Shown: positions 1 to 43,690 of the stretch, one piece after another
Layout of the letters: every line of letters begins with the position of its first letter
Numbering within the stretch: position 1 is the stretch's first letter
Virus record (IMG/VR): IMGVR_UViG_3300024259_000066
Coordinates: 1-43,690 of that record
Reading direction: 5' to 3' (one strand)
From: a virus
DNA length: 43,690 nucleotides
Program-made: the position numbers and the translations under genes
Notes under the pieces: model-generated
Seen by the model: only the letters and a program-made list of their open reading frames with translations
What the model was told of the DNA's origin: nothing
Databases searched by the model: none

Positions 1-19
1 CTGAACCTTCATCTGCCAT
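1..19 (-). CDS. 5' end of a gene running off the left edge
   Basis: Only the first six codons are inside the window (Met-Ala-Asp-Glu-Gly-Ser). The start is supported by a GAGG ribosome-binding site six bases upstream of the ATG at 19-17 and by the recurring promoter motif at 35-41. The product cannot be identified. It follows the gp26-like chaperone, so a baseplate or tail protein is likely by position only. Confidence 0.55.
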
Positions 20-34
20 GCCATACCTCTATAC

Positions 35-41
35 TAAATAT
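35..41 (-). promoter_or_regulatory. Candidate late promoter motif (ATATTTA)
   Basis: The sense strand reads ATATTTA 15 bases before the start codon of the partial gene at the left edge, with a GAGG ribosome-binding site between. It is one copy of the motif ATA(C/T/A)TTA found upstream of many genes here. The promoter role is inferred from position. Confidence 0.45.
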
Positions 42-54
42 GACTTCGAAAAAG

Positions 55-252
55 TTAGGTGAATCTACGTAACCTTGCCGGCACTTGTTCTCTCTGGCGT
101 CCCATTAATGCTCTTTGGTCTGGAGTGTTGTCAGACGCACTTTTTGATGTGTTGCTTGAATCAATCTCAGTAACAAACCTTTGTACAAACCATTTGCGTT
201 GCCAAATCGGCAAATTCATCGCGTCATGAAACGTAAAGCCCATGTAATACAT
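55..252 (-). CDS. Probable frameshift extension of the gp26-like tail chaperone
   Basis: As a separate ORF from the ATG at 252 this encodes 65 aa, but no ribosome-binding site precedes it. The same frame stays open upstream through 303 and reads as plausible protein (G-L-T-P-N-D-K-E-V-Y-L-E-P-I-F-A), overlapping the end of the preceding gene, which stops at 290. Just before that end the message has seven consecutive U at 310-304. A +1 or -2 slip there would join the 284-aa chaperone to this tail. The core N-L-P-I-W-Q-R-K-W-F resembles the small C-terminal module of tail assembly chaperones. Read this as the C-terminal part of a fusion rather than an independent gene. The slippage itself is inferred. 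Confidence 0.6.
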   Translation of the reverse strand: MYYMGFTFHDAMNLPIWQRKWFVQRFVTEIDSSNTSKSASDNTPDQRALMGRQREQVPARLRRFT

Positions 253-289
253 CAATGCAAATATAGGCTCGAGGTAGACCTCTTTATCG

Positions 290-1144
290 TTAGGCGTCAG
301 GCCAAAAAAACGAAGTGCCGATGGGCAGGTCTACCTCCGAAGACTCATAGCAACTTTCACAAGTCATAACGCACTTCATCTCGATGCCCGGCTCATTGTC
401 ATTCATGAACTTGCGAAGTGCCCGACTGTCTCGGGCTGGCATGTTATGCACAAACATTGCTAGCTTTGAACGGTCTTCGATGTTGTCAACGGCAACAACG
501 GCTGCCTGGAGCCGACTGGTCACCATGCTATCGAGATCACCCGACAACTTCTTCTTTCTTTTTCGCTCTGCCGTTAGTGCAATATTTTGCTCGTCGGCGC
601 CCGTTAGGAACCTGAACGTTACAACCTTCTTGCTGACTGGCAAAGTAAAGGTGAATTTGTTCTCGCCTGGTTCTGACGGTTCAATTTCGAGTCGCTTGAT
701 AGGAAGTTCTGCAAGACTGAATGACTGCTTTTGAGACACATCGCATTCTGGGCAAGGAATTTCGACCTCGTAATCAGAGCCGTACCCTGTAATCCTGACG
801 GCAACCATTAGCGCATTACGGTCTCCGGAGATAAGCTGATCAACCCGGACTGCTTTGTTTACCAGACATGAACGAAGAAGTGCCGTGATGACAGTGCCCT
901 TCTTGAGGAGAGCGCGACTGGTTAGAATATCCTCGTCCTTTGCCGTCATGGCCCGGATTTCAAGCGTTTCACAATTGTGCGCCGCCGAACCCTCTGGGTA
1001 GATTTTCCCCTGTGATGGCAGTGGTGCGGCATCAACTGGAATTTCCATTCCAAAATCTTCCCTCATCACATTTCTTGTCTGCATTCCACTAGCTTGCGCT
1101 CGCTGGGCATCGAAAACATGGTTCCCTTCTCTTTTGTTGCTCAC
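290..1144 (-). CDS. 26: gp26-like baseplate/tail assembly chaperone (T4_baseplate family)
   Basis: This 284-aa protein matches the T4 gp26-type family found in large T4-like phages. Visible hallmarks are P-L-P-S-Q-G-K-I-Y-P near residue 41, M-T-A-K-D-E-D-I-L near 66, a G-D-R-N-A-L segment near 107, and two Cys pairs, C131/C134 and C262/C265, that probably bind zinc. The start is GTG at 1144, chosen because AGGAG lies six bases upstream. The gene ends in a seven-U run followed by a short tail and UAA; the overlapping frame continues as the 55-252 extension. In T4 the family acts in baseplate hub assembly, and in other tailed phages analogous chaperones coat the tape measure. A hairpin (1168-1190) and a candidate promoter (1203-1209) lie upstream. 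Confidence 0.75.
   Translation of the reverse strand: MSNKREGNHVFDAQRAQASGMQTRNVMREDFGMEIPVDAAPLPSQGKIYPEGSAAHNCETLEIRAMTAKDEDILTSRALLKKGTVITALLRSCLVNKAVRVDQLISGDRNALMVAVRITGYGSDYEVEIPCPECDVSQKQSFSLAELPIKRLEIEPSEPGENKFTFTLPVSKKVVTFRFLTGADEQNIALTAERKRKKKLSGDLDSMVTSRLQAAVVAVDNIEDRSKLAMFVHNMPARDSRALRKFMNDNEPGIEMKCVMTCESCYESSEVDLPIGTSFFWPDA
304..310 (-). promoter_or_regulatory. Candidate slippery site, seven U in the message
   Basis: The minus-strand message reads UCG UUU UUU UGG CCU near the end of the gp26-like gene. A +1 or -2 shift on the U7 run moves ribosomes into the frame that continues to position 55. It is a homopolymer rather than the X-XXY-YYZ site typical of -1 shifts. The downstream frame is open and protein-like, which is the main support. 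Confidence 0.5.
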
Positions 1145-1167
1145 GTATCACTCCTGTAATTGTCACC

Positions 1168-1190
1168 TGCATACTGTAGTCCTGTATGCA
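1168..1190 (-). promoter_or_regulatory. 5' leader hairpin of the gp26-like gene
   Basis: A perfect 7-bp inverted repeat (TGCATAC / GTATGCA) with a 9-base loop lies between the candidate promoter at 1203-1209 and the ribosome-binding site of the gp26-like gene. It does not cover the ribosome-binding site and has no U-run after it, so a terminator is unlikely. It may stabilise the message. Confidence 0.4.
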
Positions 1191-1202
1191 CGCTTGTAAA
1201 CA

Positions 1203-1209
1203 TAAGTAT
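1203..1209 (-). promoter_or_regulatory. Candidate late promoter motif (ATACTTA)
   Basis: The sense strand reads ATACTTA 58 bases upstream of the GTG start of the gp26-like gene, in the gap after the 1232-2014 gene. It matches the recurring motif ATA(C/T/A)TTA. Confidence 0.45.
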
Positions 1210-1231
1210 AAGTGTGTGAAAGTCGTAGGAG

Positions 1232-2014
1232 TTAGTTTTCTGTGTCGTGTTTTATGTTATAAAATTCGTCTGCTGCGTTCCACAAAATATCTTCAAGCTC
1301 ATGACTTGGAATGCCCAACTTAACATCAATGTATTTTTCTAGTCTTTTAAATGATGAAATCATTGATTCAACGTCTGGTTTTTTGCCCGTAAGATGGTAT
1401 GATGAATCCAAAAAATTACCGAAGTTTTCTTTTCCAGGATTGTGTACGCGGGCGTCATCAGATTTTTGTGGGGTTATGGGTTTCTTTTTGTTATCTAGCG
1501 GCGTAGATTCAACGTCAGCGCGCTTGTTTTTGTAATATTTCCAGACGCGCTGAGCTGACGGTGATACACCAGGCTGCCTGTCTGGCATTAATTCACCTGT
1601 TTCCGCCATGGCTATATCATACATGAGCGGACCAAAATTTTTCGATGCGGCTGGGCCATGCACCATACTAGCACCATTGCTGTTACTTGACGCTTTTTCT
1701 ATATCAATCGTCCCCATAATGAATGATTCTGCATGTCCAGCCATTCCATCTGGAAGTATCCCGGCATGGTCGTCAAAATCGGCGAGAATGTCGCTGACTG
1801 ACACTTTACTTGCGCGGGCCATATCCTTAATTTCCTGAATTAGAAAATGTATAAACATACTCCTGTCAAAAAGAATGTACAGGATGTCGCCAGGTCCATC
1901 GCGATCCTTGTATACGGCTAACGCTAAATTGTCATTCGACGCCATTTTGGCGGTACGTGCTTTTTCTTGTAGGAGAGTTGTGCGGACGAAGGTCCTGATT
2001 GATGAGATGTTCAT
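1232..2014 (-). CDS. Conserved phage protein, function unknown
   Basis: This 260-aa protein has a recognisable central block, F-G-P-L-M-Y-D-I-A-M (about residues 127-136) followed by L-M-P-D-R and R-V-W-K-Y-Y. I recall this block from other large phages as a domain without known function. The N-terminus (M-N-I-S-S-I-R, then L-L-Q-E) loosely resembles the leader shared by the island proteins. There is no ribosome-binding site before the ATG, but ATAATTA ends exactly five bases upstream, which suggests a leaderless message. It lies between the HNH endonuclease and the gp26-like gene. A structural or internal virion protein is possible; the sequence does not decide. Confidence 0.6.
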   Translation of the reverse strand: MNISSIRTFVRTTLLQEKARTAKMASNDNLALAVYKDRDGPGDILYILFDRSMFIHFLIQEIKDMARASKVSVSDILADFDDHAGILPDGMAGHAESFIMGTIDIEKASSNSNGASMVHGPAASKNFGPLMYDIAMAETGELMPDRQPGVSPSAQRVWKYYKNKRADVESTPLDNKKKPITPQKSDDARVHNPGKENFGNFLDSSYHLTGKKPDVESMISSFKRLEKYIDVKLGIPSHELEDILWNAADEFYNIKHDTEN

Positions 2015-2019
2015 ATTAC

Positions 2020-2026
2020 TAATTAT
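2020..2026 (-). promoter_or_regulatory. Promoter-like motif 5 bases from the ATG (ATAATTA)
   Basis: ATAATTA, one base from the commoner ATACTTA/ATATTTA form, ends five bases before the ATG of the 1232-2014 gene, which lacks a ribosome-binding site. If transcription starts as at T4 late promoters, about six bases after the motif, the message would begin at the start codon. Confidence 0.35.
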
Positions 2027-2140
2027 CGTGCAGGATGGGTTCTGGACGTATCAATCACCAATGTGTATGTAGTATGTATTGAAATGATTCGGGAAGCACA
2101 CGGGATGAGGTGGGACTGTTAGGTGATTGACATGATTGAG

Positions 2141-2944
2141 CTAGTTGTCAAAGTTCAAAGATGGATGTTCGTGCCCGTGGCAAATCTTACATAGAACGAT
2201 TCCGGATACATTTTGTGACGTGTGGTAATCAATCACTTTTTCAACGATTATTCTATTTTGTTCTGGTGTCAAGACATGACAATCAACGTCACTGCGGAAC
2301 TTCTTGATTATCGCTGCCATTTTTTCTTTATCATGATGGATGTGCAATTTTGTTGTGCTTGAGCATCTTTCACACTTGAATTTTGCTGCGGCGAGCTTTG
2401 GAAATTTCCATTCGCTGTATAGTCGGTTATTTGAATGGCAAAGAGCACCGATTGTTGACGTTCCGCCTTTCCATTGCGGGTGTTCTGATCCTGTCAAAGA
2501 TGGAATAATACCGGCCAATCTATTTTTTGACATTATTTTGCTATACTTTTCTCGTTTTTCGGTTGTCCATGTTTTTGCGACCGATCTTCCGGCAATGCGG
2601 AGTCTTTCATCATCATGCTTCGTTATCCCTTTATTCCAGACAATCATTTCTCCAGATTTCAACATTTCCCGCCGGGAAGCCTGGCTTTTCTTTTGTGCGT
2701 TTTCATTGTGGCCCCAGTTATTTTTGATACGCGCTTGATGACCTGGGCAAAACTTTGAATATCCTTTTGTGATTCCATGGAATTTTGTCTTTGACATGCA
2801 ACCACAAGCACACGTAGGCTGTTTATGCTTGACAACTGCAGCCAGATATATTGCCTCGCTTGAAAGCTTATGCGCTTTTTGTGCATGAATACGCAATGAG
2901 TTAATTTTTTCAGTTTTGTAATTACAACTTGGACATAAAAACAT
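2141..2944 (-). CDS. HNH homing endonuclease with zinc finger and NUMOD3-like motif
   Basis: This 267-aa protein is a probable free-standing homing endonuclease. It starts with a C2H2 finger (C4, C7, H20, H25), then a C-A-C-G-C element at 45-49 also seen in the endonuclease at 22361-23356, then a NUMOD3-like element S-E-H-P-Q-W-K-G-G near 153-161. The HNH nuclease follows: C191/C194, the H-I-H-H-D core at 201-205 and C252/C255 near the C-terminus. It sits directly downstream of the tail tube gene, a typical essential-gene neighbour. Its ribosome-binding site and start codon lie in a 14-bp hairpin (2941-2988), so translation is probably restricted in read-through transcripts. Confidence 0.85.
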   Translation of the reverse strand: MFLCPSCNYKTEKINSLRIHAQKAHKLSSEAIYLAAVVKHKQPTCACGCMSKTKFHGITKGYSKFCPGHQARIKNNWGHNENAQKKSQASRREMLKSGEMIVWNKGITKHDDERLRIAGRSVAKTWTTEKREKYSKIMSKNRLAGIIPSLTGSEHPQWKGGTSTIGALCHSNNRLYSEWKFPKLAAAKFKCERCSSTTKLHIHHDKEKMAAIIKKFRSDVDCHVLTPEQNRIIVEKVIDYHTSQNVSGIVLCKICHGHEHPSLNFDN

Positions 2945-2988
2945 AGTCCCTCCCTATGACACTAGTATATCAATGGGAGGGACTATGT
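2941..2988 (-). terminator. 14-bp hairpin: tube-gene terminator and/or ribosome-site lock
   Basis: A perfect 14-bp inverted repeat (ACATAGTCCCTCCC / GGGAGGGACTATGT) encloses a 20-base loop. In the minus-strand message the 3' arm contains both the GGGAGG ribosome-binding site and the AUG of the HNH endonuclease, and it is followed by UUUUUA. It could therefore end transcripts of the upstream tube gene, block translation of the endonuclease, or both. The loop contains GATATACTAG, which could be a promoter giving an unlocked message. There is no T-run on the plus-strand side, so the terminator reading is directional. Confidence 0.7.
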
Positions 2989-3013
2989 AAAACCTCGTTA
3001 TCGTAACGTTACA

Positions 3014-3502
3014 TCAAAATTGAAGCACGGCGTTGTCATACCTGACCGTGAGTGCAATCTCTGATGCGTCTGACGTGCTGTAATCTAGTGCACCGAAATC
3101 AGCCGCTGTCAAGAATGCACCACGGATATCCCACAATTCAACGACTGTACCGACCGGATCAAGCATCTTCAACTGAATGTCGCGCTTGTAGAAGTCTGCG
3201 TAGCCTGCTCGACCTGAGACCGACTCGAAGTGTGTTCGAATCCATTCCATAACCTGCTGAGCGCCGGATGGAGCAATTGGGTCGTGAAGCGTAATCGATA
3301 GTGTTTCGAATGTTGCCTTGCCTGCCACATATCGTTTGTGATTGATATACGGAATTTCCAGCTCTTCAATCGCAATGTTTGGTCGCGAGGCAGTCTTCAC
3401 AATGAAGGCGTCGATGCCTTCAACAGCAAGGACCCACCTAAACTGACGTTTTGGCTCAAATTTATTCGGAAGCATGTCCGTTACTGATAGTGTTTCTGCC
3501 AT
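3014..3502 (-). CDS. 19: Tail tube protein, gp19-like
   Basis: At 162 aa this is almost the length of T4 gp19 (163 aa). It has the tube-protein pattern: a short N-terminal segment (P-N-K-F near residue 12), F-R-W-V-L-A-V-E-G-I-D-A-F-I-V-K, a central L-S-I-T-L-H-D-P-I-A-P-S-G followed by an amphipathic stretch, and a C-terminal beta strand A-L-T-V-R-Y-D-N-A-V. It polymerises into the inner tube through which DNA passes. AGGAG sits six bases before the ATG and a promoter-like ATACTTA lies at 3543-3549, so the gene probably has its own strong late promoter although it follows the sheath genes. Confidence 0.85.
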   Translation of the reverse strand: MAETLSVTDMLPNKFEPKRQFRWVLAVEGIDAFIVKTASRPNIAIEELEIPYINHKRYVAGKATFETLSITLHDPIAPSGAQQVMEWIRTHFESVSGRAGYADFYKRDIQLKMLDPVGTVVELWDIRGAFLTAADFGALDYSTSDASEIALTVRYDNAVLQF

Positions 3503-3542
3503 TTTAATCTCCTAAGACTGAGGCTTCGTTATGTTACAGGTC

Positions 3543-3549
3543 TAAGTAT
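3543..3549 (-). promoter_or_regulatory. Candidate late promoter motif (ATACTTA)
   Basis: ATACTTA on the sense strand lies 40 bases before the tail tube start, with the AGGAG ribosome-binding site between. Separate promotion of the tube gene fits its high copy number in the virion. Confidence 0.5.
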
Positions 3550-3556
3550 GGTAAAC

Positions 3557-4075
3557 CTAGAATCCCGACAACACAGCTTCCATTTTTTCTGCCATCTCGT
3601 CGTAATTGCTACTTCCGTTGGCACCCATGTTGACGACCTTTCTGCCGTTTACAATGATCCACCCGTTTCTGCCGTCAATTTTTATTTCTGCATCTGGGTA
3701 TCGGCGCTTGAATTTTGCCCTCAACGATTTTGCAGCAGACATTGATGCGGGACCTGCTTGGTTATAGCTTCGTTTGCGGGGCTTTCTGCCTGTCGGTGAG
3801 TAACCATAATTCTGATCGCGACCATAATTTTGTTCATTGACCTGTTTCGAAGGTGCCAGTCGATTCGTCATGATCCCATAAACGTCTCCGTTTCCAAAAT
3901 CTACGTCGGCCATGTCACCCATTTTGTGCATTTTCTTGACAGTGCCTTTCCTTGTTTTACCAAAGATCTCCGTTGTAACAATATCGCCTGGTTTTACTAC
4001 CTTTCCTACTGGTTTGGCACGCCATGGTGTGCTTTCTCGAATCAAGTTTCTAATTTGTCGTCGTGTGATTTTCAT
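3557..4075 (-). CDS. Leader-bearing protein with small beta-barrel-like segment
   Basis: This 172-aa protein begins with the shared leader M-K-I-T-R-R-Q-I-R-N-L-I-R-E followed by Ser, which fits cleavage by the gp21-type protease. The next part (V-K-P-G-D-I-V near 28, K-G-T-V-K-K-M, A-D-V-D-F-G-N-G-D near 56) has the glycine and valine spacing of a KOW or Tudor-like small barrel. The C-terminal half is basic (G-R-K-P-R-K-R) and ends in a short alpha/beta stretch with an N-G-W-I-I-V-N-G-R-K hairpin. It lies just after another leader-bearing gene, between the sheaths and the tube. I infer an internal head protein; nucleic-acid binding is possible. Confidence 0.65.
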   Translation of the reverse strand: MKITRRQIRNLIRESTPWRAKPVGKVVKPGDIVTTEIFGKTRKGTVKKMHKMGDMADVDFGNGDVYGIMTNRLAPSKQVNEQNYGRDQNYGYSPTGRKPRKRSYNQAGPASMSAAKSLRAKFKRRYPDAEIKIDGRNGWIIVNGRKVVNMGANGSSNYDEMAEKMEAVLSGF

Positions 4076-4078
4076 GGG

Positions 4079-4336
4079 TTACATCCACCTTTGTACTTTT
4101 CTATTGAGTACCTTCATCGCCTGATATTTGATTCCTGGTGCTCTAAAACCGCCGCCGATACGTTCAGCCTCATCGTCGATATACCTGATCAGTGAGTCAA
4201 TCTCTCTTTCAACGTTTGCCATAAGGTCGTCGCGCTCCTGGTCCTCATCATCAGAAACCGTGCCGTCCGCGTTCATCTCTGAGAGGATCTTCTCTTCATT
4301 GATAAGTCTTCGTAATTGTTTTTTTGTAATTTTCAC
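4079..4336 (-). CDS. Small leader-bearing protein
   Basis: This 85-aa protein starts with the shared leader (M-K-I-T-K-K-Q-L-R-R-L-I-N-E, then Glu). The start is GTG at 4336 with AGGA seven bases upstream. The body is acidic (D-G-T-V-S-D-D-E-D-Q-E-R-D-D) and then helical, ending in a basic tail. It overlaps no neighbour but is only nine bases from the sheath gene and three from the next leader-bearing gene, so all three are probably co-transcribed. The body has no recognisable domain. Confidence 0.6.
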   Translation of the reverse strand: MKITKKQLRRLINEEKILSEMNADGTVSDDEDQERDDLMANVEREIDSLIRYIDDEAERIGGGFRAPGIKYQAMKVLNRKVQRWM

Positions 4337-4345
4337 GTGCTATTC

Positions 4346-7300
4346 CTAGATATTGTTGCTTACCACGAAGTCAAGCGAGACGAACTCGATTGATTTTGTT
4401 GGCTGTAAGAAGATTTTACCGCGGATGGTGTTATTCTCAATGTCAGCCTGTGTCGTTGTCGACGCGTCAATCTTGACCTTGAATCTATCCAACCCACCTT
4501 GTGACTGGACGGCTGCCAAGATCGGTTGTACCCTCGCTTCAAATGATGCGATTGTAGATGCCTGGTTTGGCTCAAACAAGAATGTTCGTGCCACATCTCT
4601 GACCTTTCTACGAATGTCGATTAGCAAACGTCGTACGTTCACACGGTCGAGAGCGCTCTGTGCTGCAAGCAATGTTTTCTGGCCGAATACGGTTACTCCG
4701 GAATTTGCCTGGACGTCACCGATGATTGGGTTGACATCAGCGCTGTAAAGTGCATCACGATTTGCCTGTAGAAGCTCAACCGTTGGATACAATGCACTCT
4801 GCAAAGCACCTCGTGAGAAGCCTGCAGGTGCGAACCAAGGATGACCAATTGCATCATTCAGTGCCATGGCACCAAGAACAACAGCCGAAGACGGTGCTTT
4901 CACATTCGTCTTGGTTGCAACATCCTGAATTACCACGTCTGGGAAGTATGCTGCCGCAAACGATGAATCCAAAGCCCTCGATTGGAAAGCGTTGACCGTG
5001 TTCGTCACGCTGATTACCTGAGCTGATGATGTCACGAACGTGTTAACTTCGTCCTTTTCCTCGATGTCCATGACATACAATGCATCAAATCGTCGTTCGA
5101 CTGATTCGATTGCGTAGTCTGTAACAGATGAGTGACGAAGTCCAGGGATTGCCAACAACTGAATGTCAACATCCTGTTTTGCTTCCATCACGTCGACTGC
5201 TTTTCGCAACGCTGCAACGGTTGGTCCGTTCTTGCCGCCCTGCAAAGTCGAGTCATCCATCTCACGACGAACAGCCGTATCGGTGAATTTCGATTTCTCA
5301 GAGTCAAATACGTTGGTTCCGTCATATCCGCCCTGGAGTGGGAATGTGAACTTCAAGTATTTCTGGCTTGGAATGTGCGCAAAATCCTTAGTTGAATCCA
5401 AGAATCGAACGTTGGTCTTCGAAGTTCCGTCACGGTCATCAAGCGATGATGCCTGCGTTCCATTTCGGCGATACGAAGCAGCTGCCCACTGTTGTGGGTC
5501 TGGCCTGTCATTCGATCCAGTAATAACCTGCACCCTCTCAAGAGAGAAGAAGTTGTTGTTGAAACGGTCAGCGTCGAAAATCGTTCCGCCCACGTCAGCA
5601 GCTCCAGCATTATCACCGACTAGTGGGTTCTGCCAACTTGTGTGGAATTTCGGGTAATACCTTGTGAAGGATAGCAACGATGCATCCAGTTTTTCATTCT
5701 TGTTAGGAAGTGAAACGCTTGTCTTCGTTTCGAATTGGATTCCCCATGTGAATGACTGCTGGACGTTTTTCTTTGGTGAAGCACCGGTAGAGATCGACTC
5801 ACGCATTGGGATAGGAGGCTGAACAACCCGTTTGAGCAGATCAGATGAAATGCTGGCTGACATCGAACCTCGCAATGTGGCAAAGCTTCCTGTTAGGATT
5901 GAGCCTGCTGTTCCTGCGATTGTTGTGCCTGACGTAATCAAGTGATGAATTCCACGGAAACCTGTTGGCAATGCCGTTGGGTCCAATCGATCATTCTTCA
6001 AGTCGCTACTCAACGTCACTCGGACGTAGTTTGAAACGCTTGGGTAATCACCTTCGACAACGATCTTCTGGTTTCCAGTTGCTGCTTCGAAGTCGAAGTA
6101 TGTTCGCTGGTCACCGATTCGCTTTGCAATGTAGTTGTCAGACGACGGATCCAAACTCAAGCCTCTGAATGATTCCAGAACTGCTGGGTTCAAATCGTTG
6201 TCTGTGAAGCGTCGAATCAACACATCGAAAGTGCCGTACTTATTATTCGCCTTTGATGAAGCCGCGATGTTTTCAATCGTGACCTTGACTTCGCCTGCAC
6301 CGATGAGACCGTCAGACAATGTTGTTAGTCTGAACAAATCCTTGTTTGCGCCACCGAATTTCTGTGATACGACGAATGGACTGAATGCCGCCTCAAACCT
6401 GTCCTCGAAGTTCTCGAAGTTAGGTACACCAACGGTTGTTGCCGATGTTGCAGAACCTACGTCCCGGTTGAGTGTCGAAGTCAAAAGCAAAGCAACTGGC
6501 TCAAGATTTGTGAACCAGACTGTTGGGTTGATCACGCTTGTACCGGTCGCAACAGCAAGTGCTGGATCGATATCGTAGTGCGTATATAGATAATGCCCAG
6601 CATCTTCGATTTTCAATGGGTCTGTGTTGAGCACGTTTACGAAGTAGTTTGGAACGCTGGGGTCGAATGATGCCGTAACAACATTCTTGTATGTTGCGTT
6701 ATTTTTGTGACCGTTGAATAGGAGAACGAACTCCTGCTTCGAGTTACTAACATCGACGCTACCAATGTTTCCGCCAGCATTACCGACACCTGATCCGCCA
6801 AATGATGGATAAGCGGCTTCGTTTGCAGCCGGAGCCATGTTACCAGCAAGGTCAAGTGAGTGACTCAATGCCGGGATAACACCAGAAGGTGCCATTAGCA
6901 TACCACGGAGAATCGGAGTTGCGTTGACGTTCTTCTGGATGCCAGCGTCGCTAAGGTATGTTGAACCGTTTGACTCAGACATGATAGCTGCCAGCATGTA
7001 TGAACGGCCGAGCGCTCCACCTGGTAAGTTTTCAGCACCTGAATATGAGTTATCGCCGACGAGCCCGTTTGACTGGACAAGCCTATCACCAACAACAAAT
7101 CCTGCGTTGGTTACCTTGCCCTGGTTGTTACCCGTCGAGAGCCTTGCAGAACCGTCACCGGCACCAAGAACACGAACGAATACACCCGAATCGGCGTTCC
7201 TCAACCATTCACGCATTGCAATCGGTCCAAATTTTGTGCCGTCGCTATTCCCGAACGTTGAAATAAAGTCTTGAAATGTTGCCATAGTCACTGGGACGAA

Positions 7301-7429
7301 AGCAGGACCTCGTACTGACGTTCCTACAACACCTGCAGGAATTCCAGAGGGAGAAACCTGTGTGGGTCCTGAAAGGTCAATTTCATTCGCCACTACGCCC
7401 GGACTAACTGGAAAAGTGAATTCTGCCAT
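4346..7429 (-). CDS. 18: Tail sheath protein, first paralogue (gp18-like)
   Basis: This 1027-aa protein is a contractile tail sheath. The N-terminus (P-G-V-V-A-N-E-I-D-L-S-G, then G-I-P-A-G-V-V-G-T-S and G-P-A-F-V-P-V-T) and the C-terminus (F-G-Q-K-T-L-L-A-A-Q-S-A-L-D-R-V-N-V-R-R-L, later S-I-E-F-V-S-L-D-F-V-V) are the conserved polymerisation ends of gp18. T4 gp18 is 659 aa, so about 370 residues are added, presumably in surface domains between these ends. AGGAG precedes the ATG. It is immediately downstream of a second sheath gene with the same ends but a different middle. Contraction of the sheath drives the tube into the host. Confidence 0.9.
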   Translation of the reverse strand: MAEFTFPVSPGVVANEIDLSGPTQVSPSGIPAGVVGTSVRGPAFVPVTMATFQDFISTFGNSDGTKFGPIAMREWLRNADSGVFVRVLGAGDGSARLSTGNNQGKVTNAGFVVGDRLVQSNGLVGDNSYSGAENLPGGALGRSYMLAAIMSESNGSTYLSDAGIQKNVNATPILRGMLMAPSGVIPALSHSLDLAGNMAPAANEAAYPSFGGSGVGNAGGNIGSVDVSNSKQEFVLLFNGHKNNATYKNVVTASFDPSVPNYFVNVLNTDPLKIEDAGHYLYTHYDIDPALAVATGTSVINPTVWFTNLEPVALLLTSTLNRDVGSATSATTVGVPNFENFEDRFEAAFSPFVVSQKFGGANKDLFRLTTLSDGLIGAGEVKVTIENIAASSKANNKYGTFDVLIRRFTDNDLNPAVLESFRGLSLDPSSDNYIAKRIGDQRTYFDFEAATGNQKIVVEGDYPSVSNYVRVTLSSDLKNDRLDPTALPTGFRGIHHLITSGTTIAGTAGSILTGSFATLRGSMSASISSDLLKRVVQPPIPMRESISTGASPKKNVQQSFTWGIQFETKTSVSLPNKNEKLDASLLSFTRYYPKFHTSWQNPLVGDNAGAADVGGTIFDADRFNNNFFSLERVQVITGSNDRPDPQQWAAASYRRNGTQASSLDDRDGTSKTNVRFLDSTKDFAHIPSQKYLKFTFPLQGGYDGTNVFDSEKSKFTDTAVRREMDDSTLQGGKNGPTVAALRKAVDVMEAKQDVDIQLLAIPGLRHSSVTDYAIESVERRFDALYVMDIEEKDEVNTFVTSSAQVISVTNTVNAFQSRALDSSFAAAYFPDVVIQDVATKTNVKAPSSAVVLGAMALNDAIGHPWFAPAGFSRGALQSALYPTVELLQANRDALYSADVNPIIGDVQANSGVTVFGQKTLLAAQSALDRVNVRRLLIDIRRKVRDVARTFLFEPNQASTIASFEARVQPILAAVQSQGGLDRFKVKIDASTTTQADIENNTIRGKIFLQPTKSIEFVSLDFVVSNNI

Positions 7430-7455
7430 TTTATCTCCTACCTTTACGTATCGTC

Positions 7456-10400
7456 TTATTCAAAACTTACGCCATTGTTTGTAATAATGAAGTCAACCGA
7501 GATGAACTCAATCGCTCGGGTGGGCTTCACTTTGATTTGACCACGAAGTTTGTTCTGGTCAATTTCCGCCTTTGTGTTATTGCTTTCATCACAAATAACC
7601 TGGAATGCTTCGATTCCCTGTCGGGCTTGAACGTATGTCAGCTCACGGATTGAATCAGCAGAGAACTTCTTTCGAGTTGTCGCATCATTCTGTTCGAATG
7701 CAAGACCTTGCGCGATAGAACGAATCCTTCGCTTTACGTCAATCAACATCCTTCTTGTGTTGATTCTGTTTAGTGCCGTTTGTGCAACCTGTAGCGTTTT
7801 CTGGCCGAAGATTACGTAGCCTGATCGTGGGAACGTTGCGATTGGGTTGATTTTAGCATCGTATAGAGAATCCCTATCCTTTGCTGACAACCTATTCTCA
7901 ACGTTTTTCACGAAGCCTAGCGCTCCACGGTTGAAGCCTGCCGGAGCAAACCAAACCTGCTGGACACGGTCGTTGAAACCTAGTGCGCCCATTGCGGCAA
8001 CAGACGGTGGAACCTGAACGACCCGGTTATTCACCTTGTCCTCGATTGTAACATCTGGGAAGTATGTCGCGACGTAGTTGTTATCAATCGCACGTGTTTC
8101 GAACTGGTCAATTGTCTTTGTGACATCAGAATTTGCTTCAGAGTCGTCGTACAATCGGTTCGAGCTCTTGTCGAATTCCACAGCATCCATAACATACAAT
8201 GCAAGACCGTATTTCTTGACCGCATCTGAAGCATGGTCGGTTACGAATGGCTCTCTCACACCAGGGATTGCCAACAGGTTGATCCTTGATGAGATTGGGT
8301 TTGTGATGATGTCCACAGCGGTTCGAATCGATGCAACATTGTTGTTGAGTCGTCCGCCGCCCGCCTGGTTAGCAGTTCCGATTAGTGCAAGACCAATTCT
8401 GTCTGCGGCTCCGGGTGTTGGTTGTGCTTTACCGCCTGTGTCAGATGACAATGCTTTGTCACGGAAGTATCCTTGGTCTTCATCAAGGATGTTCGTTCCG
8501 TCAAATCCACCGTAGAACACGTTTGTGAACTTGTGGTACTCGGTGAAGCGATTGAACAGTGCCGATGATGTTGCGATCAACGACGCCATGGTGATTCGTC
8601 CTGTCCGTGCACCGTCAGTAACGGTGTATGTGGATGGGTTCGGACGACCATTTCGTACGTATGCAGCTTGGAGCATGTGCTCTCGGGCTGTGCCGGTGAC
8701 TTGCGTCGTGACATCAGAAAGCTGTGTTGCGGCATTATATAGGGCCACTCGTGCCAAGGTGAATTTGTTATCGTTGAAGAAGTCTGCACCGGAACCGGTT
8801 ACCAAACTGTCCATCTTCGAGATACCCTGGAACTTCGTGTATGTTCTAACAAGTGGGTTGATTCCTGCACCTTCATTTGAACGAAGGACCGCATCAGTGA
8901 TACCGAGTGTCGAATCGTTGCTTGATGAAACAGGCAGCGGATCAGTTTTGACGCCCCAGTATAGTCGACCGTCAACACGTTCTGTGCTGCCAGGATCGCC
9001 TAGGAATGTTGGGCTTATACCCTGGACTGCACCCTTCGTCACTTTCACTCGGAAAGGAAGAGGAGGTACGATAGAACCGGTGGTGGCCATAACTGATGTG
9101 CCTGATGTATGGTAAACACCAAGGCGACGCCTTGTTACATCACCAATTGTTTCTCCGTTGAGACCTGTAAGTGCCGTTGAGCTATCAGTCAGCGTATCAG
9201 TCGTCTTGATGACCGGAACTCCCCGGAAACCGAATGGCAACGAAGTTTTTGGAACCTTCTCCAACTCAACCTGCTCATTCATTACGATCCGAACACGCTG
9301 CGAAACGTTCGGGTATTTTCCTGTTACAACTAGGCGGCGCTCATCTGGTGATTCCTGGTCCCAATCAAATCGAACCTTTTTGTCGCCAATGAGGCGTGCA
9401 ACGTATCGCTCAGAGTTCGGGCCAAGTGAGCAGTTCGGGTACCTTTCCAGAATTGCTGAATTGCCGTCGCTGTCCTCGAATGATCTGATTTGCACCTCGA
9501 ACAAACCGTATGGTTGTTTTTCGTTTGTGCTTGCTCGCAGACCTGCAATCGAAACCTTGAATTTTTCGTTGGCGTAAACACCATCGTCAATTGTTTCAAA
9601 ACTGAACAAGTCATACTCAGCATCACCATATGGCTGTGAGATGAAATTCGTTGTTCGTGGAGTCTGGTATCGTGTATCATATCGACCGAATAGCTGCATA
9701 AACCCGACCGGAGTTCCGGCGGATGTGCTTTTGTTCGCTGAACCTGAAACCAACGCGACAGTTGGTACAACACTTGAAATCACAGGAGCAAGTGCATGCT
9801 CGACTGCGAAATCGAGGTAAAGCAGATGCTCTTCCTCTTGGAACTTGAGTGGATCTGTGTTCAGGACCTTGCCGATGTAGTTCGCGTCGTGGGGATCGAG
9901 TGAGGCGGTCAGAATTTTGATTCCGTCATAGCCTTCATCATACGCCCAGTCTTTTCCAGACGAAGAGCTAAGAATCAGTTTGAAATATTTGTTTTGTGTC
10001 AATGGGCTGGATGGAATTGAACCGACGAGTGCCGAGTTGTACCCGGGCGCAGACTGATCAGCGTAGGTTCCTGTATTGTCTAGCGCCATCATTCTTGTGC
10101 CAGTGGCGAGCAAAACTGCGCCCCGGACGAGGTTCATAGACGATGCATTGTTGATGCTGCTATTGTCAGTAAACATCGGGTAGCCATTTGTTTCATCGTT
10201 TGCAACAGCATCATGCCGCGCGACGATGAACTGGACAAGCCCTTGACTGCCAGGCAAATCAGTATTCAACGAATCGCTGCCTGTAATTCTAAATCCTGCA
10301 TTCTTGACAATTCCTGACCCGCGGGTGTTTGAAATATCGGTCGCAGTCTCATTTGCACCGGCACCGAGTAATCTCACATATGTAAGTGCTGTCCTATTGT

Positions 10401-10623
10401 CAAGCCACTGCTTAACAGCATATGGACCAAACCGCTTTGCGTTGAGTGTTCCAAATTTTGTTTCGAAATCAGCGAAAGATCCGACAGTAACCGGAACGAA
10501 TGCCGGTCCTTTCTCAGATGTGCCGACAACACCGGCTGGCACACCCGTTGGCGCAACCTGCTGACCTGATAGGTCTATTTCCTGGTCGAAAAATCCAGGA
10601 GATCGAAATGTTTGCTCAGCCAT
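7456..10623 (-). CDS. 18: Tail sheath protein, second paralogue (gp18-like)
   Basis: This 1055-aa protein is a second complete sheath. It shares with its neighbour the N-terminal E-I-D-L-S-G, G-V-P-A-G-V-V-G-T-S, G-P-A-F-V-P-V-T and F-G-P blocks and the C-terminal F-G-Q-K-T-L-Q-V-A-Q-T-A-L-N-R-I-N-T-R-R block. The middle domains differ clearly. Both copies look intact, so neither is an evident pseudogene. The two could form a mixed sheath, or one could serve a specialised zone of the tail. A promoter-like ATACTTA at 10664-10670 precedes it and it probably starts a transcript that also covers the downstream sheath gene. Confidence 0.9.
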   Translation of the reverse strand: MAEQTFRSPGFFDQEIDLSGQQVAPTGVPAGVVGTSEKGPAFVPVTVGSFADFETKFGTLNAKRFGPYAVKQWLDNRTALTYVRLLGAGANETATDISNTRGSGIVKNAGFRITGSDSLNTDLPGSQGLVQFIVARHDAVANDETNGYPMFTDNSSINNASSMNLVRGAVLLATGTRMMALDNTGTYADQSAPGYNSALVGSIPSSPLTQNKYFKLILSSSSGKDWAYDEGYDGIKILTASLDPHDANYIGKVLNTDPLKFQEEEHLLYLDFAVEHALAPVISSVVPTVALVSGSANKSTSAGTPVGFMQLFGRYDTRYQTPRTTNFISQPYGDAEYDLFSFETIDDGVYANEKFKVSIAGLRASTNEKQPYGLFEVQIRSFEDSDGNSAILERYPNCSLGPNSERYVARLIGDKKVRFDWDQESPDERRLVVTGKYPNVSQRVRIVMNEQVELEKVPKTSLPFGFRGVPVIKTTDTLTDSSTALTGLNGETIGDVTRRRLGVYHTSGTSVMATTGSIVPPLPFRVKVTKGAVQGISPTFLGDPGSTERVDGRLYWGVKTDPLPVSSSNDSTLGITDAVLRSNEGAGINPLVRTYTKFQGISKMDSLVTGSGADFFNDNKFTLARVALYNAATQLSDVTTQVTGTAREHMLQAAYVRNGRPNPSTYTVTDGARTGRITMASLIATSSALFNRFTEYHKFTNVFYGGFDGTNILDEDQGYFRDKALSSDTGGKAQPTPGAADRIGLALIGTANQAGGGRLNNNVASIRTAVDIITNPISSRINLLAIPGVREPFVTDHASDAVKKYGLALYVMDAVEFDKSSNRLYDDSEANSDVTKTIDQFETRAIDNNYVATYFPDVTIEDKVNNRVVQVPPSVAAMGALGFNDRVQQVWFAPAGFNRGALGFVKNVENRLSAKDRDSLYDAKINPIATFPRSGYVIFGQKTLQVAQTALNRINTRRMLIDVKRRIRSIAQGLAFEQNDATTRKKFSADSIRELTYVQARQGIEAFQVICDESNNTKAEIDQNKLRGQIKVKPTRAIEFISVDFIITNNGVSFE

Positions 10624-10663
10624 GTTTTCTCCTTAGCTTCAAATGTTCAAGAAGCGTCCATTG

Positions 10664-10670
10664 TAAGTAT
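10664..10670 (-). promoter_or_regulatory. Candidate late promoter motif (ATACTTA)
   Basis: ATACTTA on the sense strand lies 40 bases before the ATG of the upstream sheath gene, in the gap after the gp15-like gene, with TAAGGAG between as ribosome-binding site. Confidence 0.5.
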
Positions 10671-10704
10671 CCTCGAGAATGCAAAAATCAAATATTTCAT
10701 GCAA

Positions 10705-11982
10705 CTAAAAAATCTCGCGATAAATAGTTTCGCCACTTCTATTTGTCCTCGTTTTGACAACATTGTACCGGCGGGTTGTTTTCCCGGTGAACGGATCAAC
10801 AAATGACTCAACAGTACGCACGTTCACATCGTTCACGGCACCGCCGATCATCGCAGATTCATCTCTGTCATGTGACTTTGCATTCAGGTTTTTCGAATTA
10901 TTGTACGTCACCGACTCTTGGCCGGCAACAGCCCCACCTGGCAATGGCGCAAACAATTGCCGCGAGTCATCCAGCACATAGTCACCGGGATCACCACTTG
11001 GTGAACCAACAACAACATCATCAACGATCTGTACGGATGTCATGTCCATTTCAAATGATATTTGAGGCTGCGACAGAATCGACCGAAGACGATTCGGGGC
11101 GCCGGGGTATGTTTCCCCTAGCAAAAAACCTGGCACTTTCATTGTGAACGACGTGCGAACAATCCGTTCGTCATCTGTGAAATCATCAAAATTGTTTGCT
11201 GGATCGAATGATGAATCCATGTAGGCGACGTATGAATATCCCTTTGCTGATTCAATTCTGAACGTCCTTTGCGCATAATTTTGTGCATTTGTCATGATTG
11301 CCATTACAATGTCATTCATCTGTATCACATATTGCGCCCAAATTGTAATATCATATGTTGCAGTGATAAAAGTAGGAGGTGGCATCTCAATCACTTCAAA
11401 AATATTGTTGTCTAGTTTCGGGGTGAGCAGGTTTCCAGATCTTACGTTGTCTGATAGCTCGTATTCGCCCCGGCGAGAAGCAACACGACCCGGGCTCGCG
11501 CCTTTTAGTGGAGCTTCTGTTCCATCGTTCATGAATGCTTCGCCGGTTGCCAAATCATCAGAGTTCTTGAGACCTGTCTTGTTTAGTAAACGCTGATACC
11601 TGGGATCTTTTTTCGATAGGCGTTTCTTAATGATATGCGGAACTGTGGTATTTGATGCCATACCCATTTCATTATCTTGCGTTACGTTTGTACGCATTAT
11701 TGAAATGATGGGCAATATCAGGGCGCCAGCTTTGTCGCGGAGGGGCTTCTTTCTGGCTATTAATGCAAACCTCTCGCCAGATGCAAACACAATCGGTATT
11801 TTTTTCGGTTCTTTTTTATATGAATATGTTAGTGGAAGATCTTTATCGAACAAATTGAACAACGCACGATCGATGTCCTCAATCGTGCTGCTTGGGAGCT
11901 CTAGGTTGATGCCTGACGTATTGTCGCCGGCTGCAGGTGGATTACCACCTCTGTTGGCTTCGAGTTGTTCGCGTGTTGACAT
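10705..11982 (-). CDS. 15: Tail completion / sheath stabiliser, gp15-like
   Basis: This 425-aa protein occupies the gp15 position (neck genes, then gp15, then sheath) and has the family pattern: an early I-D-R-A-L-F-N-L-F segment, I-P-I-V-F-A-S-G-E-R-F-A near 65, A-L-I-L-P-I-I-S-I-M near 87, and a central block with T-A-T-Y-D-I-T-I-W and later R-T-S-F-T-M-K-V-P-G-F-L-L. T4 gp15 is 272 aa and forms the hexamer at the head end of the tail. The extra length is in a Gly/Ser-rich linker and a C-terminal extension ending F-T-G-K-T-T-R-R-Y-N-V-V. It follows the gp14-like gene by two bases. Assignment rests on pattern and order. Confidence 0.7.
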   Translation of the reverse strand: MSTREQLEANRGGNPPAAGDNTSGINLELPSSTIEDIDRALFNLFDKDLPLTYSYKKEPKKIPIVFASGERFALIARKKPLRDKAGALILPIISIMRTNVTQDNEMGMASNTTVPHIIKKRLSKKDPRYQRLLNKTGLKNSDDLATGEAFMNDGTEAPLKGASPGRVASRRGEYELSDNVRSGNLLTPKLDNNIFEVIEMPPPTFITATYDITIWAQYVIQMNDIVMAIMTNAQNYAQRTFRIESAKGYSYVAYMDSSFDPANNFDDFTDDERIVRTSFTMKVPGFLLGETYPGAPNRLRSILSQPQISFEMDMTSVQIVDDVVVGSPSGDPGDYVLDDSRQLFAPLPGGAVAGQESVTYNNSKNLNAKSHDRDESAMIGGAVNDVNVRTVESFVDPFTGKTTRRYNVVKTRTNRSGETIYREIF

Positions 11983-11984
11983 AG

Positions 11985-12650
11985 TTAACTTTCGTCGTAA
12001 AATGAAGATCCTGCGTCTGTTTCATCGCCCTTCGATGAAACCTCGGCTGGTCCTGAAATTGGCGCTGTTAGAACACCTTTTTGTTGCAGCGATCGAATAT
12101 CATCTGTCGCCCCGAGTCTGTTCTCCTCGAAACCTCGTTGCTGGACAAATGTATCCTGCACTGCATCCGGATCGGTGTACTCTTCGAACGTTGGGCCGTG
12201 CGGTGTCTGTGACATCTGGCCTTTTCTTGCCTGACGACCCATCAATTTCACGCCCATGACATGTTCAATTTGCCCATAAATTGAGTTATCGTACTGGTGC
12301 TGTATTACCTCAAAGAACGTCACATCGTATGAAAAGTAATCGCCAATTTTCGTTTCAATCCCACGATCTAGTAAGTCCCTGTAATGCAGATATACCTCAA
12401 TCGTATAAAACTCTTCGATTCCGTAGCGGTTGATTCTGTTCTCATCAGGTTTGTAGTCGACTCGCGCCTCGATCTCAATTGGCGGATCGAATACTTTGCT
12501 TGGAGATTCTTCATACACATCATGGATTTTCATGATGTCAGGTCTGACAGGATAATAATAAATCTTCTGCCCTACAACATCCTTGATAAGCTCTTTGTTC
12601 ACATCGTTGATGTAATCTATTTCTCGCGGCGATAAAAATAACCTTGCCAT
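11985..12650 (-). CDS. 14: Neck protein, gp14-like
   Basis: This 221-aa protein matches the gp14 neck family: an N-terminal S-P-R-E-I-D-Y-I-N-D-V-N-K-E-L-I, Q-K-I-Y-Y-Y-P-V near 28, V-F-D-P-P-I-E-I-E-A-R-V-D-Y near 53, then I-G-D-Y-F-S-Y-D-V-T-F-F-E-V near 102, which corresponds to the G-D-L-I-Y-F-P segment of T4 gp14, and a G-R-Q-A-R-K-G-Q basic patch. In T4 gp13 and gp14 together close the head and form the collar. It lies between gp13-like and gp15-like genes with gaps of a few bases, the same order as in T4. Confidence 0.75.
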   Translation of the reverse strand: MARLFLSPREIDYINDVNKELIKDVVGQKIYYYPVRPDIMKIHDVYEESPSKVFDPPIEIEARVDYKPDENRINRYGIEEFYTIEVYLHYRDLLDRGIETKIGDYFSYDVTFFEVIQHQYDNSIYGQIEHVMGVKLMGRQARKGQMSQTPHGPTFEEYTDPDAVQDTFVQQRGFEENRLGATDDIRSLQQKGVLTAPISGPAEVSSKGDETDAGSSFYDES

Positions 12651-12654
12651 GATG

Positions 12655-13824
12655 TTATCCTATGAAAATCGCGCGCCCATTTGGAGTTGGGATGCTTCGT
12701 AATATTTTTTGTAGACTCTCGACCGCAGCAGCTTCTACTTCGACAAGTTTCTCGTATGTAGTTGACTCTAGCATTTCTCGCAATGATGTCACCAATTTCT
12801 CTTTGTCTTCTCGGCCATGCGTCAGCAATTCCTGCCCATTGAGACTAAGATCGCCGCCTGGAATTGGGACAGATGCGAACTTTGTTCGAATCCAACCGAG
12901 TAGCTCCATCGCAAGTGCCATGGCATATTGTCTGACCCACTGACGGCCGATGGAGTTGATTTTCGAGAATTGAATGTTTCCAAACGGAATGTTTGACAGG
13001 TTTGAAACGCCGTAAATTGACGGATCATTAATGTCTGGATCCGTCGGATCAGGCTCAAACATTACCCTCATCCACAACTTCTGTGGATCGTATGACGATG
13101 GCACTGGAAATATTCGAATGTTTTGGCCAACAATTTTGTACGTGTAGTTTGACCGCCTAACCCTGTTCGACAAATCAAGCATTCCGCCACGCAAGATGTC
13201 CTCAAATACAGGTAGCACGTAAAAAACTGTTTCTGGTGTGAAAGACTCGAACGAGAACTCGTTTGCAAGATAATTCGTTGCAGATGACTGGTTGAAAAAA
13301 CGATATGCAGCGTGAGGATTGAAATGAAACACTTCCATGATTTTCATTTTGCCTCCAGTTTTATTGAGGCTAGAATCGACGAGTGGGTCGCCGGCGGCAT
13401 CGTTTAGCGTTTCATAGATGTTGTAGTCTTGTTGGCCTTTCACTAATGTGATTGAGCCTGAGGCTGCATTGTATGAGCCACCCAAACCCGCCTGCATCGC
13501 ATACGGCTCTGCTTTCCTGAGAAAGAACTCTAGAGTCTCGCGTGAATATTTCTGCTCTTGGCCTTCTAGCGATCCTGTAGCGACGCCCAAGAAGTTTGCC
13601 AGTTGGCTCTTGGCTTGGTACTCATTTACAATTTTTCCGTATTCGAAGAGCGACTCTTCAAGGCACATCCAAATCATCTTTTTCGTTAACTCGACGCTAA
13701 GAACATCATCGCCGAGCTTTCGCTTGACAAACAGAACGAGACTGTCTGCTTCACTTTGAAATGCTAAGTCAGAATCAAAAATGCCATACGGTGTTGGGTT
13801 TAGTGTATTTAGAAAACTCGCCAT
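12655..13824 (-). CDS. 13: Neck protein, gp13-like
   Basis: This 389-aa protein has the diagnostic C-terminal block of gp13: R-Q-W-V-R-Q-Y-A-M-A-L-A-M-E-L-L-G-W, then P-G-G-D-L-S-L-N-G-Q-E-L-L. The N-terminal part (F-V-K-R-K-L-G-D-D-V near 32, then a helical region) fits the family as well. T4 gp13 is 309 aa. With gp14 it forms the connector that lets the tail bind the filled head. The GTGAGG ribosome-binding site is one arm of a 6-bp hairpin (13832-13855) whose loop carries the promoter-like motif. Confidence 0.8.
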   Translation of the reverse strand: MASFLNTLNPTPYGIFDSDLAFQSEADSLVLFVKRKLGDDVLSVELTKKMIWMCLEESLFEYGKIVNEYQAKSQLANFLGVATGSLEGQEQKYSRETLEFFLRKAEPYAMQAGLGGSYNAASGSITLVKGQQDYNIYETLNDAAGDPLVDSSLNKTGGKMKIMEVFHFNPHAAYRFFNQSSATNYLANEFSFESFTPETVFYVLPVFEDILRGGMLDLSNRVRRSNYTYKIVGQNIRIFPVPSSYDPQKLWMRVMFEPDPTDPDINDPSIYGVSNLSNIPFGNIQFSKINSIGRQWVRQYAMALAMELLGWIRTKFASVPIPGGDLSLNGQELLTHGREDKEKLVTSLREMLESTTYEKLVEVEAAAVESLQKILRSIPTPNGRAIFIG

Positions 13825-13831
13825 AATTCGA

Positions 13832-13855
13832 CCTCACCTATAAATATCAGTGAGG
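13832..13855 (-). promoter_or_regulatory. Hairpin over the gp13 ribosome-binding site, motif in loop
   Basis: CCTCAC and GTGAGG form a 6-bp stem around a 12-base loop. In the message the 3' arm is the ribosome-binding site of the gp13-like gene, seven bases before the ATG. The loop contains ATATTTA (13841-13847). A transcript reading through from upstream would have the site paired, while one starting inside the loop would not. This resembles the hairpin/late-promoter arrangement known from T4. Confidence 0.5.
13841..13847 (-). promoter_or_regulatory. Candidate late promoter motif (ATATTTA)
   Basis: ATATTTA on the sense strand, 16 bases before the ATG of the gp13-like gene and inside the loop of the 13832-13855 hairpin. 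It probably drives the neck and gp15 genes. Confidence 0.5.
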
Positions 13856-13867
13856 GGAGACGGCGAG

Positions 13868-14197
13868 CTAAAAAAGCTTCATTACTGCCATGGCTCCTGC
13901 CATTATAACTTGTATGACTGCGAAGGCAGTAACTGCTCTGACCATGAATATTTCGTGCTTATTTACTTTTTCGACGAGTGTCTTGAGTTGAGCTGGCGAC
14001 GCGACTTCGTCGATCTTGTCTTTCCATGCCTTGAGTTCATCGATTTTCGATTCTCTGGCCGACAGTGTCGCAAAACTCAGTTTTAGCGCTTTCATTTCCT
14101 CAGACAGCCCGTCGATTCCAGTCGCTAAAGTTTCTAATTCCTTTAGCACAAGCTTAGAATATTCGTTCCAGTTACTTTGGTCTTTTTCTTCGGCCAT
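13868..14197 (-). CDS. Coiled-coil protein with C-terminal membrane segment
   Basis: The 109-aa product from the ATG at 14197 has a long helical, heptad-like region (residues about 10-80) and one hydrophobic segment at the C-terminus (A-V-T-A-F-A-V-I-Q-V-I-M-A-G-A-M-A-V-M) followed by K-L-F. This coiled coil plus tail-anchor layout is shared by XhlA-type haemolysin or holin-associated proteins, so a lysis or membrane role is possible, but no specific motif proves it. The start follows the stop of the upstream gene by one base (TAACATG), with AGG upstream; a GTG nine bases earlier is an alternative. Confidence 0.6.
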   Translation of the reverse strand: MAEEKDQSNWNEYSKLVLKELETLATGIDGLSEEMKALKLSFATLSARESKIDELKAWKDKIDEVASPAQLKTLVEKVNKHEIFMVRAVTAFAVIQVIMAGAMAVMKLF

Positions 14198-14198
14198 G

Positions 14199-14414
14199 TT
14201 ACACAACCTGTTGTGTTGTGATCTGTTCTATTCTGTCTATTTTCTCTGTTGCTGTTTCAGCAAGCACTAAAACGTCCATGATCCTATCGTATAGCTTCGC
14301 TTTTTGCAGATATTGATTTTCAAGTTCCGTGATCGTATCAATCATTTTGCGAAGGTGAGTGAACTGTCGTGCTGCTTTGAACTCACACCTGGGTTTGACT
14401 ATTTTTTCTTGCAT
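14199..14414 (-). CDS. Small helical protein, unknown
   Basis: A 71-aa protein beginning M-Q-E-K-I-V-K-P-R-C. It is mostly helical (T-I-T-E-L-E-N-Q-Y-L-Q-K-A-K-L-Y) with no recognisable domain. I prefer the ATG at 14414 because a weak AAGAG site precedes it and because the promoter-like motif at 14451-14457 would be only six bases from the alternative ATG at 14444. It is tightly linked to the coiled-coil membrane protein downstream, so the two may act together. Confidence 0.5.
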   Translation of the reverse strand: MQEKIVKPRCEFKAARQFTHLRKMIDTITELENQYLQKAKLYDRIMDVLVLAETATEKIDRIEQITTQQVV

Positions 14415-14450
14415 TGAATTGACTCTTGTGTTTTCTTTCAGCATTAACTA

Positions 14451-14457
14451 TAAGTAT
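14451..14457 (-). promoter_or_regulatory. Candidate late promoter motif (ATACTTA)
   Basis: ATACTTA on the sense strand upstream of the two small genes 14199-14414 and 13868-14197, 36 bases before the preferred ATG. Confidence 0.4.
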
Positions 14458-14501
14458 TGAGGAATTCGTAAAATAGTCAAAACCGTATCCGGTGGTGGTA
14501 T

Positions 14502-14894
14502 CTATTTTGAGCGAGTGAGATTATGCTTTTGTGCTAGCTCATTGCATAGTTTTTCTCGTTCGTGGTATGAAAAGTATTTCACGACAGTTCGGAGGTGCTC
14601 AGCATTCTCATCGACCATTTTTATAGCGATTGGGTGTGCTTCCGCATGTGAAAGAACGAAAAACTCGTTTGCCATAATATCTTCGCAGACCTCATGAATT
14701 TTCTTGTTGCGGACTTTCGGATCTGGTGCTGCTGGGGTTACGACCTTGGGAGTCACAACTTTAGGAGCGACAACAACAGGTTTTGGTGTTTCCGCTTTTA
14801 CTACGACAGGCTTCGGAGCTGCTGGCTTCGGAGCAACTGCTTTGGGCGTTGTCTTTGTCGTTGTTGTTGATTTTGGTTTTGTATCTTTAGCCAT
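14502..14894 (-). CDS. Protein with Lys/Pro/Ala/Val-rich N-terminal tail
   Basis: This 130-aa protein has two parts. Residues 1-65 are low-complexity: K, P, A, V and T in repeats of the form P-K-P-V-V-V and P-K-V-V-T-P, similar in composition to histone-H1-like tails. Residues 66-130 are a compact helical domain (K-I-H-E-V-C-E-D-I-M-A-N-E-F, E-R-E-K-L-C-N-E-L-A-Q-K). I choose the ATG at 14894, with GGAG nine bases upstream, over the ATG at 14909, which has no ribosome-binding site. A DNA-binding or flexible-linker role for the tail is a guess from composition. A divergent gene starts 66 bases away on the plus strand. Confidence 0.55.
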   Translation of the reverse strand: MAKDTKPKSTTTTKTTPKAVAPKPAAPKPVVVKAETPKPVVVAPKVVTPKVVTPAAPDPKVRNKKIHEVCEDIMANEFFVLSHAEAHPIAIKMVDENAEHLRTVVKYFSYHEREKLCNELAQKHNLTRSK

Positions 14895-14922
14895 GTGTTT
14901 CTTCTCCATTGAAGTTCAAAAA

Positions 14923-14929
14923 TAAATAT
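14923..14929 (-). promoter_or_regulatory. Candidate late promoter motif (ATATTTA)
   Basis: ATATTTA on the minus strand, 28 bases before the preferred start of the Lys/Pro-rich protein. It is paired with an oppositely oriented copy at 14949-14955, making a divergent promoter pair. Confidence 0.45.
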
Positions 14930-14948
14930 CTTGCTGAGAGCGAAACGT

Positions 14949-14955
14949 ATATTTA
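14949..14955 (+). promoter_or_regulatory. Promoter-like motif on the plus strand, 5 bases from the ATG
   Basis: ATATTTA on the plus strand ends five bases before the ATG of the plus-strand gene at 14961, which has no ribosome-binding site. That the motif follows the gene's orientation here, opposite to the rest of the window, supports a directional promoter element. Confidence 0.45.
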
Positions 14956-14960
14956 TATGC

Positions 14961-15680
14961 ATGTCACGTAGCGATCAACAATTTGAAACATTCGTCCGGT
15001 CAGTCCTCAAAGAGATCCGGGATGAAAGAAAAGGAAGTCGTGTGCTCTATCGCATTGATAAACGACCTGTCCAGGTTAGGCCTGAGCGTCGAGGTGAGGG
15101 ATGGAGCAGAGACTGGTTAGCAGGTCGGGAAGACGGCGGAATCTTTATGTCGACCAATCCGCGAGGTATTCGAGCCAACCATCACATTGTTGGTCACGTT
15201 TATGCTTATCGCGTTCCTGAGTGGGCTATCGCTAAGAGCGGTGGCTTACATCGTTTCGACTGGGGAACTGAGGTTCTTATCAAAAATGACATCTGGGAAA
15301 AAATCAAACACACCGGGGAACTCAAATTTTTGGGTAAATCAATGTCAGACGATAAACTTGACATGGATGCTTGGTATGGTGATGGTTCAGCATGGGAAAG
15401 AAGGGAAGCTGATGATTTCAGAAGAAGACAGAACAAAGATCCTGCCGTAAAATTTGAGGTAGAGTTACGGCGCATGTTGGGTTCTGCAAAGGCTGCACAC
15501 CAAGATCCGGAGCATAGCCTGCTAGGCGTCCAGATGTTATCGTTGCGTGACAGGAGGCATCGCTTTTCGATTGTCAATCAGGCGATCAAAACGGATCACC
15601 GATTCATTATACCAACAGAGTTGCCGGCATGGAAAACATTACGGGACATACTTCGAGATTCAATCGCTGAAGATTCTTAG
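14961..15680 (+). CDS. Possible ADP-ribosyltransferase-like phage protein
   Basis: This 239-aa plus-strand protein shows three elements in the order of R-S-E class ADP-ribosyltransferases: V-L-Y-R-I-D near residue 30, G-G-I-F-M-S-T-N-P near 63, and W-G-T-E-V-L-I near 106, with the conserved stretch G-H-V-Y-A-Y-R-V-P-E-W between the last two. I recall this core from many large-phage hypothetical proteins. The assignment is from motif reading only. Its N-terminus contains V-L-K-E after a short helix, which could be a variant capsid-leader cleavage site. The ATG at 14961 lacks a ribosome-binding site; a TTG at 14931 is unlikely. It overlaps the next gene tail to tail by four bases. T4 packages the ART Alt, so an injected effector is attractive. 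Confidence 0.6.
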   Translation: MSRSDQQFETFVRSVLKEIRDERKGSRVLYRIDKRPVQVRPERRGEGWSRDWLAGREDGGIFMSTNPRGIRANHHIVGHVYAYRVPEWAIAKSGGLHRFDWGTEVLIKNDIWEKIKHTGELKFLGKSMSDDKLDMDAWYGDGSAWERREADDFRRRQNKDPAVKFEVELRRMLGSAKAAHQDPEHSLLGVQMLSLRDRRHRFSIVNQAIKTDHRFIIPTELPAWKTLRDILRDSIAEDS

Positions 15681-16183
15681 ATGATCCTGTCCATTCCTTT
15701 AATTCTAATCTCCGCAGTGGCTTCAAGATCGCATTTATCGCAACCCGTCATAAACACAACAACCTTGTTTCCCACTTCATCGCTGGCATAAACAGGAATC
15801 CCGTCTAAAGTCCCGATCACTGGCCATTCTGTTTTCGCCGTGCAGCAACTGCAATGATGGTATATTCCGCGAAACCAATGCGTTGCCTCAAGGACATTTT
15901 GAATATCACGTGAAACAATGATTCCCGATGTCATCCCTGTTATACCGTTGTCTGTTATTTTCCGCCATGCGTCGTGGACAGCCTCGGCCAAAATCGAATA
16001 CCACTCTGTCACAGTTCCATAAAACAATGGGCGTGCCTCCTCGTCGGCGCAATCCTCACCTGTCTCTTTTAAGACATACCTTCCCGGCATTCGATGCCAA
16101 TATGTCACGTAGTCAGGCGGTCGGCTTCCATCAAGAATTTTGCGCATAACTGCTGGGTCTGGTGTCGGATATGGTTTTATCAT
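15677..16183 (-). CDS. C-terminal-half paralogue of the gp23 major capsid protein
   Basis: This 168-aa protein aligns by eye to the last third of the capsid protein at 23471-25369: W-H-R-M-P-G-R-Y against W-S-R-S-P-G-K-F, F-Y-G-T-V-T-E-W-Y against F-T-G-T-V-R-E-W-Y, G-I-I-V-S-R-D-I against F-I-V-V-G-P-D-V, and G-T-L-D-G-I-P-V-Y against G-T-L-S-N-R-F-S-V-Y. It starts about where the other half-protein (18292-18981) ends. It carries two Cys pairs (C-S-C-C and C-D-K-C) absent from the capsid protein, suggesting a zinc site. AGAGGT precedes the ATG. It may be half of a split second capsid or vertex protein, or a repurposed domain. Confidence 0.65.
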   Translation of the reverse strand: MIKPYPTPDPAVMRKILDGSRPPDYVTYWHRMPGRYVLKETGEDCADEEARPLFYGTVTEWYSILAEAVHDAWRKITDNGITGMTSGIIVSRDIQNVLEATHWFRGIYHHCSCCTAKTEWPVIGTLDGIPVYASDEVGNKVVVFMTGCDKCDLEATAEIRIKGMDRII

Positions 16184-16206
16184 TTATTTTACCTCTGTAT
16201 GAAAAT

Positions 16207-16212
16207 ATTATA
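16207..16212 (-). promoter_or_regulatory. TATAAT-like -10 in a divergent gene gap
   Basis: The 54-base gap between the divergent genes 15677-16183 and 16238-16627 is AT-rich. The minus strand contains TATAAT and the plus strand TATACT nearly on top of it, so host-sigma-type promoters may fire both ways. No clear -35 hexamer was seen. Confidence 0.3.
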
Positions 16213-16237
16213 CTATGATTCAAGAGGAAATAAAATT

Positions 16238-16627
16238 ATGAAACACAAAACAAAACATAAGATAATCACGCCGGCGGATCTTCCTGATTACGAAGAAATG
16301 GGTGAACTGTACACTGATATGAATGACTTCCTGGGCAAAACACCGATGCTGGGGACACATATCATGCAATCTGAGTTGCCGTCCTGTCTTGTTTTTTATG
16401 TTGCTGGTGATTCCGTGCAAAGTGTTGCCGTAAGCGTTTCATCGCACAAAGACGAAATGCTATCGCTTGAAGAGCTTGTTGAAAGACAGAACGATGATGA
16501 TTTTTACGTTGTGTATAAAAACAGGGTTCCTAGCGCAACGTTCAGCCCGCGTGGTGCCCCGATCGTGGATCCAAGTAAATGTTATCGATTCAAGAAAGTC
16601 CCTGTCTACAGAGACTTTAGCATTTAG
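16238..16627 (+). CDS. Small plus-strand protein, unknown
   Basis: A 129-aa acidic protein starting M-K-H-K-T-K-H-K, chosen because GAGG precedes the ATG at a suitable distance. It has a predicted mixed alpha/beta character with the strand L-V-F-Y-V-A-G-D-S-V-Q-S-V-A-V-S-V in the middle. I recognise no family. It is one of only two plus-strand genes and its 3' end overlaps the ParB-like gene by 11 bases, tail to tail. A host-type promoter and isolation from the late cluster suggest early expression, by inference. Confidence 0.55.
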   Translation: MKHKTKHKIITPADLPDYEEMGELYTDMNDFLGKTPMLGTHIMQSELPSCLVFYVAGDSVQSVAVSVSSHKDEMLSLEELVERQNDDDFYVVYKNRVPSATFSPRGAPIVDPSKCYRFKKVPVYRDFSI

Positions 16628-17588
16628 CCAATTGGCACCAACGCTCTGTCAATAGATTCCCATCACGCTCAGCAGATTCTTTCTGTGGGCTTAATGGGCT
16701 TTTGATATTGATTTCAGCGTTCTGCAGCTTGTCATAAATCGCTGCCTTTCCAGCTTTACCGCCAATTGATTTGTCGTCAAGTTGGGGCATATCCTCTCGG
16801 GCGGGCGCTTTCGTGTTGCTTGGCACAGTTGCCAGGTTTGCCGAAATCTTCTTGATGATTTTCACGATCACTTCTTTAGGATCAGCACCTGGTTTGAAGC
16901 CTGCCCATTTTGCAATGGTCTTATCTTTTGATGAGTTCGAAACCATTTCATCGTTTAGCATTGGGCCGGGGGCTCGACGGTCTACCTGGCGTCCCACATT
17001 TGCTGCCATCATCTTTTCAATTTCGCTCGATGACTTGCCCAGAATGTTGTTTGCGATCTTTCCTGATGCTGTTGGCATATCCTGGTTTGGATCTTTGTGT
17101 GCTGCGATGGCAAGTTGAGCTGCGGCGAGTTTCTGGGTTGTGTCTCCAGGAAGCTCTAAATCTTCGGCGCTGATTACACCATCCGGTCCACTGATTGCCC
17201 ATACACCTGACCATCTATGGTGCCCATCGATCACATCATCGCCTGATACGGTAATTGAGCCGGGAGCGTCTGTTGTGTTTGAGGAGATTGCTTTTGCAAG
17301 AGCCTTTGCACTTCCCAATGGAAACGCCGCCGACTTCATCATGTCAATTTCTTTCTGTGTAGGTTTGAAATCCCGAATTTGTCTCATTGCTGGTTTTGAC
17401 ACTTTCGTCGTGTCGTCCGCTTTGACATTGTCGTGAGTGCCATGAAGGGCAGCCTTCAACTCATCCGGGTCAGGATGGTTGTCTACGAACGATCGTACTG
17501 CACCGGGTCCACCCTTGGCAGCCTTGGCAATATCGTCAGTCACATCCTCAAAAAGGACATCAACAAGTTTTGGATAACGATATGCCAT
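16617..17588 (-). CDS. ParB/sulfiredoxin-like domain protein
   Basis: This 323-aa protein contains D-D-V-I-D-G-H-H-R-W-S-G-V-W-A-I (about 117-132), the G-x-H-R signature of the ParB N-terminal/sulfiredoxin fold, which hydrolyses nucleotides or acts as a nuclease in different members. C-terminal to it are A-P-A-R-E-D-M-P-Q-L-D and a Lys-rich end. I recall the same core in other large-phage proteins that carry the M-K-I-T leader. Here the N-terminus is different (Y-P-K-L-V-D-V-L-F-E-D), though L-F-E is a possible protease site. The start overlaps the stop of the upstream leader-bearing gene, so translation is probably coupled. Activity and substrate are unknown. Confidence 0.6.
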   Translation of the reverse strand: MAYRYPKLVDVLFEDVTDDIAKAAKGGPGAVRSFVDNHPDPDELKAALHGTHDNVKADDTTKVSKPAMRQIRDFKPTQKEIDMMKSAAFPLGSAKALAKAISSNTTDAPGSITVSGDDVIDGHHRWSGVWAISGPDGVISAEDLELPGDTTQKLAAAQLAIAAHKDPNQDMPTASGKIANNILGKSSSEIEKMMAANVGRQVDRRAPGPMLNDEMVSNSSKDKTIAKWAGFKPGADPKEVIVKIIKKISANLATVPSNTKAPAREDMPQLDDKSIGGKAGKAAIYDKLQNAEINIKSPLSPQKESAERDGNLLTERWCQLAKC

Positions 17589-17902
17589 TAGTAATGCGAG
17601 TACCGTTTTGTTTCAATTGCCCTTAGCTCCCTGGCAAGGGTAAGATAACCTAGCGTATCTGCTGGCCCCGCGACTACTTCTAGCAAGGCAAGTTCAGCGA
17701 ATTCGCCACCCTCATCATCACCCAACTCATCAGCCGCATCGGCCATTACAATTTCAAGAAAATTCTCAACCTGATATTCAAGTGCAGATCGTGTTTCAAT
17801 GGGGGTGTGCATGGCTAGCGCTCGTTTGCCGACGCGTCCTTCGCTCATTTTTGATTTTTCTTTACGGATTGCTTTCCGTAATTGGTTTTCTGTTATTTTC
17901 AT
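17588..17902 (-). CDS. Leader-bearing acidic protein
   Basis: The 104-aa product starts with the shared leader (M-K-I-T-E-N-Q-L-R-K-A-I-R-K-E). The (I/V)-x-E site is shifted here: E is at 15, and M-S-E/G at 19-21 is a second possible cut. I use the ATG at 17902, where the leader begins and AGGTATC lies just upstream, not the longer frame from 17941. The body is acidic and helical (A-A-D-E-L-G-D-D-E-G-G-E-F-A-E-L). It is followed with overlap by the ParB-like gene and preceded by another leader-bearing gene. Confidence 0.6.
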   Translation of the reverse strand: MKITENQLRKAIRKEKSKMSEGRVGKRALAMHTPIETRSALEYQVENFLEIVMADAADELGDDEGGEFAELALLEVVAGPADTLGYLTLARELRAIETKRYSHY

Positions 17903-17976
17903 GATACCTGTGTCCTTTCCTGTACGCCCTAAACACGCCATTGGTAGGTTACCTAAGCGTAATGTAAAGAAGCTGC

Positions 17977-18216
17977 CTAGTATGCATCGTGTGATTGCTC
18001 GTATCCATCATCCCGAACTTGCTGCAGGGCGTATCTGAATTCTTCTTCTATGTCGGAATATGACAGACCGGTCGACAGTCCGCCCGTAATCAATGTTTTT
18101 AGATCTTCCGCAAAGAAGTTGCTTGTTTGAAAACGACCATCTGGACTTTTCATTTCTGCCAGTTTTGATTTTTCGTGGCGGATAACATTACGTAGCTGGT
18201 TTTCTGTAATCTTCAT
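17977..18216 (-). CDS. Small leader-bearing protein
   Basis: A 79-aa protein with the shared leader (M-K-I-T-E-N-Q-L-R-N-V-I-R-H-E) followed by K-S-K-L-A-E, a likely cleavage site. The remainder is helical and acidic with Y-S-D-I-E-E-E-F-R-Y. GGAG precedes the ATG and ATATTTA lies at 18238-18244, so it is probably the first gene of a transcript that includes 17588-17902 and the ParB-like gene. Confidence 0.6.
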   Translation of the reverse strand: MKITENQLRNVIRHEKSKLAEMKSPDGRFQTSNFFAEDLKTLITGGLSTGLSYSDIEEEFRYALQQVRDDGYEQSHDAY

Positions 18217-18237
18217 TCTGATGCTCCGTTACGATCA

Positions 18238-18244
18238 TAAATAT
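18238..18244 (-). promoter_or_regulatory. Candidate late promoter motif (ATATTTA)
   Basis: ATATTTA on the sense strand 21 bases before the ATG of the 17977-18216 gene, with GGAG between. Confidence 0.5.
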
Positions 18245-18291
18245 CATGTCGGGTCGCTTTATGAATATATTTTATCACACCAGCACGAAAC

Positions 18292-18981
18292 TTACACGGG
18301 CCCAACTTTCTTTGCAGGAACAGTTTTTCCGCGCCACATGGTGCCGTAGGTTTTGTTGCGCCTGTTCGGTGGGATACGGTCGCCATAAGAGTTGCTTGCA
18401 GCCAGGAATGGGGTGTGAATATGCCTCACCACCGGCCCATCATAATTCTTGTATTGTGCCATCGATGCTTTATCAACAAGCACGATGTTGTTGAACTCTT
18501 CGATGAATTGGCCAACCATGATGTCAAACCAAACAGTAAGCCCGTCCATGCGACTGAATTCTTCAGATTGAACTCGGTGCTCATAATCAGTCAGAGAGAA
18601 TTTTGTCCTCAACCTTGATGTTTCTGCGCAGCCCACACCTTCTTCATATGGGGTCTCCATTGCTTTCCATTCAAAATCGACGCCGTCAAAAACTCGCCTG
18701 ATAAGCGGAAACACATTTTGTTGGGCCAGGTTGAACGCTTCCTGATTCCACGTTCTTGGACACGAACGATGTCGGGAATGCATATCTTCAATTTCGCGCA
18801 GAATTAGTTTCGATTGATTCTCAAAAAGGATTGCGTAATTGAGAGCTTTTTCCTGAGACAGGTTGTCCAGGATTTGGGTGTGACTCCACTTACTGATGAG
18901 ATGCTGGTGATGCTGACTTAACACGGCGGGTGTCACAGTAACATCGTCATTGTTAGATTCATTTAGCATGTTAGCTGACAT
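18292..18981 (-). CDS. N-terminal-half paralogue of the gp23 major capsid protein
   Basis: This 229-aa protein aligns by eye with the N-terminal part of the capsid protein at 23471-25369: H-L-I-S-K-W against L-L-I-E-K-W, A-I-L-F-E-N-Q-S against A-R-L-L-E-S-Q-A, and V-F-P-L-I-R-R-V-F-D-G against A-F-P-L-V-R-R-V-F-G-G. A later stretch (M-V-G-Q-F-I-E-E-F-N-N-I-V-L) resembles the spine-helix region L-S-E-Q-I-A-M-E-L-D-R-E-I-L. The C-terminus is a new basic tail. The large middle of the capsid protein is missing. T4's vertex protein gp24 is also a gp23 paralogue. AGGAAT precedes the ATG. Confidence 0.7.
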   Translation of the reverse strand: MSANMLNESNNDDVTVTPAVLSQHHQHLISKWSHTQILDNLSQEKALNYAILFENQSKLILREIEDMHSRHRSCPRTWNQEAFNLAQQNVFPLIRRVFDGVDFEWKAMETPYEEGVGCAETSRLRTKFSLTDYEHRVQSEEFSRMDGLTVWFDIMVGQFIEEFNNIVLVDKASMAQYKNYDGPVVRHIHTPFLAASNSYGDRIPPNRRNKTYGTMWRGKTVPAKKVGPV

Positions 18982-19388
18982 TTTATTCCTGGGTCGACAT
19001 CGTATTTCCCGATCGGGGTTTTGAGCTGCGTATGAAGATCTGCAAGCGTCTTGTTTGCAAGTGCTTCACCATATGCCGACGCGACCTCTCCTATCGGTAA
19101 TGTGCCTGCTTTCGTTAGCTTTAGTCCGGGTGGTCCACCGACAGATGAGCAAACCACGCGCTCATCTTTGAATGGGTATGGCATTGGGTCGATTACTTTT
19201 CTTGCTGGTTGCCATGGTGGGTAATCGACTTTGGGCTCCCCTTTGAGCTCCTCCATTGTCGGTGTTACCTTTGTCAAGACCAACGCTAGGTGTGCCTTTA
19301 TCATTCGTACCTGTTCTGGTTTTACGTCGTCCGTATCAGAGATTTCAAAGAATCCCTGGAGCCAGTATGCAAAATCTCTTGCTGTCAT
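18963..19388 (-). CDS. Conserved phage protein with F-A-Y-W-L-Q-G-F-F motif
   Basis: This 141-aa protein starts M-T-A-R-D-F-A-Y-W-L-Q-G-F-F-E-I, followed by E-Q-V-R-M-I-K-A-H-L-A-L-V-L-T-K-V. I recognise this N-terminal module from many phages of different types, where its function is unknown. The C-terminal half is proline-rich and has no known domain. AGGAG precedes the ATG. Its 3' end overlaps the start of the capsid-half gene by 19 bases, so the two are probably co-expressed. Confidence 0.6.
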   Translation of the reverse strand: MTARDFAYWLQGFFEISDTDDVKPEQVRMIKAHLALVLTKVTPTMEELKGEPKVDYPPWQPARKVIDPMPYPFKDERVVCSSVGGPPGLKLTKAGTLPIGEVASAYGEALANKTLADLHTQLKTPIGKYDVDPGIKCQLTC

Positions 19389-19400
19389 TTCGTTCTCCTG

Positions 19401-19676
19401 TTATAGTCTTGGTTCGATTTGTTCTGCTGCCAATAACTCTACGGCTGTGTCGGCAAACTCAGCGAACCAAAGAACCTGATCCCAGCATTTTCGATGTACA
19501 TCAGCCCGAAAGAATGCGATTGGTTTCAAAATGCTGGGTGAATGCTCAGCAATGATGATATTTGGTGTAATGTCAATATACGCCGCGAACTTTGTTGCAT
19601 TGGTTAGGGGCTGGTACGATGCTACTTTGCGTACGATGTGAAAAGGAGCCAGGGCGAATTTTGTTAGGCGGTTCAT
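19401..19676 (-). CDS. Small protein, unknown
   Basis: A 91-aa protein without a recognised domain. It has a short central hydrophobic stretch (Y-I-D-I-T-P-N-I-I-I-A) and a helical C-terminus (A-E-F-A-D-T-A-V-E-L-L-A-A-E). The ATG overlaps the stop of the upstream gene as ATGA, so it is translationally coupled to 19673-20359. Confidence 0.5.
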   Translation of the reverse strand: MNRLTKFALAPFHIVRKVASYQPLTNATKFAAYIDITPNIIIAEHSPSILKPIAFFRADVHRKCWDQVLWFAEFADTAVELLAAEQIEPRL

Positions 19677-20359
19677 TCGTCGTCCTCGTCAATGTACTCT
19701 ATTTTGTTCATCCCGAGACGTTCCATCATGCTGTCTATAAGTTCGTCGGCACCCTCTTCGATTGGAATCGCTGGGATGTGAAATTCTTGATATAAAAGGC
19801 TGTGAAATTCTTGATGCGTTTTGCATTCGGTGTATGGTTTTAAGTCTTTTCTTTCTATAACAACGCCGGGTGCATTGAGCCTACAATATTTTGTGGCTTC
19901 GTACGCTTCATCGCTTGTCGCATAACCCGCACCTAAAATATGACCAAACTCCCAAACGGCTGCGCGCAAATCCCACTCTGGATTCATTTCCCAGCGAGGC
20001 ATGTCTCGTGAAACAACGAAAAAATTGCCTGTGGATGCGGCCGCATCTTGGTACGATATTTCGCTAGCATATACTTCTGCGCGTGTCTTGGACATATCGC
20101 ATTGAGAAGGCCAGGAATGACCCACCGGCCAGTGATTATTGCCTCCGAAAGCTTTTGCGTATTGTGTGTTCCATTCTTTGACGCACTCGTCGGCACCACC
20201 ACCGTGGTCCAAAGCGCCTTGGATAAACCCTTCCAAATTCATATTGCGGATTTCTTCAGCGATTGCTTTGACATTGCTAATCACCGGGCGTAACTTCGTC
20301 GAGAACGCAATATCCGTACCTACAACGCGAAGCGTCAACAAAAACATGGGCTTACTCAT
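19673..20359 (-). CDS. Hypothetical protein, unknown
   Basis: This 228-aa protein is acidic at its C-terminus (E-Y-I-D-E-D-D-E) and has Trp-rich central segments (N-H-W-P-V-G-H-S-W and M-P-R-W-E-M-N-P-E-W). I cannot assign a family. GGAGG lies five bases before the ATG at 20359, the strongest ribosome-binding site in this island, and a TATAAT-like element is at 20378-20383. It probably heads an operon with 19401-19676, 18963-19388 and 18292-18981. Confidence 0.55.
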   Translation of the reverse strand: MSKPMFLLTLRVVGTDIAFSTKLRPVISNVKAIAEEIRNMNLEGFIQGALDHGGGADECVKEWNTQYAKAFGGNNHWPVGHSWPSQCDMSKTRAEVYASEISYQDAAASTGNFFVVSRDMPRWEMNPEWDLRAAVWEFGHILGAGYATSDEAYEATKYCRLNAPGVVIERKDLKPYTECKTHQEFHSLLYQEFHIPAIPIEEGADELIDSMMERLGMNKIEYIDEDDE

Positions 20360-20377
20360 CACAACCTCCGTTTAGAG

Positions 20378-20383
20378 ATTATA
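20378..20383 (-). promoter_or_regulatory. TATAAT -10-like element
   Basis: The sense strand reads CATATAATCTC 19 bases before the ATG of the 19673-20359 gene, just upstream of its GGAGG site. TATAAT matches the host sigma-70 -10 box. No convincing -35 is visible, so phage middle-type or activator-dependent transcription is possible. Confidence 0.35.
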
Positions 20384-20403
20384 TGATGAATGAGCTGGAT
20401 GTA

Positions 20404-20757
20404 TTATGTTACGAAATCTAAGTGGGTGTATTTCCTGGGTGCACGCTTATTTAGCATCCCCTTACCTGCGTTTGCTGCCATGAACTGAACGAATTCTTCT
20501 TTCGTTCCCGGGCTGTCATTGTGGCTAAAATCGATGTTCATTAAGCTTTCATCAGCGTAATCTTCTGATGGGAAACGGGCCGGCGGGGAAACCCTTACAT
20601 ATGACTTGTATGGTTTGTAGCCCATCGTCTTCAAATCTTCCGGTGTCAGCGTTTCCATCCAGAGTTCACCAGACATAAACCTGAGCCAGGCCTCCGTTTT
20701 GTTTCCACCTAAGGATTCCCGAATGAGATGCCTGAGTTTGGATTCTGTGATTTTCAT
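20404..20757 (-). CDS. Leader-bearing protein
   Basis: A 117-aa protein with the leader M-K-I-T-E-S-K-L-R-H-L-I-R-E followed by Ser. The start is the ATG at 20757, which overlaps the upstream stop as ATGA; the longer frame from 20841 ignores this. The body has no known domain (L-T-P-E-D-L-K-T-M-G-Y-K, later K-E-E-F-V-Q-F-M-A-A-N-A-G-K-G). It is the last gene of an ATGA-coupled run of five leader-bearing genes. Confidence 0.6.
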   Translation of the reverse strand: MKITESKLRHLIRESLGGNKTEAWLRFMSGELWMETLTPEDLKTMGYKPYKSYVRVSPPARFPSEDYADESLMNIDFSHNDSPGTKEEFVQFMAANAGKGMLNKRAPRKYTHLDFVT

Positions 20758-20996
20758 TCGTAATCCTGGTACACCGTGTTTTGGCTTTGTTGGCCGTCTC
20801 TTCGTCTGCCGGCCACAGATCGACGAACTGCTTGAATACATTTATCAACAATCGTCGCGGCCTGATAGTGTCCTGCTTCTTCTAGTTTCCATATTGCACT
20901 GCCGAGACTTTGTATCGCCTCACTAACTAGTCGAGCTTTTTCGTTTGAGGAGGTTTCTTTTACCAGCTTCCTGAGTTGAGATTCTGTGATTTTCAT
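20754..20996 (-). CDS. Small leader-bearing protein
   Basis: An 80-aa protein with the leader M-K-I-T-E-S-Q-L-R-K-L-V-K-E followed by Thr. The body is one long helical region (A-I-Q-S-L-G-S-A-I-W-K-L-E-E-A) and a basic segment (V-R-R-S-V-A-G-R-R-R). ATGA overlaps with the genes on both sides indicate coupled translation. The C-terminal charge would suit contact with packaged DNA, but that is a guess. Confidence 0.6.
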   Translation of the reverse strand: MKITESQLRKLVKETSSNEKARLVSEAIQSLGSAIWKLEEAGHYQAATIVDKCIQAVRRSVAGRRRDGQQSQNTVYQDYE

Positions 20997-21472
20997 TGAT
21001 GCCTACCTTTGTATTTTCTTGTCGCTACAACCGGTTCTGCAAATGTAAGGACTGTCTCATACGTCGTTCTATTCCCAGAAAAGCGAGCCAATGACCAAGA
21101 ATTGCCGGAGGAATCCGTCCATGTATGTTTCGATTTAGTCCAGTTTCCGGCGGGATGATGGTCATCCGAAGCACCTGAGTGTTTGAAACCTAACGCCTCC
21201 ATCGCTTCCACCAGTTGCCAGTCAAAGAAATTCCGCAGTGTCTTCGACCATGAAACACGGGTCGCCATTCCAGGAACAGTGTCATCAACATCAGTCGATC
21301 GTCCGTTTCCTCCAGGGATTCCCGCTTTGATCGCAGCGAGCTGTTTTTCCGTTACTTCCAAACGCGTACGACTATTAAAACTGTCAGAAACAGTGATGTA
21401 CCTCTTTCGCGATGATTGCTCAGATAGCAGCTTCTTCACGACAATTTTTAGTTGTGATTCGGTGATTTTCAT
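20993..21472 (-). CDS. Leader-bearing protein
   Basis: This 159-aa protein begins M-K-I-T-E-S-Q-L-K-I-V-V-K-K-L-L-S-E; the likely cut is after L-S-E at 18 rather than at 14. The body has a region around residues 80-140 rich in Trp, Ser and His (F-F-D-W-Q-L-V-E-A-M, D-D-H-H-P-A-G-N-W) and a last stretch of beta character. I recognise no family. Both ends overlap neighbours as ATGA. Confidence 0.6.
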   Translation of the reverse strand: MKITESQLKIVVKKLLSEQSSRKRYITVSDSFNSRTRLEVTEKQLAAIKAGIPGGNGRSTDVDDTVPGMATRVSWSKTLRNFFDWQLVEAMEALGFKHSGASDDHHPAGNWTKSKHTWTDSSGNSWSLARFSGNRTTYETVLTFAEPVVATRKYKGRHQ

Positions 21473-21711
21473 TGTGACCTTCCTATCAGGGTCAGGGCAA
21501 TCGCCCGAATGACAGGCAGCTTCCCAACTTGTTCACCGTGTGTCGCGAGCTCTTTCGCAATTGCTTGACAAAACTCTTTCTTTCCCAACAGGCTTTCGAT
21601 GGCTTTTTGTTCGTCTGGGCCTAACTGATTGAATAGCTGTTCTGCCCGATCGGTTTTGCCTTCAGCTTGCTCTCGGATTAGTTTCCTGAGCTGTGTTTCT
21701 GTGATTTTCAT
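21469..21711 (-). CDS. Small leader-bearing protein
   Basis: An 80-aa protein with the leader M-K-I-T-E-T-Q-L-R-K-L-I-R-E followed by Gln. The rest is helical (A-E-Q-L-F-N-Q-L-G-P-D-E-Q-K-A-I) and ends in a hydrophobic stretch (V-I-R-A-I-A-L-T-L-I). It is too short for confident domain recognition. ATGA-type overlaps link it to 20993-21472 and 21708-21923. Confidence 0.6.
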   Translation of the reverse strand: MKITETQLRKLIREQAEGKTDRAEQLFNQLGPDEQKAIESLLGKKEFCQAIAKELATHGEQVGKLPVIRAIALTLIGRSQ

Positions 21712-21923
21712 TGGTTCTCCACCGCGGTGTCGATCGCACTACGAACAGCATCGGCTCCGATTTCATGACCGATGGAAGCCAGAATAACCTCGGCGCGCTT
21801 TAGGAACTCCAGTGCCCTGTCCATCTCATGATCCCAAGTGAAATCTGATGTTTCATTTTGGCCCCAGTCTGAGACGTGCGATTCTTTTATCAGTTTTCTG
21901 AGTTCTGATTCTGTGATTTTCAT
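21708..21923 (-). CDS. Small leader-bearing protein, first of the coupled run
   Basis: A 71-aa acidic protein with the leader M-K-I-T-E-S-E-L-R-K-L-I-K-E followed by Ser. The body is helical (M-D-R-A-L-E-F-L-K-R-A-E-V-I-L-A). It opens the run of five ATGA-coupled leader-bearing genes, and candidate promoter motifs lie 22 and 50 bases upstream. Confidence 0.6.
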   Translation of the reverse strand: MKITESELRKLIKESHVSDWGQNETSDFTWDHEMDRALEFLKRAEVILASIGHEIGADAVRSAIDTAVENQ

Positions 21924-21945
21924 TTGTGCCTCGTATATGTATCAC

Positions 21946-21980
21946 TAAATATCTAATTGCACCCGAAATTACATAAATAT
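21946..21980 (-). promoter_or_regulatory. Two candidate promoter motifs and a TATAAT element
   Basis: Within the 153-base gap 21924-22076, the sense strand carries ATATTTA at 21952-21946 and again at 21980-21974, and TATAAT overlaps the second copy (21984-21979). The gap therefore probably holds the promoter for the five-gene run, possibly for two phases of infection. The remainder of the gap is the hairpin at 22017-22048. Confidence 0.45.
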
Positions 21981-22016
21981 TATACCACACATACACGAAT
22001 ATTACATGCCAAAGAC

Positions 22017-22048
22017 GAAGGGCTCCCAGATTTCTCCAGGAGCCCTTC
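22017..22048 (-). terminator. Strong hairpin, probable terminator
   Basis: A perfect 10-bp stem (GAAGGGCTCC / GGAGCCCTTC) with a 12-base loop lies 29 bases after the stop of the 22077-22328 gene. The U-run after it in the minus direction is weak (CGTCTTTGG). It would separate that gene from the five-gene run downstream. Confidence 0.55.
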
Positions 22049-22076
22049 AAACGTTTAGCTAACCGAAGCTAGCCAG

Positions 22077-22328
22077 TCACACAGACATTGGGTCATCAAG
22101 ATCGAGACCCTCAGCATTGTAGTCCATCCAGTACAAATCAGAATCGTCGGCCTCAGACTGAATGTAGTTCATTATCTCATCCTTGCTATGACCTGTTTCA
22201 TGTTCCGCTTCGGCCCATGGGATTATGCCTGGTGATGGCGCGAGATTGTGGAGCGTTATCCAGAGATCACGACGCGAATGTTTTTGCTCTCTGATGAGTT
22301 TCCTGAGATTTGATTTTGTGATTTTCAT
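22077..22328 (-). CDS. Small leader-bearing protein
   Basis: An 83-aa protein with the leader M-K-I-T-K-S-N-L-R-K-L-I-R-E followed by Gln. The body carries W-A-E-A-E-H-E-T-G-H-S-K-D-E-I and a very acidic C-terminus (D-L-D-D-P-M). GGGG precedes the ATG by six bases, ATAATTA at 22350-22356 may be its promoter, and a hairpin follows it, so it may be an independent transcript. Confidence 0.6.
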   Translation of the reverse strand: MKITKSNLRKLIREQKHSRRDLWITLHNLAPSPGIIPWAEAEHETGHSKDEIMNYIQSEADDSDLYWMDYNAEGLDLDDPMSV

Positions 22329-22349
22329 TGATGTCCCCTATTGTATTTC

Positions 22350-22356
22350 TAATTAT
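22350..22356 (-). promoter_or_regulatory. Candidate promoter motif (ATAATTA)
   Basis: ATAATTA on the sense strand 21 bases before the ATG of the 22077-22328 gene, overlapping nothing but the short gap after the homing endonuclease gene. Confidence 0.35.
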
Positions 22357-22360
22357 CTGC

Positions 22361-23356
22361 TTAGAATCGAATCACACAAAATTCCTTATCGTTCTGAAAG
22401 CTCCAATCGATTGCCGCTTGATATTTCAATGGGTCGTTGTCATTTTCCTGACCTTTGACTTCGTAAAGCATTGAACCTGAGAGTGATAGGAAGTCTGGGA
22501 CATAGGTTCGCTCGACGCCGTTTGGGTCTTTGTATGGGATGCGGATGTCGTGTTTCTTGGTGACTGGCTCGCCCCGAGATACACATTCGTCCAGGAAACG
22601 GGACTCCCACCCGGAGTGCATGTATTCTTCTTGCTGTGTGAACGGGTTGAACTTCCACTCGGTCTTGAATGGCGCCTGCGGCCCGATGACGCCGTCCTCT
22701 AGCAACTGGATGGCACGTTCGCTGTATACTTTTTTCATTTCTGGATTGTTTTGCCACCAACGTTTTGATGCAACTGATTTCTTCTTCTTTACATCCTGCC
22801 TTGCGGCGGTTTTATGGCCGGCAAGTCTTTGCTTCTCACGGTACTCGTCAGTTCTTAGCACCTCAACCCTTTTATCATAATCCTCGTCCCACCTTTTTTG
22901 AGCCGCCTTACTGTAACGCTCTTTTTGCTCAGATGTTCTTACCTTTCCAAAGTTTGGACTGTCGGCTCCTCGTTTTCCATACATTCCATTATTTTTGCCT
23001 TTGTTACTGTGTCCACGAAGATATTCAGGAAACCCGCCCTTCGCCCATTTGAGTTTCGTATTGCAGCCGCACTTGCATACCGGCCAGATGTTGTTATGTT
23101 CTGTACGAACTTGATATGCCGGCCATTCAATTTTATGCTCTTTTCTTACGTGACGAGCAAGAACATTGTTTGAATTTGCAACAAGCTCGTCGCAAATCTT
23201 ACACTTTATTGTGAACTCGACGACAGGTTTTGCATAAATCTCTTTTGCGATATCCTTATGCCAATAACCAACATGAGCACCGACGGATCTCGGCGTATTT
23301 CTCAACATCTTGTCGCAGTACTTGCACTTTACTTTTTCTATTTGTTTTTCCATCAT
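22361..23356 (-). CDS. Putative homing endonuclease, zinc fingers plus PD-(D/E)XK nuclease
   Basis: The 331-aa product starts with two Cys/His fingers (C-K-Y-C and C-K-I-C, each with paired His), then a C-K-C-G-C element shared with the HNH endonuclease at 2141-2944, then a NUMOD3-like element (N-N-G-M-Y-G-K near 127). The C-terminal nuclease has S-G-W-E (E251), Y-V-P-D (D288) and E-V-K (E299, K301), the PD-(D/E)XK set. The start is the ATG pair at 23356/23353; a frame open to 23443 would run through the capsid-gene terminator. It sits directly behind the major capsid gene. No ribosome-binding site is seen; a promoter-like motif is four bases upstream. Confidence 0.75.
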   Translation of the reverse strand: MMEKQIEKVKCKYCDKMLRNTPRSVGAHVGYWHKDIAKEIYAKPVVEFTIKCKICDELVANSNNVLARHVRKEHKIEWPAYQVRTEHNNIWPVCKCGCNTKLKWAKGGFPEYLRGHSNKGKNNGMYGKRGADSPNFGKVRTSEQKERYSKAAQKRWDEDYDKRVEVLRTDEYREKQRLAGHKTAARQDVKKKKSVASKRWWQNNPEMKKVYSERAIQLLEDGVIGPQAPFKTEWKFNPFTQQEEYMHSGWESRFLDECVSRGEPVTKKHDIRIPYKDPNGVERTYVPDFLSLSGSMLYEVKGQENDNDPLKYQAAIDWSFQNDKEFCVIRF

Positions 23357-23360
23357 ACAA

Positions 23361-23367
23361 TAAATAT
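23361..23367 (-). promoter_or_regulatory. Promoter-like motif 4 bases from the ATG (ATATTTA)
   Basis: ATATTTA on the sense strand ends four bases before the first ATG of the homing endonuclease at 22361-23356, which has no ribosome-binding site. A leaderless or nearly leaderless message is possible. Confidence 0.35.
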
Positions 23368-23412
23368 ATAGGAAATGAATGAATTGTATAGGAAAAAGAT
23401 GGTTAAAAAGGA

Positions 23413-23439
23413 AAAGGCGCCCTTTGTGGGGGCGCCTTT
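23413..23439 (-). terminator. Rho-independent terminator of the major capsid gene
   Basis: A 10-bp perfect stem (AAAGGCGCCC / GGGCGCCTTT) with a 7-base loop lies 31 bases after the capsid stop. In the minus direction it is followed by TTCCTTTTTAACC. This is the clearest terminator in the window and isolates the capsid message from the endonuclease gene. Confidence 0.85.
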
Positions 23440-23470
23440 CCAATCATCTAGTGGTAACTAGATGGTCAAC

Positions 23471-25369
23471 CTAGATAACGTTCATGTCAAGACATGTCAC
23501 AGTTCCGTAGAAATCGTTACGGACCATTTTCTTACCGTACCGAGTCATCACGCCCTTTCGAGGAGTGAAGTCTTCCGGTGCGAAGATGGTAGGAGTCACG
23601 ATCAGCGGGACGTAAGGAGCGTAGACGTATCCTGTCTCCAGGTAGCTTCCGCCCTTGTATCCAACCAGAATCTGGTTGCGTGGGAAGTAAGGGTCCTTGT
23701 AAACCGAGAATCGATTCGACAGGGTACCAACCTTCTCAGCACCGATAACCATCGGGCCAACCTGTCCGTCAGCGTCAAGCGAGAAGCTTGGCTTGTACAG
23801 GATTGAAGACTCGAAGATTGTTGCAACATCCGGGCCGACAACGATGAAGTTAGCCGAACCACGTAGCGTCTTACGATGAATCTCGTTAGCAACGTCGATG
23901 ATGGTCTCGATAAGAGTCTCGTACCACTCTCGAACTGTACCGGTGAATGCCGGGCCAGGTGTCAACGAGTTTGTACGGTTGACTTCGATACCAGTCTGCT
24001 TGTTGAGGAACTTACCTGGGCTACGTGACCAGTAGAAGCGCGCAGCTCCAGCCTGTGTCAGCAAGTCATTCAAGATCTCTCGGTCAAGCTCCATTGCGAT
24101 CTGCTCGGACAGGATGTGTGTCAGCTCAACCTCAGCGTCAAGGCTGTGGTAAGCGTTCAGGTCCTGTGCCATTTCTGGCGACCAGCGGGCACGCAACTTA
24201 CGAGTCTCAGCCACAACAGCGATTGACTCGATCTTGATGTCGATTTCTGGGATTGCAGGTGATGGGTCGACCGCGAAGTCAGACTCGAACGAAGGAATGA
24301 CCAACGTATCACCAGTGTTTGCAGCCGAATCGAGTGCAGCAGCCAATGGCTTAGCAAGCACGGTTGCAGGAGCAGCGAGGCCGCCCTGGTTAGCACCAGA
24401 CACAATCATCAAGAGCGCTGCGTTAGCATCGCCTGCCTTGACCAAGCCGTTAGGCGTGAAGTTTGTGCCGTCCCAGGTTCCCATCTGGTTCAATCGACGG
24501 ATGTTAGCTGTGCTACCACCCTGGATTGCGTTACCATTGGTGTCGTTTCCAACAACCTTGTATGGGGCCACTGGAGCCAACGAGAAGTCCTTAGACAACG
24601 TAAGGTCAGCATCACCGAAGAGCGTACCACCTGAAGCCAACGAAACCACGAGTGCGTGATATACAGCAGAACCTGTAAGAGCACCCGGTCCGCCACCAAC
24701 TGGTGCCGCGTTGTTCTCGATTGCGTTTGTGATTTGCGGGTCGTACTGAAGCAACTTGCCGTCAGAACCTGTTGCAGCCAATGTTTTAGCATTGCTGAAC
24801 ACTGTTCCGGAACCGAAAGCACCTGATGCCGACAATGAAACTGCAGCAGTCACACCGTAAACTCGAGAGTAACCCGAGCCAGCAAGGTCGTACTGACCAC
24901 CAACGCCCTGCGAACCAGACTGAACGCCTTTACCCGCTGGGCTGTTGTAAATTGACGAACCTGAAGAATAAGGTGTCGCCGCGCCGACCGAACCTGCCAT
25001 GTTTCCACCGTAGGTGTAGTCCATGTAGAAGAGCAGTCCGGAAGGAAGGCTCATTGGCTGGATCGAAACAAGGTCGTTCGCAATCAATCCACCGAAGACT
25101 CGGCGAACCAATGGGAATGCGATGTTTGTGAAACCACGAAGGTCACCAGACGAGGTTCCGTTAGCGCCACCGGTCGAAATCGATGATGCTTCCTTGATAA
25201 CCTGGCCAGCCTGACTTTCGAGCAAGCGCGCCATGTTCTCTCGTTTCGTGCCGTCAAGGCCGCGAAGAAGACCAGTACGGTTCCACTTCTCGATGAGTAG
25301 TTTGTTTTGCGAGCCGACGTGACGTTTTTGAATCCCCTCGGTTAGCATTTCTAGATTAAATGTAGACAT
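23471..25369 (-). CDS. 23: Major capsid protein, gp23-like
   Basis: This 632-aa protein (T4 gp23 is 521 aa) has the family markers F-P-L-V-R-R-V-F-G-G near 84, I-Q-P-M-S-L-P-S-G-L near 101, K-L-R-A-R-W-S-P-E-M-A-Q-D-L near 391, S-E-Q-I-A-M-E-L-D-R-E-I-L-N-D-L, and near the end D-F-Y-G-T-V. A probable protease site is V-I-K-E60/A61, matching the position and type of the T4 gp23 cut after residue 65. It builds the shell; removal of the N-terminal peptide by gp21 accompanies maturation. AGGAG is upstream, a promoter-like motif lies at 25390-25396 and a terminator follows, so it has its own transcript. Confidence 0.95.
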   Translation of the reverse strand: MSTFNLEMLTEGIQKRHVGSQNKLLIEKWNRTGLLRGLDGTKRENMARLLESQAGQVIKEASSISTGGANGTSSGDLRGFTNIAFPLVRRVFGGLIANDLVSIQPMSLPSGLLFYMDYTYGGNMAGSVGAATPYSSGSSIYNSPAGKGVQSGSQGVGGQYDLAGSGYSRVYGVTAAVSLSASGAFGSGTVFSNAKTLAATGSDGKLLQYDPQITNAIENNAAPVGGGPGALTGSAVYHALVVSLASGGTLFGDADLTLSKDFSLAPVAPYKVVGNDTNGNAIQGGSTANIRRLNQMGTWDGTNFTPNGLVKAGDANAALLMIVSGANQGGLAAPATVLAKPLAAALDSAANTGDTLVIPSFESDFAVDPSPAIPEIDIKIESIAVVAETRKLRARWSPEMAQDLNAYHSLDAEVELTHILSEQIAMELDREILNDLLTQAGAARFYWSRSPGKFLNKQTGIEVNRTNSLTPGPAFTGTVREWYETLIETIIDVANEIHRKTLRGSANFIVVGPDVATIFESSILYKPSFSLDADGQVGPMVIGAEKVGTLSNRFSVYKDPYFPRNQILVGYKGGSYLETGYVYAPYVPLIVTPTIFAPEDFTPRKGVMTRYGKKMVRNDFYGTVTCLDMNVI

Positions 25370-25389
25370 TATATGTTCTCCTTTGAACT

Positions 25390-25396
25390 TAAGTAT
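25390..25396 (-). promoter_or_regulatory. Candidate late promoter of the major capsid gene (ATACTTA)
   Basis: ATACTTA on the sense strand 20 bases before the ATG, with AGGAG between. The association with the most highly expressed late gene is the best single support for the motif being a late promoter. Confidence 0.55.
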
Positions 25397-25420
25397 TGTT
25401 GTCTATGACTTTCGGCAAAA

Positions 25421-27163
25421 TTATTTGCCGGGAAGACCTGCTAGGACTGCCCATCGACCTGCATCAACGCCACTTTTGGCAGGTTGTCCTGACCGGGTTG
25501 ATCTGGAAGACGACCCGAGAGTCCTTTTTCCTTCACTCAGCATGTTGCCACCTTGGCCCCTACGAGTGAGTGACTCGGAGAGTGATTTGTAAAGCAGTTT
25601 TGCCTCACGGAGCGTCTTGGCATTATCGATCGCCTCAACAATTGCTCGCTGTTGTTTTACGGTTAGACCCTTGTTCTGGAGCAACTTGTTAGCAAACAAG
25701 AGCTTCGCGTTGAACATGTTCATTTCAACCAGTTGTTTCTTCAACTTGGTTGCCGCTGTTTTGTATGTCTTTGCTTCTTTCATAGCACGTGAGTGGCCTC
25801 GCGATGGGCGAGCTGGACGTCGCCCTCGACCTTCAGCAACTCGACGACGACCAGCTCGTCGTCGACGACTTTCAGCAACACTACCAAGCTCATCCGCTAG
25901 GACGTTGATCAGTGTGTCTTCATCGATTTCAATCACGTCACCGAGAATCTTGCCATCACCAAACTGGTCGGCCTCATCTTCAGCGGCTTCGCGAACCATT
26001 CGGCGTAGTTTTGAACGACCACGTGACTCTCGGATCTTGCGACCATTACCATTTCTCATGCGTGAAAGCTCCTTACGAAGAACCGACTCATCGATTTCGT
26101 ATACTTCATCCAAGTCGTCAGACTCTTTCAGTCCGCTCCATGCAGACTCCTCAAGGTCAACGTCCAATTCTTCGACATCGTCGAACCCTTCTTCGCCACC
26201 TTCCTCATAGTCCATTTCGTCACCACCTTCGCCAGCAATCTCAAGGTCAAGACCAAGAGCAGAGCCTAGACTCTGTAGCGCAGCAGTTGCAGCGTCGACG
26301 TCAACATCGCCTGTTGGGACGCCTTCTTCTTCGACATCCAAATCAAGCTCTTCGCCCGAATCCTCGAGCCCACCATCAAGAACCTCAACGTCCTCTCCAG
26401 TTTCTTCCTGCTCGTTCACGGCGTCGTCCGCATCTTTCTTCTTCGATTCAGCGGCATCGCCCTCGAAAAGAAAGTCGAAAATGTTCTTTTTGTATTTACT
26501 TGACATTTCTCTCATCTCCTTAATGGTAGAATTCAGCTTTGCATGAAGGCGCCGATGACCCGTTCCACTCAATTTTACTTCATTCTGCAAGGACACAGCG
26601 TCCTTAACACATGACATAAAACCCAGTTCTAATCGTTTTCTTTTAACGGTTGATAGTTTGCTCTCTCGGAGCACGCTCACCACATCGCCGAGTTTCTTAA
26701 CTCGCTTCGATAGGGCGTCGATTTTTTCTTCAAGACGGCGTGGGGCGACGAAGTCCTTATTAATAAGGGAAGCAAGAACGTTTGCGCCGGCTTCACCTAG
26801 CATCATTTCGTCGTGTGACTCTGATACGTTAATGTTTACGTCGCCTGCGGCGTGAACTGAAACAGAACCTGCCTGCGTGACTGCCTCTTGCGACGCAGCA
26901 TCTTCGAAATCAACTCCGACATCTGGCATTCCGTCGAGCATGGATTCTAGATCGTAATCGTCTTCCATTCCGCCCATCGCGCCGTCGCCGTCTTCATCAG
27001 AATCATCATCATCAACTTCGTCTTGTTCGAACAAGATTCTGTTGTTGATCATTTCCCTGATTTGCGGAGTTATCGTTTCCATAATTCGAGCCTGTGCAGC
27101 CTGTTCGGCTGCGTCTCGAATCTTTCGCGCGTCTAGCAATGCTTCGTCATATACTGTTGACAT
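25421..27163 (-). CDS. 22: Prohead core scaffold, gp22-like
   Basis: This 580-aa protein lies directly upstream of the capsid gene, as gp22 does. The C-terminal block A-K-L-L-F-A-N-K-L-L followed by Q-R-A-I-V-E-A-I-D-N-A-K-T-L-R-E-A-K-L is the conserved part of gp22-type scaffolds. The rest is highly charged: long acidic tracts (about residues 51-90 and 255-350) alternate with an Arg-rich stretch (S-R-R-R-R-A-G-R-R-R). It contains many hydrophobic-x-E/(A,S,G) sites such as I-R-E/S, V-R-E/A, L-S-E/G and M-K-E/A, as expected for a core that gp21 degrades. T4 gp22 is 269 aa. GAGG and a promoter-like motif precede it. Confidence 0.85.
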   Translation of the reverse strand: MSTVYDEALLDARKIRDAAEQAAQARIMETITPQIREMINNRILFEQDEVDDDDSDEDGDGAMGGMEDDYDLESMLDGMPDVGVDFEDAASQEAVTQAGSVSVHAAGDVNINVSESHDEMMLGEAGANVLASLINKDFVAPRRLEEKIDALSKRVKKLGDVVSVLRESKLSTVKRKRLELGFMSCVKDAVSLQNEVKLSGTGHRRLHAKLNSTIKEMREMSSKYKKNIFDFLFEGDAAESKKKDADDAVNEQEETGEDVEVLDGGLEDSGEELDLDVEEEGVPTGDVDVDAATAALQSLGSALGLDLEIAGEGGDEMDYEEGGEEGFDDVEELDVDLEESAWSGLKESDDLDEVYEIDESVLRKELSRMRNGNGRKIRESRGRSKLRRMVREAAEDEADQFGDGKILGDVIEIDEDTLINVLADELGSVAESRRRRAGRRRVAEGRGRRPARPSRGHSRAMKEAKTYKTAATKLKKQLVEMNMFNAKLLFANKLLQNKGLTVKQQRAIVEAIDNAKTLREAKLLYKSLSESLTRRGQGGNMLSEGKRTLGSSSRSTRSGQPAKSGVDAGRWAVLAGLPGK

Positions 27164-27180
27164 CCATAACCTCTTGCAAC

Positions 27181-27187
27181 TAAGTAT
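27181..27187 (-). promoter_or_regulatory. Candidate late promoter motif (ATACTTA)
   Basis: ATACTTA on the sense strand 17 bases before the ATG of the scaffold gene, with AGAGG between. Confidence 0.5.
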
Positions 27188-27204
27188 TCGGTAACTTTGG
27201 AAAA

Positions 27205-27714
27205 CTAACTTTCGTCTTCATTTTTTACCAAATCTTGCACTGAATAAATATGCTCTTCATTTTCAAAATCATCAGAATTTTCTTCTGCTGCAGGAAATGA
27301 TTCCGGTGGAGCTGATGCCCAACCCCTCAATGACCCTGTCCGTTTGTAATTAGAACCAGCCACACCGCCACTAGCACTCACGCCAGCATCATAGTTTGCC
27401 ATCTCAATGATAACCTGTTCACAATCCCAGAAGCAGCCACACAAGCTATCTGTGCCTTCAGAAAAATAGTATGGATTCGGGCGGGAGCTGATGTGAAAAC
27501 TGTCTGATGGGATAAACCCGGCACCCTTATTTGTAACAGCGTCGACGTCTAATTCGTCTGCGTCAGGTGCGTCTTTGTAAGGATCATCTTCAACGTATGG
27601 AAATGATGAGCCAGATTCTTTCTCGTCATGAAATTGGGGTTCAAGCATGCCGAAGCCCAAGCCGGTTCTGGCGTCGGGTTTCGACATTGCTTCGTGGAGT
27701 TTGTCAATAATCAT
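27205..27714 (-). CDS. Head-module protein, unknown
   Basis: This 169-aa acidic protein begins (from ATG 27714; a TTG at 27723 is possible) with an amphipathic helix and K-L-H-E/A, another possible gp21 site. It contains C-G-C-F-W-D-C in the middle and an acidic C-terminus (S-V-Q-D-L-V-K-N-E-D-E-S). I know no family for it. Position between the scaffold and other head genes suggests a prohead core or internal protein. Confidence 0.55.
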   Translation of the reverse strand: MIIDKLHEAMSKPDARTGLGFGMLEPQFHDEKESGSSFPYVEDDPYKDAPDADELDVDAVTNKGAGFIPSDSFHISSRPNPYYFSEGTDSLCGCFWDCEQVIIEMANYDAGVSASGGVAGSNYKRTGSLRGWASAPPESFPAAEENSDDFENEEHIYSVQDLVKNEDES

Positions 27715-27736
27715 TTTTATCAACTATTCCGATTGT

Positions 27737-28312
27737 CTATAGACGATCTTTTATCTGCTTAGCGGTGTTGGTTGGGTTTCGTGCAGGCTCAGCTTTCGTT
27801 CCATCAGATGGTAGCGAAACGCTAGCACCGGAGAATGGTGCACTTGGTGTCTGCTTGTTAACGAATCCTTCTGGGGCTGCGGCCATTGTAGATGGGTTGA
27901 CACTTCCTTCACCAGGAGAAACAGGGTTGGGAACGAAAGGTGTTGCCGGAAGACCAGCGGCACCCGTCTTTACGCCATTCATGTCAGGAAGGTTTGTTGT
28001 CTTATCATTATAGTCAAGATGGAATTGTCCGAGACCGTAAGCCTCATCGTTGACATTTCCTTTCACGACGTTGTTGATGAACCACTTTCGGTATGCCGCA
28101 GCATCCGAAGTATCAATATCATCCTTCTCGCCGCCGACCTTGATTTTCGTTGGGGAGTAACCTGGAAGTGGAGAGCCCTTAAAAATAGATGTTAGAGCTG
28201 TAGCGTTTGCTTTGCCCATTGCACCTTCCGTGTTTAGGTTTCCACGATATCCCAACTTCTTGTCGGGCTCGATAGTAACCTGCTCTGATTTTTTAATGAC
28301 TTCAATCGCCAT
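27737..28312 (-). CDS. Conserved head-module protein, unknown
   Basis: This 191-aa protein has the pattern G-L-G-Q-F-H-L-D-Y near 92 followed by G-A-A-G-L-P-A-T-P-F-V-P-N and S-P-G-E-G-S-V-N-P. I recall this proline/glycine-rich block from the same place in other large T4-like phages, without a known role. The N-terminal 80 residues are mixed and the C-terminus looks disordered. GGGG lies upstream of the ATG. A minor capsid or core role is likely from context. Confidence 0.6.
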   Translation of the reverse strand: MAIEVIKKSEQVTIEPDKKLGYRGNLNTEGAMGKANATALTSIFKGSPLPGYSPTKIKVGGEKDDIDTSDAAAYRKWFINNVVKGNVNDEAYGLGQFHLDYNDKTTNLPDMNGVKTGAAGLPATPFVPNPVSPGEGSVNPSTMAAAPEGFVNKQTPSAPFSGASVSLPSDGTKAEPARNPTNTAKQIKDRL

Positions 28313-28341
28313 GATATTCCCCTTCTAGCTTAACCAAGTTC

Positions 28342-28620
28342 TTAGATTCGGCGACCAATTCGACGACGCAACTTTGATTTCTGCTCGCGCAATCGCTTGA
28401 GACCGCGAACCATCTTTGCTTCCTTGATCTTCAGTGCCTTGATAAAGTCAAGATCCTGCTCAAGCGTACCGGCCAGTGCGTCAGCATCAACTTCGTCAGC
28501 ATTGACATCTTCTGCTTCCTTCTTGCCCTGCTCGATCGTTTCTAGTTTTAGTTTCCTAGCCTCTTGAATGATAATCTTCTTCAGGAAGCCAGGTGTAATT
28601 CGTCGTACTCTCTTTGCCAT
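28342..28620 (-). CDS. Small basic prohead-core-like protein
   Basis: A 92-aa protein with a basic N-terminus (M-A-K-R-V-R-R-I-T), then F-L-K-K-I-I-I-Q-E/A, an acidic centre and a very basic C-terminus (L-R-R-R-I-G-R-R-I). Size and charge pattern resemble T4 core proteins gp67 and gp68, but there is no sequence motif that proves it. The N-terminal helix with x-Q-E/A is a variant of the leader seen in the island. GGAG precedes the ATG and ATATTTA is at 28652-28658. Confidence 0.6.
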   Translation of the reverse strand: MAKRVRRITPGFLKKIIIQEARKLKLETIEQGKKEAEDVNADEVDADALAGTLEQDLDFIKALKIKEAKMVRGLKRLREQKSKLRRRIGRRI

Positions 28621-28651
28621 AAAATTCTCCTTCGCCTTGTGGGCTCTTGTC

Positions 28652-28658
28652 TAAATAT
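28652..28658 (-). promoter_or_regulatory. Candidate late promoter motif (ATATTTA)
   Basis: ATATTTA on the sense strand 31 bases before the ATG of the 28342-28620 gene, with GGAG between. Confidence 0.45.
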
Positions 28659-28660
28659 GC

Positions 28661-29233
28661 TTATGGAAGTTTTTTAGTCGTCGAACGCTCTAAAACTTCG
28701 CTCCAATTCGCCGCGGCATCACCAAACAACGCATTGATGTCAAGACCGGCGGCAGCCTGGTGTTGAACAGGAGGTTGAGGCCGCCTTGTATACGCTGCCT
28801 CCGGCATGTTTTCCTGGACCATGCCATATGCATCTCGAGGGCCCGGCAAAGATGGTGCTGACATCCGAGGGACCGACGGCACATTTGTTTCGTGTTTCAT
28901 TCGTTCGCGGTACGTTGTATTCGCCGTCTCATTCAAAATACTTTGAAGCATCACATCATCGGTTGCCATCGTTGCCAAGTTTGATGTGGTATCATTTCCA
29001 CCAAAACGTTGCTGGAAAGACTCGTCCATTTGATCAAAAATGGATGTTCTTTTCTGCTGACGTTTTGGTTGACGCCGCTGTTGGCGTTGTGGGCGTCGCA
29101 ATTCTTGCACAGGTTCTCGGCGACGTGAGCCCTCAGTTAGACTTTGCTGCGGAACGCCGAGCCCCTCACTTAGAAGTTCAACGAGGCATTCCTTGATGAG
29201 ACCCTTCAACGACGCCTTTGTCATTTTTGCCAT
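28661..29233 (-). CDS. Core or internal head protein with leader-like N-terminus
   Basis: This 190-aa protein starts M-A-K-M-T-K-A-S-L-K-G-L-I-K-E, close to the shared island leader, followed by further L-L-S-E/G and S-L-T-E/G sites. Residues about 36-63 are Arg/Gln-rich (R-R-P-Q-R-Q-Q-R-R-Q) and the C-terminal half is proline-rich and probably disordered. The composition and cleavage sites suggest a prohead core or DNA-associated internal protein. Its stop overlaps nothing; the next gene upstream ends at its start codon. Confidence 0.6.
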   Translation of the reverse strand: MAKMTKASLKGLIKECLVELLSEGLGVPQQSLTEGSRRREPVQELRRPQRQQRRQPKRQQKRTSIFDQMDESFQQRFGGNDTTSNLATMATDDVMLQSILNETANTTYRERMKHETNVPSVPRMSAPSLPGPRDAYGMVQENMPEAAYTRRPQPPVQHQAAAGLDINALFGDAAANWSEVLERSTTKKLP

Positions 29234-29637
29234 TATCCTACTCCTACGACACCGTTTGAACCTGACATTGTAAAGAAGTTCTTGCGGGGTATTGTTGTTA
29301 AACCGGCGACAATTGACACAATGTTTGGGTCTGTTCCGGCGTCTTTTCTTACGAAGACTTCATCGCACTTTAATTCAAGACGTGGTGTGTTACTCATCGC
29401 CAAGACCAAAAAATAGTTTGATTCAGTTGGGTTTGCATTGACACCGTTTTCAGTAAACCCAACACGAACGGGTGTTGAACCCGAATTGAAAATCGTGACG
29501 TGCCTTGCCACGTATGGAAACGTGAACTTTTGTGGAGCTGTGTCCACCATAGATGCTGATGAGCTGACAAACGGTACTCCGGCTGCCTGATATTCGCTGA
29601 CCATTCCGTGGCCAGGCGGTGCATATTGTTGACTCAT
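29233..29637 (-). CDS. Predicted beta-rich virion protein (decoration-like)
   Basis: A 134-aa protein with alternating strands: F-P-Y-V-A-R-H-V-T-I-F-N-S-G, S-T-P-V-R-V-G-F-T-E-N-G-V and N-Y-F-L-V-L. I recall this pattern in small virion proteins of other large phages. A head decoration or fibre-like role fits its place between the prohead protease and core genes, but the assignment is by pattern only. GGAG precedes the ATG. Confidence 0.6.
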   Translation of the reverse strand: MSQQYAPPGHGMVSEYQAAGVPFVSSSASMVDTAPQKFTFPYVARHVTIFNSGSTPVRVGFTENGVNANPTESNYFLVLAMSNTPRLELKCDEVFVRKDAGTDPNIVSIVAGLTTIPRKNFFTMSGSNGVVGVG

Positions 29638-30243
29638 TTACCACTCCAAAATGTCATTGAAGACTCTATCGATTCGGTCTGATTTCGTAAAGTGACGGTT
29701 TAGATCCGCCCTTGTAAAGTCGCGGCCTTCTTTCATCATAAATGCGCCCGGTGTTGAGGGCTCACTAACGAAGTCCCAACAAATTAGTTGGAAGTCGTCC
29801 TGGACAACATCATAATCACCCTCTCTACTTGTTGATCCAACGCCGCGTGAAGAGATGCCTAATGTTACACCCGATTCTACAAGACTTTGCAGGATCTTTC
29901 CGCTTGGCGTGTCTAGCAATTCGACTAGACCGAAACATGTTTTGCCGTCCATCCACGCCTTACGAATGATATGCGACGAATTTTTTAGCTCTACAACAGA
30001 TGAATCAGGATGATCGCATTCGCCGAGGGCACGGTTCTCTTTAATAAACTTCTGATAGTTTCTCACCTCACGGGAAAGAATTGACTCTGGGTACACGCGG
30101 CCGTTTTGGTTCAAGGTGTCTGCTTTTTGCAGAATACCCTTCATCACAATCTTACCGCCGTGCTGTTCACGGCTTTCCTTGATTTGATCTGCTGTATAAT
30201 CGAACTTCAGCCATTCTGTTAACAGGTTTCTACTTTTGCTCAT
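29638..30243 (-). CDS. 21: Prohead maturation protease, gp21-like
   Basis: This 201-aa serine protease has the gp21 pattern: an N-terminal G-K-I-V-M-K-G-I-L-Q-K-A-D, N-Q-N-G-R-V-Y-P near 45, the catalytic-His segment G-E-C-D-H-P (H78) and the catalytic-Ser segment G-I-S-S-R-G-V-G (S131/S132). It cleaves core and shell proteins after hydrophobic-x-Glu during head maturation. The start is the ATG at 30243 with GGAG upstream, overlapping the previous gene by 14 bases; the longer frame to 30303 lacks a ribosome site. It is the probable processing enzyme for the leader-bearing proteins elsewhere in the window. Confidence 0.9.
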   Translation of the reverse strand: MSKSRNLLTEWLKFDYTADQIKESREQHGGKIVMKGILQKADTLNQNGRVYPESILSREVRNYQKFIKENRALGECDHPDSSVVELKNSSHIIRKAWMDGKTCFGLVELLDTPSGKILQSLVESGVTLGISSRGVGSTSREGDYDVVQDDFQLICWDFVSEPSTPGAFMMKEGRDFTRADLNRHFTKSDRIDRVFNDILEW

Positions 30244-31063
30244 TTTTAATCTCCATTTCCTCGAGTAGGTGAACCAAGTGTAGTGTTTTCGCCACCGTAT
30301 CATCAGATTTTGCCTCTGACAGCCTTTCGATTCTAGTTTTTACGTTATCGATTTTTTCGAGTAGGACGTTATTGTCACACGTTTTTTTGAACTCATTGAC
30401 AGTTATGAGAGCTTTCTTCTTAATCTCGCAAATGATTGTACTGAAATTGTTTTCGTCGCCAAGGATCGCTGATTCCAAAACGGCCTGCTGTTGTGTGCTC
30501 AGGTGCTCTTTATATTTTTCTTCGAATTTCTGGAACATCAGCTTACGAACAAGCGGGTCTGCTTCGAATGTTTCTTTCAAAACAGCAGTCGACGTGCGTG
30601 CCAGGTGCTCAACAATTTGTTCTTCGTATTTTGCCTTATTCGTCAATGAAAGAGAATCCATGCCTCGCCACTCATTGAGCATCGTCTGGACTGTTGCATA
30701 CAATCTATAACTTTCGATCTTAATGTCGTAAAATCGTGCTGATTGTGAAAGGCCGTGGTTTATGTCCTTGATCAGATTTGATTTCTCTTTCCGAAGTTTT
30801 TGCGAGCTGTGAGTTATTGCTGATTTCTTGCTCTCGAGCAAAATACGTTCAGCCAAGCTCCGAGAGCCGACAGGGAGGTTCACCAACGCATTGAAGAGCC
30901 TAAACTCTCGGAAGAGCTCAGAGTCTTGCTTAAAATGCTTCGTAATAATCGCAATTGCTTTCTCTGCTGATTTCTTGTCGCGCGCTATTAGCGAGCTGGC
31001 AACGTATCTAATCAGCTGCTCGTGTATTAGACCGACATTGCGTTTTTTGTTGTGCTTTGTCAT
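30230..31063 (-). CDS. Conserved T4-like head-module protein, unknown
   Basis: This 277-aa helical protein has G-L-I-H-E-Q-L-I-R-Y-V-A near residue 11, F-R-L-F-N-A-L-V near 54, and Y-A-T-V-Q-T-M-L-N-E-W-R near 121. I recognise it as a conserved protein of large T4-like phages found between portal and protease, with no known function. I start at the ATG at 31063 (AGGGG ten bases upstream), just after the portal stop, rather than the TTG at 31072. A core or portal-associated assembly role is inferred. Confidence 0.65.
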   Translation of the reverse strand: MTKHNKKRNVGLIHEQLIRYVASSLIARDKKSAEKAIAIITKHFKQDSELFREFRLFNALVNLPVGSRSLAERILLESKKSAITHSSQKLRKEKSNLIKDINHGLSQSARFYDIKIESYRLYATVQTMLNEWRGMDSLSLTNKAKYEEQIVEHLARTSTAVLKETFEADPLVRKLMFQKFEEKYKEHLSTQQQAVLESAILGDENNFSTIICEIKKKALITVNEFKKTCDNNVLLEKIDNVKTRIERLSEAKSDDTVAKTLHLVHLLEEMEIKNEQK

Positions 31064-31068
31064 TATGA

Positions 31069-33000
31069 TCAATCCCCTGTGTTCAAATTCTCATTCAACA
31101 GATCTTCAGATAAAAGTTCCGTCCTATTACTACTTATCGAGTTTCCCATTGACGTGAACATTCTTTCTAAACTTCGTGTCATTTTTGGTGCCATAATTGA
31201 ATTTCTTCCTTCGGACTCGCCTAGGTTGAACAACGACTCTGCATCGAATGGTTTATTTAGCGAATCCTGTGAACGCCCTGCTTTACCTACACTCACCATC
31301 TTTCCAAAATCGGGCATGTGTGTCTGCTCAGCACCACCTTTGACTTTTCTGTTTGGCTTGATCGGTCCACCAAAAGCATTTTTGATTTTCTTTGCGGCCT
31401 TTTCAGGGGCGTCGATGTCATCAATTGATAAATTCAGTCGGTCATCGTCTTCATCACTTTCAAGCTCAAACTCGTTTCCCGTCCCGGGAAGTGCAGTTAA
31501 TAATGAACCGCCTGGCTTATCACCAGCGAATAGGTCGTCAGCGCTGTCTGCCGGACCGTCATCCATCATCTCATCACCGCCGGCGGCGGGTGCATCATCG
31601 GCTGGTTCGCCAGCTGCTTCGACCTCCATATCCTCAAGTTTATCTGCAATCCGGCCCGCTTTGATTTCTGCAATTTGTGTTGGTGTCAAGCCGAACACAT
31701 CACGCCTGACGTAATTCCTATCAACAACACTTTCTGGAGCGCTATTGGCGATATCAAATCGAGTTCGAATCAGCTCTAACTTCTGTTGTTGAGCAACCGA
31801 GCTTGGGTTTGTCAATTTCAAATCGAAGTCGGCCAAATCTTCCTCGGCAAACCCGTGACAGTAAAGGTGAATCATTGCCAGGGTATTGAATTCGGCAATG
31901 ATAGTCTTCTGGATTTTTGCAATTGTACGACTAAACCTGATGTCTTCCATTGCCAGTGTCGCTTTGGAGCCCACATCCTCATCATATCCAAGATATGCTC
32001 TCGGGATTTTCAGTGCGGAAAACAGTTTCTTCTGGATGTATTCAACATCCTCAATTGCTGCTGCGTTGGAACCTCCGGCTAAGGTGTCGATCCTTGTTCC
32101 TGATTCTTGGCCTCGAACTGGCAGGAAATAATCCTCATCAACGCTGTATGGGTTGTAGCGGTAATCCATCTTGCCGTTATTCTTATCGATTGCAGGCTGG
32201 CGCTTCAGGCTCGAGACGGCGCCTTCCATGAAGTTCTCGATTTCATTCGGTGGAATGTTACCCACATCAATGTAGAAAACTCGGCGTTCAGGAGCACGAA
32301 TGATCCTGTAGACAAGCATGGCGTCTTCCATGAGAATCAGTTGACGCCAAATACGACGCGCTGACTCTAGGACAGACGAACCGTACGGCAAGAATGCATC
32401 ATTACCAAGCAATCTAAAGTGAGAGACCTGCCATTTTTCGAGGATTTGATTCCCTTGTGTAATCCAGCGGAACCGGACAGCCATTGGATCTTCAGGATCA
32501 AAGCCTTCCTCTCTTTCAATTTCGCTGATTGCAATTGGGTATGCATTTACAATGCCGAATTCTGGAGAAATGTCGTTGAAAATGAAAAAGTCGCCGTACT
32601 TGCAGAGATTGCGGACCCACATTGTCAAGTTGAAATCCACGTTCAGAATATCGTAGAAGAGCTCGCCAAGGATTTCCTGAATCCTGTTGTTCTCAGAATA
32701 GATGTGGAGGACCTTTCCCTTGTCGTCACAGCTCGCGGTTTCTTCAGCATAGATGTCGAGCGCGGAGCCAATCTCTGGTGTTGCCTCCATTTCTGAGAAA
32801 TCGCTGTATCTGCTCATTCTGTCGTAGGAACCGTATGCCGACAACGTGCTGTTATAAACGTTGCTGTGTACTTTGCGGAAAGTTTCTAGCGATGTCGATG
32901 AACTCGGACCTGATACGTTCTTTACGCGGCGTCTAACGACCGGACCTGATCTGAACAATTTTGTTAGTCGGGTAAATAACGACCCTTTGATTTCACTCAT
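31069..33000 (-). CDS. 20: Portal protein, gp20-like
   Basis: This 643-aa protein (T4 gp20 is 524 aa) is the head-tail portal. Visible family parts include Y-D-R-M-S-R-Y-S-D-F-S-E-M near 59, P-E-I-G-S-A-L-D-I-Y-A-E-E near 75, R-A-P-E-R-R-V-F-Y-I-D-V-G-N near 239, P-R-A-Y-L-G-Y-D near 338 and the following E-D-I-R-F-S-R-T-I. The C-terminal 180 residues are acidic and low-complexity. It forms the dodecameric ring that the terminase docks on and nucleates prohead assembly. GGAG precedes the ATG. A degenerate promoter-like ATATTCA lies at 33016-33022. Confidence 0.92.
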   Translation of the reverse strand: MSEIKGSLFTRLTKLFRSGPVVRRRVKNVSGPSSSTSLETFRKVHSNVYNSTLSAYGSYDRMSRYSDFSEMEATPEIGSALDIYAEETASCDDKGKVLHIYSENNRIQEILGELFYDILNVDFNLTMWVRNLCKYGDFFIFNDISPEFGIVNAYPIAISEIEREEGFDPEDPMAVRFRWITQGNQILEKWQVSHFRLLGNDAFLPYGSSVLESARRIWRQLILMEDAMLVYRIIRAPERRVFYIDVGNIPPNEIENFMEGAVSSLKRQPAIDKNNGKMDYRYNPYSVDEDYFLPVRGQESGTRIDTLAGGSNAAAIEDVEYIQKKLFSALKIPRAYLGYDEDVGSKATLAMEDIRFSRTIAKIQKTIIAEFNTLAMIHLYCHGFAEEDLADFDLKLTNPSSVAQQQKLELIRTRFDIANSAPESVVDRNYVRRDVFGLTPTQIAEIKAGRIADKLEDMEVEAAGEPADDAPAAGGDEMMDDGPADSADDLFAGDKPGGSLLTALPGTGNEFELESDEDDDRLNLSIDDIDAPEKAAKKIKNAFGGPIKPNRKVKGGAEQTHMPDFGKMVSVGKAGRSQDSLNKPFDAESLFNLGESEGRNSIMAPKMTRSLERMFTSMGNSISSNRTELLSEDLLNENLNTGD

Positions 33001-33052
33001 TTTTCTCCGTTCGTATGAATATCATCATATAATATGACAAAGTTCGCTTTTG

Positions 33053-34651
33053 TTATCCGAGCACCCACGAAAATTCGCTTGGGACATGTTCGGGTCGACC
33101 TCTGCTGCCATATGATCCATTCGGCATATTCATATATGGGTTCACGTTATTGACGTTTGTAACCTCACGTTGAGTGTCTTTATGCCTTTTGTTCACGCCA
33201 AACCCTGCAAGCATGCCCTTTGCCGAGTCTTGACTTTTAACAGCACTTCCGGTGCCAGGCTCTACAAGCGAGTTTCCGATCGCCATAGCCATCACGACAT
33301 CATCGAATGAACCCTTCTTCGCGACGGGCTTATCACCCTTCATTACGAATGTTTTTAGCTCATCGACAAGCCTTGATGAACGAACCTTGATCGTGTTATT
33401 CCTTAACCGTTCTTCAAGCAATCTAAGGATTGGTCCACGTGTCTTGACACTCGTCACAAACCCGACTTTTCCTAAACTAACTTCAGTTGGGTCACCGTAC
33501 ATCAAATCGAATTTGTCTTTTAGCGATTTGAAATGAAGATTCTTATATCCAAGCTCAACGAGCTTTAGAATTGTCCCTTGCCCATACGTGTTATTTTCAG
33601 GACAAATTAAAGCGTTATTGAACTTCTTACCGACCTCGTCTAGCAGGACACCAAACTGATCGGGCCTTATTTTCCCTCGATATTCGCAAACCTGCTCAGC
33701 GGTGTTCTTGTTTATAACTTGGAATGATGAATAGTCATTTGCGTCGCCACGTGAAACGTCAGCCGACACTACGAATTCTTCTCCGACTTGTGGATATGCC
33801 CATTGCCAAATTTCATTCTTGGCGCCCCATCTTTCGATCGGTGGCTCGATTTGCAGCCGTAGCCTTTCAATAATGTCGGCCGTGACGAACGTGTTACCTG
33901 AACCTGCAAAGTCACACATCAGTTCCTGTGCAATTGCATGTGGTGTCATGTTCTTGACTTCTTTTTCCAGCCACACATCGTCTCTTTTCGGGTGAGCATG
34001 CCACATTAGCTTTGTAAGATTGAACTCACTAGTGCCTGCTTCAGCATCTTCGACTAGTTTATGATACATTCCTCCAGTACCATTCGGAGTGCTAATAATA
34101 ATAGCACGACCACCTTCTGCCAGCGTAAAATACAGACCAGTCCACAATGTATCAAAATCACGAATGAATGCAGCTTCGTCGACAATTAGTAACGACAGTG
34201 CCTCAGAACGACCCGCATCTTCAGATGTTGGAATTGCTTTGATTTGCGAGCCATTACTGAATGCTACGAGCTGTTTTGTTCTTTCTGTCACAGACGGCAG
34301 AACAAGCCATTTTGGCAGTGCATTGAGGGCAACCTTCACCTTTTTGATAAAGTTCTGCGCAGTTGCTAACTTCGTAGCAATAACAAGAATGTTCTTGTCT
34401 CGATAAAAAATAGCCAGCCAAACTGCATAAATTGCAGTGACCGTTGAAAGGCCTAGCTGTCGAGCCTTGACGATGATGTTAAATCGATGGTCGATGAATG
34501 ACTGGACACAATCATCCTGAAATTCGTATGTATCAAACTTGATCGTGCCTTTCATAGGCGTCTGGATCATCGCATACTTATTTATGAAATGAACAGGATC
34601 CTGGCCACAAAGAACAATCTCCTTTGCGTGTGTTGCAGTGGCGCGAGCCAT
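33053..34651 (-). CDS. 17: Terminase large subunit, gp17-like
   Basis: This 532-aa packaging motor (T4 gp17 is 610 aa) has an N-terminal ATPase with A-R-Q-L-G-L-S-T at 63-70 (Walker A type) and S-L-L-I-V-D-E-A-A at 153-161 (Walker B and catalytic Glu). The C-terminal RNase-H-like nuclease shows V-S-A-D-V-S-R-G-D (D298), C-P-E-N-N-T-Y-G (E352) and F-D-D-V-V-M-A near 455. It pumps DNA into the prohead and cuts concatemers. The start overlaps the end region of the upstream gene, so they are co-transcribed. No small terminase is recognised in the window. Confidence 0.95.
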   Translation of the reverse strand: MARATATHAKEIVLCGQDPVHFINKYAMIQTPMKGTIKFDTYEFQDDCVQSFIDHRFNIIVKARQLGLSTVTAIYAVWLAIFYRDKNILVIATKLATAQNFIKKVKVALNALPKWLVLPSVTERTKQLVAFSNGSQIKAIPTSEDAGRSEALSLLIVDEAAFIRDFDTLWTGLYFTLAEGGRAIIISTPNGTGGMYHKLVEDAEAGTSEFNLTKLMWHAHPKRDDVWLEKEVKNMTPHAIAQELMCDFAGSGNTFVTADIIERLRLQIEPPIERWGAKNEIWQWAYPQVGEEFVVSADVSRGDANDYSSFQVINKNTAEQVCEYRGKIRPDQFGVLLDEVGKKFNNALICPENNTYGQGTILKLVELGYKNLHFKSLKDKFDLMYGDPTEVSLGKVGFVTSVKTRGPILRLLEERLRNNTIKVRSSRLVDELKTFVMKGDKPVAKKGSFDDVVMAMAIGNSLVEPGTGSAVKSQDSAKGMLAGFGVNKRHKDTQREVTNVNNVNPYMNMPNGSYGSRGRPEHVPSEFSWVLG

Positions 34652-35026
34652 TTATGCAACCTTCAATACCCAGGTCATTCTGTAATACGCAATTTTTCTG
34701 GGTGAATTTGATGTCGCTGAAATCAGTTCGACATTGTCTGACGTCGAACTTTTCGTCGTACTTAGGGTGCTTCCGGCTTCGGCCTTGAACTCTTTTTTTA
34801 GCAAGGTCATGTACTCGGTGAGCCTTTGTGTTGCCTCATCTGTACATCGAATGACCTGCTCGCGAAGAGCATTCTCGGTTGCAAAGTGCACTATCATCGT
34901 GTAATTTAGCACTAAGTTCTCGCCGGCCTGTTTGCATTTGATAGAATACGAACCATCTCGTGAAGATGACTTTCCAAATGTCGTATCAATCAAATTGCCC
35001 AGGACGTTCACGTCATTAAAGTTCAT
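34652..35026 (-). CDS. Conserved small T4-like protein, unknown
   Basis: A 124-aa protein starting M-N-F-N-D-V-N-V-L-G-N-L-I-D-T-T-F-G-K, with K-K-E-F-K-A-E-A-G near 76 and a C-terminal A-Y-Y-R-M-T-W-V-L-K. I recall the same pattern in other T4-like phages without a function. It has GAGG upstream and overlaps the zinc-ribbon gene by 11 bases. It ends immediately before the terminase start, so a packaging-related role is conceivable. Confidence 0.6.
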   Translation of the reverse strand: MNFNDVNVLGNLIDTTFGKSSSRDGSYSIKCKQAGENLVLNYTMIVHFATENALREQVIRCTDEATQRLTEYMTLLKKEFKAEAGSTLSTTKSSTSDNVELISATSNSPRKIAYYRMTWVLKVA

Positions 35027-35249
35027 TTTTTCTTACCTCATTTCTGCATGGACGCCACCCGGTTTTCCACCGTTTGGCATTGATGTAGTAATAAGTATCT
35101 ACGCAATTGGTACATGCGTCTTTATCATGATATGATTCGAAATCTTTATCATCGCGAAGTAGGTGGTCGCAAACGGGACAAACATAAACTCTAACAATGT
35201 CTGGCAGGACTAAACGATAACTGCCACGGAACACATTCTGCTTTTTCAT
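35016..35249 (-). CDS. Zinc-ribbon protein
   Basis: This 77-aa protein has two Cys pairs, C-P-V-C and C-T-N-C, about 20 residues apart, forming a probable zinc ribbon, then a basic-aromatic tail (A-K-R-W-K-T-G-W-R-P). I prefer the ATG at 35249, which overlaps the methyltransferase stop as ATGA like many junctions here; an ATG at 35270 would add seven residues. Small zinc ribbons in phages often bind nucleic acid or polymerase, but no partner can be named. Confidence 0.55.
   Translation of the reverse strand: MKKQNVFRGSYRLVLPDIVRVYVCPVCDHLLRDDKDFESYHDKDACTNCVDTYYYINAKRWKTGWRPCRNEVRKNEL
35092..35098 (-). promoter_or_regulatory. Possible promoter motif inside the zinc-ribbon gene (ATACTTA)
   Basis: ATACTTA on the sense strand 65 bases upstream of the 34652-35026 gene. 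It lies inside a coding region, so chance occurrence is more likely than at the intergenic copies. It could serve the terminase transcript. Confidence 0.25.
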
Positions 35250-35812
35250 TTTGTAAGTGTAAAACGACATCCGCCGTTTGTAACACCTGGTGCTGACAAA
35301 GCAACCGCCCTTGCGACTCTAGAACCGTACATCCTACTAATATCCTCGATGAACTTACCCACCGCCGGTGGAAGGGCTTTCTTGATTTCCGATACCCTTA
35401 TCTTCGTTGAGATTGAATAACCCCATTGCTTATCTACATCGCTGAACCCGAGCTTTAGCATCTCTTCTTCAAATTTTTCTGCTGCCCAGAAGAAAACATG
35501 ACCGAGATTCTTTTCCTTCTCGACGTTGTGGAATTCACGATCTTCTGTGTTCATAGGCGACGAGATCAGAACCTTCCCACCTGGCTTCAACAAACGAAAC
35601 GCCTCTTTGAAGAATAGCAGGTTTTGTTCGTATGAAAGATGTTCCACAGTCTCGCTCAGGACGACTGCGGAAATTGTTCCTGCCTTGATTGGAAGTGGCT
35701 TGGTGATGTCTGCACAAAGTGCCAACACATTTTTTCTGTTTTTGAACTTAGATGAAATGAGATAGTCTCGCCTAATGTCCACTCCGATGTAGTTCGGGTA
35801 TGTTCGCTGCAT
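35246..35812 (-). CDS. SAM methyltransferase, C-terminal part after in-frame stop
   Basis: This 188-aa reading frame holds the second part of a class I methyltransferase: Y-I-G-V-D-I-R near residue 7 (motif II), A-D-I-T-K-P-L-P near 34, V-V-L-S-E-T-V-E-H-L near 50 and L-L-K-P-G-G-K-V-L-I near 75. The SAM-binding motif I is missing because it is encoded upstream, in the same frame, before a UAA at 35827-35825. No ribosome-binding site precedes the ATG at 35812. The pair is either a recently disabled gene, a read-through gene or a sequencing error. Substrate unknown. Confidence 0.7.
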   Translation of the reverse strand: MQRTYPNYIGVDIRRDYLISSKFKNRKNVLALCADITKPLPIKAGTISAVVLSETVEHLSYEQNLLFFKEAFRLLKPGGKVLISSPMNTEDREFHNVEKEKNLGHVFFWAAEKFEEEMLKLGFSDVDKQWGYSISTKIRVSEIKKALPPAVGKFIEDISRMYGSRVARAVALSAPGVTNGGCRFTLTK

Positions 35813-35824
35813 TTTGTATGCGTT

Positions 35825-36088
35825 TTAGATTGGAATTTCCGCGCAGCCCATTTCTAGAATCACATCATTCTTATGATCTTCCATGGCGTTGAAACTATGT
35901 AGCGCTCCCCAGGTACGCTCAAATGCCCCGAACAACCCATCATAGATTCCTTCCTGATCTGCCTGTCGTTTGGCAACGCTGTGCTTCATCAGCCCGGCGT
36001 TGTAGAATGCAACCCCTTCATCAAACTCAAGTGGTGCTGTAATGATGTCGGTGATTGCTTCTTTTTTGTTTGCTAGATTTTGTTGCAT
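35825..36088 (-). CDS. SAM methyltransferase, N-terminal part ending in motif I
   Basis: The 87-aa product ends D-V-I-L-E-M-G-C-A-E-I-P-I and UAA. V-I-L-E-M-G-C-A is SAM-binding motif I, which is useless without the following strands. Those are encoded in the same frame 12 bases beyond the stop. AGGAAAAT precedes the ATG at 36088, which I prefer to the longer frame to 36145. The remaining N-terminal region is helical. Replacing the UAA by a sense codon restores a continuous protein of about 281 aa. Confidence 0.65.
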   Translation of the reverse strand: MQQNLANKKEAITDIITAPLEFDEGVAFYNAGLMKHSVAKRQADQEGIYDGLFGAFERTWGALHSFNAMEDHKNDVILEMGCAEIPI

Positions 36089-36095
36089 TATTTTC

Positions 36096-39000
36096 CTATA
36101 AAAATTTGACCTGGGCATCATGGCCCTTGGTTGTTGAAATCTCAATGATGTTGTCGACGACGTCTTTCACCGTGTCGACGTGTGATATTATTAAAATCAG
36201 CCTGAACGTCTTTGTTAAACTCCTGAGCAGAGTTGTACAGGCTTCTACATTTGTCGCGTCGAGAGCACCAAACCCTTCATCAATAATCAGGACATCAGCT
36301 TTTGGAAGACTCGAAACTCGAACCAAAGCCGTACGAATTGCCAAGGATGACATCATTTTTTCCATGCCGCTACAGCACTCGATCACTCGTTTGGAGTCGC
36401 CGTAGTTTAGGATGATGTCCATACCTGCCGAATCGTCCACGGTCAGCTCAACAGTGAAACCGGTAATCCCCTGGAGGATGTTTGCAATCTCGACATTGAT
36501 TACCGGCAACTTACGCTTGACAATCTGGAGCGGGATTCCATTACGACTCAGTGCCTTGCCCAAGAGCGTCAATATTTGAACCTGTTGGTTGTTTTTCTCG
36601 AATTGGATTTTATCTGTTCGAAGGCGCTTCACCTCTGATGTCAACAGGCCGATTCGTTCACTCAGGGTTTGGATTCGTAACTTTGCCTCTTGCAGTTTTT
36701 CAGTTGCAAGCTTCTTCTTAGCCACCAGAATCTTGCGTTCCTTGGCACTTTCAGTTGAGCATAGATTGATTTTCATTCGTGACAACATTGAATTGTCAAC
36801 GGCTAAATCTCGCTCGACGTTTGAAATACGACTCTCCAACCCGAGTATTTTCATGCTCAGTTTTGACTTGCTTTGTGCCAATAAGAACAGTTTTTCATCA
36901 TGCTCTTGTTTCTGGGCCAATTTCTCATCGACGTTTTCTTTGAGTAATTTCTTTAGAGATGACTTCAATGCGGCGACTCGTTTCTTCGATGCTAGCAAAT
37001 CATCTTTTTTCTCGAGCATGTTCTTTTCGGCTTTCTTGGCGCTGATTATGTACTTGCATTGCGGAAAAGTGTCAGCACAGGGCACATCGCTTAGCTTTTT
37101 TACAGCTCGTTTGTCTGCCCGAAGCTTGGACGACTTTGTTTCAATTTCGCCTGTTGCCACAATGATCCCGTGCTCAGAATCAACAATCGCAACCTTTTTC
37201 TTTTTGAGTTTGGCAAAATCGATGTCCTGAATCTTGGTTTTCATCTCAGTAATTGTGGCATTGATTACGTCACGCTCGAGTGAAGCGACAGACATGGTTT
37301 CCATAAACTCGTCACGATCTTCATTTGCCTTTCTGATTTTCTCAGCCTGATCGTCAATTTCAGTCTGGACATACATTTCTTTTGTTTGTGAGTCCAATGC
37401 AGAGTTTATGTTGTTCAAAATCCTCGTGATCTTTCCAAGGGAGTCAGATTCGGCAGTACGCTCCGCGATTCTCGCTTTTACCTTTGCCGTCTTATCAACA
37501 ATCTTTGCATCGAACTGTTGTTCAGGTGCAGATTTGAGCATTTTCTTTGCGATGGACAAATCTTGCTTGACCAATTCAAATAGCGTGTCAAGGATATCGA
37601 GCCTCAGGAATTTAGCCAGGATTGATTTTCTTGTTGCAGAACCTTGGTCCACAAAACGATTGATGTCGCCTTGGGATGCCAACGTCGTCAAAAGGAAGTC
37701 GTCCAAGGTTCCAACCAGCCCACGCAATATCTTTTCGGTTTCTCTGCGTTGCTCCTCAGAAATATCCTTCAGGGGTGTTCCTGTTTCATCGGATTCAAAA
37801 AGGTTCAGGTGGGTCACTGCATGGTGATCTCCTTTTTTCGTCGTCTTTTTTACAGTCTGACGCTCTACAAGGTAGTTTTTTCCCTTCTTTGAGATGAGAG
37901 CCTTGGCAACACAATATCCTTTTCTTGCATTCACAATGTGCATGTTCTTCATTGCGCCACGATCTGTACCGTTGAATAATGCGTAAGTTGCTGCACCACA
38001 CAAAGATGATTTTCCTGACCGATTCTTACCAAAAATGCCCGTAATACCGCTTGCGGACTCAAAGTTTACAATGTTTCCTTCACCGTACCCGAATATATTA
38101 TCAAACTCCATTCGACGGAGAGACCACCGACCGGACGTTGAGTTATCAGCGAGTTTTGCAGACTTCCAAACGCCTGATAAGGTCTTCGCCATCTCATTTA
38201 TTGTTTCATCGTCCAATTTTGCGTTGGCATAGAACTCTTTGATTAGATTGTTTACCGCGTCGAAGCTGTCGAGTTTTATTGTTTCATCAAGGAGTTCATC
38301 TGAAAGTTCTAATGTTGCAGCATCTACCTCTCGTTTGAAAACAATTTCGGTTGGACCGGAGACGCTTTTTATTGCTGCGCGAATTTGTGACATGTCGGCT
38401 TGGGTTGCGGCACTCTGAATCTTGACTCTCACGTGCGCTGACGATGGATAGTCTTCCATTTCAGATTGCAGCTTGTCTAGATCATCGTCGTAATCCAAAG
38501 TCACGAATGGATGCTCATGTTTGATCTCGACATGCTTCACATCAAAATCATCTTTCGATTTGATGTCCCACATTAGGAAACCCTTTCCAGGGGTCTCGGC
38601 GTAGTTTTGTTGAATTGCGCTGCCGCTAAATCTGATCCGACCGGCCTTGTCAAGAATCTGTTGCTTGTGAATGTCACCTAGCATGACGAAATCATACCCT
38701 TCAAAGAACTTCAAATTGACATCACTTTCAAGAGCCCAGGCGGCATCTGTTTCCGAATTGTGGACGACGCCATGGAACGTCGCAATGTTGATCTTTCCTT
38801 CTTCAGGCTTCACATCCGGCCATCCGGCTTCATCGAAACATGAAAAAACACAAATGTTGCACTCATCATTCATAGGATATGTGCCGGACTTTTTGTATAG
38901 CTTGATTCTGGGATTGTCGATTGCAGCGAGGATCGGTGAGATTGCATCCTCTCTGTCTGGATTCAAAATAAGGCCGTCATGGTTGCCAAGGGTCACGTGG

Positions 39001-39248
39001 ACCTCTGCTATTTCAGCCAAACCGTTGAACCACCATGTCAAATTTGAAATCAGTTCAGGGGAAATGCCTTGGGTTTTTGAGTGAACGATGTCACCGGCGA
39101 TGAAAATAATGTCTGGTTTCAAAGTATGCAACTTTGAAAATGCGTCTTCAAACGCTGTGCGATATTCATCGTGCCTAGAAAGAGAGCGCCAGTGTATATC
39201 GCTTAAATGACAGATCTTAGTAATGTGACACCTCGAGGTTATTTTCAA
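36096..39248 (-). CDS. Fused Mre11-type nuclease and Rad50-type ATPase (gp47-gp46)
   Basis: This 1050-aa protein joins two T4 recombination proteins in one chain. Residues 1-350 form the calcineurin-like nuclease: L-S-D-I-H (D17, H19), A-G-D (D53), L-G-N-H-D (N89-D91), F-H-G (H159) and G-D-I-H (191-194). Residues about 375-1050 form the SMC-type ATPase: Walker A G-K-N-R-S-G-K-S-S (407-415), long coiled coils, a hook with C724 and C731 (C-A-D-T-F-P-Q-C), signature C-S-G-M-E-K, Walker B V-L-I-I-D-E-G-F-G, and the H-loop His1023. It resects DNA ends for recombination-dependent replication. No ATG fits: TTG at 39248 has no ribosome site, while GAGG lies six bases before an ATT at 39224. Confidence 0.9.
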   Translation of the reverse strand: MKITSRCHITKICHLSDIHWRSLSRHDEYRTAFEDAFSKLHTLKPDIIFIAGDIVHSKTQGISPELISNLTWWFNGLAEIAEVHVTLGNHDGLILNPDREDAISPILAAIDNPRIKLYKKSGTYPMNDECNICVFSCFDEAGWPDVKPEEGKINIATFHGVVHNSETDAAWALESDVNLKFFEGYDFVMLGDIHKQQILDKAGRIRFSGSAIQQNYAETPGKGFLMWDIKSKDDFDVKHVEIKHEHPFVTLDYDDDLDKLQSEMEDYPSSAHVRVKIQSAATQADMSQIRAAIKSVSGPTEIVFKREVDAATLELSDELLDETIKLDSFDAVNNLIKEFYANAKLDDETINEMAKTLSGVWKSAKLADNSTSGRWSLRRMEFDNIFGYGEGNIVNFESASGITGIFGKNRSGKSSLCGAATYALFNGTDRGAMKNMHIVNARKGYCVAKALISKKGKNYLVERQTVKKTTKKGDHHAVTHLNLFESDETGTPLKDISEEQRRETEKILRGLVGTLDDFLLTTLASQGDINRFVDQGSATRKSILAKFLRLDILDTLFELVKQDLSIAKKMLKSAPEQQFDAKIVDKTAKVKARIAERTAESDSLGKITRILNNINSALDSQTKEMYVQTEIDDQAEKIRKANEDRDEFMETMSVASLERDVINATITEMKTKIQDIDFAKLKKKKVAIVDSEHGIIVATGEIETKSSKLRADKRAVKKLSDVPCADTFPQCKYIISAKKAEKNMLEKKDDLLASKKRVAALKSSLKKLLKENVDEKLAQKQEHDEKLFLLAQSKSKLSMKILGLESRISNVERDLAVDNSMLSRMKINLCSTESAKERKILVAKKKLATEKLQEAKLRIQTLSERIGLLTSEVKRLRTDKIQFEKNNQQVQILTLLGKALSRNGIPLQIVKRKLPVINVEIANILQGITGFTVELTVDDSAGMDIILNYGDSKRVIECCSGMEKMMSSLAIRTALVRVSSLPKADVLIIDEGFGALDATNVEACTTLLRSLTKTFRLILIISHVDTVKDVVDNIIEISTTKGHDAQVKFL

Positions 39249-40026
39249 AAATCATAACATACGTCCAATTCTTGTTATTACAAAAACCTATTGCAGCTCT
39301 TTTTTTTGCATCTACTTTTTCTGGGTCCCTTATAAACCCTTTGATTTCTTCAATGCATGTACTTCCGGAACAGCTTTCTACTAGTATATCCGGTATGTAT
39401 ATATGTTCGGATCCGTCATGACTATATTTTATTTTTATGCCGTGCGACGTTGTAAACTTAACAACTTCATCACATGATTCAAGAAATCGCAATCTGCGCA
39501 GTTCGTATGACGACATATAATACATTCGTTCACCAGCTTTCTTCGAATAAAACCAGCCTCTTGCTGTGTTTTTCATTTGACCGGATTTTATAAAAATCTT
39601 CTCAATTATTTCATCAAATTCTTTTTCGCTCTTTTTTGACCAATGGTTTTCTTTTATTAGTTGCCTTGTTTTATTCGAAACTGTTTTCCCGGTGCAGGCA
39701 CTGCTATGCTTGTCTTTTCTGTCGTCAGTCCAGTACTCTTTTGCGTGTTTTTTTGTCCACCTAAACGCCTTACCGGTTTCATTGATTTGTTTCATGACCC
39801 GACTGCCATTACTCGAAATAGCTTTTCGAATTTTCTTAGTTTCTTCTTTTGGTTTTTTTGACCAGTGATTTTCTTTAATTTTTTTGCTCACTTCTTTCTT
39901 CTTTTCACTTGTCATGACATCACCATACAATCGCCGATATTCGGCAACCCCCATATTATGTTTAAACTTCAAGTGAGAAGGAGAAATAATTCCAAATTTT
40001 TTGTGGCATAGCTGACATTCTATCAT
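39217..40026 (-). CDS. Putative homing endonuclease, zinc finger plus PD-(D/E)XK
   Basis: This 269-aa protein has one N-terminal Cys/His finger (C-Q-L-C with H-L-K-F-K-H), lysine-rich repeats of the form K-E-N-H-W-S-K-K, and a C-terminal nuclease with S-S-Y-E (E175), Y-I-P-D (D213) and E-I-K (E227, K229). The start is the ATG at 40026 with GCGAGG upstream; the frame open to 40176 runs into the primase gene. It lies between primase and the Mre11-Rad50 fusion and overlaps the latter's 5' end by 32 bases. A short 6-bp inverted repeat and a promoter-like motif surround its ribosome-binding site. Confidence 0.7.
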   Translation of the reverse strand: MIECQLCHKKFGIISPSHLKFKHNMGVAEYRRLYGDVMTSEKKKEVSKKIKENHWSKKPKEETKKIRKAISSNGSRVMKQINETGKAFRWTKKHAKEYWTDDRKDKHSSACTGKTVSNKTRQLIKENHWSKKSEKEFDEIIEKIFIKSGQMKNTARGWFYSKKAGERMYYMSSYELRRLRFLESCDEVVKFTTSHGIKIKYSHDGSEHIYIPDILVESCSGSTCIEEIKGFIRDPEKVDAKKRAAIGFCNNKNWTYVMIFENNLEVSHY

Positions 40027-40045
40027 TTTAGATACCTCGCAGATA

Positions 40046-40052
40046 TAAGTAT
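40046..40052 (-). promoter_or_regulatory. Candidate promoter motif (ATACTTA) at a weak hairpin
   Basis: ATACTTA on the sense strand 19 bases before the ATG of the 39217-40026 endonuclease. It overlaps a 6-bp inverted repeat (AGATAC at 40054-40049, GTATCT at 40035-40030) that would partly cover the GAGG ribosome-binding site. Confidence 0.4.
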
Positions 40053-40081
40053 CTTGACATCGGCCATGTGGCAAATTTTTG

Positions 40082-41041
40082 TCATAGTATAGAACCGCTC
40101 TTGATTTTTGAAATCTTGTGATTGAGAAAAGAAACTGGAGTCCACCGTGCCGTCGTCGCCAAAATGTCACGAACATCGCTTTTCGTTCTGCTGCCTAGGT
40201 CGTTACCCTTGATCGTTAAGTTATAAACGGAACAACCGGCAAGAGATAAACGGCGACATACGTCATGAATTCTGCTTTCTGCATCTTCATCAAACGCCAC
40301 GATAACCGTACTTTCATGTTGCTTCAACCTCATAAATAAATTACTGCCTGATGCTAGCGAAGAACCTAACACAGGAACTGTATTCTCCGGACATTTTACT
40401 GCATCGAACACACCTTCCACAAGAATGATCGGTTCATCCCAGTTGATGTCGAACTCGTTAAAAATGACCGTTCGTTTCGGCACGTCAGCATTTTTGTATT
40501 TGAATTTTGTTTCATCGATGCACCTCGCCGTGTAGTAGTTGAGCTGGCCTGAGGCTGTAAATGACGGGAAGATTGCCTTGCGGCGAAACTTGAACTCATT
40601 TGACACACATATGCGCCATCTATACATATCCATTTTCGTCAGGCCACGGGCTTTTAGGTATCTTTTTACATCATTTGCGTCGGGATCATTTTTCGCGGAC
40701 ATTAACAAAACTGAATCTTCCGGCAGTTCCGGCGGCAGAATGATCTCTTCGAGAGCCTGCTGGTCTGTATATGACCGGTCTTCATGAAATAATTGTGCGC
40801 ATCGAGGGGCATAATTTTTAGCGAACTTGCGAAACAAAAAGTTGATGTTTTTGCCAGAGGTGCCGCATACCCAACAATGATACCAGCCGGTTGCCAGCTC
40901 AATATATAGCTTTTTCTTATTTTTTCGGCCATCTTTGCAACTTGGACAGGAAACGTGGAAGTTTACCTTCCCAGTTTCCATGTAACCAGATCCAAACGCA
41001 GCTTCAAATAAAGCAGTCTTTTTTGATATTTCTAAGCCCAC
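40082..41041 (-). CDS. 61: DNA primase, gp61-like
   Basis: This 319-aa protein (T4 gp61 is 342 aa) has the primase zinc ribbon C-P-S-C (C32, C35) with C-W-V-C (C56, C59) and a TOPRIM core with I-L-V-E-G (E209) and A-F-D-E-D (D251, D253). It makes RNA primers for lagging-strand synthesis with the replicative helicase. The start is GTG at 41041, which overlaps the stop of the upstream resolvase gene (TAGTG), so translation is probably coupled. The helicase partner is outside the window. Confidence 0.88.
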   Translation of the reverse strand: MGLEISKKTALFEAAFGSGYMETGKVNFHVSCPSCKDGRKNKKKLYIELATGWYHCWVCGTSGKNINFLFRKFAKNYAPRCAQLFHEDRSYTDQQALEEIILPPELPEDSVLLMSAKNDPDANDVKRYLKARGLTKMDMYRWRICVSNEFKFRRKAIFPSFTASGQLNYYTARCIDETKFKYKNADVPKRTVIFNEFDINWDEPIILVEGVFDAVKCPENTVPVLGSSLASGSNLFMRLKQHESTVIVAFDEDAESRIHDVCRRLSLAGCSVYNLTIKGNDLGSRTKSDVRDILATTARWTPVSFLNHKISKIKSGSIL

Positions 41042-41631
41042 TATACATTTGTATCACTAATGTCTGTGGTTTTCAAAACATCGGCGCCAAAACGAGCAAC
41101 AACATATGCATCGGCGATGTCAAAACAAACTGCCTCATTACGTGTGATACCCTTATTCTTCCCGCTTTTGAGTACTTTTGTGGGCCATGGGTATGAAATC
41201 ATGTCTGGTTGAACCTTCACCCACTCAAAAACTTGGTCTTTCGTGTTGAGGGGTAGTTTCCTGTTGACGAAGCACCCGACGGCTTTCCTCGTGGAAATCA
41301 CATTGGCCAGGTATAATGGGCAATCAAAAATTGAACGAGCGAGGTAACTAGCAATACCGTTGAACCGGTTTAGCTTCGCCAACGTCCCAGCAGAAGACAT
41401 CCTGCTTCTAAACGCCTGGAGAGCCTCCTCAACAACAATCACGTCAATCTCGTGATCGTACGCCACATCGGAAAGATGTTCCCTCAACATGCACGACTTC
41501 GTATAGAGACCTTTTGTTTTTGTCATCGAAATACCGTCGGCAATGACAACACGATCTTCCATTGGTAACGATGTGTCAATTACACAAACACCCACGTTTG
41601 ACGTTGAAACGTCCAATCCTAAAACTTTCAT
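41041..41631 (-). CDS. RuvC-like Holliday junction resolvase
   Basis: This 196-aa protein has the RNase-H-fold acidic residues of RuvC-type resolvases: L-G-L-D-V-S-T (D7), V-I-V-V-E-E-A (E68/E69), and F-D-I-A-D-A-Y (D171, D174). Such enzymes cut branched DNA, here probably concatemer branches before packaging, the job of unrelated endonuclease VII in T4. It overlaps the primase start and follows the endonuclease gene by seven bases. No clear ribosome-binding site precedes the ATG. Confidence 0.8.
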   Translation of the reverse strand: MKVLGLDVSTSNVGVCVIDTSLPMEDRVVIADGISMTKTKGLYTKSCMLREHLSDVAYDHEIDVIVVEEALQAFRSRMSSAGTLAKLNRFNGIASYLARSIFDCPLYLANVISTRKAVGCFVNRKLPLNTKDQVFEWVKVQPDMISYPWPTKVLKSGKNKGITRNEAVCFDIADAYVVARFGADVLKTTDISDTNV

Positions 41632-41638
41632 ACACGTA

Positions 41639-42637
41639 TTATGACATAATTTTTAGTTCGCGTAAATCGTGTTCTGTTATGAATCGATATTCGTTGATCC
41701 CTTCAGACTCACAGAATTTTCGGGATGCTAATGCTTTTTGTTGAACTTTTTCTGTGTTTATAAACATTGACGGTTTCACTTCCCATATTTGTCTTGTTCC
41801 GTCACTAAATTCAACCAAAAAATCAGGAATATACCACCTTTTTTCCCCATTGTAACGATATGGAATTTTAATTGTTTCATATCCATATGATGCTACATTA
41901 TCATCATTGTCGAGAAAGTTCATTGTTATTAGTTCCCAACCGGAACGATAGAACATTTTCTTGCCTGTTTTTGGTGAAACGTGTTCACCGGCTTGGCGAT
42001 TTTTTCCGTACGGCTTTATTTTGCCAGCTAACATCATTTCTGCACGTTTTAGCGACATAATTGCCTTAGATTCAACAGTATGGCACTTTCCATACATCGG
42101 ATTGTTTTTTCCCTTCGAGCGATTTGAATTACGTTGCTCGGCGCTCATTTTCTTTTTTGATTCTTCGCTATGCTTTCGACCTGTCCATGGGTGAACATAT
42201 GTCCCTTCTTTTTGCTTTTTACGAATTGTACGACTAATATTTGCACGGGCTTCTGGCGTCATACTTTTCTCATGCCAAATCGCATAAGTTTCTGGGTTTT
42301 TTGATTTCCATGATCCGTAACATTGAGGTTTGCAAAAGCTTCCATGAATTTCATTTGGGGCAGCCTGAGACGTCCATCGCTCAATTAGTTTTCCGCAATC
42401 TCTGCAGTTTGCTTTTGTTATTGCTGCACCGTGACCGCCGAAGCCGTCAGACTTACGATGACCGTATGTACATTTTTTTGAACATCGATGTATTTTTGCT
42501 CTTACGTATGCAGTTCTATATTTTCCAGCACGCTCAAACGTCGAACCACAAATATCACATTTGATGACTACAACCGTTGGTGGATTACCAGGAGCGCCCG
42601 GTCTTTTTCTTGGAAGTTGTTTTATTTCTATGATCAT
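41639..42637 (-). CDS. Putative homing endonuclease, zinc fingers, NUMOD3 and PD-(D/E)XK
   Basis: This 332-aa protein has two Cys4-type fingers (C-D-I-C with C-S-K-K-C, and C-R-D-C with C-K-P-Q-C), a NUMOD3 region with H-P-W-T-G-R-K-H-S-E-E and N-N-P-M-Y-G-K, and a C-terminal nuclease with S-G-W-E (E235), Y-I-P-D (D272) and E-V-K (E286, K288). It sits between a virion-protein gene and the resolvase gene. There is no ribosome-binding site; ATACTTA ends five bases before the ATG, so the message may be leaderless. It shares its nuclease layout with 22361-23356 and 39217-40026. Confidence 0.78.
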   Translation of the reverse strand: MIIEIKQLPRKRPGAPGNPPTVVVIKCDICGSTFERAGKYRTAYVRAKIHRCSKKCTYGHRKSDGFGGHGAAITKANCRDCGKLIERWTSQAAPNEIHGSFCKPQCYGSWKSKNPETYAIWHEKSMTPEARANISRTIRKKQKEGTYVHPWTGRKHSEESKKKMSAEQRNSNRSKGKNNPMYGKCHTVESKAIMSLKRAEMMLAGKIKPYGKNRQAGEHVSPKTGKKMFYRSGWELITMNFLDNDDNVASYGYETIKIPYRYNGEKRWYIPDFLVEFSDGTRQIWEVKPSMFINTEKVQQKALASRKFCESEGINEYRFITEHDLRELKIMS

Positions 42638-42642
42638 GTTTC

Positions 42643-42649
42643 TAAGTAT
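42643..42649 (-). promoter_or_regulatory. Promoter-like motif 5 bases from the ATG (ATACTTA)
   Basis: ATACTTA on the sense strand ends five bases before the ATG of the 41639-42637 endonuclease, the same spacing as at 2020-2026 and 14949-14955. Confidence 0.4.
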
Positions 42650-42677
42650 AGCGTCATCTCAGAAAATGTATAGGAAA

Positions 42678-43690
42678 TTAATAATCGAGGCGGACTCTTA
42701 CCACGTATCGGTCGCCGTCTCGCTTAATTGCAGGTTGTGCGAAGTTGGCACGACCTACAACGTTTAGGTTCTCATCATGGAATTGCATTCCCGTCAGGTA
42801 TACAAATGACTTCGCCGTTTCATTGGGGTAATCACTTGGAACCATGTCCTGGTATGTCGGGTTCGGCGATGAGTTGACGAAACCCTTGTCGACAGGGACG
42901 TTGACTTCAAGGACGTGGATATTTCGCTGGCCTTCAAATGAGATTTCCCAGGCATCAGAACCAAACATAGGAAGATTCGGAGATTTGACAACGAGGATTC
43001 CCTCTTCATAAATCACATTTCCAACCGACGCCCAGGTTGCATGTGAGCCCTCCGAATCAGCTCGGTACAGGTTACCATACCCATCGTCTTTCAGGGTTAT
43101 CTGGACCCTCCCGTTCGACCCTGTTACAGCCAAATCCTTCAACACAATCGATTTTGGTTTCAATTGGTCGCCATAGAACATGTTTGACACATCAAAGAAC
43201 ACAACTTCATTCGAACTCGGGTCCTTTGTTCGCTGGAGAATTGTCAGAATGTTCGCGGGAGAAACAGCAGGATCCTCAGGGGTCGGACCGATTAGCGGAG
43301 CAACAATAGATCCAGAGATAAGTTTTGCCGTCCCTTGCTGGTCATCAAATTTTGGAAGAAATTCTGTGCTGACCAGATTTTCCAACGTAATCAATGACAG
43401 GTCAATATTTCCAAAATCATTTCTAAATTTGTCCAGAATCGAACCGCTGGTAGCTTTGTCCAAGTTTCCTGAAAGCAACATTTTGAAATTCGGTGTGAAC
43501 CTTCCGTTATCGCATGGAAGAATCGACAAGTTTCGTTTTCTATGGCTGCCGGATTCGTAGATCCAGTAGTTTGCAGATTTCGGTGTGATCGTCGTCGAAT
43601 CAATTTGTGATGTTTCAAGACCGAGGTGCCGCGGTGTGGTTCCACGAACAAACTCACGAGTGAAGTTTTGAATGTTTAGCTCATGACCTC
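42678..43690 (-). CDS. C-terminal part of a large virion structural protein (partial)
   Basis: The frame is open from the right edge of the window to the stop at 42678, at least 337 codons, so the TTG at 43529 is not the true start. The C-terminal part has N-M-F-Y-G, L-K-D-D-G-Y-G-N-L-Y-R-A-D, G-N-V-I-Y-E-E-G and F-V-Y-L-T-G-M, then a last A-Q-P-A-I-K-R-D-G-D-R-Y. I recall this block from large structural proteins of T4-like phages, probably baseplate or tail related. Its exact role cannot be read from the fragment. It is beta-rich, with no enzymatic motif. Confidence 0.6.
   Translation of the reverse strand, partial: GHELNIQNFTREFVRGTTPRHLGLETSQIDSTTITPKSANYWIYESGSHRKRNLSILPCDNGRFTPNFKMLLSGNLDKATSGSILDKFRNDFGNIDLSLITLENLVSTEFLPKFDDQQGTAKLISGSIVAPLIGPTPEDPAVSPANILTILQRTKDPSSNEVVFFDVSNMFYGDQLKPKSIVLKDLAVTGSNGRVQITLKDDGYGNLYRADSEGSHATWASVGNVIYEEGILVVKSPNLPMFGSDAWEISFEGQRNIHVLEVNVPVDKGFVNSSPNPTYQDMVPSDYPNETAKSFVYLTGMQFHDENLNVVGRANFAQPAIKRDGDRYVVRVRLDY

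Follow-up and report, generated by a model that had tools for sequence, protein, structure and literature searches.

The window analysed here, 43,690 nucleotides of marine phage DNA at full length, carries tail genes in the order sheath, tube, chaperone and tape measure, an order shared with cultured relatives (Table 1). The chaperone gene sits between the tail tube and tape measure genes, with two extra genes between tube and chaperone. An ORF in that interval (2141-2944), which shows a weak zinc-finger match and an HNH-like C-terminus, may encode a homing endonuclease that entered the tail operon. The sheath gene is directly adjacent to a paralogue (7456-10623), and both products are very long (1027 and 1055 aa). 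About ten small, otherwise different ORFs (3557-4336, 17588-18216 and 20404-22328) share the N-terminal tag MKIT(E/K)xQLRxLIRE. Positions 1-4000 gave no Rfam match and, as the window contains no tRNA genes, nothing in this fragment points to a phage-borne tRNA-Phe or tRNA-Trp.

Table 1. Features of the tail chaperone locus and neighbouring tail genes
Feature	Position	Strand	Basis or detail
Short tail assembly chaperone (TAC-N / gp26-like), 284 aa	290..1144	(-)	GTG start; TAA stop 292-290
Frameshift block TTT TTT TGG CCT (0-frame codons)	299..310	(-)	Near-invariance in relatives and DNA-only search
Putative P-site codon UUU, tRNA-Phe slip +1	305..307	(-)	Base 304 (U) skipped, GGC (303-301) next
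T domain, +1 frame, 82 aa, giving a predicted 362-aa fusion with the chaperone	55..303	(-)	Stop TAA 57-55
Next gene, start only	1..19	(-)	Sequence and continuation in relative L002 (tape-measure-like there, open frame of at least 909 aa)
Tail tube protein (gp19-like), upstream of the chaperone	3014..3502	(-)	phrog_4542 E 3.6e-30; PF06841 23.7 bits
Tail sheath protein	4346..7429	(-)	PF04984 and PF17482 over cut-off

The 284-aa ORF ends in ATC GGC ACT TCG TTT TTT TGG CCT GAC GCC TAA and thus stops five codons past a run of seven U (310-304, minus strand). The +1 frame is open from 5' of this run to the stop of the T domain, reads FFGLTPNDKEVYLEPIFALMYYMGFTFHDAMNLPIWQRKWFVQRF... and includes NLPIWQRKWF. 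Re-reading of the minus strand confirmed what the earlier note had described, namely a chaperone ending just past the U7 run and a second frame with NLPIWQRKWF that stays open to position 55.

The 284-aa protein belongs to the Pfam family T4_baseplate (PF12322; 61.6 bits, curated cut-off 24.5) and matches phrog_150 'baseplate hub' (E 6.6e-21). An AlphaFold2 model built from 43 relatives reached a pLDDT of 88 and covers the chaperone domain only, a single-sequence model of the fused protein having a pLDDT of 34. VIA-align comparison of the confident model with 459 re-aligned solved chains returned YqbN (3klu; Z 6.2, 79 aligned) and the tail assembly chaperone (TAC) of HK97 (2ob9; Z 5.4, 82 aligned) ahead of the next chain at 3.4, values that, being below 8, are modest when taken alone. 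YqbN is a tail assembly chaperone of the XkdN type. Foldseek of the same model against the PDB gave no hit significant by E-value, so that the TAC match comes from VIA-align, and sequence searches of solved structures with either domain returned nothing credible. Among predicted viral structures, gp26-type proteins come closest, the one of SP-15 for example. As modelled, the first domain is a protein of the tail-assembly-chaperone fold.

Taken alone, the T domain of the window matches phrog_634 'baseplate hub assembly catalyst' (gp51) weakly (E 0.11). A profile of the T domains of 33 relatives aligned by hhalign to a gp51 T-part profile, composed of the T parts of cyanophage-type phages and the C-terminus of T4 gp51, with an E-value of 2.1e-6 over 56 columns. 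The chaperone-domain profiles of the window-type and the T4/cyanophage-type groups also match each other (E 1.5e-9). Judged by these profiles, the second domain and the C-terminal part of T4 gp51 are homologues. DUF6760, a Pfam domain of unknown function, gave a weak match in 22 of the 33 aligned T domains (best E 1.9e-4).

Among 80 IMG/VR loci fetched with the first protein as query, the T frame is +1 in all but one of those with an intact junction. Clustering at 85% identity left 55 clusters, or 54 once the odd locus L071 was set aside. Across these 54 relatives, which are less than 85% identical, TTYTTTTGGCCT is essentially invariant, wobble bases included; only the wobble base of the first Phe codon (T in 46/54) and one C (53/54) vary. 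The codon periodicity of conservation follows frame 0 upstream of the block and the +1 frame downstream, and the change falls exactly at the block. The putative P-site codon is TTT in all 55 clusters, compared to 79% TTT among the Phe codons of the gene, a uniformity with a probability of 0.79^55 or about 2e-6 if clusters are taken as independent. The preceding Phe codon is TTT in 47/55 and TTC in 8/55. The Pro codon of the block is CCT in 53/55 clusters versus 23% elsewhere, a preference to be expected if its last two bases serve at the same time as the beginning of a +1 Leu codon.

Selection on the region past the block acts in the shifted frame: codons 5-30 counted from the slip show a pN/pS of 0.15 in the +1 frame versus 1.58 and 1.35 in the other frames of the same bases. 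When the downstream sequence was shuffled, a frame of 57 codons, the length of the shortest T frame in the 54 relatives, stayed open in only 1% of cases. The T domain might nevertheless be made as a separate small protein, by initiation of its own or coupled to the chaperone stop, the overlap being incidental. Public records, where they annotate the T domain at all, show a separate protein, and in one relative (L292) an ATG lies directly past the chaperone stop (TAGAAATG) and the overlap is closed. In the window itself, the first starts of the +1 frame, TTG 255 and ATG 252, come 16-17 codons past the slip point and, as the earlier note had observed for the ATG, lack a Shine-Dalgarno sequence at a distance of 5-18 nt; AAGAGG at 284-279, about 26 nt upstream, is too distant. 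In 13 relatives whose first 15 codons in the +1 frame include no ATG, GTG or TTG, pN/pS between the frame-0 stop and codon 15 is 0.22 (24 pairs). Purifying selection ahead of any start codon means that separate initiation does not account for the data, and it would also leave the invariant TTT wobble base and CCT unexplained; we consider it quite improbable.

The earlier note had worded the shift as +1 or, equivalently, -2, and only the +1 part is borne out. A -2 shift at U7 as in phage Mu would reach the same frame, and the window does have seven U. However, relatives reading TTC TTT TGG (8/55 clusters and the L281-L294 group) keep only U4, where UUU re-pairs perfectly at +1 (UUUU) and not at -2 (UCU), and the direction is thus +1. 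Sites of the immuto type (TTT CTA TGG) are likewise compatible only with a move from UUU to UUC at +1, which makes the -2 alternative very improbable. Distant cultured phages stay +1, most with UUU-C: immuto has AGC TTT CTT TGG, GXN1 TTC TTT CGT, SP-15 TTT TTT CAC and LuckySocke CTG TTT CAG. The tRNA-Phe with its GAA anticodon is able to re-pair on UUC. An in-frame TTT-Y occurs within the overlap in 156 of 156 +1 loci, against a background of 0.5% per codon. The junction proposed as the slip element is therefore kept in relatives, but its essential part is UUU-U-GG, or UUU-Y in distant relatives, and not the U7 run as such. Transcriptional slippage, for which a homopolymer of seven in the window would speak, is hardly credible, since the +1 arrangement persists with four U (TTC relatives) or with three U and a C (immuto, LuckySocke and GXN1 types) and runs of four U or fewer make this mechanism implausible. 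An error in sequencing or assembly that broke up a single gene, where U6 in place of U7 would fuse the frames, is practically negligible, since 156 loci share this frame relation, among them those of the cultured, finished phages SP-15, LIS04, immuto and Mel-JY01, and none of 232 relatives is fused in frame.

The reading that remains is that a single gene very probably yields two tail assembly chaperones, a pair of the lambda G/GT type, by a +1 frameshift at UUU-U-GG. The programmed frameshift proposed in the earlier note for the gp26-like tail chaperone is strongly supported by the near-invariant block, the frame change of selection and the homology of the T domain; the overlap, the direction of the shift and the predicted TAC fold complete this sequence-based evidence. 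Most ribosomes would stay in frame 0 and stop to give the 284-aa short form. Others would stall ahead of the UGG Trp codon while tRNA-Phe occupies UUU (307-305) in the P site; the tRNA would then re-pair one base 3' on the overlapping UUU, and reading would go on with GGC CUG ACG... to produce the 362-aa fusion. Slippage of this kind in cells, how often it happens and the role of UGG as the pause are inferred. By analogy with lambda G and GT, the short form may coat the tape measure protein and the fusion may recruit tail tube subunits.

Elements that could stimulate the shift were searched for on both sides of the site. Downstream, no conserved RNA structure was found (mean z -0.04 over 27 relatives; -1.9 for the window itself); upstream, there is no conserved Shine-Dalgarno element and wobble positions are not conserved. 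With neither element conserved, no stimulator of above-noise slippage is visible besides UGG. The second frame being +1, the junction does not correspond to a canonical -1 site X XXY YYZ. It resembles RF2 (prfB), Listeria phage PSA and HSTV-2 (PMC5009743) in the +1 slip of a single P-site tRNA. In RF2, however, the slip codon is CUU, followed by UGA and accompanied by a Shine-Dalgarno element further 5', and in PSA it is CCC, whereas the window has the sense codon UGG in the A site. The RF2-type combination of an A-site stop with a Shine-Dalgarno element about 3 nt upstream is thus absent here, where the A-site codon is UGG and upstream wobble positions vary.

The arrangement is recognizable from DNA alone. 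A scan of 2.9 million viral contigs with TTYTTTTGGCCTRARYRRTRA, a 21-base pattern built on the 12-base block, matched at least 80 loci; in 79 of the 80 listed, the frame-0 chaperone precedes the pattern and the T domain is read in +1. Applied to existing annotations, such a pattern would put right those that lack the T part or list it as a gene of its own. In the records of cultured +1 phages, it is missing in GXN1 and LIS04, shortened in immuto and SP-15, and a separate hypothetical protein in Mel-JY01.

Frameshifting between G and T parts is conserved except in T4, and HSTV-2 very likely uses a +1 shift (Atkins et al., 2016; PMC5009743). The likeness of the window to lambda G/GT lies in the arrangement, with a short and a frameshifted long form, a T domain in the shifted, overlapping frame and a position before the tape measure gene; lambda shifts -1 (PMC5009743), whereas the window shifts +1 on UUU-U-GG. 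The gp26/gp51 proteins of T4 and cyanophages belong to the same family PF12322 and have a homologous T domain. However, T4 and CP220 have two full PF12322 genes each, and in P-SSM2, HTVC008M, Cr30 and phiM12 the T part lies in the -1 frame at U UUU UUY, in contrast to the one gene and +1 shift of the window. The TAC of Vandenendeviridae and Andersonviridae (PMC12846349) also represents a conserved myovirus frameshift with a downstream part mis-annotated as a separate gene, but shifts -1 at GTTTTT. The earlier note had named no described case for the gp26-type family, yet that context is not empty: T4-like tail assembly chaperones were described by Vladimirov et al. (2022), as cited in passages of two later papers (PMC10885494; PMC12846349), with two full genes in T4. 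According to the passage on PRFect, some T4-like phages have a short and a fused long copy instead (PMC10885494), and the other passage gives poly-T -1 signals in T4-like TAC-N genes (PMC12846349). Set against Vladimirov et al. as these citing papers present it, the +1 form, its breadth and its motif look new for T4-like TACs.

A family-wide picture was obtained with a T-domain profile applied to 232 loci. The T domain occupied another, overlapping frame, +1 in 156 and called -1 in 74, was never in frame and was undetected in two; these loci are part of the relatives fetched and the -1 loci came from the P-SSM2 query, so that the +1/-1 shares mirror the queries, not nature. The -1 loci are mostly of the cyanophage type (AGT TTT TTC). 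By eye, RM378 looks +1 and Vi01 -1. A starred branch sets the T4-like group apart in a quick tree of 83 chaperone domains. The inner order of the T4 part, in which long branches come together, is unsure, and the tree needs at least four +1/-1 changes, two of which rest on hand-read exceptions (L071 and L292).

In L071 (3755-3800), 4 nt are duplicated in tandem past the slip site, which puts the T domain in -1 behind U8; a -1 slip on U UUU UUU could reach this frame. In the LR756511 huge-phage group (L089, L301-L303), the site is -1 at GGT TTT TTC TTC and the frame-0 tail past it is much longer, which looks like a genuine switch to -1. A stand-alone second gene, named beforehand as the observation that would speak against frameshifting, was found in L292 only (1/232), besides T4 and CP220 with their duplicated gene. 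In this 187.8 kb contig (near position 2200), the start of the T ORF just past the chaperone stop means either that the frameshift was lost naturally or that the contig is in error; it indicates that the T domain can be expressed separately.

The tail chaperones of T4-related phages very probably shift in more than one direction, and the +1 site is kept in well over 100 related viruses. T4 has long been the named exception to tail-chaperone frameshifting (PMC5009743), and gp26/gp51 relatives provide close comparison cases; as these keep +1 or -1, the replacement of a frameshift by gene duplication becomes directly traceable. On balance we favour the broader view of a widespread, unreported +1 shift at a sense codon (UUU-Y, mostly UUU UGG) that apparently lacks both an RNA-structure and a Shine-Dalgarno stimulator. 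The shift would be conserved among phages that infect cyanobacteria, Bacteroidota, Firmicutes and Actinobacteria, in one chaperone family that has switched between +1, -1 and gene duplication. The UUU-U-GG site is suited to mechanistic work, being a natural, widely conserved case of a +1 shift on a sense codon.

The cyanophage-type loci (L121-L200, L099) have their -1 site U UUU UUC about 20 nt before the chaperone stop. Of 47 distinct sequences, 41 carry GGAGG 10 nt or GAGGG 9 nt ahead of this site, a spacing that resembles that of the dnaX Shine-Dalgarno stimulator, although part of the pattern may be due to conserved Glu-Gly codons.

Follow-up and report, generated by a model that had tools for sequence, protein, structure and literature searches.

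A portable N-terminal leader on unrelated small proteins of T4-like phages as a probable capsid-targeting propeptide

Why should ten genes of a single T4-like virus of bacteria begin with nearly the same 14 residues and then diverge completely? The question is raised by IMG/VR record IMGVR_UViG_3300024259_000066, positions 1 to 43,690, the whole 43,690-nt stretch analysed here and referred to as the window. A first-pass annotation had proposed that this leader is portable, targets proteins to the capsid and is removed by a gp21-type protease. Our comparative results support that core idea well; of its parts, a repeat at the DNA level proved wrong and cleavage at E14 only is not supported.

The leader, MKITxx(Q)LRxxIxE, indeed starts all ten genes named in the annotation, every one on the minus strand. 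Its residues 1-9, searched as a DNA pattern, recur at 8 sites of the window versus 0.00 expected from 100 dinucleotide shuffles. Two genes (17588 and 20404) carry the leader only from an internal start, the ATG at 17902 and the ATG at 20757, respectively; the longer ORF of 17588 opens with MACLGRTGKDTGI-MKIT. As claimed, seven of the ten have [IV]-x-E at residues 12-14, and in the other three we found M-S-E (17588), L-A-E (17977) and L-S-E (20993) ending at residues 21, 21 and 18, hydrophobic-x-E thus being present in all ten. The looser members proposed at 1232, 14961 (plus strand) and 28661 each gained independent support. PHROGs and Pfam profiles gave no convincing match to the leader proteins of the window, and the leader letters were found in no paper of the open-licence PMC literature searched. 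The leader and cargo genes are as follows, a slash marking the candidate cut.

3557..4075, minus: leader protein, 172 aa; MKITRRQIRNLIRE/S; leader retained in relatives L350-L352
4079..4336, minus: leader protein, 85 aa, GTG start; (M)KITKKQLRRLINE/E, second site ILSE/M; body homologues in L120, L182 and L355 likewise bear leaders
17588..17902, minus: leader protein, 104 aa; MKITENQLRKAIRKEKSKMSE/G, site at residue 21; longer ORF to 17941
17977..18216, minus: leader protein, 79 aa; MKITENQLRNVIRHEKSKLAE/M, site at residue 21
20404..20757, minus: leader protein, 117 aa; MKITESKLRHLIRE/S; longer ORF to 20841; body resembles leader proteins L133, L307 and L308
20754..20996, minus: leader protein, 80 aa; MKITESQLRKLVKE/T
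20993..21472, minus: leader protein, 159 aa; MKITESQLKIVVKKLLSE/Q, site at residue 18
21469..21711, minus: leader protein, 80 aa; MKITETQLRKLIRE/Q
21708..21923, minus: leader protein, 71 aa; MKITESELRKLIKE/S
22077..22328, minus: leader protein, 83 aa; MKITKSNLRKLIRE/Q
1232..2014, minus: probable cargo with a divergent leader; MNISSIRTFVRTTLLQE/K; domain in common with canonical-leader protein L371:7337-7933 (E=1e-16)
14961..15680, plus: probable cargo with a divergent leader; MSRSDQQFETFVRSVLKE/I; homologue of leader+NUDIX protein L346:2834-4297 (E=1e-26)
16617..17588, minus: possible cargo; MAYRYPKLVDVLFE/DV; in L019 an extra leader, MKLDHSTIRRLVLEE, precedes the homologue

The same window encodes a T4-type head module, in which both the gp21 homologue and the capsid-protein I-K-E/A noted by the annotation are present.

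23471..25369, minus: major capsid protein, cut motif VIKE/A
25421..27163, minus: proposed docking partner, assigned as a gp22-like scaffold from its position and its similarity to relatives
28342..28620, minus: second small head-module gene with a leader-like start; ITPGFLKKIIIQE/A
28661..29233, minus: conserved core gene between protease and scaffold; MAKMTKASLKGLIKECLVELLSEG, a related N-terminal motif found at 43 loci of relatives
29638..30243, minus: gp21-type prohead protease (phrog_207, E=1.2e-50), proposed cutter; the ORF runs to 30303

The closest functional parallel is the capsid-targeting sequence (CTS) of T4, whose internal proteins form a diverse set in which only the CTS is conserved (PMC3012670). 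Like the CTS of IPI, IPII, IPIII and Alt, the leader is a short N-terminal peptide common to unrelated proteins, ends in hydrophobic-x-Glu, as do the head-protease sites of the same phages, and occurs in a phage encoding gp21 and a T4-type head. However, the T4 CTS is 10 residues long and differs in sequence (IPII and IPIII, our positive control, begin with MKTYQEFIAE/A), whereas the leader has 14 residues and frequently a second site at residues 18-22; T4 tags a handful of proteins, compared with 12 to about 25 genes per genome or fragment in leader phages. On inspection, the leader and MKTYQEFIAE have only M-K and I-x-E in common, and therefore a CTS-like mode of action does not imply descent from the T4 peptide. 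Two T4 head proteins also come close: gp24 starts with MAKINELLRE/S, very like the leader end, and gp67 contains LIKEEK, but gp24 and gp67/gp68 are fixed head parts rather than bearers of a portable tag. In SPN3US and other phiKZ-like phages, inner-head propeptides are cut after x-x-Glu, at several sites each, and the paralogues gp53 and gp54 have an identical 15-residue start (PMC5694885). The x-x-Glu sites and the shared N-termini resemble those of the leader proteins; in contrast, those propeptides are mostly >100 residues long, the protease motif differs and no broad family of unrelated cargo has been described (PMC5694885).

Taken with the comparative data below, these parallels make it probable that the leader represents a greatly expanded T4-type propeptide, CTS-like in function but with its own sequence, whose cargo would be freed in the head and ejected. 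According to this model, the first ~14 residues, M-K-I-T-x-x-Q-L-[RK]-x-[IL]-I-[KR]-E, would form an amphipathic helix and dock the tagged protein on the prohead core, presumably made up of the small core protein together with the gp22-like scaffold. The gp21-type protease would then cut after hydrophobic-x-Glu, at E14 and/or at residues ~18-22, as motif conservation suggests, freeing the mature cargo within the head. Leaving with the DNA, the cargo may act early on host targets or defences, as T4 precedent and the cargo of relatives would lead one to expect.

How far does the leader extend beyond the window? We found it in at least 202 genes on 119 viral-contig stretches, versus 2 stretches for a codon-permuted control. 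The full set of leader proteins comprises 403 proteins in 306 unrelated body clusters, mostly singletons. The proteins are small (median 122 aa), and the conserved core gene lying between those for protease and scaffold starts with a related motif; both observations would also fit a docking helix for the prohead core or inner capsid carried by minor core parts that are degraded or expelled like T4 gp67/gp68. Nevertheless, hundreds of unrelated, mostly singleton bodies, among them NUDIX, kinase-like and ADP-ribosyltransferase-like proteins, make such a purely structural role unlikely.

The ADP-ribosyltransferase-like cargo is best seen in relative G074. It has the R, S-x-S and ExE motifs of the R-S-E clade, and R113-G114, S162-W163 and E223-x-E225 are invariant across 11 proteins of this type. 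Its best 14 PDB matches were all ADP-ribosyltransferases, at weak scores (best E 0.02). The RNA polymerase ADP-ribosyltransferase of phage ValKK3 also matches weakly (E=0.017), and comparison with T4 ModA and ModB gave weak similarity only, with no convincing sequence relation. AlphaFold gave no usable model of the 365-residue leader+ADP-ribosyltransferase-like protein (pLDDT 50) but modeled the 246-residue paralogue with pLDDT 85. Packaging of ADP-ribosyltransferase and Nudix enzymes into virions has been proposed for myoviruses (PMC9503650), and the leader-bearing R-S-ExE ADP-ribosyltransferase-like and NUDIX proteins recall both this proposal and T4 Alt. These enzymes belong to relatives, and one host-takeover reading rests on them rather than on the cargo of the window.

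The propeptide model is further supported by the Glu boundary. E14 is nearly invariant (92% of relaxed leaders), and [IL]I[KR]E, with which the leader ends, agrees with the cut site of the capsid protein in relatives, [LV]L[RK]E/[AQSVT] (65 loci); the residue after E14, unlike that of the capsid site, is mostly Glu. A second hydrophobic-x-Glu lies at residues 18-22 in 67% of leaders versus 17% in a control stretch, and residue 22 is Glu in 62% but Asp in only 3%. E14 as the single cut site is thus not supported; hydrophobic-x-Glu is strongly enriched at residues 18-22, and in many members this second site is at least as likely as E14 to be the one cut. Swapped leaders of unlike sequence, too, keep hydrophobic-x-Glu at the boundary with the body.

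The predicted link with a gp21-type protease was borne out as well. We detected gp21 in 23 of 37 leader records versus 1 strong match (3 in all) among 27 random records (p=7e-7 for strong matches), and every leader record with a detected T4-type head module also has gp21. The 14 leader records devoid of gp21 are fragments, in which we searched for T4-type capsid protein, terminase and portal and found none, the search covering T4-type proteins and the portal model (phrog_213) matching no control. We considered phages with the leader but neither head nor protease, and rejected the idea since the gp21-less records are fragments without a detected T4-type head module. Both G013, a leader record, and G042, a random one, start within the tail sheath, immediately beyond the head module. 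The co-occurrence partly reflects common ancestry of one phage group rather than independent events.

A basic amphipathic helix could of course bind many partners, and the leader might instead dock to a replication complex, a host protein or a membrane, its terminal Glu a chance product of helix composition. The preference for Glu over Asp, the identity of the end motif with the capsid cut motif and the head-gene neighbourhood together with gp21 make this, if anything, a slightly poorer candidate than the core-part role. A DNA or RNA element (an enhancer of translation start, a promoter or a recombination site that was copied before genes) is hardly credible, even though the leader always lies at the start codon, with a Shine-Dalgarno-like sequence upstream in about 93%, because every genome tested shows saturated synonymous sites but conserved amino acids (pS 0.68 in leaders versus 0.81 in bodies; pN 0.24 versus 0.74), and unlike leaders retain the Glu boundary. 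The same codon analysis shows that the claimed DNA-level repeat was wrong. The capsid-targeting propeptide, in turn, is supported by the co-occurrence with gp21 and head, the cut motif, the Glu-specific second site, the core-gene N-terminus beside gp21, the boundary-keeping leader swaps and the ADP-ribosyltransferase-like and NUDIX cargo.

It is somewhat probable that T4-like and jumbo phages of a large group, uncultured and mostly environmental, each load up to about 25 unrelated proteins by means of a generic, evolvable head-loading address with a 14-residue core and often a second cut site. The virion would then be a device for injecting many proteins at once, and searches for the leader would reveal very many unknown early-acting effectors. 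A Pfam scan of 144 cargo proteins matched only 7 families, one protein each, and these probable host-takeover and counter-defence proteins would thus form a pool that is almost unexplored. If so, capsid targeting, which T4 is known to use for a handful of proteins, would be a general and expandable delivery route; a simple N-terminal search would recover from metagenomes whole sets of proteins entering with phage DNA; and the short portable tag could help to load proteins into phage heads.

The distribution of the canonical leader is patchy. Its pattern matches 3 of 15 capsid-clade records, although variant leaders occur in at least one pattern-negative record, G074; it is absent from Mel-JY01 and immuto, and tblastn of leader peptides against INPHARED named isolates returned nothing significant. 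Among 84,980 species we found 14 leader stretches, all in MAG contigs, with gp21 in 3 of the 8 genomes bearing them. We therefore rejected the leader as a bacterial feature; at least the large contigs seem to be of phage origin and to have been binned into MAGs.

In the window lies a T4-like myoviral head and tail module, almost wholly on the minus strand:

23471-25369 (-), capsid protein (phrog_138, E=3e-72)
29638-30243 (-), gp21-type protease (phrog_207, E=1e-50)
head and tail module, nearly all (-), tail sheaths, tube, portal, terminase and scaffold

As described in the first-pass annotation, ten genes of this 43,690-base virus record start with the leader, and its residues 1-9, used as a pattern, match eight times in the window versus never in 100 shuffles. 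All ten have hydrophobic-x-Glu near the leader end: its Glu is residue 14 in seven genes and residue 18 or 21 in the other three. Two looser members listed there are probably real cargo with divergent leaders, since both resemble leader proteins of relatives: 14961-15680 (+) is homologous to a leader-bearing NUDIX protein (L346:2834-4297, E=1e-26), and 1232-2014 has a domain in common with a protein bearing the canonical leader (E=1e-16). The homolog of 16617-17588 in locus L019 bears an added leader. The island also holds two minus-strand diverged paralogs of capsid-protein pieces, which might be cargo derived from the capsid protein or what is left of a second capsid gene: 15677-16183 (capsid residues 446-526, E=1e-12) and 18292-18981 (residues 18-95, E=3e-10), the latter retaining a cut-like motif, LILRE/I (slash, known or proposed cut, or junction). 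Four homing-endonuclease-like genes (-) lie among the structural genes: 2141-2944 and 22361-23443 (zinc-finger types), 39217-40176 (TnsA-like, weak) and 41639-42637 (NUMOD3 and TnsA-like nuclease domains).

The leader is widespread. When viral contigs were searched with a degenerate DNA version of MKITxxQL[RK]x[LIVMF]I[RK]E, which tolerates a few further residues, at least 119 stretches with at least 202 leaders matched, compared with two stretches for a codon-order-permuted control; the reversed pattern had zero matches in every record examined. A relaxed protein search yielded 415 non-redundant leaders, whose information content is high up to residue 16 and nil beyond about 22, and 81% of the 177 leaders outside the strict pattern have Glu at residue 14 (E14). 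Leader genes are clustered, numbering 12 to about 25 per genome or fragment (G066, G010, G015, G027, G028, G013). One contig filed under a Methylococcaceae MAG, NHDW01000006 (305,838 bases; L304, L309, L312, L315), has at least 23 leader genes along with a T4-type head module, and is almost certainly a jumbo phage that was binned with bacterial contigs.

What is conserved is the protein. In six genomes or loci, each compared internally, pS of leader codons (0.56-0.86) is about equal to that of the bodies behind them, whereas pN is 0.11-0.24 versus about 0.7. The first-pass annotation was therefore wrong in regarding the leader as repeated at the DNA level; for the same reason, the leader is unlikely to be an mRNA element or a recombination site. 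The bodies behind the leader are unrelated: without residues 1-22, 403 leader proteins fall into 306 clusters, of which 258 are singletons, and the seven Pfam families matched among 144 long leader proteins were each matched by only one.

The leader end, [IL]I[KR]E, is a protease-type motif matching that of the capsid protein of relatives, which in 65 loci, rare variants aside, reads [LV]L[RK]E/[AQSVT] where the T4 capsid is cut. As a positive control, T4 IPII and IPIII start MKTYQEFIAE/A and gp24 MAKINELLRE/S. A second hydrophobic-x-Glu occurs at residues 16-25 in 67% of leader proteins versus 17% in a control stretch. With a hydrophobic residue two positions earlier, residue 22 is Glu in 62% and Asp in 3%, against backgrounds of 9% and 11%; this bias is predicted by a protease site, but not by an amphipathic helix. 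The second site is often followed by A, G or S and E14 mostly by E, so the true cut may lie at E14, the second site or both. T4 and SPN3US both provide examples of several sites within one propeptide (PMC5694885).

The boundary persists when the leader changes. Of 23 aligned rows in which homologous bodies follow non-canonical N-termini, 12 have hydrophobic-x-Glu where leader and body meet, as in MKLTASDLRQIIQE/VTQGEMEF versus MNLKDHLIELINE/VTQGEMEF for one body, and in MKHLREYIRQILLE/SISLDVDV. By inspection, the L153 row (YLNE) is one register off, and the other rows lacking it are mostly shifted or internal alignments. An 11-member R-S-ExE family (ten from the record G074, one from another contig) has variable leaders, MTHLLRSLIRQVLLE/S, MNERDLRLLIKEILCE/S and MSKENLKKLLGYLLE/A, the junction Glu being among just 14 invariant columns. 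In the predicted structure of one member (pLDDT 85), a helix over residues 2-16 ends at this Glu.

The co-occurrence with a gp21-type protease raised in the first-pass annotation was borne out across viral records: 23 of 37 leader records of at least 30 kb have gp21, versus one strong match (three in all) in 27 random records (Fisher test, p=7e-7 for strong, p=3e-5 for all matches). Neither a T4-type capsid protein nor a terminase or portal turned up in the gp21-negative leader records (the portal result is weak, its model having matched no control), so these records appear to lack the T4-type head module; the two inspected closely, G013 and G042 (from the random set), start within a tail-sheath gene. 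The gene between protease and scaffold, conserved in relatives of the window, has a related start motif, KxxxLKxxVKECLVEILxEG, in 43 loci. A leader gene lies immediately behind the capsid gene in L323 and ahead of gp21 in L339. Capsid proteins of L320-L325 start M..FTLxQLTEGIRQR, recalling leader ITxxQLRK; speculatively, both may dock to one scaffold surface. L320:13111-16966 (record G010) holds a tandem pair of full-length, nearly identical capsid genes. A small basic protein gene within the head module, bS21-like by eye alone, lies at L323:12338-12556 and recurs at the same place in L321, L324, L326, L329 and L332.

The leader is common to unrelated proteins, portable, selected at the protein level, Glu-specific in its motif and co-occurrent with gp21. 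Judged from these sequence features, it is probably a capsid-targeting propeptide; injection of the leader proteins as effectors is reasonably likely, with less confidence. The leader would dock cargo to the scaffold or core and be cut by gp21, and the cargo would stay within the head and be injected. A system of the same kind has already been described in T4 (PMC3012670, PMC9958956), but the leader phages have their own sequence, a frequent second site and more tagged genes per phage. In the open-licence papers searched we found neither this leader sequence nor its frequent second site, nor such numbers of tagged genes per phage or such spread in uncultured T4-like and jumbo phages.

Besides the NUDIX protein, cargo in relatives includes a polynucleotide-kinase-like protein (L166:4786-5505) matching an annotated kinase; AAA_33 and phrog_505 each turned up a single time among the scanned leader proteins. 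The R-S-ExE family bears the signature of ADP-ribosyltransferases, and its 14 best PDB fold matches are all ADP-ribosyltransferases, below significance (E=0.02). Alt, packaged in the T4 head, is an ADP-ribosyltransferase. It has been proposed that myoviruses commonly package ADP-ribosyltransferases and Nudix proteins (PMC9503650). G074 (257 kb; L369, L371, L372) encodes about ten R-S-ExE ADP-ribosyltransferase-like paralogs, several with C-terminal leucine-rich repeats, and a further family marked by the motif VYHGT...YGKGLYTV; all members of both have short leaders ending L-x-E. At 209600-227270 (L370, L371) it also has eleven mostly clustered paralogs of ~160 residues starting M..YTLIDPVTGEQ.
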